NCBI RefSeq assembly: GCF_030163795.1
Contig: NZ_JASJOF010000005.1
Location: 62,001-126,000 of the forward strand
Length of the DNA stretch: 64,000 bases
Reading direction: 5' to 3'
DNA from: Roseicyclus marinus
Lineage (GTDB): Bacteria > Pseudomonadota > Alphaproteobacteria > Rhodobacterales > Rhodobacteraceae
Part shown: piece after piece, positions 1-64,000 of the stretch
How positions within the stretch are numbered: position 1 is the first letter of the stretch
How the letters are laid out: each line of letters starts with the position of its first letter
The notes under the pieces: model-generated
What the model was told of the DNA's origin: nothing
What the model saw: only the letters and a program-made list of their open reading frames with translations
The model's database searches: none
Made by a program: the position numbers and the translations under genes

Positions 1-62
1 CGAAAGCCGCCGAAGCCGCCGCCGCTCCGGCCGAGGCTCCGGCCGAAGAAGCGACCGAGTAA
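1..62 (+). CDS. rpsP: 30S ribosomal protein S16, C-terminal end (partial)
   Basis: Only the last 19 codons are present, read from base 3 to the TAA at 60-62. They encode an Ala/Pro/Glu-rich acidic tail that begins [13 protein letters not shown]. Such a tail is typical of the extended C-terminus of alphaproteobacterial S16, a 30S assembly protein. The identification rests mainly on position, because rimM, trmD and rplS follow in the classical rpsP-rimM-trmD-rplS order. The folded part of the protein lies outside the window, so the fragment alone would not be diagnostic. Confidence 0.7.
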
Positions 63-114
63 TCGGCCCGCGCATGTCGCGCCTTGGACATATGCTCCCG
101 ATGCGGGCCCGGTC

Positions 115-621
115 ATGAGCGACCGGGTCTGTGTCGGGGCCATCGCGGGCGCCTTCGGCGTCCGTGGCGAGGTGCGGCTGAAAAGCTTTTGCGCCGAGGC
201 GGCGGATATCGCCGCCTATGGCCCCCTCTCGACCGAGGATGGCAGCCGCACCTTCGAGGTGACGCTGACCCGCCCTGTGTCGCAGGGGCTGGCCGCCCGG
301 CTTTCGGGCGTGACCACCAAGGAACAGGCCGATGGCTTGCGCGGCACAAGGCTTTACGCGCCACGCACCGCGCTGCCCGCCCTGCCCGACGATGAATTCT
401 ACCACGCCGATCTTCTGGGTCTGACCGCGCTCGACACCGGCGGGGCCGAACTGGGCAAGATCGCCGCCGTCCTGAACCATGGCGCGGGCGATCTCTTGGA
501 ATTGCGCGGCCCGGGCCTCAAGGGGTCGGCGCTCGTGCCCTTCACCCGCGCCATCGTGCCGACCGTCGATCTCGCCTCCCGCCGCGTCATCATCGACCCG
601 CCCGAGGGGCTTTTCGACTGA
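115..621 (+). CDS. rimM: 16S rRNA processing protein RimM
   Basis: RimM (168 aa) helps mature the 30S head by binding S19 and assisting 16S rRNA processing. The N-terminal domain opens with [17 protein letters not shown], the usual RimM signature, at about residues 5-21. The C-terminal PRC-barrel half holds [10 protein letters not shown] near residue 95 and the closing IDPPEGLFD. The length fits the family. The gene starts at ATG 115, 52 bases after rpsP, and trmD follows 43 bases after its stop. This is the conserved ribosome-maturation operon order, so cotranscription with rpsP and trmD is likely. Nothing is unusual. Confidence 0.96.
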
Positions 622-664
622 TCCTCTTTCCGCGCGATGCGCGCCCCGGCAGCAAGGCCACGCC

Positions 665-1474
665 ATGCCCACACCGCCCACCAGATCCCACGGCCGCCTC
701 GCCATCTCGGCCAACGCGCAGCCGCGCGAATTGATGAGCGACACCCCACGCCTCAAGGGCGCGTGGTGCGCCCGTGTCGTGACCCTCTTCCCCGAGCTTT
801 TCCCCGGCGTCCTCGGGGCCTCGCTCACCGGCAAGGCGCTGCAACAGGGGCTCTGGGCGCTCGATCCCATCGACCTGCGCGTCTTCGGCACCGGCAAACA
901 CCGGCAGGTCGACGACACGCCCGCAGGCGGCGGCGCGGGGCTCGTGATGAAACCCGATGTGCTGGGGCGCGCGCTGTCCATGGCGGGCAACGGCACGCCC
1001 GACGATCCCGCCCGCTGGCCCCGCGTCTACCTTTCGCCGCGCGGGAAACCCTTCACCCAGGCTGACGCCCGCCGCTTTGCCGCCGCCGATGGCATGACGC
1101 TCTTGTGCGGCCGCTTCGAAGGCGTGGATCAGCGCGTCATCGACGCCTTCGCGCTCGAGGAAATCAGCCTTGGCGATTTCGTCCTCACGGGGGGCGAAAT
1201 CGCGGCACAGGCCGTGATCGACGCGACCGTCCGCCTGATCCCCGGCGTGCTCGGCAATGCCGCCTCGACCGAGGAAGAAAGCTTTTCCGACGGGCTTTTG
1301 GAACATGCCCAATACACCCAGCCCCGCAGCTGGCAGGGCCGCGACATCCCCGAGGTTCTGCTGTCGGGCAATCACGGTGCCATCGCGAAATGGCGCCGCG
1401 CCGAGGCCGAGCGCCTGACCGCCGAACGCCGCCCCGATCTCTGGGCCGCGCACCTTGCCGCCAAGGGCGATTGA
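665..1474 (+). CDS. trmD: tRNA (guanine-N1-)-methyltransferase TrmD
   Basis: TrmD (269 aa from this start) is a SPOUT-fold enzyme that methylates G37 of tRNAs with SAM and so prevents +1 frameshifting. Visible hallmarks are VVTLFPELFPGVLG near the N-terminus, DDTPAGGGAGLVMKPDVL, and the knotted SAM site with LLCGRFEGVDQRVID and EISLGDFVLTGGE. ATG 665 was chosen because an AAGG ribosome-binding site lies about 8 bases upstream. The next in-frame ATG, at 734, begins at MSDTPRLKGAW but has no visible ribosome-binding site. The resulting N-terminal extension (SHGRLAISANAQPREL) looks typical of this bacterial order, but the start remains less certain than the product. Confidence 0.95.
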   Translation: MPTPPTRSHGRLAISANAQPRELMSDTPRLKGAWCARVVTLFPELFPGVLGASLTGKALQQGLWALDPIDLRVFGTGKHRQVDDTPAGGGAGLVMKPDVLGRALSMAGNGTPDDPARWPRVYLSPRGKPFTQADARRFAAADGMTLLCGRFEGVDQRVIDAFALEEISLGDFVLTGGEIAAQAVIDATVRLIPGVLGNAASTEEESFSDGLLEHAQYTQPRSWQGRDIPEVLLSGNHGAIAKWRRAEAERLTAERRPDLWAAHLAAKGD

Positions 1475-1736
1475 CCTTCATTTGGGCTTGATCAGGGCCG
1501 CAACCGGGCCTATACGCGCCGCAGGCACGCCGGGCTTACCCCCGGCTGCTTTCCGTTTTGCGCGATCTTCCGCGCGAGCCATGACGGACCAAGACGACAA
1601 GCAACGGCCAGACGACCTCTGACGGGCGCCCCGCAAAGCGGAAACAGGCGGACCCGATCGAAGATCAGAGCTCTCGGCGATAGGCCACCAGACCTCCGCG
1701 GGCAAAACCGTGGGCAGACATGAAGGAGCGGATCAG

Positions 1737-2120
1737 ATGAACCTGATCGCACAGATCGAGGCGGAACAAATCGCCGCCCTCGGGAAAACCATTCCCGATT
1801 TCAAGGCCGGCGACACCATCCGCGTCGGCTTCAAGGTGACCGAAGGCACCCGCACCCGCGTCCAGAACTACGAAGGCGTCTGCATCAGCCGCAAGAACGG
1901 CTCGGGCATCGCCGGTTCGTTCACCGTGCGCAAGATTTCCTTCGGTGAAGGCGTGGAGCGCGTTTTCCCGCTGCATTCCACCAACATCGAGTCGATCGAG
2001 GTTGTCCGCCGCGGCAAGGTCCGTCGCGCCAAGCTCTATTACCTGCGCGCCCGCCGCGGCAAGTCCGCCCGGATTTCCGAGGACACCACCTACAAGCCGC
2101 AAGCCGGCGCGAACGCCTAA
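1737..2120 (+). CDS. rplS: 50S ribosomal protein L19
   Basis: L19 (127 aa) sits at the 30S-50S interface. The start [11 protein letters not shown], the core [26 protein letters not shown] and the basic C-terminus with [15 protein letters not shown] are diagnostic. ATG 1737 is preceded by AAGGAG at 1723-1728, which decides the start over the GTG/ATG codons further upstream in the same frame. A 262-base gap separates it from trmD, so L19 may have its own promoter or leader there, although no clear hexamers were found. rpmE follows after 11 bases and is surely cotranscribed. Confidence 0.96.
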
Positions 2121-2131
2121 GGAGCGACGTG

Positions 2132-2353
2132 ATGAAAAAGGACATCCACCCCGACTATCACGTCATCAACGTCAAGATGACCAACGGCGACGTCGTCCAG
2201 ATGCGCTCCACCTGGGGCAAGGAAGGCGATACCATGTCGCTCGACATCGACCCCTCGGTCCACCCGGCCTGGACCGGTGGCGGCCAGCGCCTGATGGACA
2301 CCGGCGGCCGCGTGTCGAAGTTCAAGAAGAAATACGAAGGCCTCGGCTTCTGA
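2132..2353 (+). CDS. rpmE: 50S ribosomal protein L31 (cysteine-free type)
   Basis: L31 (73 aa) forms part of a bridge between the ribosomal subunits. The start [20 protein letters not shown] and the end [11 protein letters not shown] are typical of alphaproteobacterial L31. The CxxC zinc ligands of the zinc-binding form are absent and there is no cysteine at all, so this is the zinc-independent version. ATG 2132 is used. A GTG at 2129 directly in front is also in frame, but the AAGGAG at 2119-2124 is better spaced for the ATG. It ends the rplS-rpmE unit, with a terminator-like hairpin downstream. Confidence 0.95.
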
Positions 2354-2381
2354 GCCGACGCCCCGCTGTGTCACAGCCGCG

Positions 2382-2404
2382 ACGCCGCCCCAGCCGGGCG
2401 GCGT
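2382..2404 (+). terminator. Hairpin after rplS-rpmE
   Basis: The arms ACGCCGCCC (2382-2390) and GGGCGGCGT (2396-2404) are perfectly complementary around a five-base loop, and a modest T-containing run (TTCGTGTCT) follows. It lies 28 bases after the rpmE stop and is a plausible intrinsic terminator, though its U-tract is weak. The rest of 2405-2578 shows nothing beyond the space expected for a mipZ promoter. Confidence 0.6.
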
Positions 2405-2578
2405 TCGTGTCTGGGGGCCCGACATCGGGCTGCCGTGCCGCGAAAGCCACGGCAGGGCGGCGGTCACAGCCCGCGATTGGCGCTTAACCTTCGGGCGGCA
2501 TCCGTGTAGATTTCGCAACAGATCGCGCCCCGCTCAACGAGGGCGTCCATATCTTGGGCCGTAACCGGGGGACGGGCA

Positions 2579-3388
2579 GTGGCGCATATCATCGTTCTGG
2601 GCAATGAAAAGGGCGGATCGGGGAAATCCACGACCGCCATGCATGTCGCAACCGCGCTTGTGCGGCTCGGCCATGTGGTCGGCGGGCTTGACCTCGATCT
2701 GCGGCAGCGCAGTTTCGCGCGCTACATGGAAAACCGCCGCGCCACGATCGCGGCCCGCGGCCTCGACTTGGCCGCCCCCGAACTCAAAGACCTGCCCGAG
2801 ATCGACCCCGCCACCCTCTCCGAGGGCGAGAATATTCTCGACAAACGCCTCTCGGCCGCTGTCGCCGATCTCGAGACGCGCTGCGATTTCATCGTGATCG
2901 ACTGCCCCGGCAGCCACACCCGCCTGAGCCAGGTCGCCCACAGCCTCGCCGACACGCTGATCACGCCGATGAACGACAGTTTCGTCGATTTCGACCTGCT
3001 GGCGCGGATCGACCCCGAAACCTACGAGATCAAGGGCCCCAGCGTCTATTCCGAGATGGTCTGGCACGCCCGCCAATTGCGCGCCCGCGCGGGCCTGACA
3101 CCAATGGACTGGATCGCGGTCCGCAACCGCCTGCCGACCCAACAGATGCACAACAAACGCAAGGTCGGCCGCGCGCTCGAGGCGCTGTCGACCCGCATCG
3201 GCTTCCGCATCGCGCCGGGCTTTTCGGAACGCGTCATCTTTCGCGAGCTGTTCCCCAGCGGCATGACGCTCTTGGACCTGCGCGAGTTGGGCGTGGACCG
3301 GCTCAACATCTCGAACCTTGCCGCACGACAGGAATTGCGCGACCTGATGCGCGCGCTCAACCTGCCCGGCGTGACCGTCGAATTCTGA
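2579..3388 (+). CDS. mipZ: Division-plane positioning ATPase MipZ
   Basis: MipZ (269 aa) is a ParA/MinD-family ATPase. From the pole-bound ParB complex it forms a gradient that restricts FtsZ assembly to midcell. The deviant Walker A motif GNEKGGSGKSTTA (residues 8-20, with signature lysine 11 and catalytic lysine 16) is followed by GLDLDLRQRSFARYMENR, and both are characteristic of MipZ rather than generic ParA. Translation starts at GTG 2579 with a purine-rich GGGGGA about 8 bases upstream. In this lineage mipZ replaces MinCDE. The gene stands alone, convergent with cydB, and is followed by a G/C-rich repeated element. Confidence 0.93.
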   Translation: MAHIIVLGNEKGGSGKSTTAMHVATALVRLGHVVGGLDLDLRQRSFARYMENRRATIAARGLDLAAPELKDLPEIDPATLSEGENILDKRLSAAVADLETRCDFIVIDCPGSHTRLSQVAHSLADTLITPMNDSFVDFDLLARIDPETYEIKGPSVYSEMVWHARQLRARAGLTPMDWIAVRNRLPTQQMHNKRKVGRALEALSTRIGFRIAPGFSERVIFRELFPSGMTLLDLRELGVDRLNISNLAARQELRDLMRALNLPGVTVEF

Positions 3389-3420
3389 CCCTGTTTCGCC
3401 GCGCCTTGCGCGTCGACCCG

Positions 3421-3472
3421 CCGGGGGCTCTGCCCCCGGACCCCCGCCGTATTTCCGGAAAGATGAAGGGGG
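3421..3472 (+). repeat. G/C hairpin plus TATTT...AAAGATGAAG intergenic element, copy 1
   Basis: A perfect hairpin CGGGGGC-TCT-GCCCCCG (3422-3438) is followed by a C-run and then TATTTCCGGAAAGATGAAG. The same architecture recurs inverted at 9671-9732. Here it sits between the convergent genes mipZ and cydB. It has no U-tract, so it is not a classical intrinsic terminator, although the stem could stop or stabilise transcript ends. It looks like a dispersed intergenic element. Confidence 0.6.
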
Positions 3473-3491
3473 GCGGATCAGGACCGGCCCC

Positions 3492-4514
3492 TCAATCGTA
3501 GCGCAGTTCCGTCGCCTTGCCGCGGAAGATCGTATAGGCCAGCACCGAATAGCCCGCGATCACCGGCACCACGATGCAAGCCCCCACGAAGATGATGAAC
3601 AGGCTTTCGGGGGCAGAGGCCGCCTCGTAGATCGTCAGCCTGTCGGGGACGACGTAAGGATAGAAACTGTAGGCCATGCCCACATAGGCCAAGGCGAAAA
3701 GCGCCGTCGCCACGGCAAAGGGCAGCCAGGACCGCGCATCCCCCGCATAGGGCATGGCGCGCAGCATCCGCCACAGCCACAAGATCAACAGGCCCGACAA
3801 GATCGGCAGGGGCGCAAGATAGATCACTTCGGGAAAGCTCAACCATTTGTCGAAGATCCGGGTGGAGACCAGAGGGGTCGCCAGCGACACCGCCCCGATA
3901 CCAAGGATCACGCCCCAGAGGCTTTCACGCCCCCAGCGCACCGATTTCGCCTGCAACACGCCTTCGGTCTTGTGGATCAGCCATGTGGAGCCGATGAAAC
4001 TGTAGCCCACGGCCAGAAACACCGCCGTCAGCGTCGCGAAGGCATAGGTGGCGAGCGTCTGCTCCAGCCCCATGATGTAGAGGCCGAGCATGAACCCTTG
4101 GGCCAAGGCGGTCATCAGGGAGCCGACAAAGAACAGCCGGTTCCACAGGCGCTTGTGGTGATCCCGCGCCTTGGCCCGGAATTCGAAGGCGACACCGCGC
4201 AGGATCAACCCCACCAGCATCACGAAAACCGGCAGGTAGAGCGCCGTCAGGATCATCCCGTGCGCCGCCGGAAAGGCGACGAGAAGCAGCCCCACCGCCA
4301 GCACGAGCCATGTTTCATTGGCATCCCAGAACGGGCCGATGGAGCCGATCATCTTGTCCTGTTCCGCCGGCGTGGCCAGCGGAAACAGGATGCCGACGCC
4401 CAGGTCGAACCCGTCGAGCACGACATAGATCAGGATCGACAACCCCATGAGCGAGGCGAAGGCCCAAGGCAGCCAATCGGCGGGGTTCGCGAAATCGGGC
4501 AACATCGCACTCAC
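3492..4514 (-). CDS. cydB: Cytochrome bd-type quinol oxidase subunit II (cyanide-insensitive type)
   Basis: Subunit II (340 aa) of the membrane quinol oxidase that reduces O2 to water without pumping protons. It has the family start YVVLDGFDLGVGILFP, followed by PFWDANETWLV and about eight hydrophobic segments. The GTG at 4514 overlaps the cydA stop as GTGA, so translation is coupled. An ATG three codons later (4505) is an alternative start. The compact size matches CioB-type subunits. No CydX/YbgT-like mini-protein gene is visible downstream. Role: respiration at low oxygen, or when the haem-copper oxidases are inhibited. Confidence 0.93.
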   Translation of the reverse strand: MSAMLPDFANPADWLPWAFASLMGLSILIYVVLDGFDLGVGILFPLATPAEQDKMIGSIGPFWDANETWLVLAVGLLLVAFPAAHGMILTALYLPVFVMLVGLILRGVAFEFRAKARDHHKRLWNRLFFVGSLMTALAQGFMLGLYIMGLEQTLATYAFATLTAVFLAVGYSFIGSTWLIHKTEGVLQAKSVRWGRESLWGVILGIGAVSLATPLVSTRIFDKWLSFPEVIYLAPLPILSGLLILWLWRMLRAMPYAGDARSWLPFAVATALFALAYVGMAYSFYPYVVPDRLTIYEAASAPESLFIIFVGACIVVPVIAGYSVLAYTIFRGKATELRYD

Positions 4515-5947
4515 TCCGCCGGGTTCAGGGCCATCACCCCGGCTTTGCCGGAATGGTTCATGTCATTCGCGCGCCCGTCCTCGCCCTTGGCGGCCTTGCG
4601 CGCCAGATAGGCGATCACCCCGATATAGGCGACCAGAAGCGCGGCATAGATCGCAAGATAGGTCACCAGCGTGCCCATCACCATCGGCGCGGGCACATCG
4701 GCCACCGCCATCTCGGTCGTCATCACACCCTGCACGAGCCAGGGCTGGCGGCCGATTTCCGTCGTGTACCAGCCTGCAAGCGTGGCGACCCAGCCCGAGA
4801 AGGCCATCGGCACCAGCGCCCAGAGCAGCGGCTTGGGCAATCCCTCGACCGCGAACCAATGGCCCGCGATGCGCCCCTGGTGCAGCGCGCGGCGGCGCCA
4901 CATGAACCAGACCGCGGTCCAACTCAGGAGCAGCATGGCCATGCCCGTTCCCACCATCACGCGGAAGGACCAGAAGACCGGGGCGACGGGCGGATGCAGC
5001 AGCGTTCCGTCCTCCGCGACAAACTCGTTCAGACCCTTCAACTCGCCATCCCACTCATGCGTGAGGATGAACGAGGCAAGACCGGGGATTTCCACCGCCA
5101 TGCGGTTGGTGCGTGCCTCCTCGTCCGGGATCCCGAACAGCACGAGCGGCGCACCGTTCTGCGTTTCCCACAGGCCTTCCATCGCCGCGACCTTGGCGGG
5201 CTGGTATTCCTTGGTGTTCAGCCCGTGCAGGTCACCCATGAAGATCTGCACCGGGATCAGCAGCGCGCCGATGGCGACGCCGGTTTTCAGCATCGCCCGC
5301 ACTTCGCGCGAGCGGTCACCAAGGATCCAGCGAAAGGCCGAAACCCCCGCGATCAGGAAGCCGACCGTCAGGAAGCTTGCCAGCATCATATGGGCAAAGC
5401 GGTAGGGCATCGACGGGTTGAAGATGATCGCCCACCAATCCGTGGCAAAGGCCTGACCGTCGATCATCTCGAAGCCCTGCGGCGTGTGCATCCACGAATT
5501 CAGCACGATGATCCAGAAGGCCGACATCGTAGTCCCGAAGGCGACAAGCCCCGTGGCCAGCATATGCAGCCAGCCCGGCACGCGGGAAAAGCCGAACAGC
5601 ATGATGCCGATGAACACCGCCTCGAGGAAGAAGGCCGTCAGCACCTCATAGGCCAACAGGGGCCCGGCGATATTGCCCACCGTCTCCATGAAGCCCGGCC
5701 AGTTGGTGCCGAACTGGAACGACATGGTGATGCCAGACACCACGCCCATGGCAAAGGACAGGGCAAAGATCTTCACCCAGAACCGGTAGGAGGCCATCCA
5801 TTTCTCGTCCCCGGTCTGCGCGAAACGCACACGGAAAAAGAACAGGACCCAGCCCAGCGCGATGGTGATCGTCGGGAACAGGATGTGGAACGAAATATTG
5901 GCCGCGAATTGAATGCGGCTCAGAAGAAGGGTGTCGAGCGTTTCCAT
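4511..5947 (-). CDS. cydA: Cytochrome bd-type quinol oxidase subunit I (short Q-loop, CioA-like)
   Basis: Subunit I (478 aa) carries the haems and the quinol site. Likely haem ligands are His21 (SFHILFPT) and His186 (YRFAHMML). Glu101 and Glu109 lie in the proton-path helix, and the GWYTTEIGRQPW motif comes near the C-terminus. The Q-loop (GDLHGLN...KVAAMEGLWET) is followed by a short segment, so this is the short-Q-loop or cyanide-insensitive class and not the long E. coli CydA. ATG 5947 lies 12 bases after the upstream regulator gene, and cydB overlaps its stop. The regulator, cydA and cydB therefore form one operon. Confidence 0.94.
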   Translation of the reverse strand: METLDTLLLSRIQFAANISFHILFPTITIALGWVLFFFRVRFAQTGDEKWMASYRFWVKIFALSFAMGVVSGITMSFQFGTNWPGFMETVGNIAGPLLAYEVLTAFFLEAVFIGIMLFGFSRVPGWLHMLATGLVAFGTTMSAFWIIVLNSWMHTPQGFEMIDGQAFATDWWAIIFNPSMPYRFAHMMLASFLTVGFLIAGVSAFRWILGDRSREVRAMLKTGVAIGALLIPVQIFMGDLHGLNTKEYQPAKVAAMEGLWETQNGAPLVLFGIPDEEARTNRMAVEIPGLASFILTHEWDGELKGLNEFVAEDGTLLHPPVAPVFWSFRVMVGTGMAMLLLSWTAVWFMWRRRALHQGRIAGHWFAVEGLPKPLLWALVPMAFSGWVATLAGWYTTEIGRQPWLVQGVMTTEMAVADVPAPMVMGTLVTYLAIYAALLVAYIGVIAYLARKAAKGEDGRANDMNHSGKAGVMALNPAE

Positions 5948-5959
5948 GATCTGCTTTCC

Positions 5960-6511
5960 CTACTTGCGTTTCACGAGTGCGGGGATCATCCCGCCCGTCT
6001 TGTCGATCAGCCCCGCGATGCGCGAGCCCAGCGTCATCAGTTTGACCAGCCGCTCGGTCTCGAGCCGCTCCATCTCCGCGTAAAAGCCGGTCATCATCTC
6101 GATCAGCTCGCGCAGTTCCGCGATGCGCGCCTCGGCGTAATCGTCGCCTGCGGGCCCCTGCATCTCCAGCTCGCGCAGCTTGCTCAGCGTGGGGTCGATC
6201 TCGCGCTTCTTGCGCTCGGCCACCAGCGTGCGGACGATCTCCCACAGATCGTCAGGCGTGGTGAAGTAATCCCGCCGGTCGCCCGGAACATGCTTGAGCC
6301 GGACAAGGTTCCAGCTCTGCAATTCCTTCAGGCCCATCGACGTGTTCGATCGGCTGATCCCGAGGGCCTCGGTGATCGTTTCCGCGTTCAGCGGTTGAGA
6401 AGACAGGAACAGCAGGGCGTAGATCTGCCCCACGGTGCGGTTGATGCCCCACCGGCTGCCCATTTCCCCGAAATGCAGGACGAATTCCTGCTGGAGTGGT
6501 GTCAGGCGCAT
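5960..6511 (-). CDS. GbsR/MarR-family transcriptional regulator, probable cydAB regulator
   Basis: This 183-aa protein has the GbsR-like layout. An N-terminal winged helix (GQIYALLFLSSQPLNAETI, then LGISRSNTSMGLKELQ and the wing LKHVPGDRRDYF) is followed by a helical, probably dimerising C-terminal half rich in Arg/Glu. GbsR proteins are one-component repressors that respond to small ligands. The ligand here cannot be read from sequence. The gene is first in the operon with cydAB, so control of the oxidase and of itself is the simplest reading. A palindrome lies 25-44 bases upstream of its start. Confidence 0.85.
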   Translation of the reverse strand: MRLTPLQQEFVLHFGEMGSRWGINRTVGQIYALLFLSSQPLNAETITEALGISRSNTSMGLKELQSWNLVRLKHVPGDRRDYFTTPDDLWEIVRTLVAERKKREIDPTLSKLRELEMQGPAGDDYAEARIAELRELIEMMTGFYAEMERLETERLVKLMTLGSRIAGLIDKTGGMIPALVKRK

Positions 6512-6535
6512 GCCTAAAATCCTGTTCGCGCAGAG

Positions 6536-6555
6536 ATTTCAGTAATTTCTGAAAT
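6536..6555. promoter_or_regulatory. Palindromic operator candidate ahead of the GbsR-like gene
   Basis: The arms ATTTCAG (6536-6542) and CTGAAAT (6549-6555) are perfect inverted repeats around TAATTT. The site is 25 bases upstream of the regulator start on the minus strand, where an autorepressor would overlap the promoter. It is AT-rich within GC-rich surroundings. Binding by the adjacent GbsR-like protein is inference. Confidence 0.55.
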
Positions 6556-6636
6556 GTAAATAAGTCCCGATCCCCGCAGGGCAACGCAGCAGGGGTGCGA
6601 CATGTCGGCCCGCCACACGGACAGGCCGGGCCGAAC

Positions 6637-6668
6637 GAAAAAGGCCCCGCCGGTCTGGCGGGGCCTTT
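6637..6668 (-). terminator. Intrinsic terminator of rpsA
   Basis: On the minus strand the stem AAGGCCCCGCC / GGCGGGGCCTT (11 bp with a five-base loop) runs directly into TTTTTCG. It starts about 32 bases after the rpsA stop. Stem and U-tract make it the clearest intrinsic terminator in the window. Confidence 0.85.
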
Positions 6669-6700
6669 CGCATCTTGATCGGGCCGATGGCCCTGCGGGA

Positions 6701-8380
6701 TCATTCGTCGCGCTTGAGCGCTGCGCCCAGAATGTCGCCCAGCGACGCGCCCGAGTCGGACGACCCGAACTGTTCCACGGCTTCCTTCTCTTCGGCGATC
6801 TCGCGCGCCTTGATCGACAGGCCCAGGCGGCGAGTCTTGGCGTCGATGTTGGTGACGCGCACGTCGACCTTGTCGCCCACGCCGAAACGCTCGGGGCGCT
6901 GCTCGGCACGGTCACGCGACAGGTCGGAACGGCGGATGAAGGATTTCATGCCTTCGTATTCCACCTCGATCCCGCCATCCTCGATCGCGGTGACCGCAAC
7001 CGTGATGATGGAACCGCGCTTCACGCCGCCGATGACCTCGGCCAGCGGGTCGCCTTCGACCGCCTTGATCGAGAGCGAGATACGCTCCTTCTCGGTGTCG
7101 ACCTCGGTGACCACGGCCTTGACCATGTCGCCCTTGCGGTAATCACCGATCACATCCTCGCCACGGCCTTCCCAGGTCAGGTCGGACAGGTGGACCATGC
7201 CGTCGATGTCGTTCTCGAGACCCACGAACAAACCGAATTCGGTGATGTTCTTGACCTCGCCCTCGACGACGGTGCCCACGGGATGGGTCTCTTCAAAGAC
7301 TTCCCACGGGTTGCGCATGGTCTGCTTGAGACCCAGCGACACGCGGCGCTTGGCGGTGTCGATCTCCAGAACCATGACCTCGACCTCTTGCGAGGTGGAC
7401 ACGATCTTGCCGGGATGCACGTTCTTCTTGGTCCAGGACATTTCGGACACGTGCACGAGACCCTCAACCCCCGGCTCCAGCTCCACAAAGGCGCCGTAAT
7501 CGGTGATGTTGGTGACGCGGCCGGTATGGGTCGATTCCAGCGGGTAGCGCGTTTCCACGGCATCCCACGGATCGTCCTGCAGCTGCTTCATACCCAGGCT
7601 GATGCGATGGGTGTCCTTGTTGACCTTGATGACCTGCACCTTGATCGTTTCGCCGATCGACAGGACTTCCTTGGGGTCGTTCACACGGCGCCATGCCATG
7701 TCGGTGACGTGCAGCAGGCCGTCCACACCGCCCAGGTCCACGAAGGCCCCGTATTCGGTGATGTTCTTGACCACGCCGTCGACCACGTCGCCCTCGGTCA
7801 GCTTGCCGATGACCTCGGCGCGCTGCTCGGCGCGGGATTCCTCGAGGATCGCGCGGCGCGACACGACGATATTGCCGCGGCGACGGTCCATCTTCAGAAT
7901 CTGGAACGGCTGCTTCAGACCCATCAGCGGGCCGGCATCGCGCACGGGGCGCACATCGACCTGAGAGCCGGGCAGGAAGGCCACGGCACCGCCCAGATCG
8001 ACGGTGAACCCGCCCTTGACCCTGCCAAAGATGGCGCCATCGACGCGCTCTTCGGCGGCATAGGCCTTTTCAAGACGATCCCAAGCGGCTTCGCGGCGCG
8101 CCATCTCGCGGCTGAGCACAGCCTCGCCACGGGCGTTTTCCACGTTGCGCAGGTAGACCTCGACCTCGTCGCCAACGGCGATCTCGGGGGCCTCACCGGG
8201 ATTTGCGAATTCCTTCAGATCGATCCGGCCTTCCATCTTGTAGCCGACATCGATGATGGCCTGGCCCGCCTCGATGGCGATGACCTTGCCCTTGACGACA
8301 GAACCCTCGTCGGGGGTGTCGATTTCGAAGCTTTCGTTCAGGAGGGCTTCGAATTCCTCCATGGTTGCTTTAGCGCACAT
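6701..8380 (-). CDS. rpsA: 30S ribosomal protein S1
   Basis: S1 (559 aa) binds mRNA leaders on the 30S subunit and promotes initiation. Six S1 (OB-fold) repeats are visible, starting near residues 26, 110, 196, 283, 370 and 457. The third and fourth carry the canonical NITEYGAFVDLGGVDGLLH and NITDYGAFVELEPGVEGL. The last repeat is the most diverged (AIEDGGIEVEYEGM). The acidic start MCAKATMEEFEALLNESFEI is usual for this order. The gene is monocistronic here, ending at a strong terminator. A hairpin in its leader, about 95-115 bases upstream of the ATG, may serve autoregulation. ihfB, often its neighbour, lies elsewhere at 20.2 kb. Confidence 0.97.
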   Translation of the reverse strand: MCAKATMEEFEALLNESFEIDTPDEGSVVKGKVIAIEAGQAIIDVGYKMEGRIDLKEFANPGEAPEIAVGDEVEVYLRNVENARGEAVLSREMARREAAWDRLEKAYAAEERVDGAIFGRVKGGFTVDLGGAVAFLPGSQVDVRPVRDAGPLMGLKQPFQILKMDRRRGNIVVSRRAILEESRAEQRAEVIGKLTEGDVVDGVVKNITEYGAFVDLGGVDGLLHVTDMAWRRVNDPKEVLSIGETIKVQVIKVNKDTHRISLGMKQLQDDPWDAVETRYPLESTHTGRVTNITDYGAFVELEPGVEGLVHVSEMSWTKKNVHPGKIVSTSQEVEVMVLEIDTAKRRVSLGLKQTMRNPWEVFEETHPVGTVVEGEVKNITEFGLFVGLENDIDGMVHLSDLTWEGRGEDVIGDYRKGDMVKAVVTEVDTEKERISLSIKAVEGDPLAEVIGGVKRGSIITVAVTAIEDGGIEVEYEGMKSFIRRSDLSRDRAEQRPERFGVGDKVDVRVTNIDAKTRRLGLSIKAREIAEEKEAVEQFGSSDSGASLGDILGAALKRDE

Positions 8381-8735
8381 ACGGTTCAGTTTTCCTTTTC
8401 GGTGCTTTGCTGGCCGTGCGGTTGTCTCCGCCGGTCTTGGGATGATCGTTGGTCTGGCGGTCCGGAAAACAAAGAGGGCCGGTAAACCCGACCCTGCCCG
8501 ATCTCTCTGCTTCCGACGTGACCCGCCGTGTTGACGCAGGCCTCATACCCCCAAGCCCCGCTCAAGGCAAGAGCCCGTCACAATTGCCCAACCAGCACAG
8601 GCCACACACGGCAATCCGCCGCCCTCCCGTCGACCGCCCCGACCTGCCGTTTTCGGTAGCTTGCGCCCCGCCCACCAAAATCTAATCTGTTGTCATTCTG
8701 AGAACCGGACACTGTGTAAACGATCAGGTGCGTAA
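8381..8735. promoter_or_regulatory. Divergent intergenic region, with a hairpin in the rpsA leader
   Basis: This 355-base stretch holds no convincing gene. On the minus strand the arms GGGTCGG and CCGGCCC (8476-8494, with one G-U pair) are followed by TCTTTGTTTTCC, giving a terminator-like structure inside the likely 5' leader of rpsA. Attenuation or S1 autoregulation is possible but unproven. The right end (8675-8735) becomes AT-richer and presumably carries the promoter of the small winged-helix gene. Confidence 0.45.
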
Positions 8736-9044
8736 ATGGAAAATCTGTCTCGTCTCTCTCAATTGGCAAAACTGCGGCAGGTCGCGCATGACATGGAACG
8801 CGACCTCGGCCTCGCCGATCTCGACCGCAAGGATCGTGACATCCTGATAGCCTTCTGCGTCGCGGGCCATCCCGATCCGCGCCATGGCATCGTGGCCCGC
8901 ACCGAAACCGTGCGGCAACACCCGATGCTGTGCGATATCTCCCAGCCGACCTTCCACCGCGCTCTGCGCCGGCTCGTCACGCGCGGCTGGCTGGCGCGCC
9001 TGACCGGCCTGCCGCCGGGCACCTACCGGTTGCGGACCGACTGA
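8736..9044 (+). CDS. Small winged-helix DNA-binding protein
   Basis: This 102-aa protein is almost entirely one winged-helix domain. A basic/acidic N-terminal helix ([18 protein letters not shown]) is followed by the three-helix core ([17 protein letters not shown]) and a recognition-helix segment ([20 protein letters not shown]). The end [11 protein letters not shown] would be the wing. It resembles MarR-like or replication-type winged helices, but no ligand domain is present. ATG 8736 follows AGGTG at about 8 bases. Its last 22 bases overlap the end of cmk on the opposite strand. The function is unknown; a local regulator is the best guess. Confidence 0.7.
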
Positions 9045-9673
9045 ACCGCCACGATCGCCGCCGCAACCGCCGCCTCGACGCTCATCTCGCTCGTGTCGAG
9101 CAATACCGCATCCTCCGCCGCGCGCATCGGCGCGGCGCTGCGGCCAGCGTCGCGCGCATCGCGGGCGCGCACCTCTTCCAGAACCGTGGCCAGATCGGTC
9201 GCGTGACCTGCGGCCTGCAACTCGCGACAGCGTCTTTCCGCGCGCACCTCCGCGCTTGCCGTCACGAACAGCTTCACCTCCGCCTCGGGGCAGATCACCG
9301 TCCCGATATCGCGCCCGTCCAGCACCGCGCCCCCCACCCGCCGCGCGAAAGCGCGCTGGAACTGGACAAGGGCCGCGCGCACCTCGGGGATCACCGCGAC
9401 CTCGCTCGCCGCCCCGGCAATGGCCGCCGTGCGCAGCGCCTCGGGCTCGGCCATGTCCGACGGGTCCAGCGCGCGCGCCGCCGCCACCGCATCCTCGCCC
9501 GCCAGCACCCGCCGCCCGACCGCGCGGTAAAGCAGCCCGGTATCCAGATGCGCAAAACCGAAATGCGCCGCCACCGCCCGGCTGATCGTGCCCTTGCCCG
9601 CAGCCGCCGGCCCGTCGATGGCGACCGTGAAGCTGTTTTCCGCGCTCTGCGACACCGCGATCACCCTCGTCAT
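9023..9673 (-). CDS. cmk: Cytidylate kinase
   Basis: Cmk (216 aa) phosphorylates CMP and dCMP with ATP in pyrimidine nucleotide salvage. The P-loop is [12 protein letters not shown] at about residues 18-29. [16 protein letters not shown] and [20 protein letters not shown] are the nucleotide-monophosphate-binding motifs, and the LID region has RCRELQAAG followed by [13 protein letters not shown]. The length is normal, with a slightly longer N-terminus than E. coli. It lies downstream of aroA on the same strand, a common aroA-cmk arrangement, separated by a repeated G/C hairpin element that reaches its start codon. The 3' end overlaps a convergent gene by 22 bases. Confidence 0.95.
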
Positions 9674-9732
9674 CTTCTCTGTTTCACAAATATCCCGGGG
9701 GAGTCCCTGAAGGGGACGGGGGCAGAGCCCCC
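9671..9732 (-). repeat. G/C hairpin intergenic element, copy 2 (aroA-cmk)
   Basis: On the minus strand GGGGGC-TCT-GCCCCC (9718-9732) is followed by a second C/G stretch, then GGGATATTTGTGAAA and AGAAGATGA. This is the same order of parts as the element at 3421-3472. It fills the aroA-cmk gap, and its GATGA end coincides with the cmk start codon. It may end or process the aroA message, or supply part of the cmk translation start. Confidence 0.6.
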
Positions 9733-9744
9733 ACGCGTCCGACC

Positions 9745-11103
9745 CTATCCCGCCTGGTTCACCCGGTCGAGCCGCGCCCCAAGGCCCCGCATCAAGGGCT
9801 CGAAAACCGGGAAGGATGTCGCAATCGGTCCCGCATCATCCACCGTGACAGGCTGGCGCGACGCCAAGCCCGCACACAGGAAAGACATGGCGATCCGGTG
9901 ATCGAGATGGGTGGCCACCGTCACACCCCCCTCGACCCCACCGGGTCCCTTGCCATGGACGATCCACCAATCGGGACCATCCTCCACCTCGATCCCCGCC
10001 GCGCGCAGACCCACGGCCATGGCGTCGATCCGGTCGCTTTCCTTGACGCGCAATTCCTTGACGCCGCGCATCACCGTCGGCCCCTCGGCATTGGCCGCGA
10101 CCACCGACAGGATCGGGTATTCGTCGATCATGCTCGCCGCGCGCTCGGGCGGCACCTCGATGCCTTTCATGTCGGGCGAATACCGCGCCCGCAGATCGGC
10201 GACAGGCTCGCCGCCTTCCTCGCGCAGGTTCTCGTAGGTCAGATCGGCCCCCATCTCGCGCAATGTCTCGAACAGGCCCGCGCGGGTCGGGTTCAACCCG
10301 ATATTGGGGACCAGCACGTCCGATCCCTCGACGATCAGCGCCGCACAGACCGGAAAGGCCGCCGAGCTTGGATCGCGCGGCACCACGATGGTCTGGGGCT
10401 TCAGCTCCGGCTGGCCGGTCAGCGTGATGACCCGGCCCTCTTGCGTGATCTCGGTCGTGATCTCCGCCCCGAACCCCGCCAGCATCCGCTCGGTGTGATC
10501 GCGCGTCGCTTCCGCCTCGATCACAACGGTCTGCCCGGGCGCGTTCAGCCCGGCCAGAAGCACGGCGGATTTCACCTGCGCCGAGGGGACGGGCGTGGTG
10601 TAACGCACCGGCAGCGGGGCCGCAGCCCCCGTGATCGTCATCGGCAGTCGCCCGCCCCTGCGTCCGACGGCACTTGCCCCGAACAGCGCCAGCGGATCCG
10701 TCACCCGCGCCATCGGCCGCGACCGGAGCGAGGCATCGCCGGTAAAGGTCGCGCTGATCGGCGTGGTCGCCATCGTCCCCATGATCAGGCGCACGCCGGT
10801 GCCCGAATTGCCGCAATCGATCACGTCCTCGGGCTCGGCGAAACCGCCCACCCCCACGCCATGCACATGCCAGACGCCCTCCGCATCGCGGCTGACCTCC
10901 GCGCCGAAGGCGCGCATCGCCTTGGCGGTATCCAGCACGTCCTGCCCTTCCAGCAGACCGGTGATGACGGTCTCGCCCACCGCCATCGCACCAAGGATCA
11001 GAGACCGGTGGCTGATCGACTTGTCGCCCGGCACATCGGCCACGCCGGTCAGGGCCGCGCCCTTGCGGGCGGTCATCGGAACGGGGTCGCCATGGGCGGA
11101 CAT
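9745..11103 (-). CDS. aroA: 3-phosphoshikimate 1-carboxyvinyltransferase (EPSP synthase)
   Basis: AroA (452 aa) joins shikimate-3-phosphate and PEP in aromatic amino acid synthesis. [15 protein letters not shown] (Lys/Ser substrate contacts), [14 protein letters not shown] (the PEP-site loop) and [13 protein letters not shown] are all present. So are [21 protein letters not shown] and RVKESDRI. The second glycine of the PEP loop is alanine in the class II enzymes, but the exact class cannot be settled by eye. ATG 11103 follows GGAG in GAGGAGACG at 7-8 bases. Longer in-frame extensions upstream have no family resemblance. Probably cotranscribed with cmk. Confidence 0.96.
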
Positions 11104-11293
11104 GCTGCACGTCTCCTCGCGTTGCGCCCCGCCTGATAGCCCTCGGCGCGCGGGGCGTAAACACCCCCGCGCAGTGCGGCTGCGACCAAACCGACCCGCC
11201 CGCGCGCACCGCCCCGAAAATTTACCTGTTCTTAAGGTTTGACTGCAAAAATTAACCAACGCGTAACCGCTTCGGGCGGATCGAGAGGCAAAT

Positions 11294-12184
11294 TTGACGA
11301 ATTTCTCGGCCACGCACTGGGTCAATCTCTCCATGGCGACCGCCACCGGAACGACCCGGCTCACATGGTCCGCAGTCCATGACATATCCCAGACCGGAAC
11401 CGTGACCGACACCGCGCCGTTGGGCGAGTTGAACGCCTCGGACATGTTCCGCAACACATCCTTTACCGGGTTCCACGTCACGGTCGACGGCAAGGCCTAT
11501 GGTGTGTTCCGAAGCGGACATACATATGCTGTGCCCTACAACAAGGGCATCCACGACATCTGGGGCGCGCCGGTCTTCGCCTCGGGCGAGACCACGCAAT
11601 ACCTGATGCCGCTCTCGGGCGCCGCGAATTGTTTTCTGGACGGAACGCGGCTGGCCACGCCCGGCGGCCCGCGTGGGATCGAGACGCTCGCGCCCGGCGA
11701 TCTTGTCCAGCAGACCTCCGGGCCACCCGTCCCGGTGATCTGGATCTGGCGCCAAACGGTCCTGAACCTGCCCCAGACCCCGCCGCTGATCCGCCTTCGT
11801 GCCCACAGTCTTGGTCCCGGAACGCCCGCGCGCGATCTTGTGGTCACGCCCGATCACGCCATCGGGATCGGCGGCTTTCTGGTCACGGCACAGGCTCTGA
11901 TGAACGGCCTGACCATCCACGAAGTTGCGCATCGGGACCTGCCGGAACACTATAGCTTGTGGCACGTCGAGGTGGCGGCCCATTGCCTGCTTCTGGCCGA
12001 GAACTGCCCGGCCGAAAGCTTTCTCGCCTATGGCGACCGCGACAGGTTCGACGGACACGACGCCTATCTCCGTCACCATGGCCACGACCGCCCCATCCCC
12101 GAGATGCCCCTGCCCCGCATCCTGTGCGCACGCCACCTGCCGCCCGCACTCAAGGCGCGCCTCGGCCTTGTGCGCGTGGCCTGA
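11294..12184 (+). CDS. Hint-domain (Hedgehog/intein-like) protein
   Basis: This 296-aa protein has a Hint_2-type domain from about residue 111. [13 protein letters not shown] (Cys113), then [12 protein letters not shown] and later [16 protein letters not shown] match the N- and C-terminal blocks of Hint folds. Residues 1-105 form a beta-rich region with no recognised family. Such Hint proteins are frequent in Rhodobacterales and may self-process or be exported, but no RTX repeat or classic signal peptide is seen. The start is a TTG at 11294 behind GAGAGG, so the exact start is uncertain. The gene diverges from aroA. An intein is unlikely, because no host protein flanks the domain. Confidence 0.75.
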
Positions 12185-12191
12185 TTGCACC

Positions 12192-12220
12192 TTTACAAAC
12201 GGGCGATTCCCCCCTATGCG
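12192..12220 (+). promoter_or_regulatory. Promoter candidate for rplY
   Basis: TTTACA (12192-12197) and TATGCG (12215-12220) are separated by 17 bases, close to a sigma-70-type promoter. They lie 62 bases upstream of the rplY start and just after the Hint-gene stop. This is a match by eye only. Confidence 0.4.
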
Positions 12221-12281
12221 GCGGCCTTCAACCGGGGCCCGACACCCTTGGAGGCAGCCCCTTCGGATATGGAGAATAGCA

Positions 12282-12899
12282 ATGGCTGGTGAGATTCCAG
12301 ATCTTATCGCCGAGGCACGGACGGGGACAGGCAAGGGGGCCGCCCGTCAAGCACGCCGTGAAGGCAAGGTGCCCGGGGTCGTCTATGGTGGCGGCGCGGA
12401 TCCGATGGCGATCCAGATCCCCTTCAACGTTCTGTTGAAGCGGCTCAAGCAGGGGCGGTTCATGTCCACCCTGTTCAACCTCAAGGTCGAAGGCCAGGAT
12501 GACGTGCGCGTGATCTGCCGCGGCGTTCAGCGCGACGTGGTCAAGGACATGCCGACCCACGTCGACCTGATGCGCCTGCGCCGCACCTCGCGCGTGGCCC
12601 TGTTCATTCCGGTGGAATTCGTGAACCACGAGCAATCCCCGGGCCTCAAGCGCGGCGGCGTTCTCACCGTGGTGCGCCCCGAAGTCGAACTGGTTGTGAC
12701 CGCCGGCGATATCCCCGATCACATCACCGTTGACCTTGCTGGCCGTGCCATCGGCGACGTGATCCACATCTCGGACGTGGCCCTGCCCGAAGGCGTGAAG
12801 CCGACGATCGACCGCGATTTCGTGATCGCCAACGTCTCGGCACCCTCGGGCCTCGTGAGTGCCGACAACGCCGAAGCGGAAGAAGCCGACGAGGAGTGA
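12282..12899 (+). CDS. rplY: 50S ribosomal protein L25 (general stress protein Ctc)
   Basis: L25/Ctc (205 aa) binds 5S rRNA. The N-terminal L25 domain has the conserved segments [20 protein letters not shown] and [15 protein letters not shown]. The C-terminal beta domain of the long Ctc form follows with [18 protein letters not shown] and a Glu-rich tail (AEAEEADEE). ATG 12282 begins [15 protein letters not shown], the normal start, and the ribosome-binding site (GGAGAA) lies about 6 bases upstream. rplY and pth are usual neighbours, but here a methyltransferase gene on the other strand sits between them. A strong hairpin follows the stop. Confidence 0.95.
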
Positions 12900-12929
12900 T
12901 CGCCTCGCCGATTTCCGGCAAAAGGACAG

Positions 12930-12960
12930 AACGCCGCCCCCCGGGGCGGCGTTTTCCGTT
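12930..12960. terminator. Bidirectional terminator between rplY and the FkbM gene
   Basis: AACGCCGCCC and GGCGGCGTT form a stem around 12930-12952, followed by TTTTCCGTTT on the plus strand. Read on the minus strand the stem is followed by CTGTCCTTTTGCC. It lies between two convergent genes, 30 bases after rplY and next to the FkbM stop, so it can serve both. Confidence 0.75.
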
Positions 12961-13722
12961 TCAATCCTCGACGGCTGGCGTGCCAGCGTCGGTGAGCGGA
13001 TCGGGATCTTCGGCCGCGCCCCAGACCTTGCGGAACCCGAGGATCTTGCCGCGCGACGTGACGGGATCATAGGTCAGGTCCATCGCTGACATGAAATCCA
13101 CGATCTTCTTGATCGTGCGGGCGTGGTATTTCCTGGGGTGCAGTTCCATGACGCAATAGCGCAGGGGGCATTTCCAAGGACGGTTGAACATCTCGGCCTC
13201 CGCCCCCTCGACATCCATCAAGACGACATGGGGTTTGTGGGCCCGGATCAGGTCATGGATCGAGACCAGCGGCACCTTCACGGCCTCCCCTTTGCCATCG
13301 AGGCTGGAGCCCGTGTAGCCCGCCGAAATGGCGAAATCGCCCATCGCGCCTTCTGCAACCGCGCCGGTCACGGCCCCGTGGATCACCGTGACACCGGACA
13401 GGCCGTTGCGATCCAGATTATCCGTGATCACCGGCAAAAGCGCGGGGTTCGCTTCGACTGACAGCACGTTCTGCGGCCCCGCCTGCCGGGCGCAAAGCGC
13501 GGTGACATAGCCGATGCCCGCGCCCAGTTCGAGCACGCGAAATCCCGGCCGGACACAACGGTCAGCCGATCGCGCCTCGTCGGCCTCATAGGTGCCATCG
13601 GCGAGCTTGCCGAGGATTTCGGGTGTGGCAAGACCCATGGGAACCCCGAGGGAAATGCCGTTCAGGTGAAACTCGTGCACGGGGCGCAGTGTCCATGTCT
13701 GCGGGTTGTCTGGGCCTATCAT
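12961..13722 (-). CDS. FkbM-family SAM-dependent methyltransferase
   Basis: This 253-aa protein has a class I SAM fold. Motif I is VLELGAGIGYVTALCA, followed by LSVEANPALLPVITDNL and the FkbM signature VVLMDVEGAEAEMF. The C-terminal half (ELHPRKYHARTIKKIVDF) is also typical. FkbM proteins O-methylate varied substrates including glycans and natural products, and the substrate here is unknown. ATG 13722 (MIGPDNPQTW) is preferred to an upstream TTG at 13752, but neither has a clear ribosome-binding site. The gene interrupts the common rplY-pth pair and points the other way, so it is probably an independent insertion. Confidence 0.8.
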   Translation of the reverse strand: MIGPDNPQTWTLRPVHEFHLNGISLGVPMGLATPEILGKLADGTYEADEARSADRCVRPGFRVLELGAGIGYVTALCARQAGPQNVLSVEANPALLPVITDNLDRNGLSGVTVIHGAVTGAVAEGAMGDFAISAGYTGSSLDGKGEAVKVPLVSIHDLIRAHKPHVVLMDVEGAEAEMFNRPWKCPLRYCVMELHPRKYHARTIKKIVDFMSAMDLTYDPVTSRGKILGFRKVWGAAEDPDPLTDAGTPAVED

Positions 13723-13874
13723 GGGCCGCTGGCTGGCCCATGACCATGGCAATTTGAAGGCGGGGGTGTATGGGCCGCCGGGCCTTGCGGCTTGGCAAAG
13801 AGCCGGACGGCTGGCATCTACGCCCCGTCAGGATCTGGAACGCCGGCCGGAACGGGGCCAGCAAGGGGGACGCG

Positions 13875-14579
13875 ATGCAGCTATGGGTCGGATTGGGCAA
13901 TCCCGGCGCGAAATACGCGGGCAACCGGCACAACATAGGCTGGATGGCGCTTGACCGTATCGCGTCGGACCACGGCTTTGGCCCATGGCGCAGCAAGTTT
14001 CAGGGCAGCCTGTCCGAAGGTACGCTGGGCGGCGAAAAAATCCTGCTGCTCAAGCCCGAAACCTTCATGAACCTGTCCGGCCAATCGGTGGGCGAGGCGC
14101 TGCGCTTTTACAAGCTGACGGCGGGCGATGTGACCGTCTTCCATGACGAACTGGACCTTGCGCCGGGCAAGGCGCGCGTCAAATCGGGCGGCGGCCATGC
14201 AGGCCACAACGGCCTGCGGTCCCTGCACCAGCACGTGGGCGAGGCCTATCATCGCGTTCGGCTGGGCATCGGGCACCCGGGCCACAAGGATCGGGTCGCG
14301 GCCTATGTCCTGTCGGATTTCGCCAAGGCAGAGCAGGATTGGCTCGACGATCTGCTGCGCGGCATCTCGGATGGCGCGGCGGATCTGGCGCGGGGCGACA
14401 GCGCGCGGTTCCTGAATGCCGTGGCGCTGCGCACGGCACCGCCGCGTTCGTCCACCACGCAGGCCAAGACCAAGGCGGAGCCGCAAGAGAAACCCGGCAA
14501 GGACATCGGGACGCCGGAGACGGACGAGCCGCCAGAGGCCCGCTCGCCCATGCAGCGGCTGCTGGACAAGTTCCGCTAG
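13875..14579 (+). CDS. pth: Peptidyl-tRNA hydrolase
   Basis: Pth (234 aa) frees tRNAs from dropped-off peptidyl-tRNAs. The start [20 protein letters not shown] contains the active-site Asn and His. [37 protein letters not shown] (catalytic Asp) and GHNGLRSL complete the family motifs. The enzyme core ends near residue 185. A low-complexity Lys/Pro/Glu/Thr-rich tail of about 45 residues follows and ends with [11 protein letters not shown], as is common in this order. ATG 13875 has AAGGGGGA at 7 bases, which settles the start. Confidence 0.95.
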
Positions 14580-14645
14580 GTCACGACAGCCCCGCCTTGC
14601 GACCGTGTCGGCCCGCATGCTTTCCTTGCCGAAAAGGGGAATGGA

Positions 14646-15809
14646 ATGCGCCGCTTGCTCAAGGTCGGGATCCGGGGCCTTGCCATACTGCTGGTCCTCG
14701 CCTTGGCCGCAGGGATCTGGAAACGCGAGGAAATCGCCCGCCTGATGGCCGTGAATACCTTGTTCGAGGCCGACAGGATCGTTGCCAATTTCAGCAACAT
14801 GAACCGCGCCTTTCTGAACGCGCCGGTCCCGCGCGGCACCGGACCGGTCAGCCCCCTACCGCAAGGGCAAGTGGCCGTCCTGCCGCCCGACGTGGAGGAT
14901 TGGATCGTCAGCCGCGCAGTGACGGCGCTGGTGGTTTTGAAGGATGGGCAAATCGTTCATGAAAGCTACCACCTCGGCACTGCGCCCGAGGACCGGCGGA
15001 TTTCATGGTCGGTGGCGAAAAGCTATCTCTCGGCGCTTTTGGGGACGCTGGTGGCCGATGGCACCATCCCCGATCTCGATGCACCCGTGACGCGCTATGC
15101 CCCGACGCTGGTCGGGTCGGCCTATGACGGTGCGACCATCCGCAACGTGCTGCAGATGGCGTCGGGCGTCGACTTCGACGAGGATTACCTGGACTACGAT
15201 TCCGACATCAACCGCATGGGCCGCGAGATCGCGCTGGGTGGCACGCTTGACGGTTTCACCGCCGGGATCACGGCACGCGCACGCGGCCCGGGCAGCGGCT
15301 GGCAATATGTCTCGATGGACACGCATGTGATCGGCATGGTGATCCGGGGCGCCACCGGGCAAGACATCCCCACGCTTCTGTCCGAGCGCATCATCGCACC
15401 CCTCGGGCTGGAGGCCGAGCCCTATTACCTGACCGATGGCCAAGGCGTGGCCTTCGTTCTGGGCGGGCTGAACCTGACCACGCGCGACTACGCCCGCTTT
15501 GGCCAGATGATCGCGCAAGATGGCGTCTGGCAGGGCAACCGCATCCTTCCCGAAGGGTGGGTCGCGGAATCGACCGCGCCTTCGGCCCCGACCGCGCTGG
15601 GGGCCATCGGCTATGGCTACCAATGGTGGGTGCCGGTGGGCGCGGAGCCGGGTCAGTTCATGGCGCGGGGCATTTACGGCCAGTACCTCTACATCGACCA
15701 GCAGCGCGGTGTGGTGATCGCCACGAATGGCGCGGACCGGGGATTTCGCGAACCGGGTGTGGACGAGGCCAATGTCGCGATCTTCCGATCGATCGCCGAA
15801 AACCTTTAG
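14646..15809 (+). CDS. Membrane-anchored beta-lactamase-family serine hydrolase
   Basis: This 387-aa protein begins with a positively charged stretch and one hydrophobic helix (residues 8-24), a signal anchor or uncleaved signal. The catalytic SxxK motif is Ser122-Val-Ala-Lys125 in ISWSVAKSYLS. The second-motif tyrosine appears in WQYVSMDT, and the C-terminal part has GYGYQWWV and RGIYGQYLYID. The fold is the class C beta-lactamase/EstB/6-aminohexanoate-dimer hydrolase group. These enzymes act as esterases, amidases or peptidases, and nothing here points to antibiotic resistance. It stands alone between pth and a DUF2237 gene. The substrate is unknown. Confidence 0.85.
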   Translation: MRRLLKVGIRGLAILLVLALAAGIWKREEIARLMAVNTLFEADRIVANFSNMNRAFLNAPVPRGTGPVSPLPQGQVAVLPPDVEDWIVSRAVTALVVLKDGQIVHESYHLGTAPEDRRISWSVAKSYLSALLGTLVADGTIPDLDAPVTRYAPTLVGSAYDGATIRNVLQMASGVDFDEDYLDYDSDINRMGREIALGGTLDGFTAGITARARGPGSGWQYVSMDTHVIGMVIRGATGQDIPTLLSERIIAPLGLEAEPYYLTDGQGVAFVLGGLNLTTRDYARFGQMIAQDGVWQGNRILPEGWVAESTAPSAPTALGAIGYGYQWWVPVGAEPGQFMARGIYGQYLYIDQQRGVVIATNGADRGFREPGVDEANVAIFRSIAENL

Positions 15810-15894
15810 AGCCCGCCGCCGCCTGCTCCTTGCCCGAAGGCCACGAATGGTTAGCTTGGTCGGTGAGGGACCAACACAGGGAAAGGACCGCCAG

Positions 15895-16281
15895 ATGCCG
15901 ATCAGGATGGATGCCTCCGTCAACGTGCTGGGCGGAAGCTTGCAAAGCTGCTCCCGCGACCCGATGACGGGGTTCTTTCGTAACGGGGCCTGCGACACCT
16001 GCGCCGAGGATCGGGGCAGCCACACGGTCTGCGCCGTGATGACGGCGGAATTCCTGGCCTTTTCGAAATATCTCGGCAACGACCTGTCGACGCCGCGGCC
16101 GGAATACGGGTTCGCGGGGCTGAAGCCCGGGGATCACTGGTGCCTTTGCGCGGGCCGGTTCCTGCAAGCCCATGAGGATGGTGCTGCCCCGCGGGTCAAT
16201 CTTGCCGCGACGCACGCACGCGCGCTGGACATCGTGCCCCTGGACGTGTTGCGCGAACACGCGCTGGACATTGAGGGCTGA
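15895..16281 (+). CDS. DUF2237-family protein
   Basis: This 128-aa protein matches the DUF2237 family over its whole length. NVLGGSLQSCSRDPMTGFFR is followed by a Cys pair (GACDTCAEDRGSHTVC), GNDLSTPRPEYGF, and GLKPGDHWCLCAGRF with two more cysteines, ending ARALDIVPLDVLREHALD. The conserved cysteines suggest a metal or redox site, but no function is established to my knowledge. ATG 15895 follows GAAAGGA. It is convergent with the LuxR-type gene, with only 4 bases between the stops. Confidence 0.88.
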   Translation: MPIRMDASVNVLGGSLQSCSRDPMTGFFRNGACDTCAEDRGSHTVCAVMTAEFLAFSKYLGNDLSTPRPEYGFAGLKPGDHWCLCAGRFLQAHEDGAAPRVNLAATHARALDIVPLDVLREHALDIEG

Positions 16282-16285
16282 ACGC

Positions 16286-16786
16286 TCACGCTGTGGGCGT
16301 CATCGCATCGCCCATAAGGTCTTCGACAAACAGGCTCAGGAGCTGTGGGCGCCCGCTTACGCCCGCCTTGCGATAGATCGCATTTGTTTGCGCCTTGACC
16401 GTGCCTTCGCTGGTCTGACGCAGGGTCGCGATTTCCGAGATGGACAAGCCCTTGAGCGCGAAAAGCGCGACATCGCGTTCAGCGGGCGTCAGGCCCCATT
16501 CCTCGAAGCGTTCCTCCACAAGTTCCATGAAAGCGCCCGAGGCGGCCCTTAGGGCGCGCTCCGCCACGCGTGTCCGGCGCAATGATGCGCGCAACATCAG
16601 CGCGGCAAGCGTAACCCCGAGAACGAGCCCCAGCGCTGCGCCAATTTCCATCAACTCGCGGTATCGCCATGGCACCGGGTCAACCGGAACACGCAACAGG
16701 GCAAGGAAGATGTCGGACACGAAAAAGACCGCGCAAATGACCTGAAGCACCAGAAGTGCCGCGAAAATTCCAGCGCGATTCAGCAT
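16286..16786 (-). CDS. Membrane-tethered LuxR-type (GerE) transcriptional regulator
   Basis: This 166-aa protein has two transmembrane helices (about residues 7-31 and 47-66) around a very short loop of about 15 residues (RVPVDPVPWRYRELM). A cytoplasmic C-terminal LuxR/GerE helix-turn-helix follows (about 98-154: LTPAERDVALFALKGLSISEIA, then SEGTVKAQTNAIYRKAGV). There is no receiver domain and no autoinducer domain. The pattern suggests a one-component regulator that reads a membrane or periplasmic state and binds DNA while anchored. It is the last gene of a probable operon, 24 bases after an Asp-rich PepSY-like gene. Its targets are unknown. Confidence 0.8.
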   Translation of the reverse strand: MLNRAGIFAALLVLQVICAVFFVSDIFLALLRVPVDPVPWRYRELMEIGAALGLVLGVTLAALMLRASLRRTRVAERALRAASGAFMELVEERFEEWGLTPAERDVALFALKGLSISEIATLRQTSEGTVKAQTNAIYRKAGVSGRPQLLSLFVEDLMGDAMTPTA

Positions 16787-16810
16787 GCTGCGGCCTGTTC
16801 AGGCCGCCCG

Positions 16811-17194
16811 TCAATCATCGTCATCCCCGTCATCGTCCCCATCATCGTCATCGTCACCGTCGTCATCATCATCGTCGTCGTCATCTTCCACGTCGTCGTC
16901 CACGTCCTCGTAATCGCCGATATCGGGGATCACCGCGCGCGCGCCGTCTCGGTCGACGAAGTCACGCAGGATCGCGCCATTTCTGGGATCAATGACAAGC
17001 TCGCGGCTCAGATCGGACCGGCGGGCGACGATCCTGAGCCGACCAAGCAAGGTTTCGCGCACCTCAAGCACGGTAAAGCCCTGCCGCTCCAGTTGCGCCA
17101 CGACGCTGCGGGCGACCGGGTCGCCCTGCGCCCATGCCGGGCCCGCCGCAAATGCGGCGACACCGAATAAAAGGAGGCGGCGGCGTGTCAGCAT
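16811..17194 (-). CDS. Secreted PepSY-like protein with poly-Asp tail (second gene)
   Basis: This 127-aa protein begins with a signal peptide (residues 1-23, MLTRRRLLLFGVAAFAAGPA, cleavage after AWAQ). The TRRRLLL start could be Tat-like. Residues 26-78 look like one PepSY unit: a helix (VARSVVAQLERQGF) followed by strands (TVLEVRETLLGRLRIVARR, RELVIDPRNGAILRD). Residues 93-127 are almost pure Asp with a few Gly, Glu and Val, encoded by a GAY trinucleotide run. PepSY domains occur in secreted or periplasmic proteins and can inhibit proteases, and the tail could bind cations. The start at 17194 was chosen for the signal peptide. The exact role is unknown. Confidence 0.72.
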   Translation of the reverse strand: MLTRRRLLLFGVAAFAAGPAWAQGDPVARSVVAQLERQGFTVLEVRETLLGRLRIVARRSDLSRELVIDPRNGAILRDFVDRDGARAVIPDIGDYEDVDDDVEDDDDDDDDDGDDDDDGDDDGDDDD

Positions 17195-17280
17195 GGCGAA
17201 AGGGCACCCTATGGGTATCGCCCGCCGACCAAGGCCGACGGGCGTATTGAAATCAAACCACAGATACTGCGGGGCTACGA

Positions 17281-17724
17281 TCAATCATCGTCGCCATCAT
17301 CATCACTGTCGTCACTGTTGTCATCGTCGCGGTCATCGGAACCGTGATCATCGGGGCCGTCGTCGTCATCATCGTCGTAATCATCGTCGTAATCATCGTC
17401 GCCGTCATCGTCGTCCAAGGTAAAGTCGCTGTCCTCGCGATCGAACTCGACACCCACGCGCCCTCTGTCATCGGCATCCGCAAGTTCGATTTCCGAGTCG
17501 AGGATCGCCCCGGACACTGCATCGTAGATCACCTCGATCTTCTGGTCGCCCAGCGTAGCCTCGATCTTGATCTGCGTGGGGGCTTGGTTCACCTCGATAT
17601 AGGTATAGCCACGCGCCTGATATTCGCTGACGAGCCTGTCGATATCGACAAGGCCCTGCGCCGAGGCGGGTCCAGTCAGGGCAAGCCCCGCGGCGCTGGT
17701 GGTCAAAAGAAAGCGTTTCATCAT
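17281..17724 (-). CDS. Secreted PepSY-like protein with poly-Asp tail (first gene)
   Basis: This 147-aa protein starts with a Sec signal peptide (MMKRFLLTTSAAGLALTGPA, cleavage after SAQ). Residues 24-80 form a PepSY-like unit (VDIDRLVSEYQARGYTYIEV, then IKIEATLGDQKIEVIYD and SGAILDSE). From about residue 104 the chain is Asp-dominated with Gly, Ser, Tyr and Arg interspersed. AAGGAG lies 6 bases before the double ATG at 17724/17721, a strong translation start. It leads a three-gene minus-strand cluster with a second PepSY-like protein (86-base gap) and a membrane LuxR regulator. It probably acts outside the inner membrane. A function beyond that is not deducible. Confidence 0.75.
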   Translation of the reverse strand: MMKRFLLTTSAAGLALTGPASAQGLVDIDRLVSEYQARGYTYIEVNQAPTQIKIEATLGDQKIEVIYDAVSGAILDSEIELADADDRGRVGVEFDREDSDFTLDDDDGDDDYDDDYDDDDDDGPDDHGSDDRDDDNSDDSDDDGDDD

Positions 17725-17813
17725 TTCGATCTCCTTTCATGCTGCGCAGCCGGCAAAGGGTGCCGACCGTCTCAGCAAAAGGAGCCGTCAGGCCATCGTT
17801 GGCCATGGCATAC

Positions 17814-17859
17814 GGGTTTATCCGGCGGGGCGTAAACCCACCGCCAAGCGGCATAAACC
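17814..17859. promoter_or_regulatory. TAAACC repeat cluster upstream of the PepSY-LuxR operon
   Basis: GGGTTTA (17814-17820) and TAAACCC (17833-17839) form a perfect inverted repeat, and a second TAAACC follows at 17854-17859, 21 bases (two helical turns) after the first. The cluster lies 90-135 bases upstream of the first PepSY-like gene and after the trpB stop. Phased direct and inverted copies suggest an operator, perhaps for the LuxR-type protein. This is inference. Confidence 0.4.
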
Positions 17860-17885
17860 GAAGTGATAGAGGATCAGGTGCCCGG

Positions 17886-19115
17886 TCAGGCCCCGGTCAT
17901 GTCCCAACCGAGCGCGCGGGCGACGGTAAAGATATCCTTGTCGCCCCGGCCGCACATGTTCATCACGATGATATGGTCGCGCGGCAGGTCGGGCGCGATC
18001 TTTGTGACATGGGCCAGCGCGTGGCTGGGTTCCAGCGCGGGGATGATGCCTTCGGTCTCGCAAGAGAGCTGGAAGGCATCAAGCGCCTCGGTATCGGTGA
18101 TCGAGACATATTGCGCCCGCCCGATATCGTGCAGCCACGCATGTTCCGGCCCGATGCCCGGATAGTCGAGGCCCGCCGAAATCGAATGCCCTTCGAGAAT
18201 CTGGCCATCCTCGTCCTGCAACAGGTAGGTGCGATTGCCATGCAGCACGCCCGGCCGACCACCAGTCAGACTGGCGCAATGCTCCATCTTGTCATTGACG
18301 CCCTTGCCGCCCGCCTCGACGCCTATGATCGCCACCTCCTTGTCGTCGAGGAAGGGATAGAACAGGCCCATCGCATTCGACCCGCCGCCGATGGCCGCGA
18401 TGATCGTATCGGGCAGCCGCCCCTCGGCTTCCATCATCTGCTCGCGGGTTTCCTTGCCGATGATCGACTGAAAATCGCGGACCATCGCCGGGTAGGGGTG
18501 CGGACCTGCAACCGTACCGATGCAATAAAAGGTGTCGCGCACATTGGTGACCCAATCGCGCAGCGCGTCATTCATCGCATCCTTCAGCGTGCCGCGCCCG
18601 GAGGTGACCGGGATCACCTCGGCCCCCAGAAGCTTCATCCGGAACACGTTGGGCGCCTGTCGCTGCACGTCATGCGCGCCCATGTAGACCACGCATTTCA
18701 AGCCGAACTTGGCACAGACCGTGGCGGTCGCAACACCGTGCTGGCCCGCGCCGGTTTCCGCGATGATCCGCGTCTTGCCCATGCGGCGGGCAAGGATGAT
18801 CTGGCCCAGCACGTTGTTGATCTTGTGCGCGCCGGTGTGGTTCAGCTCGTCCCGCTTGAAATAGATCTTGGCCCCGCCCAGACGCTCGGTCAGGCGCTCC
18901 GCGTAATAAAGCGGGCTGGGGCGGCCAACGTAATGCTTCCAGAGATAGTCCATCTCGTCCCAGAAACTCTGGTCCGTCTTGGCATGTTCGTATTGGGCCT
19001 CAAGCTCGAGGATGAGCGGCATCAGGGTCTCGGAGACGAAGCGCCCGCCGAAATCGCCAAACCGCCCCTTTTCGTCCGGACCGGTCATGAAGCTGTTCAG
19101 GATATCTTCGGGCAT
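17886..19115 (-). CDS. trpB: Tryptophan synthase beta chain
   Basis: TrpB (409 aa) condenses indole with serine on PLP to make tryptophan. The PLP lysine lies in [16 protein letters not shown], the phosphate-binding loop is [13 protein letters not shown], and [12 protein letters not shown] and [15 protein letters not shown] are typical. The length and both ends are normal. It is the last gene of an ihfB-lapA-trpF-trpB series on the minus strand. The 79-base gap after trpF contains a small inverted repeat (CCGGTC/GACCGG, 19161-19186), which could be a processing or regulatory hairpin. trpA is not in the window. No trp leader peptide was found. Confidence 0.97.
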
Positions 19116-19194
19116 GGGCCTGACCTCTGCTGGTTCGGGGTGAAGGGGTAGCGCGCGGACCCGGTCGGGGCAAGGGCCGAGACCGGCCGGCGCG

Positions 19195-19845
19195 TCACGC
19201 GGCCCCTGTGTCGAGCGCCCGGGCGAAATCCATCATCCGGCCTGCATCCTTGATCCCCGGCGCGCTTTCGACCCCAGAGGAGACATCGACTTGACGCGCG
19301 CCTGTCAGCCGCACGGCCTCGGCCACGTTGTCGGGCGAAAGCCCCCCTGCCAGCATCCACGGCTTCTTCCAGTATTTCCGGCCTGCCAGAAGCCGCCAGT
19401 CAAAGGACAGACCATTGCCGCCGGGCAGATCCGCGCCCTTGGGCGGCTTCGCATCGATCAGGAGCTGATCGGCCACCTCGGAAAAGGTGTCGATCTGGGC
19501 CAGATCCTCGGCCGTGGCGATCCCCAGCGCCTTCATCACCGGTAGGCCGTAACGGGCGCGCACCTGTGCGACACGCTCGGGGCTTTCGTGGCCATGTAGT
19601 TGCAGCATGTCGAGCGGAACGGCCGCGACGAGCGCATCAAGGGCGACATCATCGGCATCGACGGTCAAGGCTACCTTGGCGATGCCCGTCGGCACCTCGA
19701 GCGCAAGGTTGCGCGCGGCATCCATCGTGACATTACGGGGAGATTTCGGAAAGAAGACGAAGCCCACGTAGCGCGCCCCGGCCTCGGCTGCAGACTTGAT
19801 ATCCTGCGGCCGGGTCAGGCCGCAGAACTTGATCGCTGTCTGCAT
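19195..19845 (-). CDS. trpF: Phosphoribosylanthranilate isomerase
   Basis: TrpF (216 aa) performs the Amadori rearrangement of phosphoribosylanthranilate in tryptophan synthesis. The TIM barrel opens with [16 protein letters not shown] (catalytic Cys8), continues with [14 protein letters not shown] and [13 protein letters not shown], and ends with [12 protein letters not shown] and [15 protein letters not shown] (catalytic Asp in the VDVSSG motif). ATG 19845 is 4 bases after the lapA stop. An upstream in-frame start would add non-family residues. Cotranscription with lapA, and possibly ihfB, is likely. Confidence 0.96.
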
Positions 19846-19849
19846 CGGA

Positions 19850-20221
19850 TCAGCGGGCCGAACCCGAACGGCCATCGACCAGCGCCAGGATCTCGTCCTC
19901 GCTGCCCTGCGCCGGACCCTTGAGCGTGGTCATCTCACGCTCGAGCGCGCGGGCGGTCTGCTTGTGGGTCTTGGCTTCGACCCGGTAGCGGTGTTCGCGC
20001 AGCCATTCCCAGACGAAACCGACCAGAACGCCGATGGTCACGGCCCCCAATACCACGAGGAACAAGGGCAGCTCGATCGCGTACTGGATCCCGAACCAAC
20101 CCGCCAGATCGGGCGGGATCACCTCCAGCGTCACGGTCTCGCGGTTGGCCATCGCCATCAGGACAAGAGCCAGCGCCACGGTGACGAGGAAGAGGTATTT
20201 CAGGTATCGCAGAATGATCAT
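19850..20221 (-). CDS. lapA: LapA-family (DUF1049) membrane protein
   Basis: This 123-aa protein has two transmembrane helices (about residues 7-25 and 50-71) followed by a charged cytoplasmic tail with coiled-coil character ([20 protein letters not shown]). The first helix runs into [12 protein letters not shown], the usual DUF1049/LapA boundary. LapA works with LapB in lipopolysaccharide-synthesis control in E. coli. A direct role in this lineage is inferred, and no lapB lies next to it. It follows ihfB after 22 bases and precedes trpF by 4 bases, a common rhodobacterial gene order. Confidence 0.8.
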
Positions 20222-20243
20222 GTCGAGCAGTCCTTGGGGTCGG

Positions 20244-20528
20244 TCACGCGTCGCCGTTCAACCGATCGCGTAGCAGTTTGCCCGCCTTGAAGAAAGGGAC
20301 GTGCTTTTCCTCGACCGCGACGCTTTCGCCGGTGCGCGGATTGCGGCCGGTGCGGGCGTCGCGCTGCTTGACCGAAAAGGCGCCGAAGCCGCGCAATTCG
20401 ACCCGGTTGCCGCTCGCCATCGCCTCGATGATCTCTTCGAAGATCGCGTTCACGATCCTTTCGACGTCACGTTGGTAGAGATGCGGGTTCTCGTCCGACA
20501 GCTTCTGGATCAGCTCGGAGCGTATCAT
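20244..20528 (-). CDS. ihfB: Integration host factor subunit beta
   Basis: IHF-beta (94 aa) pairs with IHF-alpha to bend [41 protein letters not shown] and [20 protein letters not shown] (including the GRNP-type arm tip) are diagnostic. GGGAGGG lies 8-9 bases before ATG 20528. The gene is first in an apparent ihfB-lapA-trpF run. The 210 bases between it and hyuB hold no gene. A TATAGT hexamer on the minus strand (20574-20579) could be its -10 element. In many alphaproteobacteria ihfB follows rpsA, but here the two are 12 kb apart. Confidence 0.96.
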
Positions 20529-20738
20529 CGTGGCGTCCCTCCCAAGTGACAGCGCTTGTATTCTTTCGGGGCACTATAGGCGCATTCTTTTTCGATGAAT
20601 ACAGCCAAGCCACGGGAAATGGGGCGGTTTCACGGCCCCGATGGCCGGTGTCGGGCGGAAATCGGGGCCGCGAGTGGCCTTGGGACGCCACCCCGCCACC
20701 GCCTGCACAGCCCGAACAGATGCGATTCGCGGACAGGC

Positions 20739-22394
20739 TCAGCCCTTGTTCGGGACCTGTCCGTAGTCACGCGCGGCGGATACGGCGTCGATCAGGCCCG
20801 CCTCCAGATCGGCGGCGAGCGCTTTGGGATCACGCCCCGATGGAGCGCCGTAACCGCCCCCGCCGGGCAGGGACAGGCGCAGGCGCTGCCCCGCCGGAAT
20901 GGCCTGTCGCCCCTTGGACCGAAGCGGCGTGCCATCGGCCAATTCGACGCGGCCCGGTGCCCCCGGCTGCCCGCCCTCGCGTCCCCGCGCGGGGTGGTCG
21001 ACCCGATCGAACATGGCGTTGAACCACAGCGCGTAGCCCTCCCGCGCGCCGATCTCGATCACCTGACCCAGCCCGCCGCGCAGGGTCCCGGCCCCACCGG
21101 AATTGGGGCGCAAATCCTTGCGCCAGACGATGATAGGGCCGACATGCTCCGTCGCCTCGACACTCATCGTGGACACGCCCGAGGGGAAGGCCGTGGCCGA
21201 CAGCCCGTCAAGCCGAGGCCGCGCACCCGTTCCGCCCGAATTGAACATCAGGATTTCCGCAGGCGGCAGCCCGCTGTGAGGATCAAGGGGGCGCGCCGAG
21301 ATCTGGATGTTCCACAGCGCCGAAGCACCTTCGGCAGGAACGGTGCCTGGCATAGACCGATGCAGCGCGCCAAGCACCACATCGGGCACCAGATGCCCAA
21401 GGACATGGCGCACCGACACCGGCGCGGGTCGGCGCGCGGCAAGGATCGACCCCTCGGGCGCAGAGATGACAAAGGGCGCAAGGCTTCCCGCGTTGTTCGG
21501 CACTTCGGGGGCGATGGCGCATTTCAGCGCGTAGCAGGCATAGGCGCGGGTATAGACCTCGGGCACGTTCACGCCAAAACTGCTCATCCCGCTGGTGCCG
21601 GTGAAATCCGCCACGATCCGCGATCCTTCGGCCTGCAGGGTCACGACCATCTCGACCGGCGCCTCGAACCCATCGACGGTCATGGTGTTGCGATAGTGTC
21701 CGGGCGGCACGGCGGCGATGGCCGCCTCGGTCGCCCGCCTGCTTGCGGTCAGAATGAACTCGGACAGCGCATCCAGATCGTCGATCCCGAACTCATCCAG
21801 CATCGCCTGCAACCGCCGGTCCCCCGCCGCATTGCAGGCCGCCAGCGAATACAGATCGCCGACCGTCTGGTCGGGTGTGCGGACATTGGCGCGGACGATG
21901 CGGATCAGCATGTCGTTGACCACGCCCCGTTCCGCGAATTTCGAGATCGGGATCAGCAATCCCTCCTCGTAGACCTCGCGGCCATCGGGGCCGAAACCGC
22001 GCCCGCCGATGTCGACGACATGGGCCGTGGCGGCGAAGAAACCGATCAGAAGGCCGCGTCGGAACACCGGGGTCACGACCGTGATGTCATGCAGATGGCC
22101 CGTTCCCATCCAAGGATCGTTCGTCAGGTAGACATCGCCTTCATGGATGTTCTGCGCCCCGATGCCCGCGATGAAATGGCCGACGCTTTCGGCCATGGCG
22201 TTCACATGGCCCGGCGTGCCGGTGACGGCCTGCGCCATCATCCGCCCCTGCCGGTCGAACAATCCCGCCGACAGATCGCCCGCCTCCCGCACCGAGGTGG
22301 AAAAAGCGGTGCGGATCAGCGTCGTCGCCTGTTCCTCGACCACCGCGATCAGGCGGTTCCACATGATCTGGAAATCAATGCTGTCGGGGGTCAT
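20739..22394 (-). CDS. hyuB: Hydantoinase B / oxoprolinase B-type subunit
   Basis: This HyuB-family protein (551 aa) is the partner that, with HyuA, hydrolyses cyclic amides such as hydantoins, 5-oxoproline or lactams using ATP. Family motifs are YLTNDPWMGTGHLHDITVV, VVDIGGRGFGPDGREVYEEG, NAGSLAPFVISAPEGS and LSLPGGGGYG near the end. ATG 22394 overlaps the hyuA stop as ATGA, with AGGAGG upstream, which fixes the start although the frame stays open much further. It is the last gene of the eight-gene minus-strand operon that begins at dctP. The true substrate cannot be read from sequence. Confidence 0.88.
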   Translation of the reverse strand: MTPDSIDFQIMWNRLIAVVEEQATTLIRTAFSTSVREAGDLSAGLFDRQGRMMAQAVTGTPGHVNAMAESVGHFIAGIGAQNIHEGDVYLTNDPWMGTGHLHDITVVTPVFRRGLLIGFFAATAHVVDIGGRGFGPDGREVYEEGLLIPISKFAERGVVNDMLIRIVRANVRTPDQTVGDLYSLAACNAAGDRRLQAMLDEFGIDDLDALSEFILTASRRATEAAIAAVPPGHYRNTMTVDGFEAPVEMVVTLQAEGSRIVADFTGTSGMSSFGVNVPEVYTRAYACYALKCAIAPEVPNNAGSLAPFVISAPEGSILAARRPAPVSVRHVLGHLVPDVVLGALHRSMPGTVPAEGASALWNIQISARPLDPHSGLPPAEILMFNSGGTGARPRLDGLSATAFPSGVSTMSVEATEHVGPIIVWRKDLRPNSGGAGTLRGGLGQVIEIGAREGYALWFNAMFDRVDHPARGREGGQPGAPGRVELADGTPLRSKGRQAIPAGQRLRLSLPGGGGYGAPSGRDPKALAADLEAGLIDAVSAARDYGQVPNKG

Positions 22395-24475
22395 GCGATA
22401 TCCTCCTTGCGGATCAGCAAAAGGCACCCATCCGCCTGCCCGACGGCGCGGAAAGCCGAGGTGACGATGGTCGATGTCTCGTCCTCGGTGATGATCGCGG
22501 GGCCATCGACCCAAGCGCCTGCGATCATGTCGGCGCGGGCGATTTCGACGGCCTCGACCTCCTGACGCAGGGCTGCATCGAAAAACCGGCGGATCCGACC
22601 CCGCGCGGCCGGGCTGCCCCCGAGGCGACGCTCGACCGGGGCCGGATCGGGCGCGCGGGTGGCCACGGTCAGCGACCAATTGGTGATCTCGGGGACCAAC
22701 CCTTCGATGATCCGGCCAAAGAGGGTGCGATAGGCGGTCTCGAACGCGGTGATCAGACCCGGCACATCGCTGGCGGAAAACCGGTCCTGCGCCAGCGGAA
22801 CGGGGATTTCCCACCCCTGCCCCCGGTAGCGCATGAAGGCCGTCAGCCGCGTCACGGTTTCCGCCCCTGCCGCCCCCACCTCGACAAAGGCGCGGGCCTC
22901 GGCCTCCATCGCGGCAAGCGTCGCGTTGACCAGATCGGCATCGAACCCGTCGAGCGGCTGGAACAACCCGCGCGTCGCCTCGAAACTCACGGGCGCGCGC
23001 AGAAAGCCAATGGCCGATCCGACCCCGGCACCGGGCGGGATCAACAGGGCCCTCAGCCCCAGCTTCTCGCACAAACGACAAGCGTGCAGCGGCGCGCCGC
23101 CGCCGAAGGCAACCATGGTGAACGCCTCGATATCGCGGCCGTTTTCCACCGCATGGACACGGGCCGCATTGGCCATGTTCTCGTCCACCATCTCGGTCAC
23201 GCCGAAGGCTGCGGCTTGAACGTCCAGACCCTGCTGCCCCGCAACGCCGGCCATCGCACCTTCGGCCAGTTCCGCCGACAGCGGGATCGCCCCGCCCGCG
23301 AAAGCCTCCGGATCGAGCCGCCCGAGGATCAGGTTGGCATCGGTCACCGTGGGCTCGCTCCCACCGCGCTGGTAGCAGGCCGGGCCGGGTTCGGACCCGG
23401 CCGAGCGCGGGCCGACCTGTATCCGCCCCATCCTATCCACGGAGGCGATGGAACCGCCACCTGCCCCGATCTCGACCATCTCGACCACGGGTGTGGAAAC
23501 GATCATCCCCGAGCCCTTCTTGAACCGGTAGGTGCGGGCGATTTCGAAGGAATTCGCCGTCTTGGGGGTCGCCTGTTCCACAAGGCAGATCTTGGCCGTG
23601 GTGCCGCCCATGTCGAAACTCAGCACCCGGTCGATCCCGTGCGCGCGCGCATAGCCCGCCGCAAAGATCGCACCGCCCGCGGGCCCCGATTCCAGCAGGC
23701 GCACCGGCTGTTCGGCAGCCGTCTCGACCGAGATCAACCCGCCCCCCGAATGCATCAGGAAGACAGGCGCACCGATCCCCGCGCCGCGCAGCTTGTCGAC
23801 CAGCCGCCCCAGATAGGCAGAGACCTGCGGCTGGACATAGGCATTGGCGATGACCGTGTTGAAGCGCGGCAATTCCCGCAACTGGGGCGAGATGACCGAG
23901 GAGATCGACACCGAAAGCCCCGGCGCGACCTCGGCCAGCGCCTCGGCCATCATCCGTTCATGGGCATCATTGGCATAGGCATGGAGCAGGCCGATGGCGA
24001 CCGCCTCGTAACCTTCGGCCGCGATCTTCGCGGCCATCGCGCGCGCCTCTGCCATATCAAGGGCCAAGAGCACCTCACCCTTGGGGCCGATACGCTCGGA
24101 CAGGGTAAAGCGGTCCTTGCGAGGCACCAGCGGCAGGGGCAGCGTCAGGTTCAGGTCGTATTGCTCGAACCGGTTCTCGGACCGCATCTCGATCACGTCG
24201 CGGAACCCTTCGGTCGTGATGAAGGCCATGCGCGCCCCGCGCCGTTCGATCAGTGCATTGGTGACGAGCGTGGTGCCATGGATCACCTGCGTGATGTCGC
24301 CGGGCTCGATGCCCGCCTGCCGCGTGGCAGACAGGATCGCGGACAGGATCGCGCGCTCGGGCTGGGCGTAATCGGTCAGCACCTTGCCAGTGACGAGACC
24401 CCGCCCGGTATCGAGCGCCACATCGGTAAAGGTGCCGCCGATATCGACGCCGACCCGGTTCGGGGGCAAAGCCAT
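22391..24475 (-). CDS. hyuA: Hydantoinase A / oxoprolinase A-type ATPase subunit
   Basis: This HyuA-family protein (694 aa) has an ASKHA ATPase-like fold. The phosphate-1 motif is VGVDIGGTFTDVAL (Asp11-Asp18), and the second phosphate loop is SFDMGGTTAKICLV. EIGAGGGSIASVD and PGPACYQRGGSEPTVTDANL complete the signature. It would phosphorylate the cyclic amide before hydrolysis by HyuB. ATG 24475 comes one base after the stop of the DAO gene (TGACATG) and hyuB overlaps its end, so the three genes are translated together. It is separate from the fused paralogue at 30394-34011, from which it clearly differs in sequence. Confidence 0.9.
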   Translation of the reverse strand: MALPPNRVGVDIGGTFTDVALDTGRGLVTGKVLTDYAQPERAILSAILSATRQAGIEPGDITQVIHGTTLVTNALIERRGARMAFITTEGFRDVIEMRSENRFEQYDLNLTLPLPLVPRKDRFTLSERIGPKGEVLLALDMAEARAMAAKIAAEGYEAVAIGLLHAYANDAHERMMAEALAEVAPGLSVSISSVISPQLRELPRFNTVIANAYVQPQVSAYLGRLVDKLRGAGIGAPVFLMHSGGGLISVETAAEQPVRLLESGPAGGAIFAAGYARAHGIDRVLSFDMGGTTAKICLVEQATPKTANSFEIARTYRFKKGSGMIVSTPVVEMVEIGAGGGSIASVDRMGRIQVGPRSAGSEPGPACYQRGGSEPTVTDANLILGRLDPEAFAGGAIPLSAELAEGAMAGVAGQQGLDVQAAAFGVTEMVDENMANAARVHAVENGRDIEAFTMVAFGGGAPLHACRLCEKLGLRALLIPPGAGVGSAIGFLRAPVSFEATRGLFQPLDGFDADLVNATLAAMEAEARAFVEVGAAGAETVTRLTAFMRYRGQGWEIPVPLAQDRFSASDVPGLITAFETAYRTLFGRIIEGLVPEITNWSLTVATRAPDPAPVERRLGGSPAARGRIRRFFDAALRQEVEAVEIARADMIAGAWVDGPAIITEDETSTIVTSAFRAVGQADGCLLLIRKEDIA

Positions 24476-24476
24476 G

Positions 24477-25757
24477 TCAAAAACCCTTGAGGAACTGGTT
24501 GGCGACAAAGGACAGGTCATAGACCCGCCGCATCAGCGGTGCGGTCGGCACCGCCGCAGGATCCGTCACCGGCAGCGGCAGATCGGCAATATCCGTCCCC
24601 GTCAGCAGATCGGCCATCGCCTGGCCGAAAATCGTGCCGGTGATGATCCCCCGCCCGTTGTAGCCGATGGGGGTATAAAGCCCCTCGTCCAGCACATGGA
24701 TGCGCGGCAGGTGGTCGGGCGTCATCGCGATCTGGCCATGCCACGCCTCCTCGAATTCCACGCGGCCCAGTCCGGGGTAAAGCCGTTTGAGCGTCCGCTC
24801 CGCCCAGCGCCGAGACAAGCCGCCGTCGCGGCTGCCGATGACCCGCCCCATGGACCCGATGATCAGCCGCCCCCGCGCGTCTCGCCGGATCGAGGTCATG
24901 ACAGGCGCCGTGTCCCAGACCCCTTGCCGACCCGGCAGGATATGTTCGGCCTCGGGCCCCAGCGGTACGGTGGCGAACTGGAAATAATGGATCGGGGTAA
25001 AGGTCGATTTCAGCCCCGGCCAAAGCGCATCGGTATAGGCATTCGTCCCCAGCACCACGGCCCGCGCCGTGACCGGCCCATGATCGGTCTCGACCCGCCA
25101 GCCGCCGCCTTGGTGCTTGTGCAGGTCGGTGACGCGCACGCCGGTGGATAGGCCCGCGCCCGCCGCCCGCGCCGCACGTGCCAGACCCCTTGCATAGCCC
25201 ATCGGGTTCACCGTGCCCGCGCGGTGGTCCAGTAGTCCGCCGACGTAGCGATCCGTCCCCAGAGCCTCTTCCGTCTGCGCCGCGTCCAGCATCTCGACCG
25301 GCTCGCCCATCGCGGTCCATTCGCGCCAACGCCCTTCCAGATCCCGCAGGCCGGATGCGGCATGGGCGGCATGGATCGTGCCCGCCCGCGTCGCCTCGCA
25401 CCGGATTTGGTGCCGCTCGATCAGGTCAAAGACCATCGCCGGCCCATCGGCAAAACGGCGCAGGAACCGCGGGCCATAATCCGGGCCAAGGGCCGCGCGC
25501 ACCTGTGCGGGCGGCATCCAGACACCGGCATTGACCAGCCCGACGTTCCGGCCCGATCCGCCATGCCCGATCTCATGGGCCTCGATCACATGGGCCGATA
25601 ATCCCGCCTGCGCAGCATGAAGCGCAGTGGAAAGCCCCGTGTAACCACCCCCCACGATAGCCAGGTCGACTCTTTCGGGCAAAGCCACCGGATCTGGCCG
25701 CGCCTCTTCGGCCGTGGCATCCCACAGCGAAATCGGTTCTCGCGCCGTCTTGTCCAT
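24477..25757 (-). CDS. FAD-dependent DAO-family oxidoreductase
   Basis: This 426-aa protein has the DAO/OrdL-type layout. A short N-terminal segment (ISLWDATAEEARP) leads into the FAD dinucleotide motif (DLAIVGGGYTGLSTALHAAQ, about residues 29-48). HEIGHGGSGRNVGLVN and the C-terminal GYNGRGIITGTIFGQ are typical of gamma-glutamylputrescine oxidase, sarcosine-oxidase and amine dehydrogenase relatives. The likely reaction is oxidation of a C-N bond of an amino or imino acid, with H2O2 or an electron acceptor. Its place directly before hyuAB suggests it oxidises the ring-opened or N-substituted product. ATG 25757 lacks a strong ribosome-binding site. Confidence 0.85.
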   Translation of the reverse strand: MDKTAREPISLWDATAEEARPDPVALPERVDLAIVGGGYTGLSTALHAAQAGLSAHVIEAHEIGHGGSGRNVGLVNAGVWMPPAQVRAALGPDYGPRFLRRFADGPAMVFDLIERHQIRCEATRAGTIHAAHAASGLRDLEGRWREWTAMGEPVEMLDAAQTEEALGTDRYVGGLLDHRAGTVNPMGYARGLARAARAAGAGLSTGVRVTDLHKHQGGGWRVETDHGPVTARAVVLGTNAYTDALWPGLKSTFTPIHYFQFATVPLGPEAEHILPGRQGVWDTAPVMTSIRRDARGRLIIGSMGRVIGSRDGGLSRRWAERTLKRLYPGLGRVEFEEAWHGQIAMTPDHLPRIHVLDEGLYTPIGYNGRGIITGTIFGQAMADLLTGTDIADLPLPVTDPAAVPTAPLMRRVYDLSFVANQFLKGF

Positions 25758-25813
25758 CCCCGCATCCCCGAAAGTCGCCTTGGCCACCTTGATGGCGAGG
25801 CCCGTGGGCAGTG

Positions 25814-26752
25814 TCAATTTGCCCCCGCGCCCGGCCCCGCCCGTCGTCGGCGGAGCGCGATCAGCCGCGGCAGGAGCAGCGGCGTCAGGTACATCGGCAC
25901 CTGAAAACACCCGATCATCAGCAACAGATCATCGGTCACCGCCGCAGGCAGAACGCCAAGGAAGAGCGCGACATTGCGATTTCCCGCGATCACCGCAAGC
26001 GCGGGCAGGTCGGGACCATCGCGCAGGACCAGCACGGCCAGCGCCTGCAGCCCAAAGCCGATGGCGCAGACCAGCGCCATGGCCAACCAGAAGCTTTCGG
26101 GATCCTCGCGGAGCGTTCGGCCCACCGCGCTCATGATGCCGATGACCACGACGGCCAATAGCACCGCGGCCAGCGCATCGATCCGGACAAAGGTTCGGGG
26201 TGTCGCCTGCACCATTCCCCGCGACCGGAGCCACAATGCCACGCCACCCGCCAGCGCGATGATGAGGAGCAGCCGAAACACCGCGCCGATCACCTCGGAC
26301 GCGCCGCCAAAGGCCGGGACGACCGCAAAGATCGGGACCACCGTCAAGGGCAAGAGGGCGGTACCGATCACCGTCTGCCGCAAGGCAGGCGCAGGGTCGC
26401 CCCCCGCCATTACCGCGAAATGCGCTGCCCCCGTCAGTGGCGCGGCGCACAAAAACAGGACAGCCCCCAGCGCGAATCCACCCTGCAAAAGCCCCGCCGC
26501 CGCCAGTGGCAGGGCCACGGCCAGCGGCAGCGCCAATTGCAGGACCAGCGCGCGCAATCCGGCGTGCATCAGCCCCGAGCGACCGATCCGCAACCCTTCG
26601 GGTCCGATCCGCAGCACGGCAAGAAACAACAAGATCACCACGACTGGCCCGATGATCGGGCGCAGCGCCTCGGCCAGCGTGGGCGAGACCAGACCGATCA
26701 CCAACCCACCGGGCAGCATCCAGCGCCCGCTCCGCGCGAGCCAGCTGATCAC
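25814..26752 (-). CDS. BASS/bile-acid:sodium-symporter-like transporter
   Basis: This 312-aa integral membrane protein has about ten hydrophobic segments. It shows the SBF/BASS-type repeat feature AGNRNVALFLGVL in the second half, and CAAPLTGAAHFAVMAG in the first half as the matching crossover region. The family includes Na+-coupled organic-anion carriers. The GTG start at 26752 overlaps the stop of the upstream regulator as GTGA. Its role next to a TRAP transporter could be export of an end product or uptake of a related acid. The substrate is unknown. Confidence 0.7.
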   Translation of the reverse strand: MISWLARSGRWMLPGGLVIGLVSPTLAEALRPIIGPVVVILLFLAVLRIGPEGLRIGRSGLMHAGLRALVLQLALPLAVALPLAAAGLLQGGFALGAVLFLCAAPLTGAAHFAVMAGGDPAPALRQTVIGTALLPLTVVPIFAVVPAFGGASEVIGAVFRLLLIIALAGGVALWLRSRGMVQATPRTFVRIDALAAVLLAVVVIGIMSAVGRTLREDPESFWLAMALVCAIGFGLQALAVLVLRDGPDLPALAVIAGNRNVALFLGVLPAAVTDDLLLMIGCFQVPMYLTPLLLPRLIALRRRRAGPGAGAN

Positions 26753-27279
26753 AGCGCCGCCGCACCCCGCGCGGCCTGATCATAGGTCCCCGACAAGGCG
26801 CGCAGCAACGAGGCCACCCGGCTCATGTCTTGCGGATCATGGCCCAACTGCCGTGCCGCCCGCACCAAAAGCGCCTCGCGCACCTCCTTGTAGCGGGCGC
26901 ATAGCGTCGCCCCTGCCTCGGTGATCTCGACGGTCTTTTCTTTGCCCTTGCGTCCGGCCTTCAGCAGGTGCGCCTGCGTCAGCTTCTTGATCGCGTAATT
27001 GGCCAGATGCGTATCCTCGATGTTGAGGATCAGGCAGACCTCGGCCAGCGTCTTGGGCCGGCCACGGTGATGCACGAGATGCAGGATCAAGACCTCGAGC
27101 GGGGACATGGTCGGCCCACCTGCGGCCGTCATGCAGCGGACCATCCAACGCTGGTAGGCATGGTTCGCCATCGTCAGCGCGAATTCCACCTCGGACAGCG
27201 GCGGCAGGGCGCTGTCGGCCAGATGCGCCGAGGACACGACAGGCCCGATATCGGGCGGGGTGGGACGGCGGTCGGTCAT
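26749..27279 (-). CDS. MarR-like winged-helix regulator of the catabolic operon
   Basis: This 176-aa protein has a MarR-type winged helix. A dimer helix (EFALTMANHAYQRWMVRCM) is followed by the HTH (MSPLEVLILHLVHHRGRPKTL, then LNIEDTHLANYAIKKLTQAH) and a wing (KAGRKGKEKTVEITEAG). The final helix (VREALLVRAARQLG) probably closes the dimer. ATG 27279 overlaps the dctM stop and its own stop overlaps the next start, so it sits inside the operon between the TRAP genes and the carrier. It most likely senses the substrate or an intermediate. A palindrome near 30294 in the divergent promoter region is a candidate site. Confidence 0.82.
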   Translation of the reverse strand: MTDRRPTPPDIGPVVSSAHLADSALPPLSEVEFALTMANHAYQRWMVRCMTAAGGPTMSPLEVLILHLVHHRGRPKTLAEVCLILNIEDTHLANYAIKKLTQAHLLKAGRKGKEKTVEITEAGATLCARYKEVREALLVRAARQLGHDPQDMSRVASLLRALSGTYDQAARGAAAL

Positions 27280-28580
27280 CGTGCGGACATGGTCGAGGGC
27301 AGCCAAAGCGCAATCTCGGGAAACAGCGTGAGGATCACGGTAGCCGCAACAAGCAGGAAGAAGAAGGGCGCGGCGTAGCGCGCGATGGTAAAGATCCCTT
27401 TGCCGGTGATGGATTGCAGAACGAACAGGTTGAACCCCACGGGCGGCGTGATCTGGCTCATCTCGACGACCAGCACCAGAAAGACGCCGAACCAGATCGG
27501 GTCGATCCCAGCCGCCAGAACCATCGGCAGAATGACCGAGACGGTCAGCACCACGATGGAAATCCCGTCGAGGAAAAAGCCCAAGACGATGAAGAACACC
27601 AAAAGGGCGGCAAGCAGCGCATATTGCGAGAAACCCTGCTCCCCGATCCACGCGGCAAGGCTGCGGGGGATGCCGGTATAGCCCATCGCCCCGGTCAGAA
27701 AGGCCGCGCCGACAAGGATGAAGGCGATCATGCAGGTGGTGATGCACGCCCCGCGCAGGCTGTCCCACGCGCCCTTCCGGTCCAGACCGCCGGACAGGCC
27801 CGAAATGGCCAGCGCGCCCACAACGCCCACAACCGCCGCCTCGGTCGGGGAGGCAAGACCGCCGTAGATCGACCCGATCACGGCCACGATCAAACCGACC
27901 GTCGGCAACAACAGCGCGGCCGCCCGGATCTTTTCCCGCCAGGGTGCGGGCGGTTCGGGCGGGGGCATCAGGTGCCGGTTTCGCCACGCCCAGAACATCG
28001 TGTAACCGCCGAACATCGCGGCCAGCATCAGCCCCGGCAGGACACCGGCCAGAAACAGCCGCGCGATGGATTGCTCGGTCGCGGCCCCGTAGACGATCAG
28101 GATGATCGAGGGCGGGATCAGAAAGCCGAAGGTGCCCGACCCCGCCAGCGTGCCGATGGCCATCTTGTCGTCGTAGCCGCGCGCCTTGAGTTCGGGCAGC
28201 GACATCCGGCCCACCGTGGCCGTGGTCGCCGCCGACGACCCCGACACGGCGGCGAACAACGCGCAGCCCATGATGTTGACATGCAACAGCCCCCCCGGCA
28301 GCCGCCGGGTAAAGGGCGCAAGCCCCGTGAACAGATCGGATGACAGCCGTGACCGGAACAGGATCTCGCCCATCCAGATGAACATGGGCAGCGCCGTCAG
28401 GTCCCAGATATTGAGCGCGGCCCAGGCCTTGGTCCCGAAAACGGCCCCGACCGGCGCGGGCGTGGCCAAGGTCATCGCGACAAGACCGACCGCGATCAGG
28501 GAAAAGCCGACCCAAAGTCCCAGCGCCAAGCAGGCGAACAGGACCGCGACAAGGATCAGGGACAGTGTGAAAAGGTCCAT
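27276..28580 (-). CDS. TRAP transporter large permease (DctM)
   Basis: This 434-aa membrane protein of the DctM family couples uptake of a periplasmic-protein-bound organic acid or related solute to the Na+ gradient. Family segments are FIWMGEILFRSRLSSDLFTG, AAVSGSSAATTATVGRMSLPE, LAGSGTFGFLIPPSI, then GGLASPTEAAVVGVVGA and SQITPPVGFNLFVLQ. It starts one base after the dctQ stop (TGAGATG) and overlaps the regulator gene behind it. DctM forms the transport pathway with DctQ and takes substrate from DctP. Confidence 0.93.
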   Translation of the reverse strand: MDLFTLSLILVAVLFACLALGLWVGFSLIAVGLVAMTLATPAPVGAVFGTKAWAALNIWDLTALPMFIWMGEILFRSRLSSDLFTGLAPFTRRLPGGLLHVNIMGCALFAAVSGSSAATTATVGRMSLPELKARGYDDKMAIGTLAGSGTFGFLIPPSIILIVYGAATEQSIARLFLAGVLPGLMLAAMFGGYTMFWAWRNRHLMPPPEPPAPWREKIRAAALLLPTVGLIVAVIGSIYGGLASPTEAAVVGVVGALAISGLSGGLDRKGAWDSLRGACITTCMIAFILVGAAFLTGAMGYTGIPRSLAAWIGEQGFSQYALLAALLVFFIVLGFFLDGISIVVLTVSVILPMVLAAGIDPIWFGVFLVLVVEMSQITPPVGFNLFVLQSITGKGIFTIARYAAPFFFLLVAATVILTLFPEIALWLPSTMSAR

Positions 28581-28581
28581 C

Positions 28582-29142
28582 TCAATGCCCTCCGTCGTCG
28601 ATGCCACGCGCGGCCTCGGCCTTGCGGAAGGCAGGCTGGCCCGTCCGGATCGCCGCGACCAGTTCGTCTGCCAAGGCCAGGGCGAAAAGGCCCAGACCCA
28701 GCGTCATCACACCTTGCGGGATCCACAAGGGTATCCGCACCATCCCGAAGGAAACCGAATTGAACGCCCAGCTGTCCTGCGTCTGCACCCCGCTGTGCCA
28801 GGCCGCGAACAGGGCAAGGGCAAGACCCGCCGCCAGAACGATCACCGTCACGATCCGCGCCGCCATTTCTGGCAAGGCCTGCGCCAGCATCGTCACGCGC
28901 ACATGGCCCGCGGCCCGCAGCGTTGCGGGCAAGGCCAGAAAGGCCGCGCCGACAAACAGGAACCCGCCGATCTCGGCCAGCGACGGCACTTGGAAACCGA
29001 TGGCCTCCCCGCCGGTGGCGATCACCACGCGGTCAAGGATGCGACCGCTGATCTGTGCAAAGACAAGCACCGCGATGGTCACCAGCGATACCGCCGACGC
29101 CACCAGCGACCCGGCATAGATGAGGTCGAGCATGCGACGCAT
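28582..29142 (-). CDS. TRAP transporter small permease (DctQ)
   Basis: This 186-aa protein has four hydrophobic helices (about residues 10-30, 58-75, 97-115 and 142-160), the DctQ pattern. The motif EIGGFLFVGAAFLALPATLRAAGHVRV covers the second helix and its loop, and RIPLWIPQGVMTLGLGLFAL the last helix. It supports DctM in the membrane. It follows dctP after a terminator-like hairpin that probably lowers expression of the permease genes relative to the binding protein. dctM starts immediately behind it. Confidence 0.88.
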   Translation of the reverse strand: MRRMLDLIYAGSLVASAVSLVTIAVLVFAQISGRILDRVVIATGGEAIGFQVPSLAEIGGFLFVGAAFLALPATLRAAGHVRVTMLAQALPEMAARIVTVIVLAAGLALALFAAWHSGVQTQDSWAFNSVSFGMVRIPLWIPQGVMTLGLGLFALALADELVAAIRTGQPAFRKAEAARGIDDGGH

Positions 29143-29172
29143 ATGGGCCGCCTCCCTGTCGGAAATGACTGG

Positions 29173-29200
29173 AAAAAGGGCCGGGCACTGCGGCCCGGCC
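29173..29200 (-). terminator. Attenuating terminator between dctP and dctQ
   Basis: On the minus strand GGCCGGGC and GCCCGGCC form an 8-bp stem (29179-29200), with CTTTTT following at 29173-29178. It lies just after the dctP stop. A partial terminator here would let DctP be made in excess over DctQM, as is common for binding proteins. Confidence 0.75.
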
Positions 29201-29211
29201 CGGTCTGGCGT

Positions 29212-30192
29212 TTATTGTGCCGCCTCGTAGGCCGCGACGATGGCCGCGCCCTCGTCACCCGCACGCGCAAGCCATTCCTCGGTCATTTGCGCCCCGGCCG
29301 CAGCCAGTGCCGCAGACAGAGCCTCGGACGGCTGGACGACGGTCATGCCGTTGCTTTCCAGCGTGGCGATCTGGGTCGCGGTCTCTGCCTCCGACATGGC
29401 CCAACCGCGCGTCTCCGCCTCGGCGGCAGCCGCCAGAAGTGCCGTGCGCTGATCTTCGGGCAGGGCATTCAGCGCCTCCGTGTTCACGAAGATCACGTTC
29501 TTGGGCAGCCATGCGTTCACGTCGACATAGACGCTGGTGTAGTCCCAAGCCTGCGAGGACACGCCGGTGGAGGGCGATGTCATCATCGCCGCGACCCGGC
29601 CGGTTGCAAAGGCGGTCGGGATGTCACCCGCCTCGACCTGCGTCGGCACCATGCCAAGGATATTGGCCAATTGCTCGGTCGCGGTGTTGTAGGCGCGGAA
29701 GGTCACGCCCTGAAGCGCCGCGGGATCGGTCACTTCCTCGGTCAGGTACAGCGACTGGCCCGGCCACGGCACAGCGTAAAGCAGCGTCAGACCCTGCTCG
29801 GCCAACAGCGCCTCGACCGCCGGGCGCGATGCGGCCCAGAGCGCGCGGGCGTCGGCATAGCTGTCGGCCAGGAAGGGAATCGAATCCGCCTCGAACAGCG
29901 GGTTCTCGTTGGCCAGGCGCGACAACAGGATCTCCCCGATCGGCGCGAGCCCCCGGCGCACGGCATCCTTGATCTCGGGATGACCGAACAGCGACCCCGC
30001 CGAATGCACGGTGATGTCGAGCTGCCCGCCGGTCGCCTCGCGCACGTCATCGGCGAATTCCATGATGTTCATCGTGTGGAACACCGTGTCGCCATAGGGC
30101 GTGGGCATGTCCCAAGCGGTCTGGGCTGCGGCGGGCAGGGTCAGGGCGGTCAGCGCGGTCGCAAGCGCGACGGTGCGGAAGGAATAGGTCAT
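29212..30192 (-). CDS. TRAP transporter periplasmic substrate-binding protein (DctP)
   Basis: This 326-aa secreted protein has a Sec signal (MTYSFRTVALATALTALTLP, cleavage after AAAQ) and a DctP fold. FADDVREATGGQLDITVHSAGSLFG, AVRRGLAPIGEILLSRLANENPLFE and TFRAYNTATEQLANILGMVP are the classical segments. The Arg of FRAYN normally clamps a substrate carboxylate, so an organic-acid-like ligand is likely. GGAG precedes ATG 30192. It is the first gene of the minus-strand operon, divergent from the fused hydantoinase gene across about 200 bases. The ligand is not identifiable by eye. Confidence 0.92.
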   Translation of the reverse strand: MTYSFRTVALATALTALTLPAAAQTAWDMPTPYGDTVFHTMNIMEFADDVREATGGQLDITVHSAGSLFGHPEIKDAVRRGLAPIGEILLSRLANENPLFEADSIPFLADSYADARALWAASRPAVEALLAEQGLTLLYAVPWPGQSLYLTEEVTDPAALQGVTFRAYNTATEQLANILGMVPTQVEAGDIPTAFATGRVAAMMTSPSTGVSSQAWDYTSVYVDVNAWLPKNVIFVNTEALNALPEDQRTALLAAAAEAETRGWAMSEAETATQIATLESNGMTVVQPSEALSAALAAAGAQMTEEWLARAGDEGAAIVAAYEAAQ

Positions 30193-30393
30193 CGGGCATC
30201 TCCATGTCGGTTGGTCCGACGCCGATCAGCGCCGGAAACTGTGGTCCAGGGTTCATTGGTGACCCTGCGTAAGGAGAAGGTTGACCACTGATCGACAATT
30301 TGTCAACAAAATGTCATCGGAATGTTGGCGGGCCAAATTCAGCCCACCGGGATCGCCCGAAAAACGGGCGACATGAACAGCGGAGAGACGAAG
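30193..30393. promoter_or_regulatory. Shared divergent promoter region of the two catabolic operons
   Basis: These 201 bases separate dctP (minus) from the fused HyuA-HyuB gene (plus). GACAA-T-TTGTC (30294-30304) is a perfect palindrome, and TTGAC (30281-30285) with GTCAA (30302-30306) forms a second overlapping inverted pair. The area is locally AT-rich (30285-30325). One operator here could coordinate both operons. The MarR-like protein at 26749-27279 is the obvious candidate regulator. Confidence 0.5.
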
Positions 30394-33300
30394 ATGGCAC
30401 ATGCGCCCGAGCCCTGGGATTTCTGGATCGACCGTGGCGGCACCTTCACCGACGTGGTGGGCCGCAAGCCGGACGGGACGCTGACGCCGCTCAAACTGCT
30501 CTCGGAAAACCCCGAAAGCTACGCCGATGCCGCCATCGAAGGCATCCGGCGTCTCTTGGGCGGCACCATCGAGCCTGCGCGCATCGGCACGGTCAAGATG
30601 GGCACGACGGTTGCCACCAACGCCCTGCTGGAACGCAAGGGCGACCGCACCATCCTTCTGATTACCAAAGGATTTCGTGACGCGCTCCGCATCGCCTACC
30701 AGGCCCGGCCCGACATCTTCGCCAAGGAGATCCTGCTCCCCGAACAGCTCTACGAACAGGTGATCGAGGTCGAGGAACGGCTGCGCGCCGATGGGTCGGT
30801 GGAACTGGCGCTAGACACCACGACCCTCCACGCGCCGCTGGCCGAGGCAAAGGCCAAGGGCATCGACGCGGTCGCCATCGTCTTGATGCATGCGTGGAAA
30901 AACCCCGCACATGAAGCGGCGCTTGCGGATCTCGTGCGCGGCATGGGCTTTGCGCAGGTCTCCGTCAGCCACGAGGTCTCGCCGCTGGTCAAGCTGGTGG
31001 GCCGTGGTGACACGACCGTGGTCGATGCCTATCTCTCCCCGATTCTCCGCCGCTATGTCGCCCGCGTGGCCGATGCGCTGGGGGCCACGCCCGCAGGCCA
31101 ACCGGGCCCGACGCTGCAATTCATGATGTCCTCGGGCGGCATGACGGCGGCCGAGAAATTCCAGGGCAAGGATGCGATTCTCTCGGGTCCCGCGGGCGGC
31201 GTCGTCGGCATGGTGGAGACGGCGGCCGATGCAGGATTCGACCGGGTGATCGGCTTCGACATGGGCGGCACCTCGACCGACGTGGCGCATTTCGCGGGCG
31301 ATTACGAACGCGCCTTCGACACCGAGGTGGCGGGCGTGCGCATCCGCGCGCCGATGATGCGCATCCACACGGTCGCGGCGGGCGGCGGCTCGATCCTCCA
31401 TGCCGAACCGGGCCGCTTCCGCGTCGGGCCCGATTCGGCGGGGGCCAATCCCGGCCCCGCCTGCTACCGGCGCGGCGGTCCCCTGACCGTGACCGATGCG
31501 AACGTGATGCTGGGCAAATTGCGCCCCGAGTTCTTTCCCCGCGTCTTCGGCCCCGATCAGGATGCCGCCCTCGACGCCGACGTGGTCCGCGCGCGCTTCG
31601 CCGAGATCGCGGAAGCCGAGGGCAAAAGCCCGGAGGAGGTGGCCGAGGGTTTCCTCACCATCGCGATCGAGAACATGGCCAATGCCATCAAGAAGATCAG
31701 CGTCCAGCGCGGCTATGACGTGACGAAATACCTGCTCAATGCCTTCGGCGGCGCGGCCGGGCAACATGCCTGCCTTGTCGCCGATGCACTGGGGATGGAA
31801 TCGGTCCTGATCCACCCGCTTTCGGGCCTTCTGTCGGCCTATGGCATCGGGCGCGCGACCGTGTCCGCCAGCCGACAGCAGGCTTTGGTCGAATCACTCG
31901 CCCCCGAAACCCTGCCCGCCATAGACAAACTGGCGCATGATCTTCGGGCTGCCGTTTCGGGCGAATTGTCCGAACAGGGCGTCGATCCCGGTACCGCCAC
32001 CGCCGTCACCCGGCTGCACTTGCGCTATGCCGGAACCGACACGGCCCTGCCCGTCATCTGGACCGGCGATGCCAAGGCCGCCCGCGCCGAATTCGAAGCG
32101 GCCCACAAGGCGCAATTCGGCTTCGTCAGCCCCGACAAACCCGTGACCGTTGAAGCCGTCGAGGTCGAAATGACCGAGGCCGCAGGTCAACAGGCACGCG
32201 AAGCAACCGCTGCGACCGCGACGCGGGAGGCAGCCAGCGACCACCGTGTCCCGATCTTCAGCGGCGGCAAGATGGTCGAGGCCATTGTGTTCCCCCGCGA
32301 AGCGCTGTCGCCCGGCGACCGCGTTCGTGGTCCCGCGCTCATCATCGAACCGAACCAGACCGTGGTCGTAGAACCCGGCTGGACAGCCGAACTGACCGCC
32401 CGCGACGATATCGTGATGCGCCGCCACGAACGCATGGCCCGCACACAGGCCGCAGGCACCACACAGGCCGATCCGATCCTGCTCGAAGTGTTCAACAACC
32501 TCTTCATGAATATCGCCGAACAGATGGGCGTGGCGCTTCAGAATACGGCCCATTCGGTGAACATCAAGGAACGGCTCGATTTCTCCTGCGCGGTCTTCGA
32601 CGCCACCGGCGCGCTTGTCGCCAACGCGCCGCATATGCCCGTCCACCTCGGCTCGATGGACCGCAGCGTCGAAACCGTGATCCGGCTCAATGCGGGCCGC
32701 ATCCGCCCCGGCGATGTCTTTGCCCTCAACGCCCCCTACAACGGCGGCACCCATCTGCCCGACATCACCGTGGTCTCGCCCGTTTTCGACGACGCGGGGG
32801 ACACGATCCTCTTCTGGGTCGCCTCCCGGGGCCACCATGCCGATGTCGGCGGCACCGCCCCCGGCTCCATGACGCCACTGGCGAAAACCGTGGACGAGGA
32901 AGGCGTGCTGTTCGACAACTTCATCCTTGTAGAAGAAGGTATCTTCCGCGAAGCCGCCCTGCGCCATCTCCTGACCGATCACCCCTACCCGGCCCGCAAT
33001 CCCGACCAGAACATCGCCGACCTCAAGGCGCAGATAGCGGCCAATGAACGGGGGGCCGCCGAACTTCGCCGCATGGTCGCCGAATTCGGCCTGCCCACCG
33101 TGCAGGCCTACATGGGCCACGTGCAGGACAACGCGGCGGAGGAGGTCGCGCGCCTGATCGGCGGGCTTCAGGAGTGTTCCTACGAATACCCCACCGACAC
33201 GGGTCAGGTGATCCGGGTCAAGATCACCGTCGACCGCGAGGCGCGGCAGACAACGGTCGATTTCACCGGCACCAGCCCCGCGATGGAAAACAACTTCAAC

Positions 33301-34011
33301 GCGCCAGAACCCGTGACGCGCGCCGCCGTCCTTTACTGCTTCCGCGTCATGGTCGAAGCACCGATCCCGATGAATGCGGGCTGCCTGCGCCCCATCCGCA
33401 TCATCATCCCCGAGGGCTCGATGCTGAAACCCGCCTATCCCCGCGCCGTCGTTGCGGGCAACGTGGAAACGAGCCAACACGTCACCAGCGCCATCTTCGG
33501 CGCGCTCGGGGCCATCGCCAATTCTCAGGGCACGATGAACAACCTGACCTTCGGCAATGACACCCACCAGTATTACGAGACGATCTGTTCCGGCTCGCCC
33601 GCGGGCGTGATGAATTCCGGTCGCGGCTTTCCCGGCACCTCGGGCGTGCATGTGCATATGACCAATTCGCGCCTGACCGATCCGGAGGTGCTGGAAATGC
33701 GCTTTCCCGTCCTGCTCGAACATTTCGCCCTGCGTCCCGGATCAGGCGGCGCGGGCCAATGCCCGGCGGGCGACGGCACCGAACGGCGCATCCGCTTTCT
33801 GGAACGGATGGATTGCGCGATCCTGTCCTCCCACCGCTCCCTGCCGCCGCGCGGCATCGCGGGCGGCGGCGACGGACAGCTCGGCCAGACCTTTGTCCGG
33901 CGCAATGACGGCACGACCGAAACGCTCGCCGCCTGCGCCCAGACCGTTCTGGAACCGGGCGAAGCGGTCACCGTCATCACACCCACCGCAGGCGGCTGGG
34001 GCAAAGCCTGA
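30394..34011 (+). CDS. Fused HyuA-HyuB, 5-oxoprolinase-type cyclic amide hydrolase
   Basis: This 1205-aa protein joins an N-terminal HyuA-like ATPase half (about residues 1-700; [54 protein letters not shown]) to a C-terminal HyuB-like half (about 715-1205; [52 protein letters not shown]). This is the layout of eukaryote-like 5-oxoprolinase, which opens 5-oxoproline to glutamate with ATP. The exact ring substrate here is uncertain given the context. ATG 30394 has GGAGAG at 7 bases; an ATG at 30373 would add seven residues. It heads the plus-strand operon with the lyase and isomerase genes. Confidence 0.88.
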
Positions 34012-34076
34012 CCCCTTGCGGCAGGACGGGCGCGGCGGCAAGGTCGCGCCCATCGCTGCAAGGGGAGAATGGCGGG

Positions 34077-34937
34077 ATGAAAGCATCGACACGGCTGCGC
34101 CAGCTGATGGCGGGCGGCGGGCCGGTGGTGGCGCCGGGCGGCTATGACGGCATCTCGGCCAAGATGATCGAACGTTCGGGCTTTGCGGCCGTCTACGCCA
34201 GCGGCGGGGCCATGGCGCGCGCAACCGGCCTGCCCGATCTGGGCCTGCTGAGCATGGCCGAGATCACCGACAGGCTTGCCACCATGGTCGACGCCGTCAC
34301 CGTCCCCGTCATCGCAGATGCCGACACCGGCTATGGCAATGCACTGAACGCCCAGCACATGGTCCGCGCCTTCGAACGCGCCGGCGTCGCAGGCTTTCAT
34401 ATAGAAGATCAGCACTTTCCGAAACGCTGCGGCCATTACGACGACAAATCCATCGTGCCGATCCGCGAGATGACGCAGAAACTCCGCGCGGTCAGGGATG
34501 CGGCCACCGACCCCGATCTCGTCGTGATCGCCCGCACCGACGGTCTGGCCGTCGAAGGGTTCGAGGCCACGATCGACCGCGCCCATGCCTATATGGAGGC
34601 GGGCGCCGACGTGATCTTCGTCGAGGCCCCCACAACCGTGGACCAGATCGAACAGATCGCCGAACGCCTCCCCTATCCCAAGCTCATCAACATGTTCGCG
34701 GGCGGCAAGACGCCCCTCATCCCCACTGACCGTCTGGGCGCGTTGGGCTATGCCATCGTCATCATCCCCAGCGACCTGCAACGCGCGGCGCTTTGGGCGA
34801 TGGAACAAACGCTCGACGCGATCCGCCGCGACGGCGACAGCCGCGCGATGCAAGATCGCATGGTCAGTTTCGCCGAGCGCGAGGCGATCATCGGCACAGC
34901 CGACTGGCTTGCCCGCGACAAGACTTATGCAGTTTGA
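34077..34937 (+). CDS. Isocitrate lyase/PEP mutase-superfamily carbon-carbon lyase
   Basis: This 286-aa enzyme has the superfamily metal site ADADTGYGNALN (about residues 80-91) and the catalytic loop FHIEDQHFPKRCGHYDDKS with Cys118. KRCGH is typical of lyases such as 2-methylisocitrate lyase and 2,3-dimethylmalate lyase, not of PEP mutase. The length fits both. Such enzymes split 2-hydroxy dicarboxylates or tricarboxylates into pyruvate plus a second acid. It sits between the fused oxoprolinase and a PrpF gene, 12 bases before the latter. A malate-derivative lyase at the end of the pathway is likely. AGGGGAG precedes ATG 34077. Confidence 0.85.
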   Translation: MKASTRLRQLMAGGGPVVAPGGYDGISAKMIERSGFAAVYASGGAMARATGLPDLGLLSMAEITDRLATMVDAVTVPVIADADTGYGNALNAQHMVRAFERAGVAGFHIEDQHFPKRCGHYDDKSIVPIREMTQKLRAVRDAATDPDLVVIARTDGLAVEGFEATIDRAHAYMEAGADVIFVEAPTTVDQIEQIAERLPYPKLINMFAGGKTPLIPTDRLGALGYAIVIIPSDLQRAALWAMEQTLDAIRRDGDSRAMQDRMVSFAEREAIIGTADWLARDKTYAV

Positions 34938-34949
34938 GGCAGGGACAGC

Positions 34950-36122
34950 ATGACCAACCAGATCCGTATTCCTGCCGTTTTCATGCGCGGCGGCACCAGC
35001 AAGGCGATCATCTTCCACGGCCGCGATCTGCCCTCCGACATCGAAGAACACCACCGGATATTCCTGTCCGCCTTGGGCAGCCCCGATCCCGGCAAACGCC
35101 AGCTTGACGGGATGGGCGGCGGCCTCTCGTCCCTGTCCAAGATCTGCGTCATCGACCCACCCAGCAGGCCCGATGCCGATGTCGATTACACCTTCGTCCA
35201 GATCCCGGTGACGGATGGCCCGCCCGATTACAGCTCCAATTGCGGTAACATGTCCTCGGCCATCGGCCCTTTCGCCGTGGAGGAGGGGCTGGTCTGCCCC
35301 GCCGATGGGGCGGCCGTGGTCCGCATCCACAACACGAACACCGGCAAGATCATCGAAAGCCGGTTCGAGGTCCGGGGTGGCCTGCCCGTAGTCACGGGCG
35401 ATTTCGTCAATCCCGGCGTCGCGGGCACCGGCGCGCGGATCCGGCTCGATTTCGTCGATCCGGCGGGGGCTGCGACCGGGCGTCTCCTGCCCACGGGCAA
35501 AACCACCGACAGCCTTGATGTGCCGGGCCTGCCCGCGCCCGTCGAGGTGTCATTGATCGACGCGACGAACCCTGTCGTTTTCCTGCGCGCCGAAGCCTTG
35601 GGCCTGACCGGCTACGAAACCCCCGACCAGATCGAGACGGCGTCCGGCATCATGGAGGCGCTGGAGGCGATCCGCTGCGCAGGCAGCATCGCGATGGGCC
35701 TGACCAACACGATGGAGGCCGCCCACGCCCGCGCCGGAAGCCCCAAGATCGGCATGGTCGCCGCCCCCCGCGACTACCGCAGCACGGCGGGAGAGACGCT
35801 TCGCGCCACGGATTTCGACCTCGCGATCCGCATGATCTCCATGGGTCAGGCCCACCGCGCCGTCACGCTCACCGGTTCCATGTGCACCGCCGTTGCGGCG
35901 TCCCTCACCGGCTCCTGTGTCGCTGCACTGGCCCGCCCGCCCCAAGACGGTATCTTGCGGCTCGGCCATGCCTCGGGCGTGATGCCCGCTATGGCCGATG
36001 TCAGGCACACCGGCGATGGATGGCAGGTCGCCCACGCCACCGTCTTTCGCACCGCGCGCCGGTTGATGGAGGGGTCTGTGACCGTGCCGCCACGGCCAAA
36101 GGCAGATGATGGCACAGCCTGA
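34950..36122 (+). CDS. PrpF-family isomerase
   Basis: This 390-aa protein is a PrpF/DUF453 member of the diaminopimelate-epimerase-like fold. RGGTSKAIIFHGRDLPSD near the start, GMGGGLSSLSKICVI with the catalytic-type Lys, and DYSSNCGNMSSAIGPFAVEEG are the family hallmarks. Characterised relatives isomerise trans-/cis-aconitate-like double bonds (PrpF) or interconvert methylitaconate and dimethylmaleate (Mii). It ends the plus-strand operon and directly follows the lyase gene. The pair suggests isomerisation of an unsaturated branched dicarboxylate before or after hydration, then cleavage. No hydratase gene is visible next to it. Confidence 0.87.
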   Translation: MTNQIRIPAVFMRGGTSKAIIFHGRDLPSDIEEHHRIFLSALGSPDPGKRQLDGMGGGLSSLSKICVIDPPSRPDADVDYTFVQIPVTDGPPDYSSNCGNMSSAIGPFAVEEGLVCPADGAAVVRIHNTNTGKIIESRFEVRGGLPVVTGDFVNPGVAGTGARIRLDFVDPAGAATGRLLPTGKTTDSLDVPGLPAPVEVSLIDATNPVVFLRAEALGLTGYETPDQIETASGIMEALEAIRCAGSIAMGLTNTMEAAHARAGSPKIGMVAAPRDYRSTAGETLRATDFDLAIRMISMGQAHRAVTLTGSMCTAVAASLTGSCVAALARPPQDGILRLGHASGVMPAMADVRHTGDGWQVAHATVFRTARRLMEGSVTVPPRPKADDGTA

Positions 36123-36241
36123 CCGCACCCGGCCCGCCGGAAAGACCGCAGGCAGGTGATCAAGTGATCGCAACGGGTTGACAGCGCAAGGTCTCTCCTG
36201 TCCATCGTCGAACCAGTAACCAGTTTGCGACGTACCCCTCC

Positions 36242-39200
36242 ATGTCTCTCGCCACCCGTGTCGAAACCGCCGTCCTGCACCGCGACGCGCTGTTTCTTTT
36301 GCTCGATGCCGATGCCGTCAAGGCAGGGGTTTCGATCACCCATGGCAGCCAGCATCTGCCGCTCGAGCGCCTTTCGGCATTGCCCGCGGATCTGAGCGTC
36401 TTTTTCAATCGCAAACCTTTTGACCTGCCTCCAAGTGGCAGCCCGCTTGTCGAAACGCTGCTTGATGGGACAGCAGCGGATACGACAACCGAAGTCATGA
36501 TCGACAAGCTGCCGGATTGGGCGCTCGAGACCGGAAAGACCCTGCAACTGCGGGTCGATCATTTCCAACAACCCCGCGTGATCGACACCGGGGCCACGGT
36601 CACGGTGCCCCCCTCGACCGAGGCGCGGGTCTTTTGCGCGCTGGTGGCCATGCATCGGGCAGAGGCCGAACTCATCATCCGCTTCGACCCAGCCCCCCAA
36701 GGCATGTCGCAAACAGTGGCGGCACCGCTCGACCCCAAGTTCACCGGCGGCCGCCGCAAGAACGGCTATCAGGAGATCACCATTCCCTGCCCCGCCGCCG
36801 ATCATGCGAGGACGGCGCATCTTCTGGTTCGCTATCTGGGCTATCGCGACGACGGGCAGGAGAATTTCCCCTACATCTTCATCGCCAACCCCGAACTTAC
36901 CGGAACCAAGGCACGCCAAACCCTGGTGGAACCCCGGATCAAATCCATCGGCACACCGCCAAATCCCGTTTGGTACAAGGCCATCGTCCCCTCCTTCCGC
37001 CGACCCGACGAGGCCGCGATCACACTCCACCTCGGCGCGGAGAAACTCGACCTCTTCGCGCCCGAGGAAAACGGCGTCACGCTGATCGACGATTACGGCC
37101 ACACGCTGATGCTCAAGGCGGACCGCCCCTGCGACTTCCTGCTTTTTGCCGATGGCCAACCGGTCGACCGCATCCACCTGCGCGATGCCGAAACAGCCAT
37201 TCGCCTGCCCGCGCGGTGCCTGCGTGGCGACATCGTCGATATGTCGATCCGGGATCTGTCCGGCAGCCAGATCTTCCTGTCCCTGCCGGTTCTGGCCCCG
37301 CGCGCCCTGACCCCGCAGGATGTCATCGCACGCGAAACCCGGGCACCCTTTCCCACGGACCTCACGGTGCGCGCCAACCACCGCTACCGCGGCCTGCGCG
37401 CCCATCTCGACCATCCGGTGCCGGGGATGGATGCCGCCTCGCTCGCCACGGCGGCCCGCACGCTCGATTGCTCCTTCGAAACCGTCAAGCTGCACCCGAT
37501 CGCCTTTCCCACCGTGGAAAAGCCGCAGGTCAGCGTGATCATCCCCGCCCACAACAAGGTCGAAGTCACCTATTACTGCCTCAGCGCCCTGTTGGTCGCC
37601 CACAACCGCACCAGTTTCGAGGTGATCCTCGTCGACGATGCCTCGACCGATGCCACCGCCGAGATCGAGAACATCGTCTCGGGCATCCGCGTCATCCGCA
37701 ACGCCGAGCCGCAACGCTTCATCCGCGCCTGCAACGCGGGCGTCGCCGCCGCGCGGGGCGATTACGTCGTCCTCCTGAACAACGACACCGAACCGACCGT
37801 GGGCTGGCTCGACGCGCTCCTCGACGCTTTCGACCGGCTCGACAACGTGGGGCTTGCGGGCGCCAAGCTGCTCTATCCCGATGGCAAGCTTCAGGATGCG
37901 GGCGGCATCGTCTGGGGCAGCGGCAACCCCTGGAACTACGGCAACCGCGCCAGCCCGTGGGAGCCGCGCTTTTCCTACGCACGTCAGGCCGATTACCTGT
38001 CCGGCGCGGCGCTGATGACCACCAAGCGGATCTGGGACGAGGTCGGCGGCCTCTCCTCCTACCTCGAACCGATGTATTTCGAGGACACCGACCTCGCCTT
38101 CAAGATCCGCGACGCGGGCTACAAGACATGGTTCGTCCCCGCCTCCCTCGTCTACCATTTCGAAGGCATGACCAGCGGCACCGATGTCACCCAAGGCTTC
38201 AAGAAACACCAGGAACTGAACCGCCCGAAATTCAAACGCCAATGGGCCCGCGCCTATGCCTCCCACGGCAAGGAAGGTCAAAACCCCGACCTCGAAAAGG
38301 ATCGCGGCATCGTCGGCCGCGTCCTCTTCATCGACTACACCACCCCGCGCGAGGATCGCGATGCCGGCTCCTACGCCGCCCGCCGCGAGATCGAGCTGGT
38401 CAAATCGCTGGGCTACAAGGTCACCTTCCTGCCCCAGAACCTCGCCCATTTCGGCAGCTACACCGACGACCTCCAGAACAGCGGGGTCGAGGTCATCACC
38501 GCCCCCTTCTACCTGTCCCTCGCCGAATTCCTCGAACAGCGCGCCGGCGAATTCGATGCGATCTACATCACCCGCTACTACGTGGCCCAGGACACGATCC
38601 GCCACATCCGCAAACACGCCCCCCGCGCCAAGATCCTGCTCAACAACGCTGATCTGCATTTCCTGCGCGAATTGCGCGCCGCCCTCAGCATGGATGACCC
38701 CTCCCGCCTCGCCGCCATGCGCCGCGTCCGCGACGAAGAGCTTGCGATGATGAAGGCCGCCGACCTCGTCCTCAGCTATAACGAGGTCGAACACGCCATC
38801 ATCGCCTCCCATACCGACGGTCAGGTGCCGGTCATGACCTGCCCGTGGGTCGTCGACATTCCGCCCGAGATCCCGCCACTGAAAGGCCGCAAGGGTCTCT
38901 CCTTCCTCGGCAGCTTCAAACACCACCCCAATGCCGAGGGGGTGACGTGGTTCTGCCGCTCCGTCCTGCCGCTCCTCGAGGGCACGGGCGCGCATCTGAC
39001 GATCTATGGCGCGGGAATGGATGAGACGATCCGCGCGCTCGCCTCCGACACCATCGACCCCGTGGGCTTCGTCGCCGATATGGCCACCGCCTACGACCGC
39101 CACCGCATCTTCGTGGCCCCCCTCCTGTCGGGTGCCGGGATCAAGGGCAAGGTGCTGAGCGCGCTGGCCCATGGCATCCCCACCGTGCTCACCCCCGTCG

Positions 39201-39421
39201 CCGCCGAAGGCATCGGCCTGCGCCACGGCCACGATTGCCTGATCGCCACCACGCCCGAGGATTGGGCCACAGCCATCGCCCGCCTGTCCGAGGATGACGC
39301 GCTCTGGACCGCCATCTCCACCGCCGCCCGCAGCTACGCGGCCGAGCGGTTCTCCTTCGCGCAAGGCCGCGCGGCGATGAAGGCCGCCTTCGAGGCGGTG
39401 GACCTGTTCGGAGCGGGGTGA
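36242..39421 (+). CDS. Two-domain glycosyltransferase (GT2 plus GT4) with novel N-terminal region
   Basis: This 1059-aa protein has three parts. Residues 1-425 match no family known to me and look beta-rich. Residues 428-680 form a GT2 domain (PQVSVIIPAHNKVEVTYYCL, VILVDDASTDAT, VVLLNNDTEPTVGW as the metal-site region, and MYFEDTDLAFKIRDAG). Residues 690-1059 form a GT4-type GT-B domain (RVLFIDYTTPREDRDAGSY, LSFLGSFKHHPNAEGV, APLLSGAGIKGKVLSALAHG). It could add two sugars to a surface polysaccharide. No ribosome-binding site is seen before ATG 36242. A TTGACA at 36178-36183 may be the -35 of its promoter. It starts the polysaccharide region. Confidence 0.88.
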   Translation: MSLATRVETAVLHRDALFLLLDADAVKAGVSITHGSQHLPLERLSALPADLSVFFNRKPFDLPPSGSPLVETLLDGTAADTTTEVMIDKLPDWALETGKTLQLRVDHFQQPRVIDTGATVTVPPSTEARVFCALVAMHRAEAELIIRFDPAPQGMSQTVAAPLDPKFTGGRRKNGYQEITIPCPAADHARTAHLLVRYLGYRDDGQENFPYIFIANPELTGTKARQTLVEPRIKSIGTPPNPVWYKAIVPSFRRPDEAAITLHLGAEKLDLFAPEENGVTLIDDYGHTLMLKADRPCDFLLFADGQPVDRIHLRDAETAIRLPARCLRGDIVDMSIRDLSGSQIFLSLPVLAPRALTPQDVIARETRAPFPTDLTVRANHRYRGLRAHLDHPVPGMDAASLATAARTLDCSFETVKLHPIAFPTVEKPQVSVIIPAHNKVEVTYYCLSALLVAHNRTSFEVILVDDASTDATAEIENIVSGIRVIRNAEPQRFIRACNAGVAAARGDYVVLLNNDTEPTVGWLDALLDAFDRLDNVGLAGAKLLYPDGKLQDAGGIVWGSGNPWNYGNRASPWEPRFSYARQADYLSGAALMTTKRIWDEVGGLSSYLEPMYFEDTDLAFKIRDAGYKTWFVPASLVYHFEGMTSGTDVTQGFKKHQELNRPKFKRQWARAYASHGKEGQNPDLEKDRGIVGRVLFIDYTTPREDRDAGSYAARREIELVKSLGYKVTFLPQNLAHFGSYTDDLQNSGVEVITAPFYLSLAEFLEQRAGEFDAIYITRYYVAQDTIRHIRKHAPRAKILLNNADLHFLRELRAALSMDDPSRLAAMRRVRDEELAMMKAADLVLSYNEVEHAIIASHTDGQVPVMTCPWVVDIPPEIPPLKGRKGLSFLGSFKHHPNAEGVTWFCRSVLPLLEGTGAHLTIYGAGMDETIRALASDTIDPVGFVADMATAYDRHRIFVAPLLSGAGIKGKVLSALAHGIPTVLTPVAAEGIGLRHGHDCLIATTPEDWATAIARLSEDDALWTAISTAARSYAAERFSFAQGRAAMKAAFEAVDLFGAG

Positions 39422-39429
39422 GGGGGGGG

Positions 39430-40116
39430 ATGACCGAACGCACCATCATCCTGCACTACCACCTGTTCAAGAACGCGGGCACATCCGTTGACGCGATCCT
39501 CAAGCGCAACTTTCCGGGCAAATGGGTAACCCGCGAATTTCCCGCCATGGGCGGCAACAACACGCCGCTGGTCGAGGCATGGATACGCGAAACGCCCGAG
39601 GCCATCGCCTATTCCTCCCACACCATGATGGGTCCGATCCCGCAGATCGACGGGGTGCGCGTGATCTCCTTCCTGCTCCTGCGCGACCCCATCGAGCGGA
39701 TCAAATCCGCCTACCGCTTCGAACGCACCCAGACCGCCGACACATGGGGCGCGCGGCTGGCCAAGGAGCATGATTTCGAAGGCTACGTCCGTGCCCGCCT
39801 CGCCCGCCCCGGCGACCGCCAATGCCGGAATTTCCAGACCTACCGGCTGGCCAGCCTGATGCCGGGCGAGGGCACGGAACTCGACCGCGCGAAACGGGCA
39901 CTCAAGGCGCTGAGCGTCGTGGGACGGGTGGAGGCGTTTGACGTGGCGATGAGGCGGTTGGCGGCGGCCTATCCGGGGTTCAGCCATCAGGCGGTGAAGG
40001 CGAATACATCGGCAGGCAAGGATGAGGTGGAGATGACGGAGAAGACGCTCACAACCCTGCAGGAAATGAACAAATTGGACGTAGCGATTATAAGTAGTAT
40101 TGAGCAAAAGCTATGA
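39430..40116 (+). CDS. Sulfotransferase-family protein
   Basis: This 228-aa protein resembles the carbohydrate sulfotransferase family (Sulfotransfer_2). ILHYHLFKNAGTSVDAILKR near the start is the 5'-phosphosulfate-binding loop (PAPS), and FLLLRDPIERIKSAYRFER is the 3'-phosphate-binding motif. It probably transfers sulfate from PAPS to a glycan, in the cytoplasm or at the membrane. ATG 39430 has AGGGGGGG directly upstream and lies 8 bases after the glycosyltransferase. Its last codons, from about 40070, switch abruptly to AT-rich use, and the next gene overlaps its stop as ATGA. The edge of an acquired segment therefore lies within its 3' end. Confidence 0.83.
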   Translation: MTERTIILHYHLFKNAGTSVDAILKRNFPGKWVTREFPAMGGNNTPLVEAWIRETPEAIAYSSHTMMGPIPQIDGVRVISFLLLRDPIERIKSAYRFERTQTADTWGARLAKEHDFEGYVRARLARPGDRQCRNFQTYRLASLMPGEGTELDRAKRALKALSVVGRVEAFDVAMRRLAAAYPGFSHQAVKANTSAGKDEVEMTEKTLTTLQEMNKLDVAIISSIEQKL

Positions 40117-40949
40117 AAGTTCTCGTCATAGGAAATTGCCAAGCCCGGCCATTATCAAGCATTCTCGGAAATGTCCCCGATATTGAAGTTTTACCCCCTA
40201 TAATACTGCACCTCGCTAAAGAAAGTGACCGCCCCGATCATGAAGAAACTTTCAATAAAGCCGATTGGGTTATAGCGCAAGCCACTTCCATCGCCTTCAA
40301 GCCCGAACACCTCCAGTCGATAAAAATTAAAGAAAGATTTGGAGATCGGGCCACTATTTGGCCAAATATATTTTTTCTAGGGCAAACGCCAAGAATAAGA
40401 TATATTACCCACATAAAGCACGGAAGAATCTTTGGGCCATTGGACGCCTATCATGACTTGCAAATACTTAATGATTGGCTATCTCAAAATTCATACTCTT
40501 ATTTGGACCAAAACTTATTCGATTATGATGAAATTTCCAAACGCTCCCTTGCAGACTTGCAGATGAAGGAAGCGATGTGCGACGTAAAGATTTCAGACTT
40601 AATCCTTGAAAACTATAGAAAAGCAGCTTTGTTTTTCACTTTCAACCACCCAACTCAGTGGCTTCTAGAAGCCATGGGGCGCAGAGTCCTCGCAGAAAAA
40701 AGAATAGAGCTAACCAAGTCAACCCAACCAAAGGAAGAGCCACTTGGCAAGATAAGGCCACATAGTATTTTTTCAAAAACTGACTCAAACTATGTTCAAT
40801 ACCACGGAATAGCAACAATTGGACAAGAGCAGGGCAAAAAGAAGATGTATTCCTTCAATTCCCTGCGAGACGAGTTTTTTCTGCACTACGATAGAATATC
40901 TGATAATATATCAAATCCAAATGAAATAATATTCACACCTCAATACTAG
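40113..40949 (+). CDS. WcbI-like polysaccharide-biosynthesis protein
   Basis: This 278-aa protein begins MKVLVIGNCQARPLSSILG, the signature of the WcbI family (putative capsule acetyltransferase or esterase, SGNH-like). The Asn-Cys-Gln and later FNHPTQWLLEAMGRR fit the family. The gene is AT-rich with many ATA, AAA and TTA codons, unlike the GC-rich neighbours. Its ATG overlaps the sulfotransferase stop. Function: probable modification of capsule precursors, inferred from family and context. A gene on the opposite strand begins 11 bases after its stop, so transcription converges here. Confidence 0.78.
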   Translation: MKVLVIGNCQARPLSSILGNVPDIEVLPPIILHLAKESDRPDHEETFNKADWVIAQATSIAFKPEHLQSIKIKERFGDRATIWPNIFFLGQTPRIRYITHIKHGRIFGPLDAYHDLQILNDWLSQNSYSYLDQNLFDYDEISKRSLADLQMKEAMCDVKISDLILENYRKAALFFTFNHPTQWLLEAMGRRVLAEKRIELTKSTQPKEEPLGKIRPHSIFSKTDSNYVQYHGIATIGQEQGKKKMYSFNSLRDEFFLHYDRISDNISNPNEIIFTPQY

Positions 40950-40960
40950 ATAACTGAAGA

Positions 40961-42175
40961 CTAGCTGAACAAAAGATTGAGGTAGTCAGAGGGCATCAAG
41001 CTAGGTTCTGCGACCCAACGCGGATGAACAACAACTGGTCGGCATTTGAGGCTTGAAATATCCTTCACACTCGCTATGCGCACCACCATTTCTTTAGAAA
41101 GAACACCAATCCTAAAATATCTTTGGATAGAGGAATGAGTGCCGCTTCCGATCCAAGAAACACTCTCCATGCTAGAAAGAGAAAATTCTACATTACTTTC
41201 CAACAGCATCTGAGCCAAACCTATCTGGTCATCGAGCATAGCCCCCACGTAATCGAGCCAGCATTCAAAGAATTTGTGATTTTCAACGCCTGATCTGGCA
41301 AAAAAGAATCCGCATCCACAAGTGACACCAAACTTAATACTCGATATCATTGGCATATTGTCCGCAGTCATGAAAAATAAATTTGTATCACTTGGCAGAC
41401 CATTAACGAAAGCATCCACATCCCGAAGCCAAAAGGAATCCAAATCAGAATAGATTACATCCAAGTCAGACTTAAGAAGAATCAAGGCCGCCAATATTTT
41501 TATATACCAAATAAATGAGAGAGATGAGCCATTCCCCGACTTGGAATAAGGCTTAAGCCTCAAGTCAACTTCCGAAAAAGCGACCCTGCGCACCTCAAAA
41601 ATTTCTGAAACCTCGGCTGATGGCACATCCAAGTTAAGAATAATAATTTGCGGCAGACTTTGCTGCGATCTTATCGCGCAATCTAGCCACAATTTAAGAT
41701 TGTCTACATAATTTCTCGTCACCATTAGTAGCACAACTCTCCCACAGCTAGCCTGCCGCGAAGAAAGGGCAACTGATTGAAGTCGCTCTATAAGCTGAAT
41801 TGGGACTGGCTCTGGTGGAAACTCTTGAAAAGCTCGATGGCACAATTCCGCATGAAATTCATGCGCAATGGATATTAAGGAATCCTGCGCCACCTTTTCG
41901 AGCTTTGGCACACGATGAAGGGCAAGTCTTTTTAAGAAGGACCTTGAAAAATAAGAAATACTATCATTATCAGATGAGTCCCTTAGAAGGGAGACTATTT
42001 GAAGAATTGACTCCCGCACATCCGCAATATTTCCCGCTTTTATTTTTTGACCTAATTCCACTAAGGGAACGTAATTTTCGAAGCTACTACTGCTTAATTC
42101 GAATACCTGATCAGAAAATACAGCGTCTCCAACACGATCACACTCTAACCTAAAATTTCTAGACATTATACTCAT
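40961..42175 (-). CDS. DxD nucleotide-sugar transferase-like protein
   Basis: This 404-aa protein carries the metal-binding motif VIYSDLDSFWLRDVDAFV in the middle, a DxD followed by a W typical of nucleotide-diphospho-sugar transferases (GT77-like). The stretch ending at LLMVTRNYVDNLKLWLDCA may form the start of the GT-A core. The N-terminal 130 residues are helical and not recognised. ATG 42175 overlaps the stop of the methyltransferase gene; an ATG three codons later is an alternative. The gene is strongly AT-rich. It probably transfers a sugar onto a surface glycan; the acceptor is unknown. Confidence 0.7.
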   Translation of the reverse strand: MSIMSRNFRLECDRVGDAVFSDQVFELSSSSFENYVPLVELGQKIKAGNIADVRESILQIVSLLRDSSDNDSISYFSRSFLKRLALHRVPKLEKVAQDSLISIAHEFHAELCHRAFQEFPPEPVPIQLIERLQSVALSSRQASCGRVVLLMVTRNYVDNLKLWLDCAIRSQQSLPQIIILNLDVPSAEVSEIFEVRRVAFSEVDLRLKPYSKSGNGSSLSFIWYIKILAALILLKSDLDVIYSDLDSFWLRDVDAFVNGLPSDTNLFFMTADNMPMISSIKFGVTCGCGFFFARSGVENHKFFECWLDYVGAMLDDQIGLAQMLLESNVEFSLSSMESVSWIGSGTHSSIQRYFRIGVLSKEMVVRIASVKDISSLKCRPVVVHPRWVAEPSLMPSDYLNLLFS

Positions 42176-42888
42176 GCCTTAACAAAGATCGCAGTTTTTA
42201 CGCCGCGCATACCAGTCCTATACCCAGCGAAACCGTGGCAAAATGAGATTGACTCCCGAAGCTCAAGAAGCCCCCGCAACTCGTCAGGAAGGACAAGCAT
42301 ATCATCCGAAATAAATCCCATTGCCCACTCAACAAACAACCGCGCTTGAGAGCATTTAGGGCATAAATCCTCAATCGTAGGAGGCTGCCAATGCAGATCC
42401 TCGATTATATACACCCCACCACTATTCATGCTTGGAAATATTTTTAAAAAAGCCATTAGTTGATGATACGACGCATGTGACGCGTCGTCGATTACAAAGT
42501 CAAATGGAGCGTGCTTTTGCAGCAAATTCTCCAGGTCATTCGGATTAGAAGAGTCGCCACGTATGAATGAAAACCTATTAGATTGATAATTCGAAAAATC
42601 CGATATATCGAATCCCACAATTTTTGCCTTTGGCAAAAAATCTAACCACATTTGTATGGAGGGGGGCGCAGTAGTTTCGCGCGAGGCGTCAAAGCCCAGC
42701 TCTGGGCCTCCACGCAGAAGACCGATCTCAAGCAAGCGAACATCTTTATCCTTAAATGGACGCAATATGAAATCGTAAAGCGGCGTATAATTATGCTTCG
42801 CCCCGATCAAATCACCTTTGTCCGAGCCAAACCTATTAGCCAGCGTTGTTAATGAAGCCCCACTTGTGCGCATCTCAATACCACTCAC
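42172..42888 (-). CDS. SAM-dependent methyltransferase of sugar/antibiotic-modifying type
   Basis: This 238-aa protein has the layout NRFGSDKG, HNYTPLYDFILRPF, LLEIGLLRGG, then AKIVGFDIS and FVIDDASHASYHQL. This matches class I methyltransferases found near glycan and antibiotic biosynthesis genes (macrocin/rhamnosyl O-methyltransferase-like). YIIEDLHW is the family's metal-site strand. The start may be GTG 42888, preceded by AAGGGG, or ATG 42873. It is AT-rich like its downstream partner, whose start overlaps its stop. It likely O-methylates a sugar of the surface polysaccharide. Confidence 0.75.
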   Translation of the reverse strand: MSGIEMRTSGASLTTLANRFGSDKGDLIGAKHNYTPLYDFILRPFKDKDVRLLEIGLLRGGPELGFDASRETTAPPSIQMWLDFLPKAKIVGFDISDFSNYQSNRFSFIRGDSSNPNDLENLLQKHAPFDFVIDDASHASYHQLMAFLKIFPSMNSGGVYIIEDLHWQPPTIEDLCPKCSQARLFVEWAMGFISDDMLVLPDELRGLLELRESISFCHGFAGYRTGMRGVKTAIFVKA

Positions 42889-43037
42889 ACCCCTTACCCC
42901 TTACCAAACCCACCCCACACAGGGTGGCAACCTCTTCACCCCGCCCCCGCACCTTGGGGGCGCGGCGCGGTGTGACGAATGCACGACGGATACACTACAG
43001 ATAAACTACACATTCCCTACAGGAAAACGACGCGGTT

Positions 43038-44468
43038 TTACCCTCTGCCATACCCATCTTCGTACCGGATGATGTCATCCTCACCCAGGTACCCGCCCGT
43101 CTGCACCTCGATCAGCACCATGGGCAGTTTTCCGGGATTTTCCAACCGGTGTGTGGCCCCCAGCGGGATGTAGACCGACTGGTTTTCGCTCACCAGCCGC
43201 ACCTCGGCGTCCACCGTCACCCGCGCCGTGCCCTGCACCACGATCCAATGCTCCGCCCGGTGGTGATGGCTCTGCAAACTCAGGCTCCCGCCCGGGTTCA
43301 CGTGGATCCGCTTGACCTGGAATCTGTCAGCCAAAACAAGGCTTTCGAACCATCCCCAGGGTCTGTGATCCTTGGGAAATTCCGTCGCCTGACGCGCGCC
43401 CGACGCCTTCAGCGCCACCACCGCCAGCCGCAGGTCCTGCGCCCGCTCCATCGGCGCGACCAGCACCGCATCGGGCATCGCCACCGCGATCATGTTCTCC
43501 AGCCCCAGCCCGATCAGCACCTGCCCCTCGCCCTCGGCCCGGAGCAGCGTATCGCGGCACTCGATGGCATGAACCGCCCCCGACGTCGCCACGCCTTGCG
43601 CATCCGGCCCCATCTCACGCCAGACCGTCTCCCACCCGCCAAGATCCGACCAGCCGCCGTCGAAGGGCACCACGCTCAACCCCTCGGCCCGCTCCATCAC
43701 CGCGTAATCAATGGATATTTCCTCGGCCTCCTCCCAAGGCTCCGCCGCCAGACGCAAGAACCCGAGGTCCGGCCGCGCCCCCTCCAGCGCCGCGCGCACC
43801 GGCCCCACCAGCCCCGGCGCATGCCGGTCGAAAGCCGCGAGCAGCACATCGGCCCGCGCCATGAAAATCCCCGCGTTCCACAGGAACCGCCCCTCGGCCA
43901 GCATCGCCTCCGCCCGGTCGCGGTCGGGTTTCTCCACGAACCGGCGCAGCGGCGCAGCCACCCCCGCCTGCCCCGCGCCCTCCAGTTCAAGGTAACCATA
44001 GCCGGTCTCGGGCCGGTCGGGCGTGATGCCGAAGGTCACGATGCGCCCCTCCGACGCAGCCTCCGCCGCTACGCCCAGCGCGGCGTGAAACGCTGGAACG
44101 TCGCGCACCACGTGATCGGACGGCGCGATCAGCACCAGCGCCTGCGGATCGGCCTCCGCCACCCGCATCACCGCCGCCAGCACCGCAGGCGCGGTGTTGC
44201 GCGCCGCGGGTTCGAGGATCACGGCGGCGGGGTCGGCCCCCACTTCGGCCATCTGCTGCGTGACGATGAAACGGAATTCCGCTCCCGTCACCACCACGGG
44301 CCGGCCAAACCCCTTGCCCCAAACGCGACGGACCGAAGCCTGGAACAGGCTTTCGTCCCCGACCAATTTGGAAAATTGCTTGGGATAACTGCGCCGCGAC
44401 AGGGGCCAAAGCCGGGTCCCCGATCCGCCGCACAGCAAGATCGGCGTGATCGCAACCTTACCGGCCAT
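43038..44468 (-). CDS. manC: Mannose-1-phosphate guanylyltransferase / mannose-6-phosphate isomerase
   Basis: This 476-aa bifunctional-type enzyme makes GDP-mannose. The nucleotidyltransferase half has ILLCGGSGTRLWPLSRRSYP, APSDHVVRD and RFVEKPDRDRAEAML. The C-terminal cupin (PMI) half has HPRPWGWF-like DHRPWGWFESLV, then SLSLQSHHHRAEHWIVV and the end LIEVQTGGYLGEDDI. ATG 44468 was chosen because GGAGAAAGAGA lies directly upstream; a start 18 bases earlier is less supported. GDP-mannose feeds GDP-sugar-dependent transferases of the neighbouring cluster. The upstream TPR-glycosyltransferase gene lies 107 bases away on the same strand. Confidence 0.95.
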   Translation of the reverse strand: MAGKVAITPILLCGGSGTRLWPLSRRSYPKQFSKLVGDESLFQASVRRVWGKGFGRPVVVTGAEFRFIVTQQMAEVGADPAAVILEPAARNTAPAVLAAVMRVAEADPQALVLIAPSDHVVRDVPAFHAALGVAAEAASEGRIVTFGITPDRPETGYGYLELEGAGQAGVAAPLRRFVEKPDRDRAEAMLAEGRFLWNAGIFMARADVLLAAFDRHAPGLVGPVRAALEGARPDLGFLRLAAEPWEEAEEISIDYAVMERAEGLSVVPFDGGWSDLGGWETVWREMGPDAQGVATSGAVHAIECRDTLLRAEGEGQVLIGLGLENMIAVAMPDAVLVAPMERAQDLRLAVVALKASGARQATEFPKDHRPWGWFESLVLADRFQVKRIHVNPGGSLSLQSHHHRAEHWIVVQGTARVTVDAEVRLVSENQSVYIPLGATHRLENPGKLPMVLIEVQTGGYLGEDDIIRYEDGYGRG

Positions 44469-44575
44469 TCTCTTTCTCCCCTGCACGCCTCATGGCCCGC
44501 AGGGGGCCATCTCGTCACCATCGCCCGGCGCTCCGGACCTTGTAAAGCCGCGATACCTCTCGCGTCGGGCCAAGG

Positions 44576-46927
44576 TCAATCCACCCCGCCCGATCTCGTG
44601 CCCAAAGGCCAGCACGGATGGAGGACTTGGCGCAACCGGCTCGCCGGATACAGGCACGGATCCGCACCGCCATCGGCCAAAGAGCGCGCCACCACCCGCG
44701 TCATCAGGCCAGGCCCGGTCTTGAACCAGCGATGCCCGTTCTCTCCCGACAGGCAGGCCTGCGTCGCAGCCTCCAGCGCGGCGGTGATCACGCTGTGACC
44801 GGGCGGGGCGATCATCGCATCAAAGCTGACGCCTCCCGTCCCTTCGAGGAAGAGGGTCGCGCCGCCCCCGTCGGCCAAGTCATCGATCCCGCCCCCCGGC
44901 ACCTGTTCGGCGGCACACATCATCCCGCCCTCGACCAACAGAACCGCCAGCGCCAGCAGGTCGGCGCGCTGCTCGGCATCCTGCGCCTGACGACAGGCGC
45001 GGGCGATGTCGTGGCCCAAGGCCTGCCCGATCCAGTCCATCGCACCAGCAGGTTCCCAGAACCGTACCGCCCGCCTTGTCGCGCTCCGCCAACTATTGGC
45101 CATCCGGCCGACCACATCCGGCGGCGGAACGCCCCCGCGCCAGATCAGGTGCAGGGCACCGGGCACCTCGGCCTGCGGACGCGTCCCGTCCTGCATCGGA
45201 TCAACTGCGACCAGCGCCGCGCGCGCCGCCAGAAAGAACTCCGGTTCCAGCCCCCCAGAACCCTCCGGCCAATCGGCCGCAACCGCGGCAAGGACGCGCG
45301 CCTCGTTCAACAGGCTCCCCAGCCGCGTGGCGCGCGGGCGGCAGATCAACGCCTCTGCCTCGGGCCCATCCCCGACCGACAGACGGGCGAGACTCGCCTC
45401 CGCCCCCTGCAAATCCCCACTCAAAAGCTGCGCCTCGATCAGATCCATCGGGGGAGGCGCATCCTGCCGCCCGGCACAGGCCGCAACAGCCGCGGCCGGA
45501 TCGCCCTCGGCCAGCGCGGCGGCAACGCGGCAGGCCAATCGCGCCGCCTCGGGCGCCTGCCGCCAAGGCCCGTCAAGCAGCGCCGCCACCTGCTCGGCCG
45601 ATCCGCAGGCAATCATCGCTTCGGTCGCCCGGGTCAGGATCGCGCCATCGCCAGGCCAACGGCGCACCGCAGCGCGCAAATACCGCGCGGCCAATCGCGC
45701 CTTGCCCGCCGCCAACAAAACCCGGCCCAGCCTTTCGCATGCCTCCGCATCGCGCCGCACCACGCGCCGCGACCGCGCGTGATCGAGCGCGGCGAAAGCT
45801 CCGTCCAGCACCAGCAACCGCTCAAGGTCAAAGGCCAACCGGTCCGCCTCGGGCCAGACCTGCGCGGCACAGGCCGCCACCAGCCGTTCCGCCTCGACCC
45901 CGCGCCCCGCCTGCCAAAGCCGGTCCAACAGACGCACGGCCACGAACCACGGCAGGTCCGAGTGCCCTTCCACCTGCGCCAGCCAGACCTCAACCGCGCC
46001 CTTCCCAGTGGCCAGGGCCACCTCCAGCTCGACAAAGGCATCGCCCGTCTCAAGGACCGCATCCGCCGCCGCCTCTTGTGACGGATCGAGCCGTGACAGC
46101 GCCTCTTGCGCGGCGAAAGACACATCGCCCTGACCTATCGCCAAGGCGTCCGACCACAACTCACGCGCGGCCGCCACCTCACCGCGCTCTTCCGCGATCT
46201 CGGCCCGTAGCGCCAGAAACCATGACGCAAAGGCTGACCCCTCGGGCGCGCTCAGGCACAAATCCACGGCCCGCGCGCCATCGCCCGCCATTCGAAACGC
46301 CTGCGCCGCGCGCAGAATGATCTCGGGATGATCAGGGTGGTGGGCCACTGCCGCCTCGGCTGCGACACGGGCAGCCTCGGCATCGCCTTGCGTAAGCGCG
46401 CCCTCGATCAGGGCCAGATGCGCGACGGCCTCGCCGGGGGATCGCGCGATCAGCCGCGCACAAAACTCCCCCGCCTCGGTCACGCGGCCCGCCGATCTGT
46501 GCAGCGCGATGGCAAAGACCAGATCCGCCTCGTCCATCCCCGCGACAGGCTGATCGCACAGGATGGCCAGCGCCGCCCCGGGACCCTCCGCCGCCTCGGC
46601 GGCCTCGGCGGCCTTGCGGCGCAGCAACCGATCCTCCGGTAAATAACCCAAGGCCTCGCGCCCCAGCGCCAGCGCGCCCACGGCATCGCCCCGCTCCATG
46701 GCAATGCCGATCAGGCCGATCCACGCCCAAGGATGTGCCGGGTTCTGCGCCAGAAGCTGGCGGAACAACGGCGCGGCCGCCGCCCCCTCGCCCAGTTCGG
46801 CCAGCCCACCCGCCACGCCAAAGCGCAGCGCGGCGATCCAGCCCTCCGGCCTGTCGACATCGCCCAACAGCCCGGCAAGGTCGCGCAAGACACCAGCCAA
46901 AGGCCCGGTATCCGACGACCCCGCCAC
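44576..46927 (-). CDS. TPR-repeat protein with degenerate glycosyltransferase domain
   Basis: This 783-aa protein is built from helical TPR-like repeats over about residues 15-560 (Ala-rich pairs such as FRQLLAQNPAHPWAWIGLIG and AAEAAVAHHPDHPEIILRAA). Residues 591-783 resemble the sugar-transferase domain of the OCH1/capsular DxD group (ALHLIWRGGVPPPDVVGRMA, ANSWR, ADLLALAVLLVEGG, KTGPGLMT). At the position of the expected DxD (after VEGG, residues 671-675) the sequence reads CAAEQ, so the metal-binding motif is missing. It may be a non-catalytic scaffold, or may use other residues. The GTG start at 46927 follows the amidase stop by 4 bases. Confidence 0.72.
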   Translation of the reverse strand: MAGSSDTGPLAGVLRDLAGLLGDVDRPEGWIAALRFGVAGGLAELGEGAAAAPLFRQLLAQNPAHPWAWIGLIGIAMERGDAVGALALGREALGYLPEDRLLRRKAAEAAEAAEGPGAALAILCDQPVAGMDEADLVFAIALHRSAGRVTEAGEFCARLIARSPGEAVAHLALIEGALTQGDAEAARVAAEAAVAHHPDHPEIILRAAQAFRMAGDGARAVDLCLSAPEGSAFASWFLALRAEIAEERGEVAAARELWSDALAIGQGDVSFAAQEALSRLDPSQEAAADAVLETGDAFVELEVALATGKGAVEVWLAQVEGHSDLPWFVAVRLLDRLWQAGRGVEAERLVAACAAQVWPEADRLAFDLERLLVLDGAFAALDHARSRRVVRRDAEACERLGRVLLAAGKARLAARYLRAAVRRWPGDGAILTRATEAMIACGSAEQVAALLDGPWRQAPEAARLACRVAAALAEGDPAAAVAACAGRQDAPPPMDLIEAQLLSGDLQGAEASLARLSVGDGPEAEALICRPRATRLGSLLNEARVLAAVAADWPEGSGGLEPEFFLAARAALVAVDPMQDGTRPQAEVPGALHLIWRGGVPPPDVVGRMANSWRSATRRAVRFWEPAGAMDWIGQALGHDIARACRQAQDAEQRADLLALAVLLVEGGMMCAAEQVPGGGIDDLADGGGATLFLEGTGGVSFDAMIAPPGHSVITAALEAATQACLSGENGHRWFKTGPGLMTRVVARSLADGGADPCLYPASRLRQVLHPCWPLGTRSGGVD

Positions 46928-46931
46928 GCGA

Positions 46932-47780
46932 TCAACCCATGCTCACGGGCTCGATCCGGTCAGGCGGCGCGATGCCCCATGCCGGCACCTGCGCCCGTGC
47001 CCGCCCCACCGCCCCAAGATCGAGCGTCACGACCCGCAGCGCCGGGGCCGCATCGCCCAGATCGGCCAGCACCGCGCCCCATGGGTCGACGGCCAGCGCA
47101 TGGCCATAGGTCTGCCGCCCGTCCGCGTGATGCCCGGCCTGCGCGGCGGCCAGCACGAAGGCCCCGGTCTCGATCGCCCGCGCGCGCAAAAGCACCTCCC
47201 AATGCGCCCGTCCGGTCGGCACGGTAAAGGCCGAGGGGATGAACATCACCACCGCTCCCGCCTGCGCATAGGCGCGGTAGAGATAGGCAAACCGCAGGTC
47301 GTAGCAGATGCTCAACCCCATCGGGCCCCATGGCGTCTGCGCGATCACGGCTTGCGCACCGGGTGCGAACCGCTTGGATTCCCCGATCGGCGCCTGACCT
47401 TCCAACGCGACGTCGAACAGGTGGATCTTGTCGTACTCCGCCACGATGGCGCCTGAGGCGTCGATCAGCGTCGAATGGTTCAGGAACCGCCCGTCCGGCC
47501 CAAGCACAGGCGTGGACCCGGTGTGGATCCAAAGCCCATGCCGCGGCGCGATCTCGCAGCAGGCCGCGATGAAGGGATCATCACCCGCCGCCACGACCTG
47601 TCGCCGCGATGTCTCGGGGTTGCGGTTCATCAGCCCCGCAACCTCGGGCAGCGCCAACATCTCGGCCCCCTCGCCCGCCGCCTCGGCGGCCAGATCGGAG
47701 ACCGTGGCGATATTGGCCTCATGCGTATCGGACGAACACATCTGCGCCAGCGCCACGCGCAGGCTGCCCCGCTCGCTCAT
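46932..47780 (-). CDS. Nitrilase-superfamily (carbon-nitrogen hydrolase) amidase
   Basis: This 282-aa enzyme has the Glu-Lys-Cys triad of the superfamily: ALPEVAGLMNRNPE (Glu), EYDKIHLFDV (Lys) and GLSICYDLRFAYLYR (Cys). It most resembles the Nit1/NIT-type amidases that repair deaminated glutathione. The E-LMNRNPE and CYDLRF segments are typical, though substrate choice cannot be proved. ATG 47780 with GAGGG upstream is chosen over a GTG two codons earlier. It is immediately before the TPR-glycosyltransferase gene, perhaps by chance, since Nit genes commonly sit in housekeeping contexts. Confidence 0.9.
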   Translation of the reverse strand: MSERGSLRVALAQMCSSDTHEANIATVSDLAAEAAGEGAEMLALPEVAGLMNRNPETSRRQVVAAGDDPFIAACCEIAPRHGLWIHTGSTPVLGPDGRFLNHSTLIDASGAIVAEYDKIHLFDVALEGQAPIGESKRFAPGAQAVIAQTPWGPMGLSICYDLRFAYLYRAYAQAGAVVMFIPSAFTVPTGRAHWEVLLRARAIETGAFVLAAAQAGHHADGRQTYGHALAVDPWGAVLADLGDAAPALRVVTLDLGAVGRARAQVPAWGIAPPDRIEPVSMG

Positions 47781-47877
47781 CGGCACGTCCCTCGCCCTAC
47801 TGATACCACCATGATCGCCTCGCCCGCCGGGACTTGCGCCAGCCTAGCCAAGACCGCCCCACCTTGCCAAGCGCCGC

Positions 47878-48519
47878 TCACGAGTCCGGAACGCGCGCGA
47901 TCAGCCGCTCCACCTCCGGGCCCAGCGCCTCAACGATCAGGGCAACGCCCGCCGCATTGGGATGGATCCCATCGGCCTGCATATAGGCCGTGAGTGCGCC
48001 TTGCCGGTCCGCCTCCGCCGCTGCGGACAGGGGGGCCAGAAAGCTCTCCACATGCAGCGCGCCATAGGCTTCGGCCAATTCCGGATACATCGCATCGAAA
48101 GCCGCCTGATACTCCGGCCCGTAATTGCCCGGCGCGGTCAGCCCGACCAGCAGAACCGGAACCCCCGCCGTCTGTGCCGCCTGCAAGATACCCTCAAGGT
48201 TCGCGCGGCTCACCTCGGGCGGAATGGCCCGCAACAGGTCGTTGCCCCCAAGCGCCACGATCATCGCATCCACATCGGGCGTCAGCGTCCAACCCACCCG
48301 CGCCAATCCGCCTGCCGTCGTATCCCCCGAAACGCCCGCGTTCAGAATGGCCACGTCATGGCCGCGCGCCATCAGCCAATCCTGCAACTGCGCGGTGAAC
48401 CCCTCTTCCTGCATCAAGCCGTAGCCTTGCGTCAGGCTGTCGCCCAGCGCCGCGATCGTCACCTCTTCGGCGGCGGCAGGCAGCACCAGAGCCAGCGACA
48501 GAACCGCCGCCTTGCCCAT
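47878..48519 (-). CDS. tesA: Arylesterase / acyl-CoA thioesterase I (SGNH hydrolase)
   Basis: This 213-aa periplasmic hydrolase starts with a signal peptide (MGKAAVLSLALVLPAAA, cleavage before EEVTIAALG). The SGNH blocks are visible: Ser in AALGDSLTQGYGL, Gly in NAGVSGDTTAGGLAR, Asn in VALGGNDLLRAI, and Asp-His in QADGIHPNAAGV. TesA hydrolyses acyl-CoA and aryl esters. ATG 48519 was chosen from the signal peptide. An in-frame ATG at 48573 is possible, but it would make the gene overlap the divergent ABC ATPase start. It is divergent from the ABC genes, the usual tesA-ybbA arrangement. Confidence 0.92.
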   Translation of the reverse strand: MGKAAVLSLALVLPAAAEEVTIAALGDSLTQGYGLMQEEGFTAQLQDWLMARGHDVAILNAGVSGDTTAGGLARVGWTLTPDVDAMIVALGGNDLLRAIPPEVSRANLEGILQAAQTAGVPVLLVGLTAPGNYGPEYQAAFDAMYPELAEAYGALHVESFLAPLSAAAEADRQGALTAYMQADGIHPNAAGVALIVEALGPEVERLIARVPDS

Positions 48520-48571
48520 GCTGCCCAAGGCCCCATATGCCTGACACAGAAGTAAACCGAGGCGTTCAGTC

Positions 48572-49267
48572 ATGTCCGATCCCGTTCTTTCCCTCACCGA
48601 CGCCCGCCTGTCGCTCGACGGCAACGCCGGCCGCGTCGACATCTTGCATGGCATCACCATGCAGGTGGACAAGGGGGAAACCGTCGCACTCACGGGGCCA
48701 TCGGGGTCGGGCAAATCGTCTCTCCTCATGCTCATGGGCGGTCTTGAACGCGCCACGGGGGGCGAGGTCCACGCGCTCGGCCGCGATCTGACCGCGATGA
48801 CCGAGGATCAACTCGCCCGCTTCCGCAGGGACCATATGGGGGTGGTTTTCCAATCCTTCCACCTGATCCCGACCATGACCGCGCTGGAAAACGTGGCGAC
48901 GCCGCTGGAATTGGCGGGCCATGCCGATGCCTTCGACCGGGCCGAGGCGGAATTGGCCGCCGTGGGCCTTGCATCTCGGGCGCACCACTATCCCAGCCAG
49001 ATGTCGGGTGGCGAACAGCAGCGCGTGGCGCTTGCCCGCGCCGCCGCCCCGCGCCCCGCGATCCTTCTGGCCGATGAGCCCACCGGCAATCTGGATGGCG
49101 CGAATGGTCAGGCGATCATGGACATGCTCTTCGGCCTGCGCGACCGGCATGGCGCCACGCTCGTCCTCGTGACCCACGCGCCCGAACTTGCCCGCCGCTG
49201 CGACCGCGAAATCCGCCTTCGCGACGGACGGCTCGACACCGACACCCTGCGCGAGGCCGCTGAATGA
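48572..49267 (+). CDS. ABC transporter ATPase (YbbA/LolD-like)
   Basis: This 231-aa ATPase has Walker [16 protein letters not shown], the signature [15 protein letters not shown], Walker [15 protein letters not shown] and the H-loop VLVTHAP. The Q-loop is in [18 protein letters not shown]. The MacB/LolD/YbbA group drives extrusion or lipoprotein-type transport rather than import. ATG 48572 is the only sensible start and abuts the divergent tesA region. It overlaps the permease gene by 4 bases (ATGA). Confidence 0.93.
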
Positions 49268-51801
49268 GCGTCGCCCCCCCGATGTTTCTGCGCATCGCAC
49301 GGCGTGAACTCCGCGGCGGGCTCAAGGGGTTCCGCATCTTCCTCGCCTGCCTTGCCCTTGGCGTCGCGGCCATCGCCGCCGTCGGTTCGGTGCGCGAGGC
49401 GATCGAGGCCGGTCTGACCCGCGAGGGCGCGGTGATCCTCGGCGGCGATGCCGAGATGTCCTTTACCTACCGCTTCGCCGATGAGGCCGAACGCGCCTTC
49501 ATGGGCGGCATCGCCAGCCGCGTCTCCGAAACCGTCGATTTCCGCTCCATGGTCGTCGTCGACCGCGACGGCACGCTTGAACGTGGCCTGACACAGGTCC
49601 GCGGCGTCGACAGCGCCTATCCCCTCTATGGCTCTGTAAACCTCGATCCGCCGATCCCGCTCGAACAGGCACTGGCCACCATCGACCACCCCGGCGCGGT
49701 CATGGATCCGGTCCTGATCGACCGTCTGGCGCTTGAGGTCGGGGATATCTTCCGCCTCGGAACACAGGATTTCGAACTCCGCGCCGCGATGCTGACGGAA
49801 CCTGACGGGGCCTCGGGTGGCTTCGGCCTCGGACCGCGCACCATCGTGACGCTCGACGGGCTGGCGGGCTCAAACCTCCTCGCGCCCGGCACGCTTTATG
49901 AAACCCAGTACCGGCTCGCCCTGCCCCCCGGCAGCGACCTGCAAACCGCCGAGACCGAGGCCCGCGCGCGGTTCGAAGATACCGGAATGCGCTGGCGCGA
50001 CAGCCGCAACGGCGCACCCGGCGTGCAGGACTTCATCGACCGGATCGGGGCCTTTCTGGTGCTCGTCGGACTGGCGGGGCTGGCCGTGGGCGGCGTCGGC
50101 ATCTCGTCCGCGGTGCGCGCCTATCTGGACGGCAAGATCGAAACCATCGCCACGCTCAAGACCCTTGGCGCCGAAAGCCGCACGATCTTTGCCGCCTATT
50201 TCGCCCAGATCGGCCTTTTGACGCTGGTGGGCCTTGCGCTTGGCCTGACGCTGGGCGCGCTGTTACCGCTTGCGCTGTCGCCGATCATCGCGGCGCAATT
50301 GCCCGTGCCCATCGCCTTTGCCATCTACCCCGCCCCCTTGGCAGAGGCGGCGCTTTACGGGGCGCTCACCGCGCTGATCTTTACCCTCTGGCCGCTCGCC
50401 CGCACCGAACAGGTGCGGGCCGCTGCCCTGTTCCGCGATGCGTCAGGCCCCCAACGCGGCTGGCCCAGACCGATCTGGACCGCCACGATCCTCGGCCTTG
50501 CCGCAACGCTTGTCGGGCTGGCGACATGGCTTTCGGGCATCCCCCGGCTCGCCATGGGAACAGCGGCGGGCATACTGGGCTCGCTTGTCCTCCTGACGCT
50601 TTCGGCCATTGCCATCCGGGCATTGTCCCGGCGGCTGTCGCGCGCCCGCGCGCTGCGGGGCCGCACGGCGCTGCGCACGGCGCTTGGCGCGGTCGGCGGA
50701 CCGGGGTCCGAGGCGACAAGTGTCGTCCTCTCCCTCGGCCTCGGCCTCGCGGTTCTGGCCGCCGTGGGTCAGATCGACTCAAACCTTCGCGCCTCGATCC
50801 AGCGCGACCTGCCGACCGTCGCCCCTTCGTATTTCTTCGTCGATATCCAGCCCGACCAGCTGCAGCCCTTCCTCGACCGCGTGACCACCGATCCCGCCGT
50901 CAGCCGGGTAGAGACCGCGCCGATGCTGCGCGGTGTCATCACGCGTATCAACGACGAGCGCGCCCGCGACGTGGCGGGCGATCACTGGGTGATCCGGGGC
51001 GACCGGGGCGTGACCTACACCACCACCGCCCCCCCGCCCGAGGAAATCACCCAAGGCCAATGGTGGCCCGACGATTATGCCGGCCCGCCCCTCGTGGCCT
51101 TCGCCGCCGAGGAAGCGGCCGAGATCGGCCTTGCCATCGGCGACACCCTCACCGTCAACATCCTCGGCCGCGACATCGAGGCGGAAATCGCCGCCTTCCG
51201 CGAGGTGAGCTTTGAGAACGCCGGGATCGGCTTCGTCCTGACCATGTCGCAAAATGCGTTGGCCGGCGCACCGCACACCCATATCGCCACCGTCTATGCC
51301 GATGTGGATGCTGAAGCCGCGATCCTGCGCGACGTGGCGGGCGATGCCCCCAACATCACCGCGATCCGCGTCCGCGACGCGCTCGACCGCGTGGCGGATG
51401 CGTTGCGCAGCCTTGCCGCCGCAACTTCCTACGGCGCGGCGGCGACGCTTCTGACCGGTTTCATCGTCCTGATCGGGGCTGCGGCAGCGGGCGAACGCGG
51501 CCGCGTCTTCGAGGCCGCGGTGATGAAGACGCTCGGCGCCAGCCGTGCGGGCATCCTCGCCAGTTTCGCGCTCCGCTCCGCGATATTGGGCGCGGCGGCG
51601 GGGATCGTGGCCATTCTGGCCGGGGCCTTGGGCGGCTGGGCGGTCATGACCTTCGTGATGGAAAGCCCCTATCGATTCGAGCCGGTCTCGGCCACCGCCA
51701 TCATCCTCGGCGGCGCGCTGGCGACGCTCCTTTCGGGGCTGGCCTTCGCATGGCGTCCGCTGGCCACGCGGCCCGCCCGAGTGTTGCGCGCACGCGACTG
51801 A
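49264..51801 (+). CDS. ABC transporter permease (YbbP-like, FtsX family)
   Basis: This 845-aa permease has about ten membrane segments. There is one N-terminal helix (FLACLALGVAAIAAVG), a first FtsX-type block (VLVGLAGLAVGGVGISSAV, GKIETIATLKTLGAESRTI), a middle set, and a C-terminal FtsX block (FEAAVMKTLGASRAGILASF). Large periplasmic domains lie between. With the preceding ATPase it forms a YbbA-YbbP-type exporter, linked in other bacteria to the adjacent tesA. The transported molecule is unknown. Confidence 0.9.
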   Translation: MSVAPPMFLRIARRELRGGLKGFRIFLACLALGVAAIAAVGSVREAIEAGLTREGAVILGGDAEMSFTYRFADEAERAFMGGIASRVSETVDFRSMVVVDRDGTLERGLTQVRGVDSAYPLYGSVNLDPPIPLEQALATIDHPGAVMDPVLIDRLALEVGDIFRLGTQDFELRAAMLTEPDGASGGFGLGPRTIVTLDGLAGSNLLAPGTLYETQYRLALPPGSDLQTAETEARARFEDTGMRWRDSRNGAPGVQDFIDRIGAFLVLVGLAGLAVGGVGISSAVRAYLDGKIETIATLKTLGAESRTIFAAYFAQIGLLTLVGLALGLTLGALLPLALSPIIAAQLPVPIAFAIYPAPLAEAALYGALTALIFTLWPLARTEQVRAAALFRDASGPQRGWPRPIWTATILGLAATLVGLATWLSGIPRLAMGTAAGILGSLVLLTLSAIAIRALSRRLSRARALRGRTALRTALGAVGGPGSEATSVVLSLGLGLAVLAAVGQIDSNLRASIQRDLPTVAPSYFFVDIQPDQLQPFLDRVTTDPAVSRVETAPMLRGVITRINDERARDVAGDHWVIRGDRGVTYTTTAPPPEEITQGQWWPDDYAGPPLVAFAAEEAAEIGLAIGDTLTVNILGRDIEAEIAAFREVSFENAGIGFVLTMSQNALAGAPHTHIATVYADVDAEAAILRDVAGDAPNITAIRVRDALDRVADALRSLAAATSYGAAATLLTGFIVLIGAAAAGERGRVFEAAVMKTLGASRAGILASFALRSAILGAAAGIVAILAGALGGWAVMTFVMESPYRFEPVSATAIILGGALATLLSGLAFAWRPLATRPARVLRARD

Positions 51802-51861
51802 CGGCGCGCCCGCCTGTACGACCCCCTTGCCATGGCTGCAACCAGCGCGCACCAGTCGATC

Positions 51862-52659
51862 ATGCTCCGGTTCCTCACCTCGCTTTTCGGGCGCAAGCCC
51901 GGCTCCGCCGCCGCAGGTGCCGCCGCACCCGACCTGCCGCGCCCGGAGACCACGACCTATGTCGTGGGCGACCTGCATGGGCGCGCCGACCTCCTTGAGC
52001 TGATCCTCGAACTGATCGACGCCCACATCGGCGGCAGCGGTGCCCGCGATCCGCAACTGGTCTTCATCGGCGATTACATCGACCACGGCCCCGACAGTGC
52101 GGGCGTGCTCACGCGGCTGCGCGAATTGACCCGCGACTTTCCCGAGAACGTGACCTGCCTGATGGGCGACCACGAACGGATGCTGCTCGATTTCCTCGCC
52201 GATCCCGCCCAGCGCGGTCCGCGCTGGCTGCGCGCGGGCGGGGCTGAGACGCTCACGGGCTACCGTATCGACGCCGATGACCTGACCGCCAACGCCCCGC
52301 CCGAAGCCTGGGACAAGGCGGCCGCGCGGCTGGCCGCCGCCCTGACGCAAGAGACCCGCGATTGGCTCGAGGGTCTGCCGCTCTCGTGGTCCTCGGGCAA
52401 TCTCTGGGCGGTTCACGCCGGCGCGGACCCCTCGCGCCCGATGGACGACCAGACCGCGCGCGTCCTTCTATGGGGCCATCCCGAATTCGACAGCGCCCCG
52501 CGCGGCGACGAGGCGTGGATCGCCCATGGCCATGTCCCCCGCGACACGCCCGAGGCCCGGGATGGCCGTATCGCGCTCGACACCGGCGCATGGTCCACCG
52601 GCCGTCTGACCGCCGCTGCGATCAAGCCAGACGGCACCCACGCCTTTCTTCAGACCTGA
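51862..52659 (+). CDS. PPP-family metallophosphoesterase with altered active-site motifs
   Basis: This 265-aa protein belongs to the PPP serine/threonine phosphatase superfamily. The first metal motif is VVGDLHG (residues 34-40). The second reads GDYIDHG (70-76) where GDxxDRG is usual, and the third reads GDHE (102-105) where GNHE is usual. The usual Arg and metal-binding Asn are thus His and Asp. Later metal His residues occur in WAVHAGAD and WIAHGHVPR. It may therefore differ in substrate or metal choice, for instance toward a nucleotide. ATG 51862 (MLRFLTSLFG) is preferred; an ATG at 51832 is possible. It is convergent with mrpG. Confidence 0.8.
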   Translation: MLRFLTSLFGRKPGSAAAGAAAPDLPRPETTTYVVGDLHGRADLLELILELIDAHIGGSGARDPQLVFIGDYIDHGPDSAGVLTRLRELTRDFPENVTCLMGDHERMLLDFLADPAQRGPRWLRAGGAETLTGYRIDADDLTANAPPEAWDKAAARLAAALTQETRDWLEGLPLSWSSGNLWAVHAGADPSRPMDDQTARVLLWGHPEFDSAPRGDEAWIAHGHVPRDTPEARDGRIALDTGAWSTGRLTAAAIKPDGTHAFLQT

Positions 52660-52668
52660 CGGCCCGGC

Positions 52669-52998
52669 TCAGCGCCGCAGGTTTTCCTCGGCCCCCGGTT
52701 CGATCTTCGTGTTCCACAAGGGCACGCCGTCGCGGAACGCCGCACGCCCGATCATGTGGGCGGCCACCGGCGCGGTCAGAAGCAGGAACAGGATCGCGGC
52801 GAGCGCCCGCGTGATCGTCGCGCCATCCCCGAAATAGATCGCCCCGGCACCCAGGATCAGTCCGGACCCCAGCGTGCCCGCCTTGGTCGAGGCATGCATC
52901 CGGATCAACACATCGGGCAGCCGCAAGATGCCCAAGCCCGCGACAAAGCAGAAGAACCCGCCCAGAACCACCAACGCGGCCATCAGCCATTCAATCAT
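52669..52998 (-). CDS. mrpG: Na+/H+ antiporter subunit G
   Basis: MrpG (109 aa) has three membrane helices (WLMAALVVLGGFFCFVAGLG, SGLILGAGAIYFG, ALAAILFLLLTAPVAAHMIG). LRLPDVLIRMHASTKAGTLG, between the first two, is the family signature. ATG 52998 overlaps the end of mrpF by 8 bases. It ends the seven-gene mrp operon, which excretes Na+ or other cations in exchange for protons and supports pH homeostasis. The small convergent gap (9 bases) to the phosphatase gene leaves no room for a long terminator. Confidence 0.92.
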   Translation of the reverse strand: MIEWLMAALVVLGGFFCFVAGLGILRLPDVLIRMHASTKAGTLGSGLILGAGAIYFGDGATITRALAAILFLLLTAPVAAHMIGRAAFRDGVPLWNTKIEPGAEENLRR

Positions 52999-53302
52999 TG
53001 CCCTGCTCCTCACCCTTGGCGGGCGCTTCGGCCCGCGCCTTGCGCCGCTCCACGAAGCGCGCCAGCGCGACGGTGGCCAAAAACCCCACCAGCGCCAACA
53101 CGATCGCCACGTCGATAAAGGCCGTGTCGTCGGACAAGATCGCGTAAAGCCCGCAGAAACTGACCAACAGGACCGTCATCATGTCCAGCGCCACGACCCG
53201 GTCCGACAGGGTCGGGCCGATGACCAACCGGACAAAGGCGAACACGACCCCCAGCATGACGAGGATGAAACTCAGATCGACTGCGGTTGCCAGAATATCC
53301 AT
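52991..53302 (-). CDS. mrpF: Na+/H+ antiporter subunit F
   Basis: MrpF (103 aa) has three helices and the family motif VRLVIGPTLSDRVVALDMMT, followed by YAILSDDTAFIDVAIVLALVGFLATVALAR. The charged tail (ERRKARAEAPAKGEEQ) is cytoplasmic. ATG 53302 is 5 bases after the mrpE stop; a GTG at 53311 overlapping that stop as GTGA is an alternative start. It overlaps mrpG at its end. Operon position F before G matches the standard order. Confidence 0.92.
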   Translation of the reverse strand: MDILATAVDLSFILVMLGVVFAFVRLVIGPTLSDRVVALDMMTVLLVSFCGLYAILSDDTAFIDVAIVLALVGFLATVALARFVERRKARAEAPAKGEEQGND

Positions 53303-53307
53303 CGTAT

Positions 53308-53787
53308 TCACTCCGTCGCCTCGATCACCCAACGCTCCATGCCCTCGGTGATCTGGCGACGGATCTCGTCGGGATCATCCGCGAACATCGCGTGGATATA
53401 GAGCGTTTCGCCATCATCCGTCACATCGAGGCTCAAGGTCCCCGGCGTCAGCGTGATCAGGTTCGTCACCAACAGCACGTCCAGTTCGCGCCTGACTTTG
53501 AGCGGAACCGAGATGATACCGGGCCGCGACTTCTGCGCCGGGGTCAGCACATCCCACACCACCTGCATCGACGACACGACCAGTTCATACAGGAACAAGA
53601 CGATCAGCTTGGCCCATTTGCCCGCGCGCCGGAAATAGCTGTCGCATCCGGGATACAAGGGCCGGGTCACGTAAAGGCACATCGACCCAAGCACGAACCC
53701 GACCGATAGGCCGCCCAGCGTGATGTTGCCGGTCAACGCGGCCCAAGCCAGCGCCAAGGCGATGTTGAGCATGAAAATGGGAATCAT
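53308..53787 (-). CDS. mrpE: Na+/H+ antiporter subunit E
   Basis: MrpE (159 aa) starts with two helices (MLNIALALAWAALTGNI and GGLSVGFVLGSMCLYVTRPL) and carries the typical SRPGIISVPLK and LITLTPGTLSLDV segments, ending in a cytoplasmic domain (LYIHAMFADDPDEI). ATG 53787 overlaps the mrpD stop as ATGA. It is needed for complex stability and activity. Nothing is unusual. Confidence 0.92.
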   Translation of the reverse strand: MIPIFMLNIALALAWAALTGNITLGGLSVGFVLGSMCLYVTRPLYPGCDSYFRRAGKWAKLIVLFLYELVVSSMQVVWDVLTPAQKSRPGIISVPLKVRRELDVLLVTNLITLTPGTLSLDVTDDGETLYIHAMFADDPDEIRRQITEGMERWVIEATE

Positions 53788-55379
53788 TGCTGCACCTCCC
53801 GGGTCGGGGTGACGGGTTCGCCGCTGGTCAATTCCACCGATACGGGTTGGGTCGCGACAGGCTCTGCCGCGACGGGCGCGATCACGGGCTCACCCAGAAC
53901 CGCCGTGATGTAATCGGTCGGGTCCAAAAGCTGCGCCGCCGACCGTTCCGCGAATTGCACGAAGGGTTCGGGGAAAAAGCCGATGATGCAGGTCAGGATG
54001 GCAAGCGCCGCGATGGGCGACAGGAAGGCCGCGCGATCCTTGCCGGGCAGCCGCGACAGACGCGGCTCCACCCCGTCCGGATGCGGTTTCCAGAACGCGT
54101 TGCCCCAGATTTTCGTCATCGAATAGATCGTGAGCAGACCCACCGCCAGCGCAACGCCTGCGATCAGATACCCCTCCGCGTCGAGCGAGGCCTTGATCAG
54201 CACGTATTTCGCCCAGAAGCCCGACAAGGGCGGGAAACCGGCCAGCGAAAACGCCGGGATCAGGAACAACAGCCCAAGGAAGGGCGCGTAGCGATAGAGC
54301 CCCCCGATCCGGTCCAGATCGGTCGACCCCGCGATGCGCTCGGCCACGCCCGCGACAAGGAACAGGTTCGCCTTCACGATGATGTGGTGGACGAGGTAGA
54401 ACACCGCCCCCACGATGGCGAGCGGGGTGAAAAGCGCCAGACCCAGGATCATGTAGCCGATCTGGCTGACGATGTGGAATGACAGGATGCGCCGGAAATC
54501 GTTCATCGCGGCCGCGCCCAGAACCCCCGTCACCATGGTGAAGCCCGCGACCCATAGCAGGATCGTATGGGTATAGGGCACATCGGTGGTGAAGATCAGC
54601 GTGAAGGTCCGGATCAAGGCATAGACGCCCACCTTGGTCAAAAGGCCCGCAAAGATCGCCGATACGGCAAAGGCGGGGGTGTGGTAGCTGGCCGGCAGCC
54701 AGAAGAACAGCGGGAAGACGGCCGCCTTCACCCCGAAGGCGATCATGAACATCACCGCCACCACGACCAACAGGCCGGGGTTGTCCACCCGCTGCACCGC
54801 ACCATGCAGGTCCGCCATGTTGAGCGTCCCGGTCATGCCGTAAAGCAGGCCCACCCCCGACAGGAACAGGATCGTCGAGATCAGGTTGAGCGTGACATAC
54901 TTGATCCCGCCATCCAGCTGCACCTTGGTCCCGCCAAGGATCAGCAACCCGAAGGACGCGATCAGCATCACCTCGAACCAGACATAGAGGTTGAAGATGT
55001 CCCCGGTCAGGAAGGCACCGCACACACCCGCCAACAGAACCTGGAACAGCGCGTGATACCCCAGCGCCTCCTTCTTCTCGTCGATATCGGCCAGCGCATA
55101 GACGGCCACGGCAAGACCCGTGATGCCCGTGATCACCACCATCACCGCCGACAACAGGTCGGCCACCAGCGTGATGCCAAAGGGTGCCGCCCATTCCCCC
55201 ATCTGCGCGGCGATGACGCCTTGATCCAGCACCTCGACCATCAGCACGATCGACGCGATCAACAACGCGGCAGAGCCGATCACCGACAGCCAGCGCCCCT
55301 CCGGTCCCGCCCGGAACAGGAAGGCCAGAACAGCGGTCGCAAAGGGAATGATGATGGGGCTTGCAAGGATCCAGCTCAT
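53784..55379 (-). CDS. mrpD: Na+/H+ antiporter subunit D
   Basis: MrpD (531 aa) is an NuoM/N-like proton-translocating subunit with about 14 helices. Key segments are FLTGDIFNLYVWFEVMLIAS (conserved acidic residue), AFGVKAAVFPLFFWLPASYH (Lys), and HHIIVKANLFLVAGVAERIA with a further Lys. The C-terminus (EPVIAPVAAEPVATQPV) is a low-complexity Ala/Pro/Val tail. ATG 55379 overlaps mrpC by 4 bases. With MrpA it forms the ion-pumping half of the complex. Confidence 0.95.
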   Translation of the reverse strand: MSWILASPIIIPFATAVLAFLFRAGPEGRWLSVIGSAALLIASIVLMVEVLDQGVIAAQMGEWAAPFGITLVADLLSAVMVVITGITGLAVAVYALADIDEKKEALGYHALFQVLLAGVCGAFLTGDIFNLYVWFEVMLIASFGLLILGGTKVQLDGGIKYVTLNLISTILFLSGVGLLYGMTGTLNMADLHGAVQRVDNPGLLVVVAVMFMIAFGVKAAVFPLFFWLPASYHTPAFAVSAIFAGLLTKVGVYALIRTFTLIFTTDVPYTHTILLWVAGFTMVTGVLGAAAMNDFRRILSFHIVSQIGYMILGLALFTPLAIVGAVFYLVHHIIVKANLFLVAGVAERIAGSTDLDRIGGLYRYAPFLGLLFLIPAFSLAGFPPLSGFWAKYVLIKASLDAEGYLIAGVALAVGLLTIYSMTKIWGNAFWKPHPDGVEPRLSRLPGKDRAAFLSPIAALAILTCIIGFFPEPFVQFAERSAAQLLDPTDYITAVLGEPVIAPVAAEPVATQPVSVELTSGEPVTPTREVQQ

Positions 55380-55750
55380 TTGCGCGCCTCCGCCTTGGCC
55401 TCGACCGGTTCGGCCAGCCGCATCTCGTCGGAATTCAGCGTCCCGAGGTTCTGATAGGTGCGGTAAACCAGCGTCAGCGCAAAGGCGAACAGGCCAAACC
55501 CGATCACGATGGCCGTCAGCACCAGCGCCTGCGGCAGCGCATTGGCCACCAGTTCCACGGGCGCATCCGCGCCTTCCGGGATCAGCGGCGGGGATTGCGG
55601 CGTCAGCCGCCCCGAGGCGAAGATCACAAGGTTCGCCGCGTTCGAGATCAGGATCAGCCCGAACAAAAAGCGCAGCACATTGCGCGCCAGCATCAGGTAG
55701 ACCGAGGCCGCGACCAGCACACCGACCATGATGGCGATCAGCAATTCCAT
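55376..55750 (-). CDS. mrpC: Na+/H+ antiporter subunit C
   Basis: MrpC (124 aa) is an NuoK-like subunit of three helices. LLIAIMVGVLVAASVYLMLA, FLFGLILISNAANLVIFASG and ANALPQALVLTAIVIGFGLF carry the NuoK-type residues. A charged tail (EPVEAKAEARK) follows. Its start shares one base with the mrpB stop (TGATG). Size and order are normal. Confidence 0.93.
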   Translation of the reverse strand: MELLIAIMVGVLVAASVYLMLARNVLRFLFGLILISNAANLVIFASGRLTPQSPPLIPEGADAPVELVANALPQALVLTAIVIGFGLFAFALTLVYRTYQNLGTLNSDEMRLAEPVEAKAEARK

Positions 55751-56181
55751 CAGACTTCCTCCTCCAGCGCGAGGACAAGGGTCAGAAGCGACCCGAACAC
55801 CACGAGGTAGACCCCGATGTCGAAGACAAGGACCGAACTGATCGGAATGCCCTTATCATCGGGATCGGCCGGATCGGCACCTGCAAACCACCATTGGCCG
55901 GTAAAGAACGCATCGCCGAAAAACACCGCGAAAACGCCTGCGGCCAAGGCGATGCCCAAACCGATCATGGCGATGTTCTGCGGCTCGTAGCGCAGCGTGT
56001 CGCGCGTCGCCTGCGCGCCCATGGCGATGGAATGCAGCACGAACCCCGTGGCCCCGATCAGCCCACCGATGAACCCGCCACCCGGCAGGTTGTGGCCCCT
56101 GAGCAGCATGAAGACCGAAAAGAGCAGCAACAACGCCACGACCAGCCGCGTTGCGGCATTGAGGATGATCGAATTCATCAT
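55750..56181 (-). CDS. mrpB: Na+/H+ antiporter subunit B
   Basis: MrpB (143 aa) has four helices with the family motif [20 protein letters not shown] near residues 28-47 and [20 protein letters not shown] at the end. Two ATG codons in tandem (56181, 56178) overlap the mrpA stop. The separate mrpB gene shows a seven-gene (group 1) operon and not the A-B fusion form. Confidence 0.93.
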
Positions 56182-58484
56182 GTCCGGTCCTCCGGCTTGT
56201 CACCGTTTCGGTCATAGCGGGTGCCGCGCAACAGTGCGTAGGCCGCCAGCGCCGCGATCACGACCACGGCGATCTCGCCGAATGTGTCGATGGCGCGGAA
56301 GTCGACGAGGATGACGTTGACGATGTTGCGCCCGTAGGCTTCGGGCCAGCTTGCGACCTCGAAGAAATCGGTCAGGCGGCGGTCGATATTACCCTGCACC
56401 ACGCCGATCATCACCATCGTCACCAGCACGCCGATGGTCCCCGCCAGCGCCGCGTGGACGGGCCGCCGCTTGCGGTCCCGCGCCAGCCCCAGTTGTGGCA
56501 GCTTCAGCATGGCGACAGCGACCAGCACGACGACCAGCACCTCGACCAGCAATTGCGTGATCGCGACATCAGGCGCGCTGAAGATGATGAAGATCAACGC
56601 AACCCCGATCCCCACCACGCCCAGCGCGGCGATGGCGGTCATCCGGCTCGTGGTGATCGCCGTCAGGATCGCACCCGCCGTGACAAAGACGACGACTGCC
56701 CAATGCTTGAACTGCAAGCCTTCGACAGACCCCACCCAATCGATGCGGAAATCCATCGCATCCTTGGCCCAGATCGTCGCGCCGATGCCCACGGCGAGCG
56801 TCAGGAAGACGGTGAAGATGTAGCGCTGCAACACGCCCGATTGCAGAAGGCGCGTCTGCCACCCGGCCAAGGCCTTCAGCCCGTCCAGCACCCGGTCCCA
56901 GCCCGGATCGAACTTGATCGGGTTCGCCTCGAACACCCGGCCGAGCCAGCCGCGCAACGGGCGGTGGATCGCGTAAAGCACGGCACCGGTCGCGAATGTC
57001 GCCAAGGACAGCAGGAAGGCGGCGTTCACCTCCCGGAACAGGTAGAGGTCGACCGCATAGCCGTAATCGCCATAGACCGCCCATGTGCCGGGGGCCACGA
57101 ACCAGGCCTCCAGCGTGTCGGGGAACAGCCCGAACCCAAGGGACAGGCTGCCCAGCAAAAGCGGCCCGATCCACATCGCCCATGGCCCTTCGTGCGGCGT
57201 CTGCGGCGTCTGCGCCAGCTTGCCGGTAAAGGGCCGCAGAACCGAAATCCCCGCCGCCACGAACATCAGCGCAGAGGCGGCAAAGATCGTGCCGGTGATC
57301 CACAGCGTCGCGCGGTCCATGTCCAGACCCGCCTTGTAGAGAAATTCCTTGCCGATGAAGCCCACCAGCGGCGGAATACCCGCCATCGACAGCGCCGCGA
57401 TCGCCCCGCCAAGGAAGGTCAGCGGCATCTTGCGCCCCAGACCGCGCAGCGTGTCCACGTCGCGCGTCCCGGTCTCGTGGTCCACGATCCCGATCATCAG
57501 GAACAAGGCCGCCTTGTAGAGCGAATGAACCACAAGGAATGCCATCATCCCCGTGATCGCCGCCGCCGTCCCCGCCCCGATGAACAACGTCAGCGCGCCC
57601 AGCGCCATCAGCGTTGTATAGGCCAGCACCTGCTTGATATCGGTCTGCCGGATCGCCAGCACGCTCGCGAAAACGGTGGTGAAGCCACCCGCGATGACCA
57701 GCGCCCAGAACCACGCATCGGTCCCACCCAAGGCCGGGTTCATCCGCGCCATCAGGTAGACGCCGCCCTTCACCATGGTCGCCGAATGCAGATAGGCCGA
57801 CACGGGCGTCGGCGCGGCCATGGCATTGGGCAGCCAGAAATGGAACGGAAACTGCGCCGATTTGGTGAATGCGCCCGCAAGGAACAGGATCAGGATCGCA
57901 GGATATAGCGGATGCGCCCGGATCACATCGCCCTGACCGAGCACTTCGGACAGTTCGAACGACCCCGCGACATTCCCCAGCAAGATGATGCCGGCCAGAA
58001 ACGCCAACCCGCCCGTCCCCGTGACCAGCAGCGCCTGAAGCGCGGACCGCCGCGATTTCGCCTCGTCCGAGGAAAATCCGATCAGCAGGTAGGAGGAGAT
58101 CGTGGTGATTTCCCAGAACACGAAGAGCGCGATCAGGTTATCCGACAGGACCAACCCCAGCATGCCCACCATGAACAGCATCAAAAACAGCACGAAGCGC
58201 GGATATTCCGGGTGATTGCCCAGATACTTGGTGGAATAAAGCGTCACCAGCGTCCCGATCCCCGAGATCAGAAGCGCAAACGTCAGGCTCAATCCGTCGA
58301 TCAACACCGACAGGCGAATGTCCATCGACGGCACCCAATCGATGCCGACCAGCACCGGCTGGCCTGCGGCCACGGCGCCCATGTATTGCAACATCCACAC
58401 GAAGATCGCCGCCGGGATCGCAACCGAGATCCAGCCTGCCGGCCCGCCATAGACGCGCGCCACCTCTGCTTCTGATTTCGCCAC
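56178..58484 (-). CDS. mrpA: Na+/H+ antiporter subunit A
   Basis: MrpA (768 aa) is an NuoL-like subunit extended by MbhD/E-like C-terminal helices. Main segments are [39 protein letters not shown] (Lys), [37 protein letters not shown] (Lys/His), and, in the C-terminal part, [20 protein letters not shown]. The GTG at 58484 has AGGGACAG just upstream. The gene follows the UspA-like gene by 6 bases and leads mrpABCDEFG, with almost every junction overlapping. The C-terminus of about 200 residues corresponds to domains encoded separately in some other Mrp operons. Confidence 0.95.
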
Positions 58485-58490
58485 CTGTCC

Positions 58491-59186
58491 CTACCCTTTC
58501 CCTGCGCCGCGCTTCGCTCTGCGCGCGTCCTTGCCCTGCGGTGCCGCGTCCAGCGTGACCGGCGATACGAAGCCCTCGGGCTTGATCGCCAGCACGGATC
58601 CCTCTCCGGCCAGCGCCAGATCGCGCGCCAGCACCACCAGAACGGCGCCGTCGCGCTGCGCCGTCACGCGATCTGCTGCATCGCCTGCCACGGTTTCCGT
58701 GACCACGCCGCCCAGCGACCGCGACAGGGCTTCGGCCATGGCCGCCACGCGCGCCGCATCCGGCCCACCACCATCGGGCATGACCGCGACCACCCCGGCG
58801 GGGCTGGGCGATCCGACCCGCCAGACCGGGCTCGGGCAATCGGCCAGCAGACGTGCGGCCATCTCTGCCCCCGATCCTTCGCCCACCAGCACCAGATCAT
58901 GCCCTTCGCGCAGGACCATCCGGATGACTTCGACCGCCGGATCGCCATGCAGCAGGGCTTCCGACGCCGCGATCCCGGCAAACTCCGCCCGCGCCACCGC
59001 CTCGACCAGACCGGCGCGCCGCGCCGCGATCTCGCGATCCGACAAGGCGATGGGCGCATCCGCGATCACGTCCACAAAGGTCAGCGCCGCCCGATCCACG
59101 CGGGCGATAGCGGTGGCCGCAGCGTGAAGATCGCTCTCCGCGCCGCCCTCCCCCAGTATCGCCAGAACCGATCCGAACCTGTCCAT
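58491..59186 (-). CDS. UspA-like protein heading the mrp operon
   Basis: This 231-aa protein resembles universal stress proteins. VLAILGEGGAESDLHAAATA at the start leads to a middle GHDLVLVGEGSGAEMAARLL where UspA proteins usually carry the nucleotide-binding G-2x-G-9x-G motif, and SPVWRVGS follows as in Usp C-termini. The second half (about residues 125-205) may be a degenerate second Usp unit, and the tail is Lys/Arg-rich. ATG 59186 lies 11 bases after GAAAGGGG. It is 6 bases before mrpA, so it is likely an operon-linked regulator of the antiporter. It is divergent from the first OxyR-like gene. Confidence 0.7.
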   Translation of the reverse strand: MDRFGSVLAILGEGGAESDLHAAATAIARVDRAALTFVDVIADAPIALSDREIAARRAGLVEAVARAEFAGIAASEALLHGDPAVEVIRMVLREGHDLVLVGEGSGAEMAARLLADCPSPVWRVGSPSPAGVVAVMPDGGGPDAARVAAMAEALSRSLGGVVTETVAGDAADRVTAQRDGAVLVVLARDLALAGEGSVLAIKPEGFVSPVTLDAAPQGKDARRAKRGAGKG

Positions 59187-59264
59187 GGCCCCAAAGCCCC
59201 TTTCGCGGGACACCAGCTAGGGTGACATGGATTATAGGTCCAATCGAAACGAAACTGGTCTTTC

Positions 59265-59279
59265 ATAGAAATCATCTAT
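59265..59279. promoter_or_regulatory. OxyR-type half-site upstream of the first LysR gene
   Basis: ATAG-N7-CTAT (59265-59279) is exactly the OxyR half-site pattern. It lies 12 bases before the start of the OxyR-like gene, in the divergent region to the uspA-mrp operon. A second phased ATAG-N7-CTAT copy, needed for a full four-site OxyR operator, is not present, so the match may be partial or coincidental. Confidence 0.45.
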
Positions 59280-59290
59280 AAGACGGCCCC

Positions 59291-60211
59291 ATGCCAACGC
59301 TTCAGCAACTCCGCTACCTCGCGCTGATCGACGAAACCCTCCATTTCGGGCGGGCCGCCGATCGGGCGCATGTGACCCAACCCACGCTCTCGGCGCAGCT
59401 TGCCGCGCTCGAGACGAAACTGGGCCTGCAACTCGTCGAACGCTCCCGCGCGAGGGTAGTCATGACGCCCGAGGGTCACGAGATCGCTGCGCGCGCCCGC
59501 CGGATCCTGCGCGAGGTCGAAGAAATCACCGAACTCGCCGGTCGCGGCCGCCAGCCTTTGGGCGGCACGATCCGGGTGGGCGTCGTCGCCTCGCTCGGCT
59601 CCTATTTCCTGCCGCTTGTCATTCCCGACCTGCACGCCGCCCACCCTGACCTGCGCCTCTACGTCCGCGAAGGCATCGCCAGCGATCTGATGACACGGTT
59701 GGACGAGGGCGGACTCGACCTCCTGTTCATTCCGCTTCCGGTGCGCGGCGGCGATCTGGACACCGCACGCCTCTTCCGCGAACCGCTTCTCGCGGTCGCG
59801 GCCAACGATCACCCCTTGGCCCAACTGCAAGCGATCCCGCGCGAACGCCTGCGCGGTGAAACCATCCTGTCGCTTGAACCCGGCCACAAACTGCATGAAC
59901 AGGTCAGCCAGATCTGCGCCGCGACCGGGGCGCAGATCAGCCTCGATTACGGGGCGACCTCGCTCGACACGATCCGCCAGATGGTGGGGATGGGGCTGGG
60001 CCTGTCGCTCCTGCCCGCGCTCTACGTCCGGTCCGAGGTGCAGCCCAACCGGCTCGTGACCGCCCGCCCGCTCGCCGGGCCGCAGCCCTTCCGCACCGTG
60101 GGCATGGTCTGGCGGGCGCGGGCGGCGCGGGCGGCGGAACATGCCGAACTGGCCCAGATCCTGCGCGGCATCCTGCGCCGGACGGCGCCCGAGGTCACGG
60201 TGATCGACTGA
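59291..60211 (+). CDS. OxyR-like LysR-family regulator lacking the peroxidatic cysteine (first)
   Basis: This 306-aa LysR-type regulator has the HTH at residues 4-50 (LQQLRYLALIDETLHFGRAA, PTLSAQLAALETKLG) and an OxyR-like effector domain ending in TSLDTIRQMVGMGLGLSLLP. At the OxyR disulfide region it reads EPGHKLHEQVSQICAATGA, so the position of peroxidatic Cys199 is Lys200 while the Cys208 position is retained as Cys209. It cannot form the OxyR disulfide and probably senses something other than H2O2, or acts through a different route. ATG 59291 is close behind an OxyR-type half-site. It is divergent from uspA-mrp and followed by a paralogue. Confidence 0.85.
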   Translation: MPTLQQLRYLALIDETLHFGRAADRAHVTQPTLSAQLAALETKLGLQLVERSRARVVMTPEGHEIAARARRILREVEEITELAGRGRQPLGGTIRVGVVASLGSYFLPLVIPDLHAAHPDLRLYVREGIASDLMTRLDEGGLDLLFIPLPVRGGDLDTARLFREPLLAVAANDHPLAQLQAIPRERLRGETILSLEPGHKLHEQVSQICAATGAQISLDYGATSLDTIRQMVGMGLGLSLLPALYVRSEVQPNRLVTARPLAGPQPFRTVGMVWRARAARAAEHAELAQILRGILRRTAPEVTVID

Positions 60212-60236
60212 TACGACAGCTGCGGAAAAAGAGACC

Positions 60237-60283
60237 CGGGTGCACCGCGCCGGTTGACGGCAGGGACCGGTGCGATGCACCCG
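60237..60283. other. Long imperfect hairpin between the tandem OxyR-like genes
   Basis: The arms 60237-60254 and 60266-60283 pair almost perfectly (CGGGTGCA...TGCACCCG outside, CGGT/ACCG inside) around an 11-base loop. It starts 26 bases after the first LysR stop and has no U-tract. It could be an mRNA stabiliser, a structured small RNA, or a DNA site. A smaller hairpin CACCAA-TTGC-TTGGTG lies at 60379-60394. The rest of 60212-60467 holds no gene. Confidence 0.5.
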
Positions 60284-60467
60284 GAGGGGAGGCTTGCCTC
60301 ATCCGTGAACGCTGGAAGGGACAACCGCCAGCTTAGCAAGACCTCCTGTCGTGGCGCGTGCGTGCCCACGCTCCACCACACCAATTGCTTGGTGGACCAG
60401 GACATAGACCGGCAAAGCCATAGTTTGTAGGCCGAAGACCATTGATTGGCGATTGGAAAATCCTATC

Positions 60468-61415
60468 ATGCCAGTCATGCCGATTTCCGCCCCTCCGATC
60501 ACGCTCCGCCAGATGCGCTACCTCCTCGCGCTCGAGGAAACGCAGCATTTCCGCGAGGCCGCCGAAAGCTGCGGCATCTCGCAACCCTCGCTGTCGGTCC
60601 AGATCAAGACCTTGGAGGATGCGCTGGGCCTGACGCTGGTGGAACGTGCGCGCGGTCCCGTCCGCCTGACCCTCGCCGGACGCGAGGTCGCCCGCCGCGC
60701 GCGCGAGATCCTCGATGCCACACAAGGCATACTGGACCTGTCGGTGACGCTGAAATCCGGGCTCGGCGGCACGATCCGGCTCGGCACCTCGGTCACGCTC
60801 GGCCCCTATCTCATGCCCCATGTGGTGGGCGACCTGCGCGAGACGAACCCCGACCTGCGCCTCTATATCCGCGAGGCGACGCCGCGCGACCTGCTCCGGG
60901 AATTGCACGACGGGGTCCATGACCTGATCCTGACGCAACTGCCGGTCTCGGGCGCCACGCTCTCGACCGCGCGGCTGTTCCGCGAACCCCTCTCGGTCGC
61001 CATGCCCACCGGCCACCCGCTGGCCGCCCGCGACATGCTCACGAACGAGGATCTGACCCATCAGACCATCCTGTCCCTCTCGCCCGCCTATGCACTCTAT
61101 GACCTGATCTCGGCGGTCTGTGCGGAAACCGGCGCCGATCTGTCGCGCGAATACGAGGGGACGTCGCTTGATGCCCTGCGCCAGATGGTGGCGATGAACA
61201 TGGGCCTGACCTTCCTGCCCGCGCTCTACGTCGAAAGCGAGATCGAGGGCCGCGCGCGCGATGTCGCGATCAGGCCGTTCCGGGGTCGGCGTTTCGCCCG
61301 GTCGGTGGGGCTTGTCTGGCGCTCCGCATCGGGCGCGGGCCCGGCCTATGAACGGCTGGCCGCCGCGATGCGCGACACCGCGCGCCGCTTTCCGCAACTG
61401 GTGATCGAAGGCTGA
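60468..61415 (+). CDS. OxyR-like LysR-family regulator lacking the peroxidatic cysteine (second)
   Basis: This 315-aa LysR regulator is a paralogue of the preceding gene. The HTH is at about residues 13-60 (ITLRQMRYLLALEETQHFRE, CGISQPSLSVQIKTLEDALG), and the effector domain ends TSLDALRQMVAMNMGLTFLP. At the OxyR redox region it reads SPAYALYDLISAVCAETGA, so the Cys199 position is Ala209 and the Cys208 position is Cys218 (both nine residues apart, as in OxyR). The start may be ATG 60468, ATG 60477 or a TTG at 60453. It is a probable transcription activator or repressor with unknown effector. Confidence 0.84.
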   Translation: MPVMPISAPPITLRQMRYLLALEETQHFREAAESCGISQPSLSVQIKTLEDALGLTLVERARGPVRLTLAGREVARRAREILDATQGILDLSVTLKSGLGGTIRLGTSVTLGPYLMPHVVGDLRETNPDLRLYIREATPRDLLRELHDGVHDLILTQLPVSGATLSTARLFREPLSVAMPTGHPLAARDMLTNEDLTHQTILSLSPAYALYDLISAVCAETGADLSREYEGTSLDALRQMVAMNMGLTFLPALYVESEIEGRARDVAIRPFRGRRFARSVGLVWRSASGAGPAYERLAAAMRDTARRFPQLVIEG

Positions 61416-61460
61416 CGTTGCGCCATTGACGGGCCACCGCCTCGGGGCAAGACTGCCGCC

Positions 61461-62171
61461 ATGATCGAGCATCTGAGCCTCGCAGACGTGCATGACCTCG
61501 CGCAGGATTGCCTGATCCGCGCAGGGACAGGGCCCGATGTCGCCCATGCCGTCGCCGCCGAGATCGCCGCCGCCGAAGCTGCGGGTGAACGGCCCCACGG
61601 CATGGCGGCGCTGCTGCGGGACCTGCGCCTGATTCGCTACGGGCGTCTCGACCCCAATGCCGCCTGTCAGGACAGCCACCCACGCCCCGGCCTCCTGCAC
61701 CGCGACGCGGGCCACGGCTTTGCCCCCGCTGCCCTGTCGGCGGCCGTGGACGGGCTTGCGGCAACGGCGCGGCAACAGGGTCTGGCGCTGTTGCGGCTGC
61801 GCCGGGCCAGCGATCCGGGCGCGCTGATCGGCATCACCGCACGGATGGCCGCGCAGGGTCTGGCGGCGCTGGCCGTATCCGGAACCGGGGCGGCGCGCAT
61901 CGCCCATCCCGACATGGCCCGGCCGATGGTCCTGCATCGGGCCTCGCCGGGGATGATGGCGCTGTTCCTGCCCACGACAGACTGCGAGGGCGCCGACGAC
62001 AGCCCGCTCGGCGCCCGCGTCGCGCACGAGGCTTGGGTTCTGGCGCTCGACCCGGCGACCGCAGGCGACGGCCTGATCGACACCGCCCTCAGACAGGCCA
62101 CCGCTGCGCCCGAACCCGCCGGGAACATCGCCCTGCCAACCGAGCTTCTGGAACGGATCGTGACCGCCTGA
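61461..62171 (+). CDS. Short malate/L-lactate dehydrogenase-family-like protein
   Basis: This 236-aa protein shows the N-terminal features of the Ldh_2 malate/lactate dehydrogenase family: EAAGERPHGMAALLRDLRLIR resembles the S-H-G entry segment, and LDPNAA and RDAGHGFAPAALSAAVDG follow. Family members run to about 330-350 residues. Here the middle NAD-binding and catalytic segments are reduced (ITARMAAQGLAALAVSGTGA replaces the usual H-F-G region), so activity is doubtful. Its stop is one base before the next LysR gene (TGACATG), so both are cotranscribed. It may be a shortened enzyme or a repurposed ligand-binding protein. Confidence 0.6.
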   Translation: MIEHLSLADVHDLAQDCLIRAGTGPDVAHAVAAEIAAAEAAGERPHGMAALLRDLRLIRYGRLDPNAACQDSHPRPGLLHRDAGHGFAPAALSAAVDGLAATARQQGLALLRLRRASDPGALIGITARMAAQGLAALAVSGTGAARIAHPDMARPMVLHRASPGMMALFLPTTDCEGADDSPLGARVAHEAWVLALDPATAGDGLIDTALRQATAAPEPAGNIALPTELLERIVTA

Positions 62172-62172
62172 C

Positions 62173-63165
62173 ATGCCCGAAACCCTTCCCAAAGGCCTGA
62201 CATTGCGGGGGCTCGAAGTGTTCGAGACCCTTGCCCGCACCGGCTCGGTGGCCGAAACCGCCGAACGGCTGGGGCTCAGCGCGCCCGCCGTCTCGCAACA
62301 ACTGCGCAACCTCAGCCAGACGCTCGGCGTCGACCTGATCGACCATTCCCGCAGACCCATGGTCCTGACCGCTGCCGGCCGCCTGTTCCTCGAACGGGCC
62401 GAAGCCGCCCTGCAGGCCCTGCGCGCCGGGCAGCGCGGTCTGGCGATGCTCGACCTTGCCGATCTTTCGGCGCTGTCGCTGGGTGTGATCGAAGATTTCG
62501 AGAACGAGGTGACGCCCCAGCTTGCCACCGAACTGGCCGAGGCGATGACGCAATGCGCCTTCCGGCTCGTGACCGGGGCCAGCCATGCGCTCCATGCCCA
62601 GATTGCGCGGCGCGAACTCGATATCGCCATCTGCGCCGCGGGCAGCCCCAATCCCGCCGGAAGCCTGACCCATCCCTTGATCGACGATCCCTATGTTCTC
62701 GCCGTTCCCAAGGGCACGGATGTGTCGGGCGGCCTCGATGCGCTGCGCACCCTGACCTTCCTGCGCCGCGACCCCGACCAGGTGATGGGCCAGCAGATCG
62801 AACGCTACCTTGCCGGCACCGGCCTCAGCCTGCCCAACCGGTTCGAGATGGACAGCAACCAATCCATCAGCGCGCTTGTGGCAGGCGGCACCGGCTGGAC
62901 CATCACCACCCCGCTCAGCCTGCTGCGGGCGGGCCGTTTCGCGGGCGGGATCGACGCGCACCCCCTCCCCGGTCAGCCGATGTCGCGGCGGATCGTGCTT
63001 TATGCCACCGGCGACTGGACCGGGCCGATCCCCGCCCAGATCGCCACCCGTGCGCGCGACCTGATCGAGGATCATTTCGCCGTCCCCGCGCGCGACCGGA
63101 TGGCGTGGCTGGCCGACAGTTTCCGCGTCCTGCGGACCGAGGTGCCGGACCAGCCCTCCGCCTGA
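62173..63165 (+). CDS. LysR-family transcriptional regulator (third)
   Basis: This 330-aa LysR-type regulator has the N-terminal HTH (LRGLEVFETLARTGSVAETA, then LGLSAPAVSQQLRNLSQTLG). The effector domain follows (LSLGVIEDFENEVTPQLATEL, ELDIAICAAGSPNP, SISALVAGGTGWTITTPLSL). It resembles general LysR activators rather than OxyR. It follows the short dehydrogenase-like gene by one base, so it may control or sense a substrate of that protein. The last residues (SFRVLRTEVPDQPSA) are not conserved. An AT-rich intergenic stretch separates it from acsA. Confidence 0.88.
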   Translation: MPETLPKGLTLRGLEVFETLARTGSVAETAERLGLSAPAVSQQLRNLSQTLGVDLIDHSRRPMVLTAAGRLFLERAEAALQALRAGQRGLAMLDLADLSALSLGVIEDFENEVTPQLATELAEAMTQCAFRLVTGASHALHAQIARRELDIAICAAGSPNPAGSLTHPLIDDPYVLAVPKGTDVSGGLDALRTLTFLRRDPDQVMGQQIERYLAGTGLSLPNRFEMDSNQSISALVAGGTGWTITTPLSLLRAGRFAGGIDAHPLPGQPMSRRIVLYATGDWTGPIPAQIATRARDLIEDHFAVPARDRMAWLADSFRVLRTEVPDQPSA

Positions 63166-63623
63166 CCGCGCACCACCTCGGCCGGGGCGCGTTCAAGCCG
63201 CTGAAAACAGGTAAAACTTTCGTGATTTGCAAAGTTATTTACAATTTCTGCGCTGCGTCTAGAAATCATTTTACAAGAAAATGCATACCCCTCAGTCAGA
63301 TGTTCTGAAATTGCCGCCGACCTGTCATCTTTCGCCCACATTCCGTTAGGTCACGCCAGCCGTGATCGCGCGGATGCTGCGGTCGGTGCGGACCGTGTGC
63401 GCGGGTCGGAAGGAAGAAGAGGACCGACCCTCGTCATGACCGCCCAAGGACCGATGGGTTGGGGAGGCTGACCATCTGAACATCGCCCCGTCCGGGGCAC
63501 CGGGATCAAACCTGCCCATCCGGCAGCATCGATCCGGCAGACCGCGCATCGGCCCCGTGCCAGGGTCGTCGCCGCCTGTTCGACCTGTGCCGCAAGGCGC
63601 ATACCTTGAGGGAGAGAGAGACC
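63166..63623 (+). promoter_or_regulatory. acsA promoter and leader region with RamB/ScfR-like box
   Basis: This 458-base gap has no convincing gene. TTTGCAAA (63226-63233), GTTA, TTTACAAT (63238-63245) resemble the TTTGCAAA-type half-sites of RamB/ScfR acetate- and propionate-responsive regulators; the second half is imperfect. Further AT-rich sequence (to about 63290) probably holds the promoter. The arms GGGTCGG (63403-63409) and CCGACCC (63424-63430) form a leader hairpin with a purine-rich loop. ATCCGGCAG occurs twice (63518-63526, 63532-63540). This suggests regulation of acsA at the transcriptional and perhaps post-transcriptional level. Confidence 0.45.
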
Positions 63624-64000
63624 TTGACCACCGATACCCAGAACCGCCCCGCCCTGCTGGCCGACGCCCATGTCGATGCAGCGCGATACGAAGAGATGTA
63701 TGCCGCGTCGATCTCCGATCCAGACGCGTTCTGGGGCGAACACGGCAAGCGCATCGACTGGATCAAACCCTATACCAAGGTCAAGAACACCTCCTTCGGA
63801 CCCGGTGATGTCCACATCAAGTGGTACGAGGACGGTACCCTGAACGTCGCCGCCAATTGCATCGACCGCCATCTCGCCACACGCGGCGACCAGACCGCGA
63901 TCATCTTCGAACCCGATGAGCCCGGCGACCCCGCGCAGCACATCACCTACAACCAACTTGCCGAACATGTCGGCCGCTTCGCCAATGTCCTCAAGGAACT
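63624..64000 (+). CDS. acsA: Acetyl-CoA synthetase, N-terminal part (partial)
   Basis: The frame is open from a TTG at 63624 to the window end, about 125 codons of a roughly 650-residue enzyme. The segments [40 protein letters not shown] and [20 protein letters not shown] are the classical N-terminal acetyl-CoA synthetase sequence. Acs activates acetate with ATP and CoA. GGGAGAGAG lies 6-8 bases before the TTG, and no ATG gives a better start. The catalytic lysine domain lies outside the window. The long leader suggests regulated expression. Confidence 0.95.

Follow-up and report, generated by a model that had tools for sequence, protein, structure and literature searches.

The AT-rich stretch of the window, the 64,000-nucleotide piece of Roseicyclus marinus DNA analysed here, is very probably a replaceable cassette that occupies a variable slot, found across the genus, in a locus for surface polysaccharide and has been swapped through conserved flanking genes. 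In the closest relative carrying the locus (G005), DNA about 87% identical on both sides encloses different genes, which supports the proposal of an earlier note that a glycan-modification cassette was exchanged here by recombination through the flanks. We read the event as allelic replacement because the slots of relatives hold differing sulfotransferase, methyltransferase, GT61, WcbI and DegT/hexapeptide genes. The locus comprises the following features:

36242–39421, plus strand: glycosyltransferase (GT) of 1059 aa with GT2 and GT4 domains (Pfam), the conserved left flank
39418–40116, plus strand: sulfotransferase-like gene (Sulfotransfer_2, 20.7 bits), containing the left recombination edge
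40037–40064, no strand: left breakpoint; homology with G005 DNA stops at 40037 and GC content changes at 40064
40113–40949, plus strand: WcbI family protein, a putative acyl/acetyltransferase (PF18588, 105.4 bits; cut-off 29.2)
40961–42175, minus strand: nucleotide-diphospho-sugar transferase-like protein (NT), a probable glycosyltransferase (PF03407, Nucleotid_trans, 34 bits; cut-off 22)
42172–42888, minus strand: sugar O-methyltransferase-like protein (MT; phmmer against 8ia9 and 3ssm)
42874–43037, minus strand: leader from the manC stop to the methyltransferase, the right breakpoint zone, shared in part with G007 and G005
43038–44486, minus strand: ManC, mannose-1-phosphate guanylyltransferase/mannose-6-phosphate isomerase (TIGR01479, 547 bits; cut-off 373), the conserved right flank
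44576–46927, minus strand: TPR-repeat protein (Pfam TPR_19) beside manC, its position conserved by synteny

Maximum-likelihood two-state segmentation of GC content delimited the AT-rich stretch at 40064–42908 with a score of 346, against 23 or less elsewhere in the window. GC content falls from about 0.66 to 0.42 across this stretch and then recovers. In 500-bp windows it is 0.39–0.50 at about 40000–42900 and about 0.61–0.74 in the remaining window, and only three of the 64 1-kb bins lie below 0.60, all within 40001–43000. The compositional shift is far from chance. GC3 is 0.80–0.85 in the flanking genes (nine scored; manC, 0.83), whereas the three genes of the island have values of 0.41, 0.40 and 0.46; within the sulfotransferase it drops from 0.84 in codons 1–205 to 0.59 in the last 27 codons. 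The earlier note had placed the island at 40060–42890 with its left edge in the last codons of the sulfotransferase, and both statements hold. Its return to normal composition near 42890 also stands, as the right composition edge falls at the methyltransferase start; the right breakpoint is better placed in the leader beside manC than in the interior of a gene.

The island encodes three proteins (WcbI, NT and MT), the number first read from the sequence. By phmmer, MT matches the demethylmacrocin O-methyltransferase 8ia9 (E 1.1e-23) and 3ssm (E 5.9e-23), two methyltransferases that we take to act on macrolide sugars; the similarity spans the catalytic domain and brings the IDD-SH and IED motifs into alignment. 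Comparison with G007 indicates that MT probably starts at the ATG at 42873. The WcbI protein matches PDB 4bqn at the sequence level (E 1.2e-5), and a Burkholderia WcbI protein binds coenzyme A, according to an excerpt of PMC4104973. The sulfotransferase of the window lies under the Sulfotransfer_2 (PF03567) cut-off of 22 bits, whereas its L065 relative exceeds it with 24.2. Single-sequence structure predictions were poor (mean pLDDT 41 for NT and 36 for MT). A Pfam and NCBIfam scan of the seven proteins from GT to the TPR protein detected no flippase, polymerase or ABC export genes. The locus fits a GDP-mannose-dependent surface glycan, to which NT would most likely add a sugar, with MT O-methylating that sugar and WcbI acylating it; the outcome of a swap would be altered decoration of that glycan.

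We compared the window with G005, which is collinear with it over about 52 kb. DNA identity by block is 82.9% at 11824–19177, 87.0% at 19204–40037, 86.8% at 42993–61473 and 85.8% at 62150–64000. The largest stretch lacking G005 homology is 40038–42992 (2955 bp), where G005 carries about 3.4 kb of other genes. Up to the breakpoint the two sulfotransferase genes share 93.8% DNA identity; beyond it they are unrelated except for a weak tail motif (body 93% and tail 46% identical). At the right end, homology of the leader with G005 begins at 42993, and the leader is 78% identical to that of G007 over 120 bp. These alignments establish a replacement relative to G005 and place both of its breakpoints.

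The same locus was examined in 12 other genomes of the genus. GT was found in ten of them, with orthologues 65–90% identical, and in the nine in which GT and the manC end lie on one stretch the order GT, variable slot, manC is kept without exception. The locus of G003 is split over contigs, and a GT match is absent from G006 and G008, which are 78% and 73% complete. The slots contain alternative cassettes:

G005: hexapeptide transferase, an AT-rich gene with no assigned family, DegT aminotransferase
G012: GT61, methyltransferase
G011: second sulfotransferase-like gene (by eye; no Pfam match), PF04488 sugar-binding-region glycosyltransferase gene, WcbI, methyltransferase
G004: sulfotransferase, GT61, methyltransferase
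G010: sulfotransferase, unclassified gene
G009: GT61, sulfotransferase, methyltransferase
G007: sulfotransferase, methyltransferase
G002: sulfotransferase, two genes with no Pfam match
G001: pyruvyltransferase-like gene (under cut-off), methyltransferase

Alternative cassettes are therefore present at the orthologous place in G005 and other genus members, as the earlier note would lead one to expect. The window-type sulfotransferase is also kept in G005, G012 and G011. No island DNA matched the slots of genus relatives, and tblastn with the island proteins on the genus loci recovered a single case, the WcbI gene of G011, which encodes a 40% identical protein and runs in the opposite direction. 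Slot GC is lower than flank GC in eight of ten genomes, the exceptions being G010 and G002; the right flank of G001 was left out of this comparison because it falls on a contig end. G010 and G003, whose GT genes are nearly identical, have matching slots (82–93% DNA identity), part of which G010 also has in common with G002. On this evidence the slot is stable over short times. The sulfotransferase types are scattered on the GT tree (type A requires three changes, and 61 of 500 shuffles needed no more; for type B, likewise with three, the figure is 155 of 500), which suggests that the sulfotransferase itself was probably exchanged too, at a deeper level than the island.

The island genes differ in how widely they occur. 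Across 248 family genomes, with the window's own genome counted each time, NT is present in one (itself), WcbI in three and MT in 51; the best foreign MT match in this set is 52–54% identical over part of the protein only. Among 398 phylum genomes NT was found once, again as itself, and searches of plasmids, phages and viral contigs gave no hit to it. A phage or plasmid source of NT was rejected on the lack of a match in those collections. No donor of the window cassette was found, NT having no relative in the family, phylum, plasmid, phage or viral-contig collections. Close relatives bearing the same AT-rich genes at housekeeping divergence, the observation named beforehand as contrary to exchange, were likewise not encountered, with NT in one of 248 family genomes and only the 40% identical WcbI in genus slots.

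GT itself is present at 63 loci, mostly in Rhodobacterales. A sulfotransferase adjoins it in 36 of the 58 loci with at least 1.5 kb downstream, nine of the 63 have WcbI nearby and 28 have ManC, counts that include partial copies, and related units are plasmid-borne in Sulfitobacter and Paracoccus. Among the matches listed for the 63 GT loci, no donor of the sulfotransferase tail was closer than G005. The DegT and hexapeptide genes of G005 have relatives, 70% and 65% identical respectively, close to this GT in Pacificoceanicola, an indication that the equivalent locus in other genera is the source of cassettes.

Probable remnants of further exchanges were found in the genus. Within the G007 slot, the manC 3′ end is present in two additional copies and the start of a methyltransferase survives in truncated form. 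Going away from manC, one meets a leader, a 40-bp copy of the manC end, a second leader, the opening codons of a G002/L060-type methyltransferase, another manC-end copy (93 bp) and finally the present methyltransferase. It is the second leader that matches the leader of the window (78% over 120 bp). A search of 13 genus genomes located a 20-base leader motif in just two, G000 (the genome of the window) and G007, in this slot both times. G009 is the sister of G007 (100% support), and the first manC-end copy is common to both. As a control, 150-bp bins were compared with 11 slots: the 3′-terminal manC bin recurred in two of them, whereas none of the eight remaining manC bins or the nine GT bins recurred. 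On the opposite side of the slot, G010 and G003 carry decayed tandem duplicates of the 3′ end of the sulfotransferase gene. We read the manC-tail copies as donor ends brought in with cassettes, internal duplication being possible too; they would represent two events at most, in one lineage, and the G007/G009 remnants are best read as older swaps. From the breakpoints and these scars, we infer that recombination was the agent. The slots shared by G010 and G003 and the confinement of manC-tail copies to two sister genomes are limits to the exchange reading.

The scars also bear on how the ends were joined. In a variant of the preferred explanation, homology-facilitated illegitimate recombination would have used long homology in GT and the sulfotransferase on one side and microhomology of a few bases near the manC end on the other, leaving duplicated manC tails. 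In G007, the older methyltransferase start meets the manC tail at the partly common sequence GGCAA-CTGC, and the tail copies are about 40 and 93 bp long, an inequality not expected of a fixed att site. However, the pattern is seen only in G007 and G009, the window slot contains no manC-tail copy, and the parental sequence behind the G007 join was deduced from G002 and L060. We regard this variant as a possibility, but a somewhat doubtful one.

We also considered whether the island is an inserted mobile element (a transposon, an integrative element or phage-borne genes), with no replacement having taken place. Its sharp composition edges would suit an insertion, and GT is also plasmid-borne beside WcbI or manC, so that plasmids are able to carry such genes. 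However, the G005 site is not empty: different genes, about 3.4 kb in all, lie between the same two breakpoints. The ORF list and Pfam revealed no recombinase, integrase or transposase among the island ORFs, in agreement with the earlier statement that no mobility gene lies inside. Direct repeats at 39300–43300 amounted to four short two-copy families (16–20 bp, 75–94% identical) of chance-like character. Neither a recombinase gene nor flanking repeats, by which an integrative mobile element is recognized, were thus present, and NT is unmatched in plasmids, phages and viral contigs. We consider a simple insertion very improbable. Equally hard to sustain is the view that the genes are ancestral to the genus and were lost or replaced in relatives, the AT-rich DNA being old and merely biased in composition: WcbI near GT in nine of 63 loci does point to an old gene type in this locus family, but the island GC3 of 0.40–0.46 has not been ameliorated towards the 0.80–0.85 of its neighbours, NT is found in one of 248 family and one of 398 phylum genomes, itself in both, and the sudden shift within the tail of the sulfotransferase reveals a join.

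In the preferred reading, allelic replacement, the incoming DNA would be the same locus from another bacterium. The conserved GT and sulfotransferase on one side and manC on the other would act as homology arms, and crossovers, one inside the 3′ end of the sulfotransferase gene and the other within or close to that of manC, would replace everything between. Such DNA may have been delivered as a short linear fragment by a gene transfer agent (GTA) or by transformation. The genome has a GTA-like cluster with terminase, portal, protease, capsid and tail genes, GTA_TIM is found in nine of 13 genus genomes, and ComEC and DprA family members are encoded. RcGTA packs about 4.5 kb and integrates by allelic replacement, as described in part of PMC9690577, and the replaced segment of 2955 bp fits a GTA-sized fragment. 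Given the GTA cluster, the uptake genes and the fragment size, carriage of the cassette by either route is possible, GTA genes alone being no proof of it. The resemblance to RcGTA lies in homologous recombination of fragments of about 4.5 kb that leaves no mobility genes (PMC9690577, in part) and in the presence of GTA and uptake genes here; the difference is that GTA transfer of the window cassette, and such transfer between species, is only a possibility here.

The slot resembles a small serotype-like cassette slot, akin to known variable polysaccharide loci, in that the same flanks enclose differing central glycan genes of deviant GC. We liken it to capsule and O-antigen clusters rather than class it with them because the seven scanned proteins include no export genes. 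As described in extracts of PMC10433991, region 2 of the Escherichia coli group 3 capsule (kps) locus similarly has differing central glycan genes of low GC between constant flanks, recombination through shared genes, and related clusters on plasmids. Unlike kps region 2, the slot type of the window measures about 2–4 kb with two to four modification genes, and its flanks are GT/sulfotransferase and manC, with no export genes among those scanned. Plasmid loci of Sulfitobacter sp. W027 and Paracoccus aminovorans have the same large GT near manC, together with WcbI, GT61 or sulfotransferase genes. Those loci are on plasmids, one with the replication initiator RepA and rfb genes, whereas the locus of the window lies in a long collinear stretch shared with a 3.55-Mb contig of G005. 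A limited search of the open-access literature found no prior description of this slot.

These findings provide a compact, genus-wide case in which marine Rhodobacterales exchange glycan cassettes; the breakpoints are placed to tens of bases, and a layered history of earlier swaps is readable in one relative. In R. capsulatus, RcGTA binds capsular polysaccharide and a strain lacking capsule genes cannot receive RcGTA, according to an excerpt of PMC10218006. Together with the GTA cluster and uptake genes, this opens to experiment the question of whether GTAs disseminate the genes that determine their own receptor. Because RcGTA binds the capsule (PMC10218006, in part), the slot might even be a self-reinforcing exchange site, in which a GTA-traded cassette alters the polysaccharide that the GTA docks on, an idea we put forward as a long shot. 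If it were true, each swap would change the future DNA donors and the phages able to bind, and the manC-tail scars would be a legible record of successive swaps. Exchange of surface decoration bears in any case on the phage resistance of abundant marine bacteria.

The 1059-residue glycosyltransferase on the left flank of the variable slot (36242–39421, + strand) is not uniformly conserved between the window and its closest relative with the locus, G005. Residues 1–300 (window positions 36242–37150) share 46–57% identity with the G005 protein, compared with 85–94% for the remainder, and the step, at about residue 300, is sharp. This diverged N-terminal part may be another variable module, in addition to the slot, or else a domain that evolves rapidly.

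Further differences from G005 occur along the collinear stretch. The TPR protein adjoining manC (44576–46927, − strand) is far more diverged than the surrounding genes (DNA identity 0.67–0.81), and about 680 bp (61473–62150) are without a match in G005, which is elsewhere collinear there. Separately, the GTA_TIM domain of the 1496-residue gene transfer agent tail protein (G000:C1:51776-53149, in loci L122 and L123) contains an interruption of about 160 residues in the majority of the genus; it is uninterrupted in G012 and in one of the two copies in G004.

Slots of relatives contain gene remnants. In G010 and G003, the left side of the slot holds the 3′ end of the sulfotransferase gene in tandem copies that have decayed (L027, 4100–5000; L033, 1–1360). 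A degraded manC 3′ remnant lies inside the slot of L065 (14643–14857), and no full manC was found between it and the contig end; by eye, ORFs beyond it resemble a serine recombinase.

The glycosyltransferase is also present, at 49–67% identity, in records labelled Verrucomicrobia, Maritalea and Cyanobacteria/Cyanobium (L060, L065, L101, L105 and L106). Two of these, L060 and L065, appear to be Roseicyclus sequences under a wrong label, and the genes in L101, L105 and L106 look like contamination or transfer.
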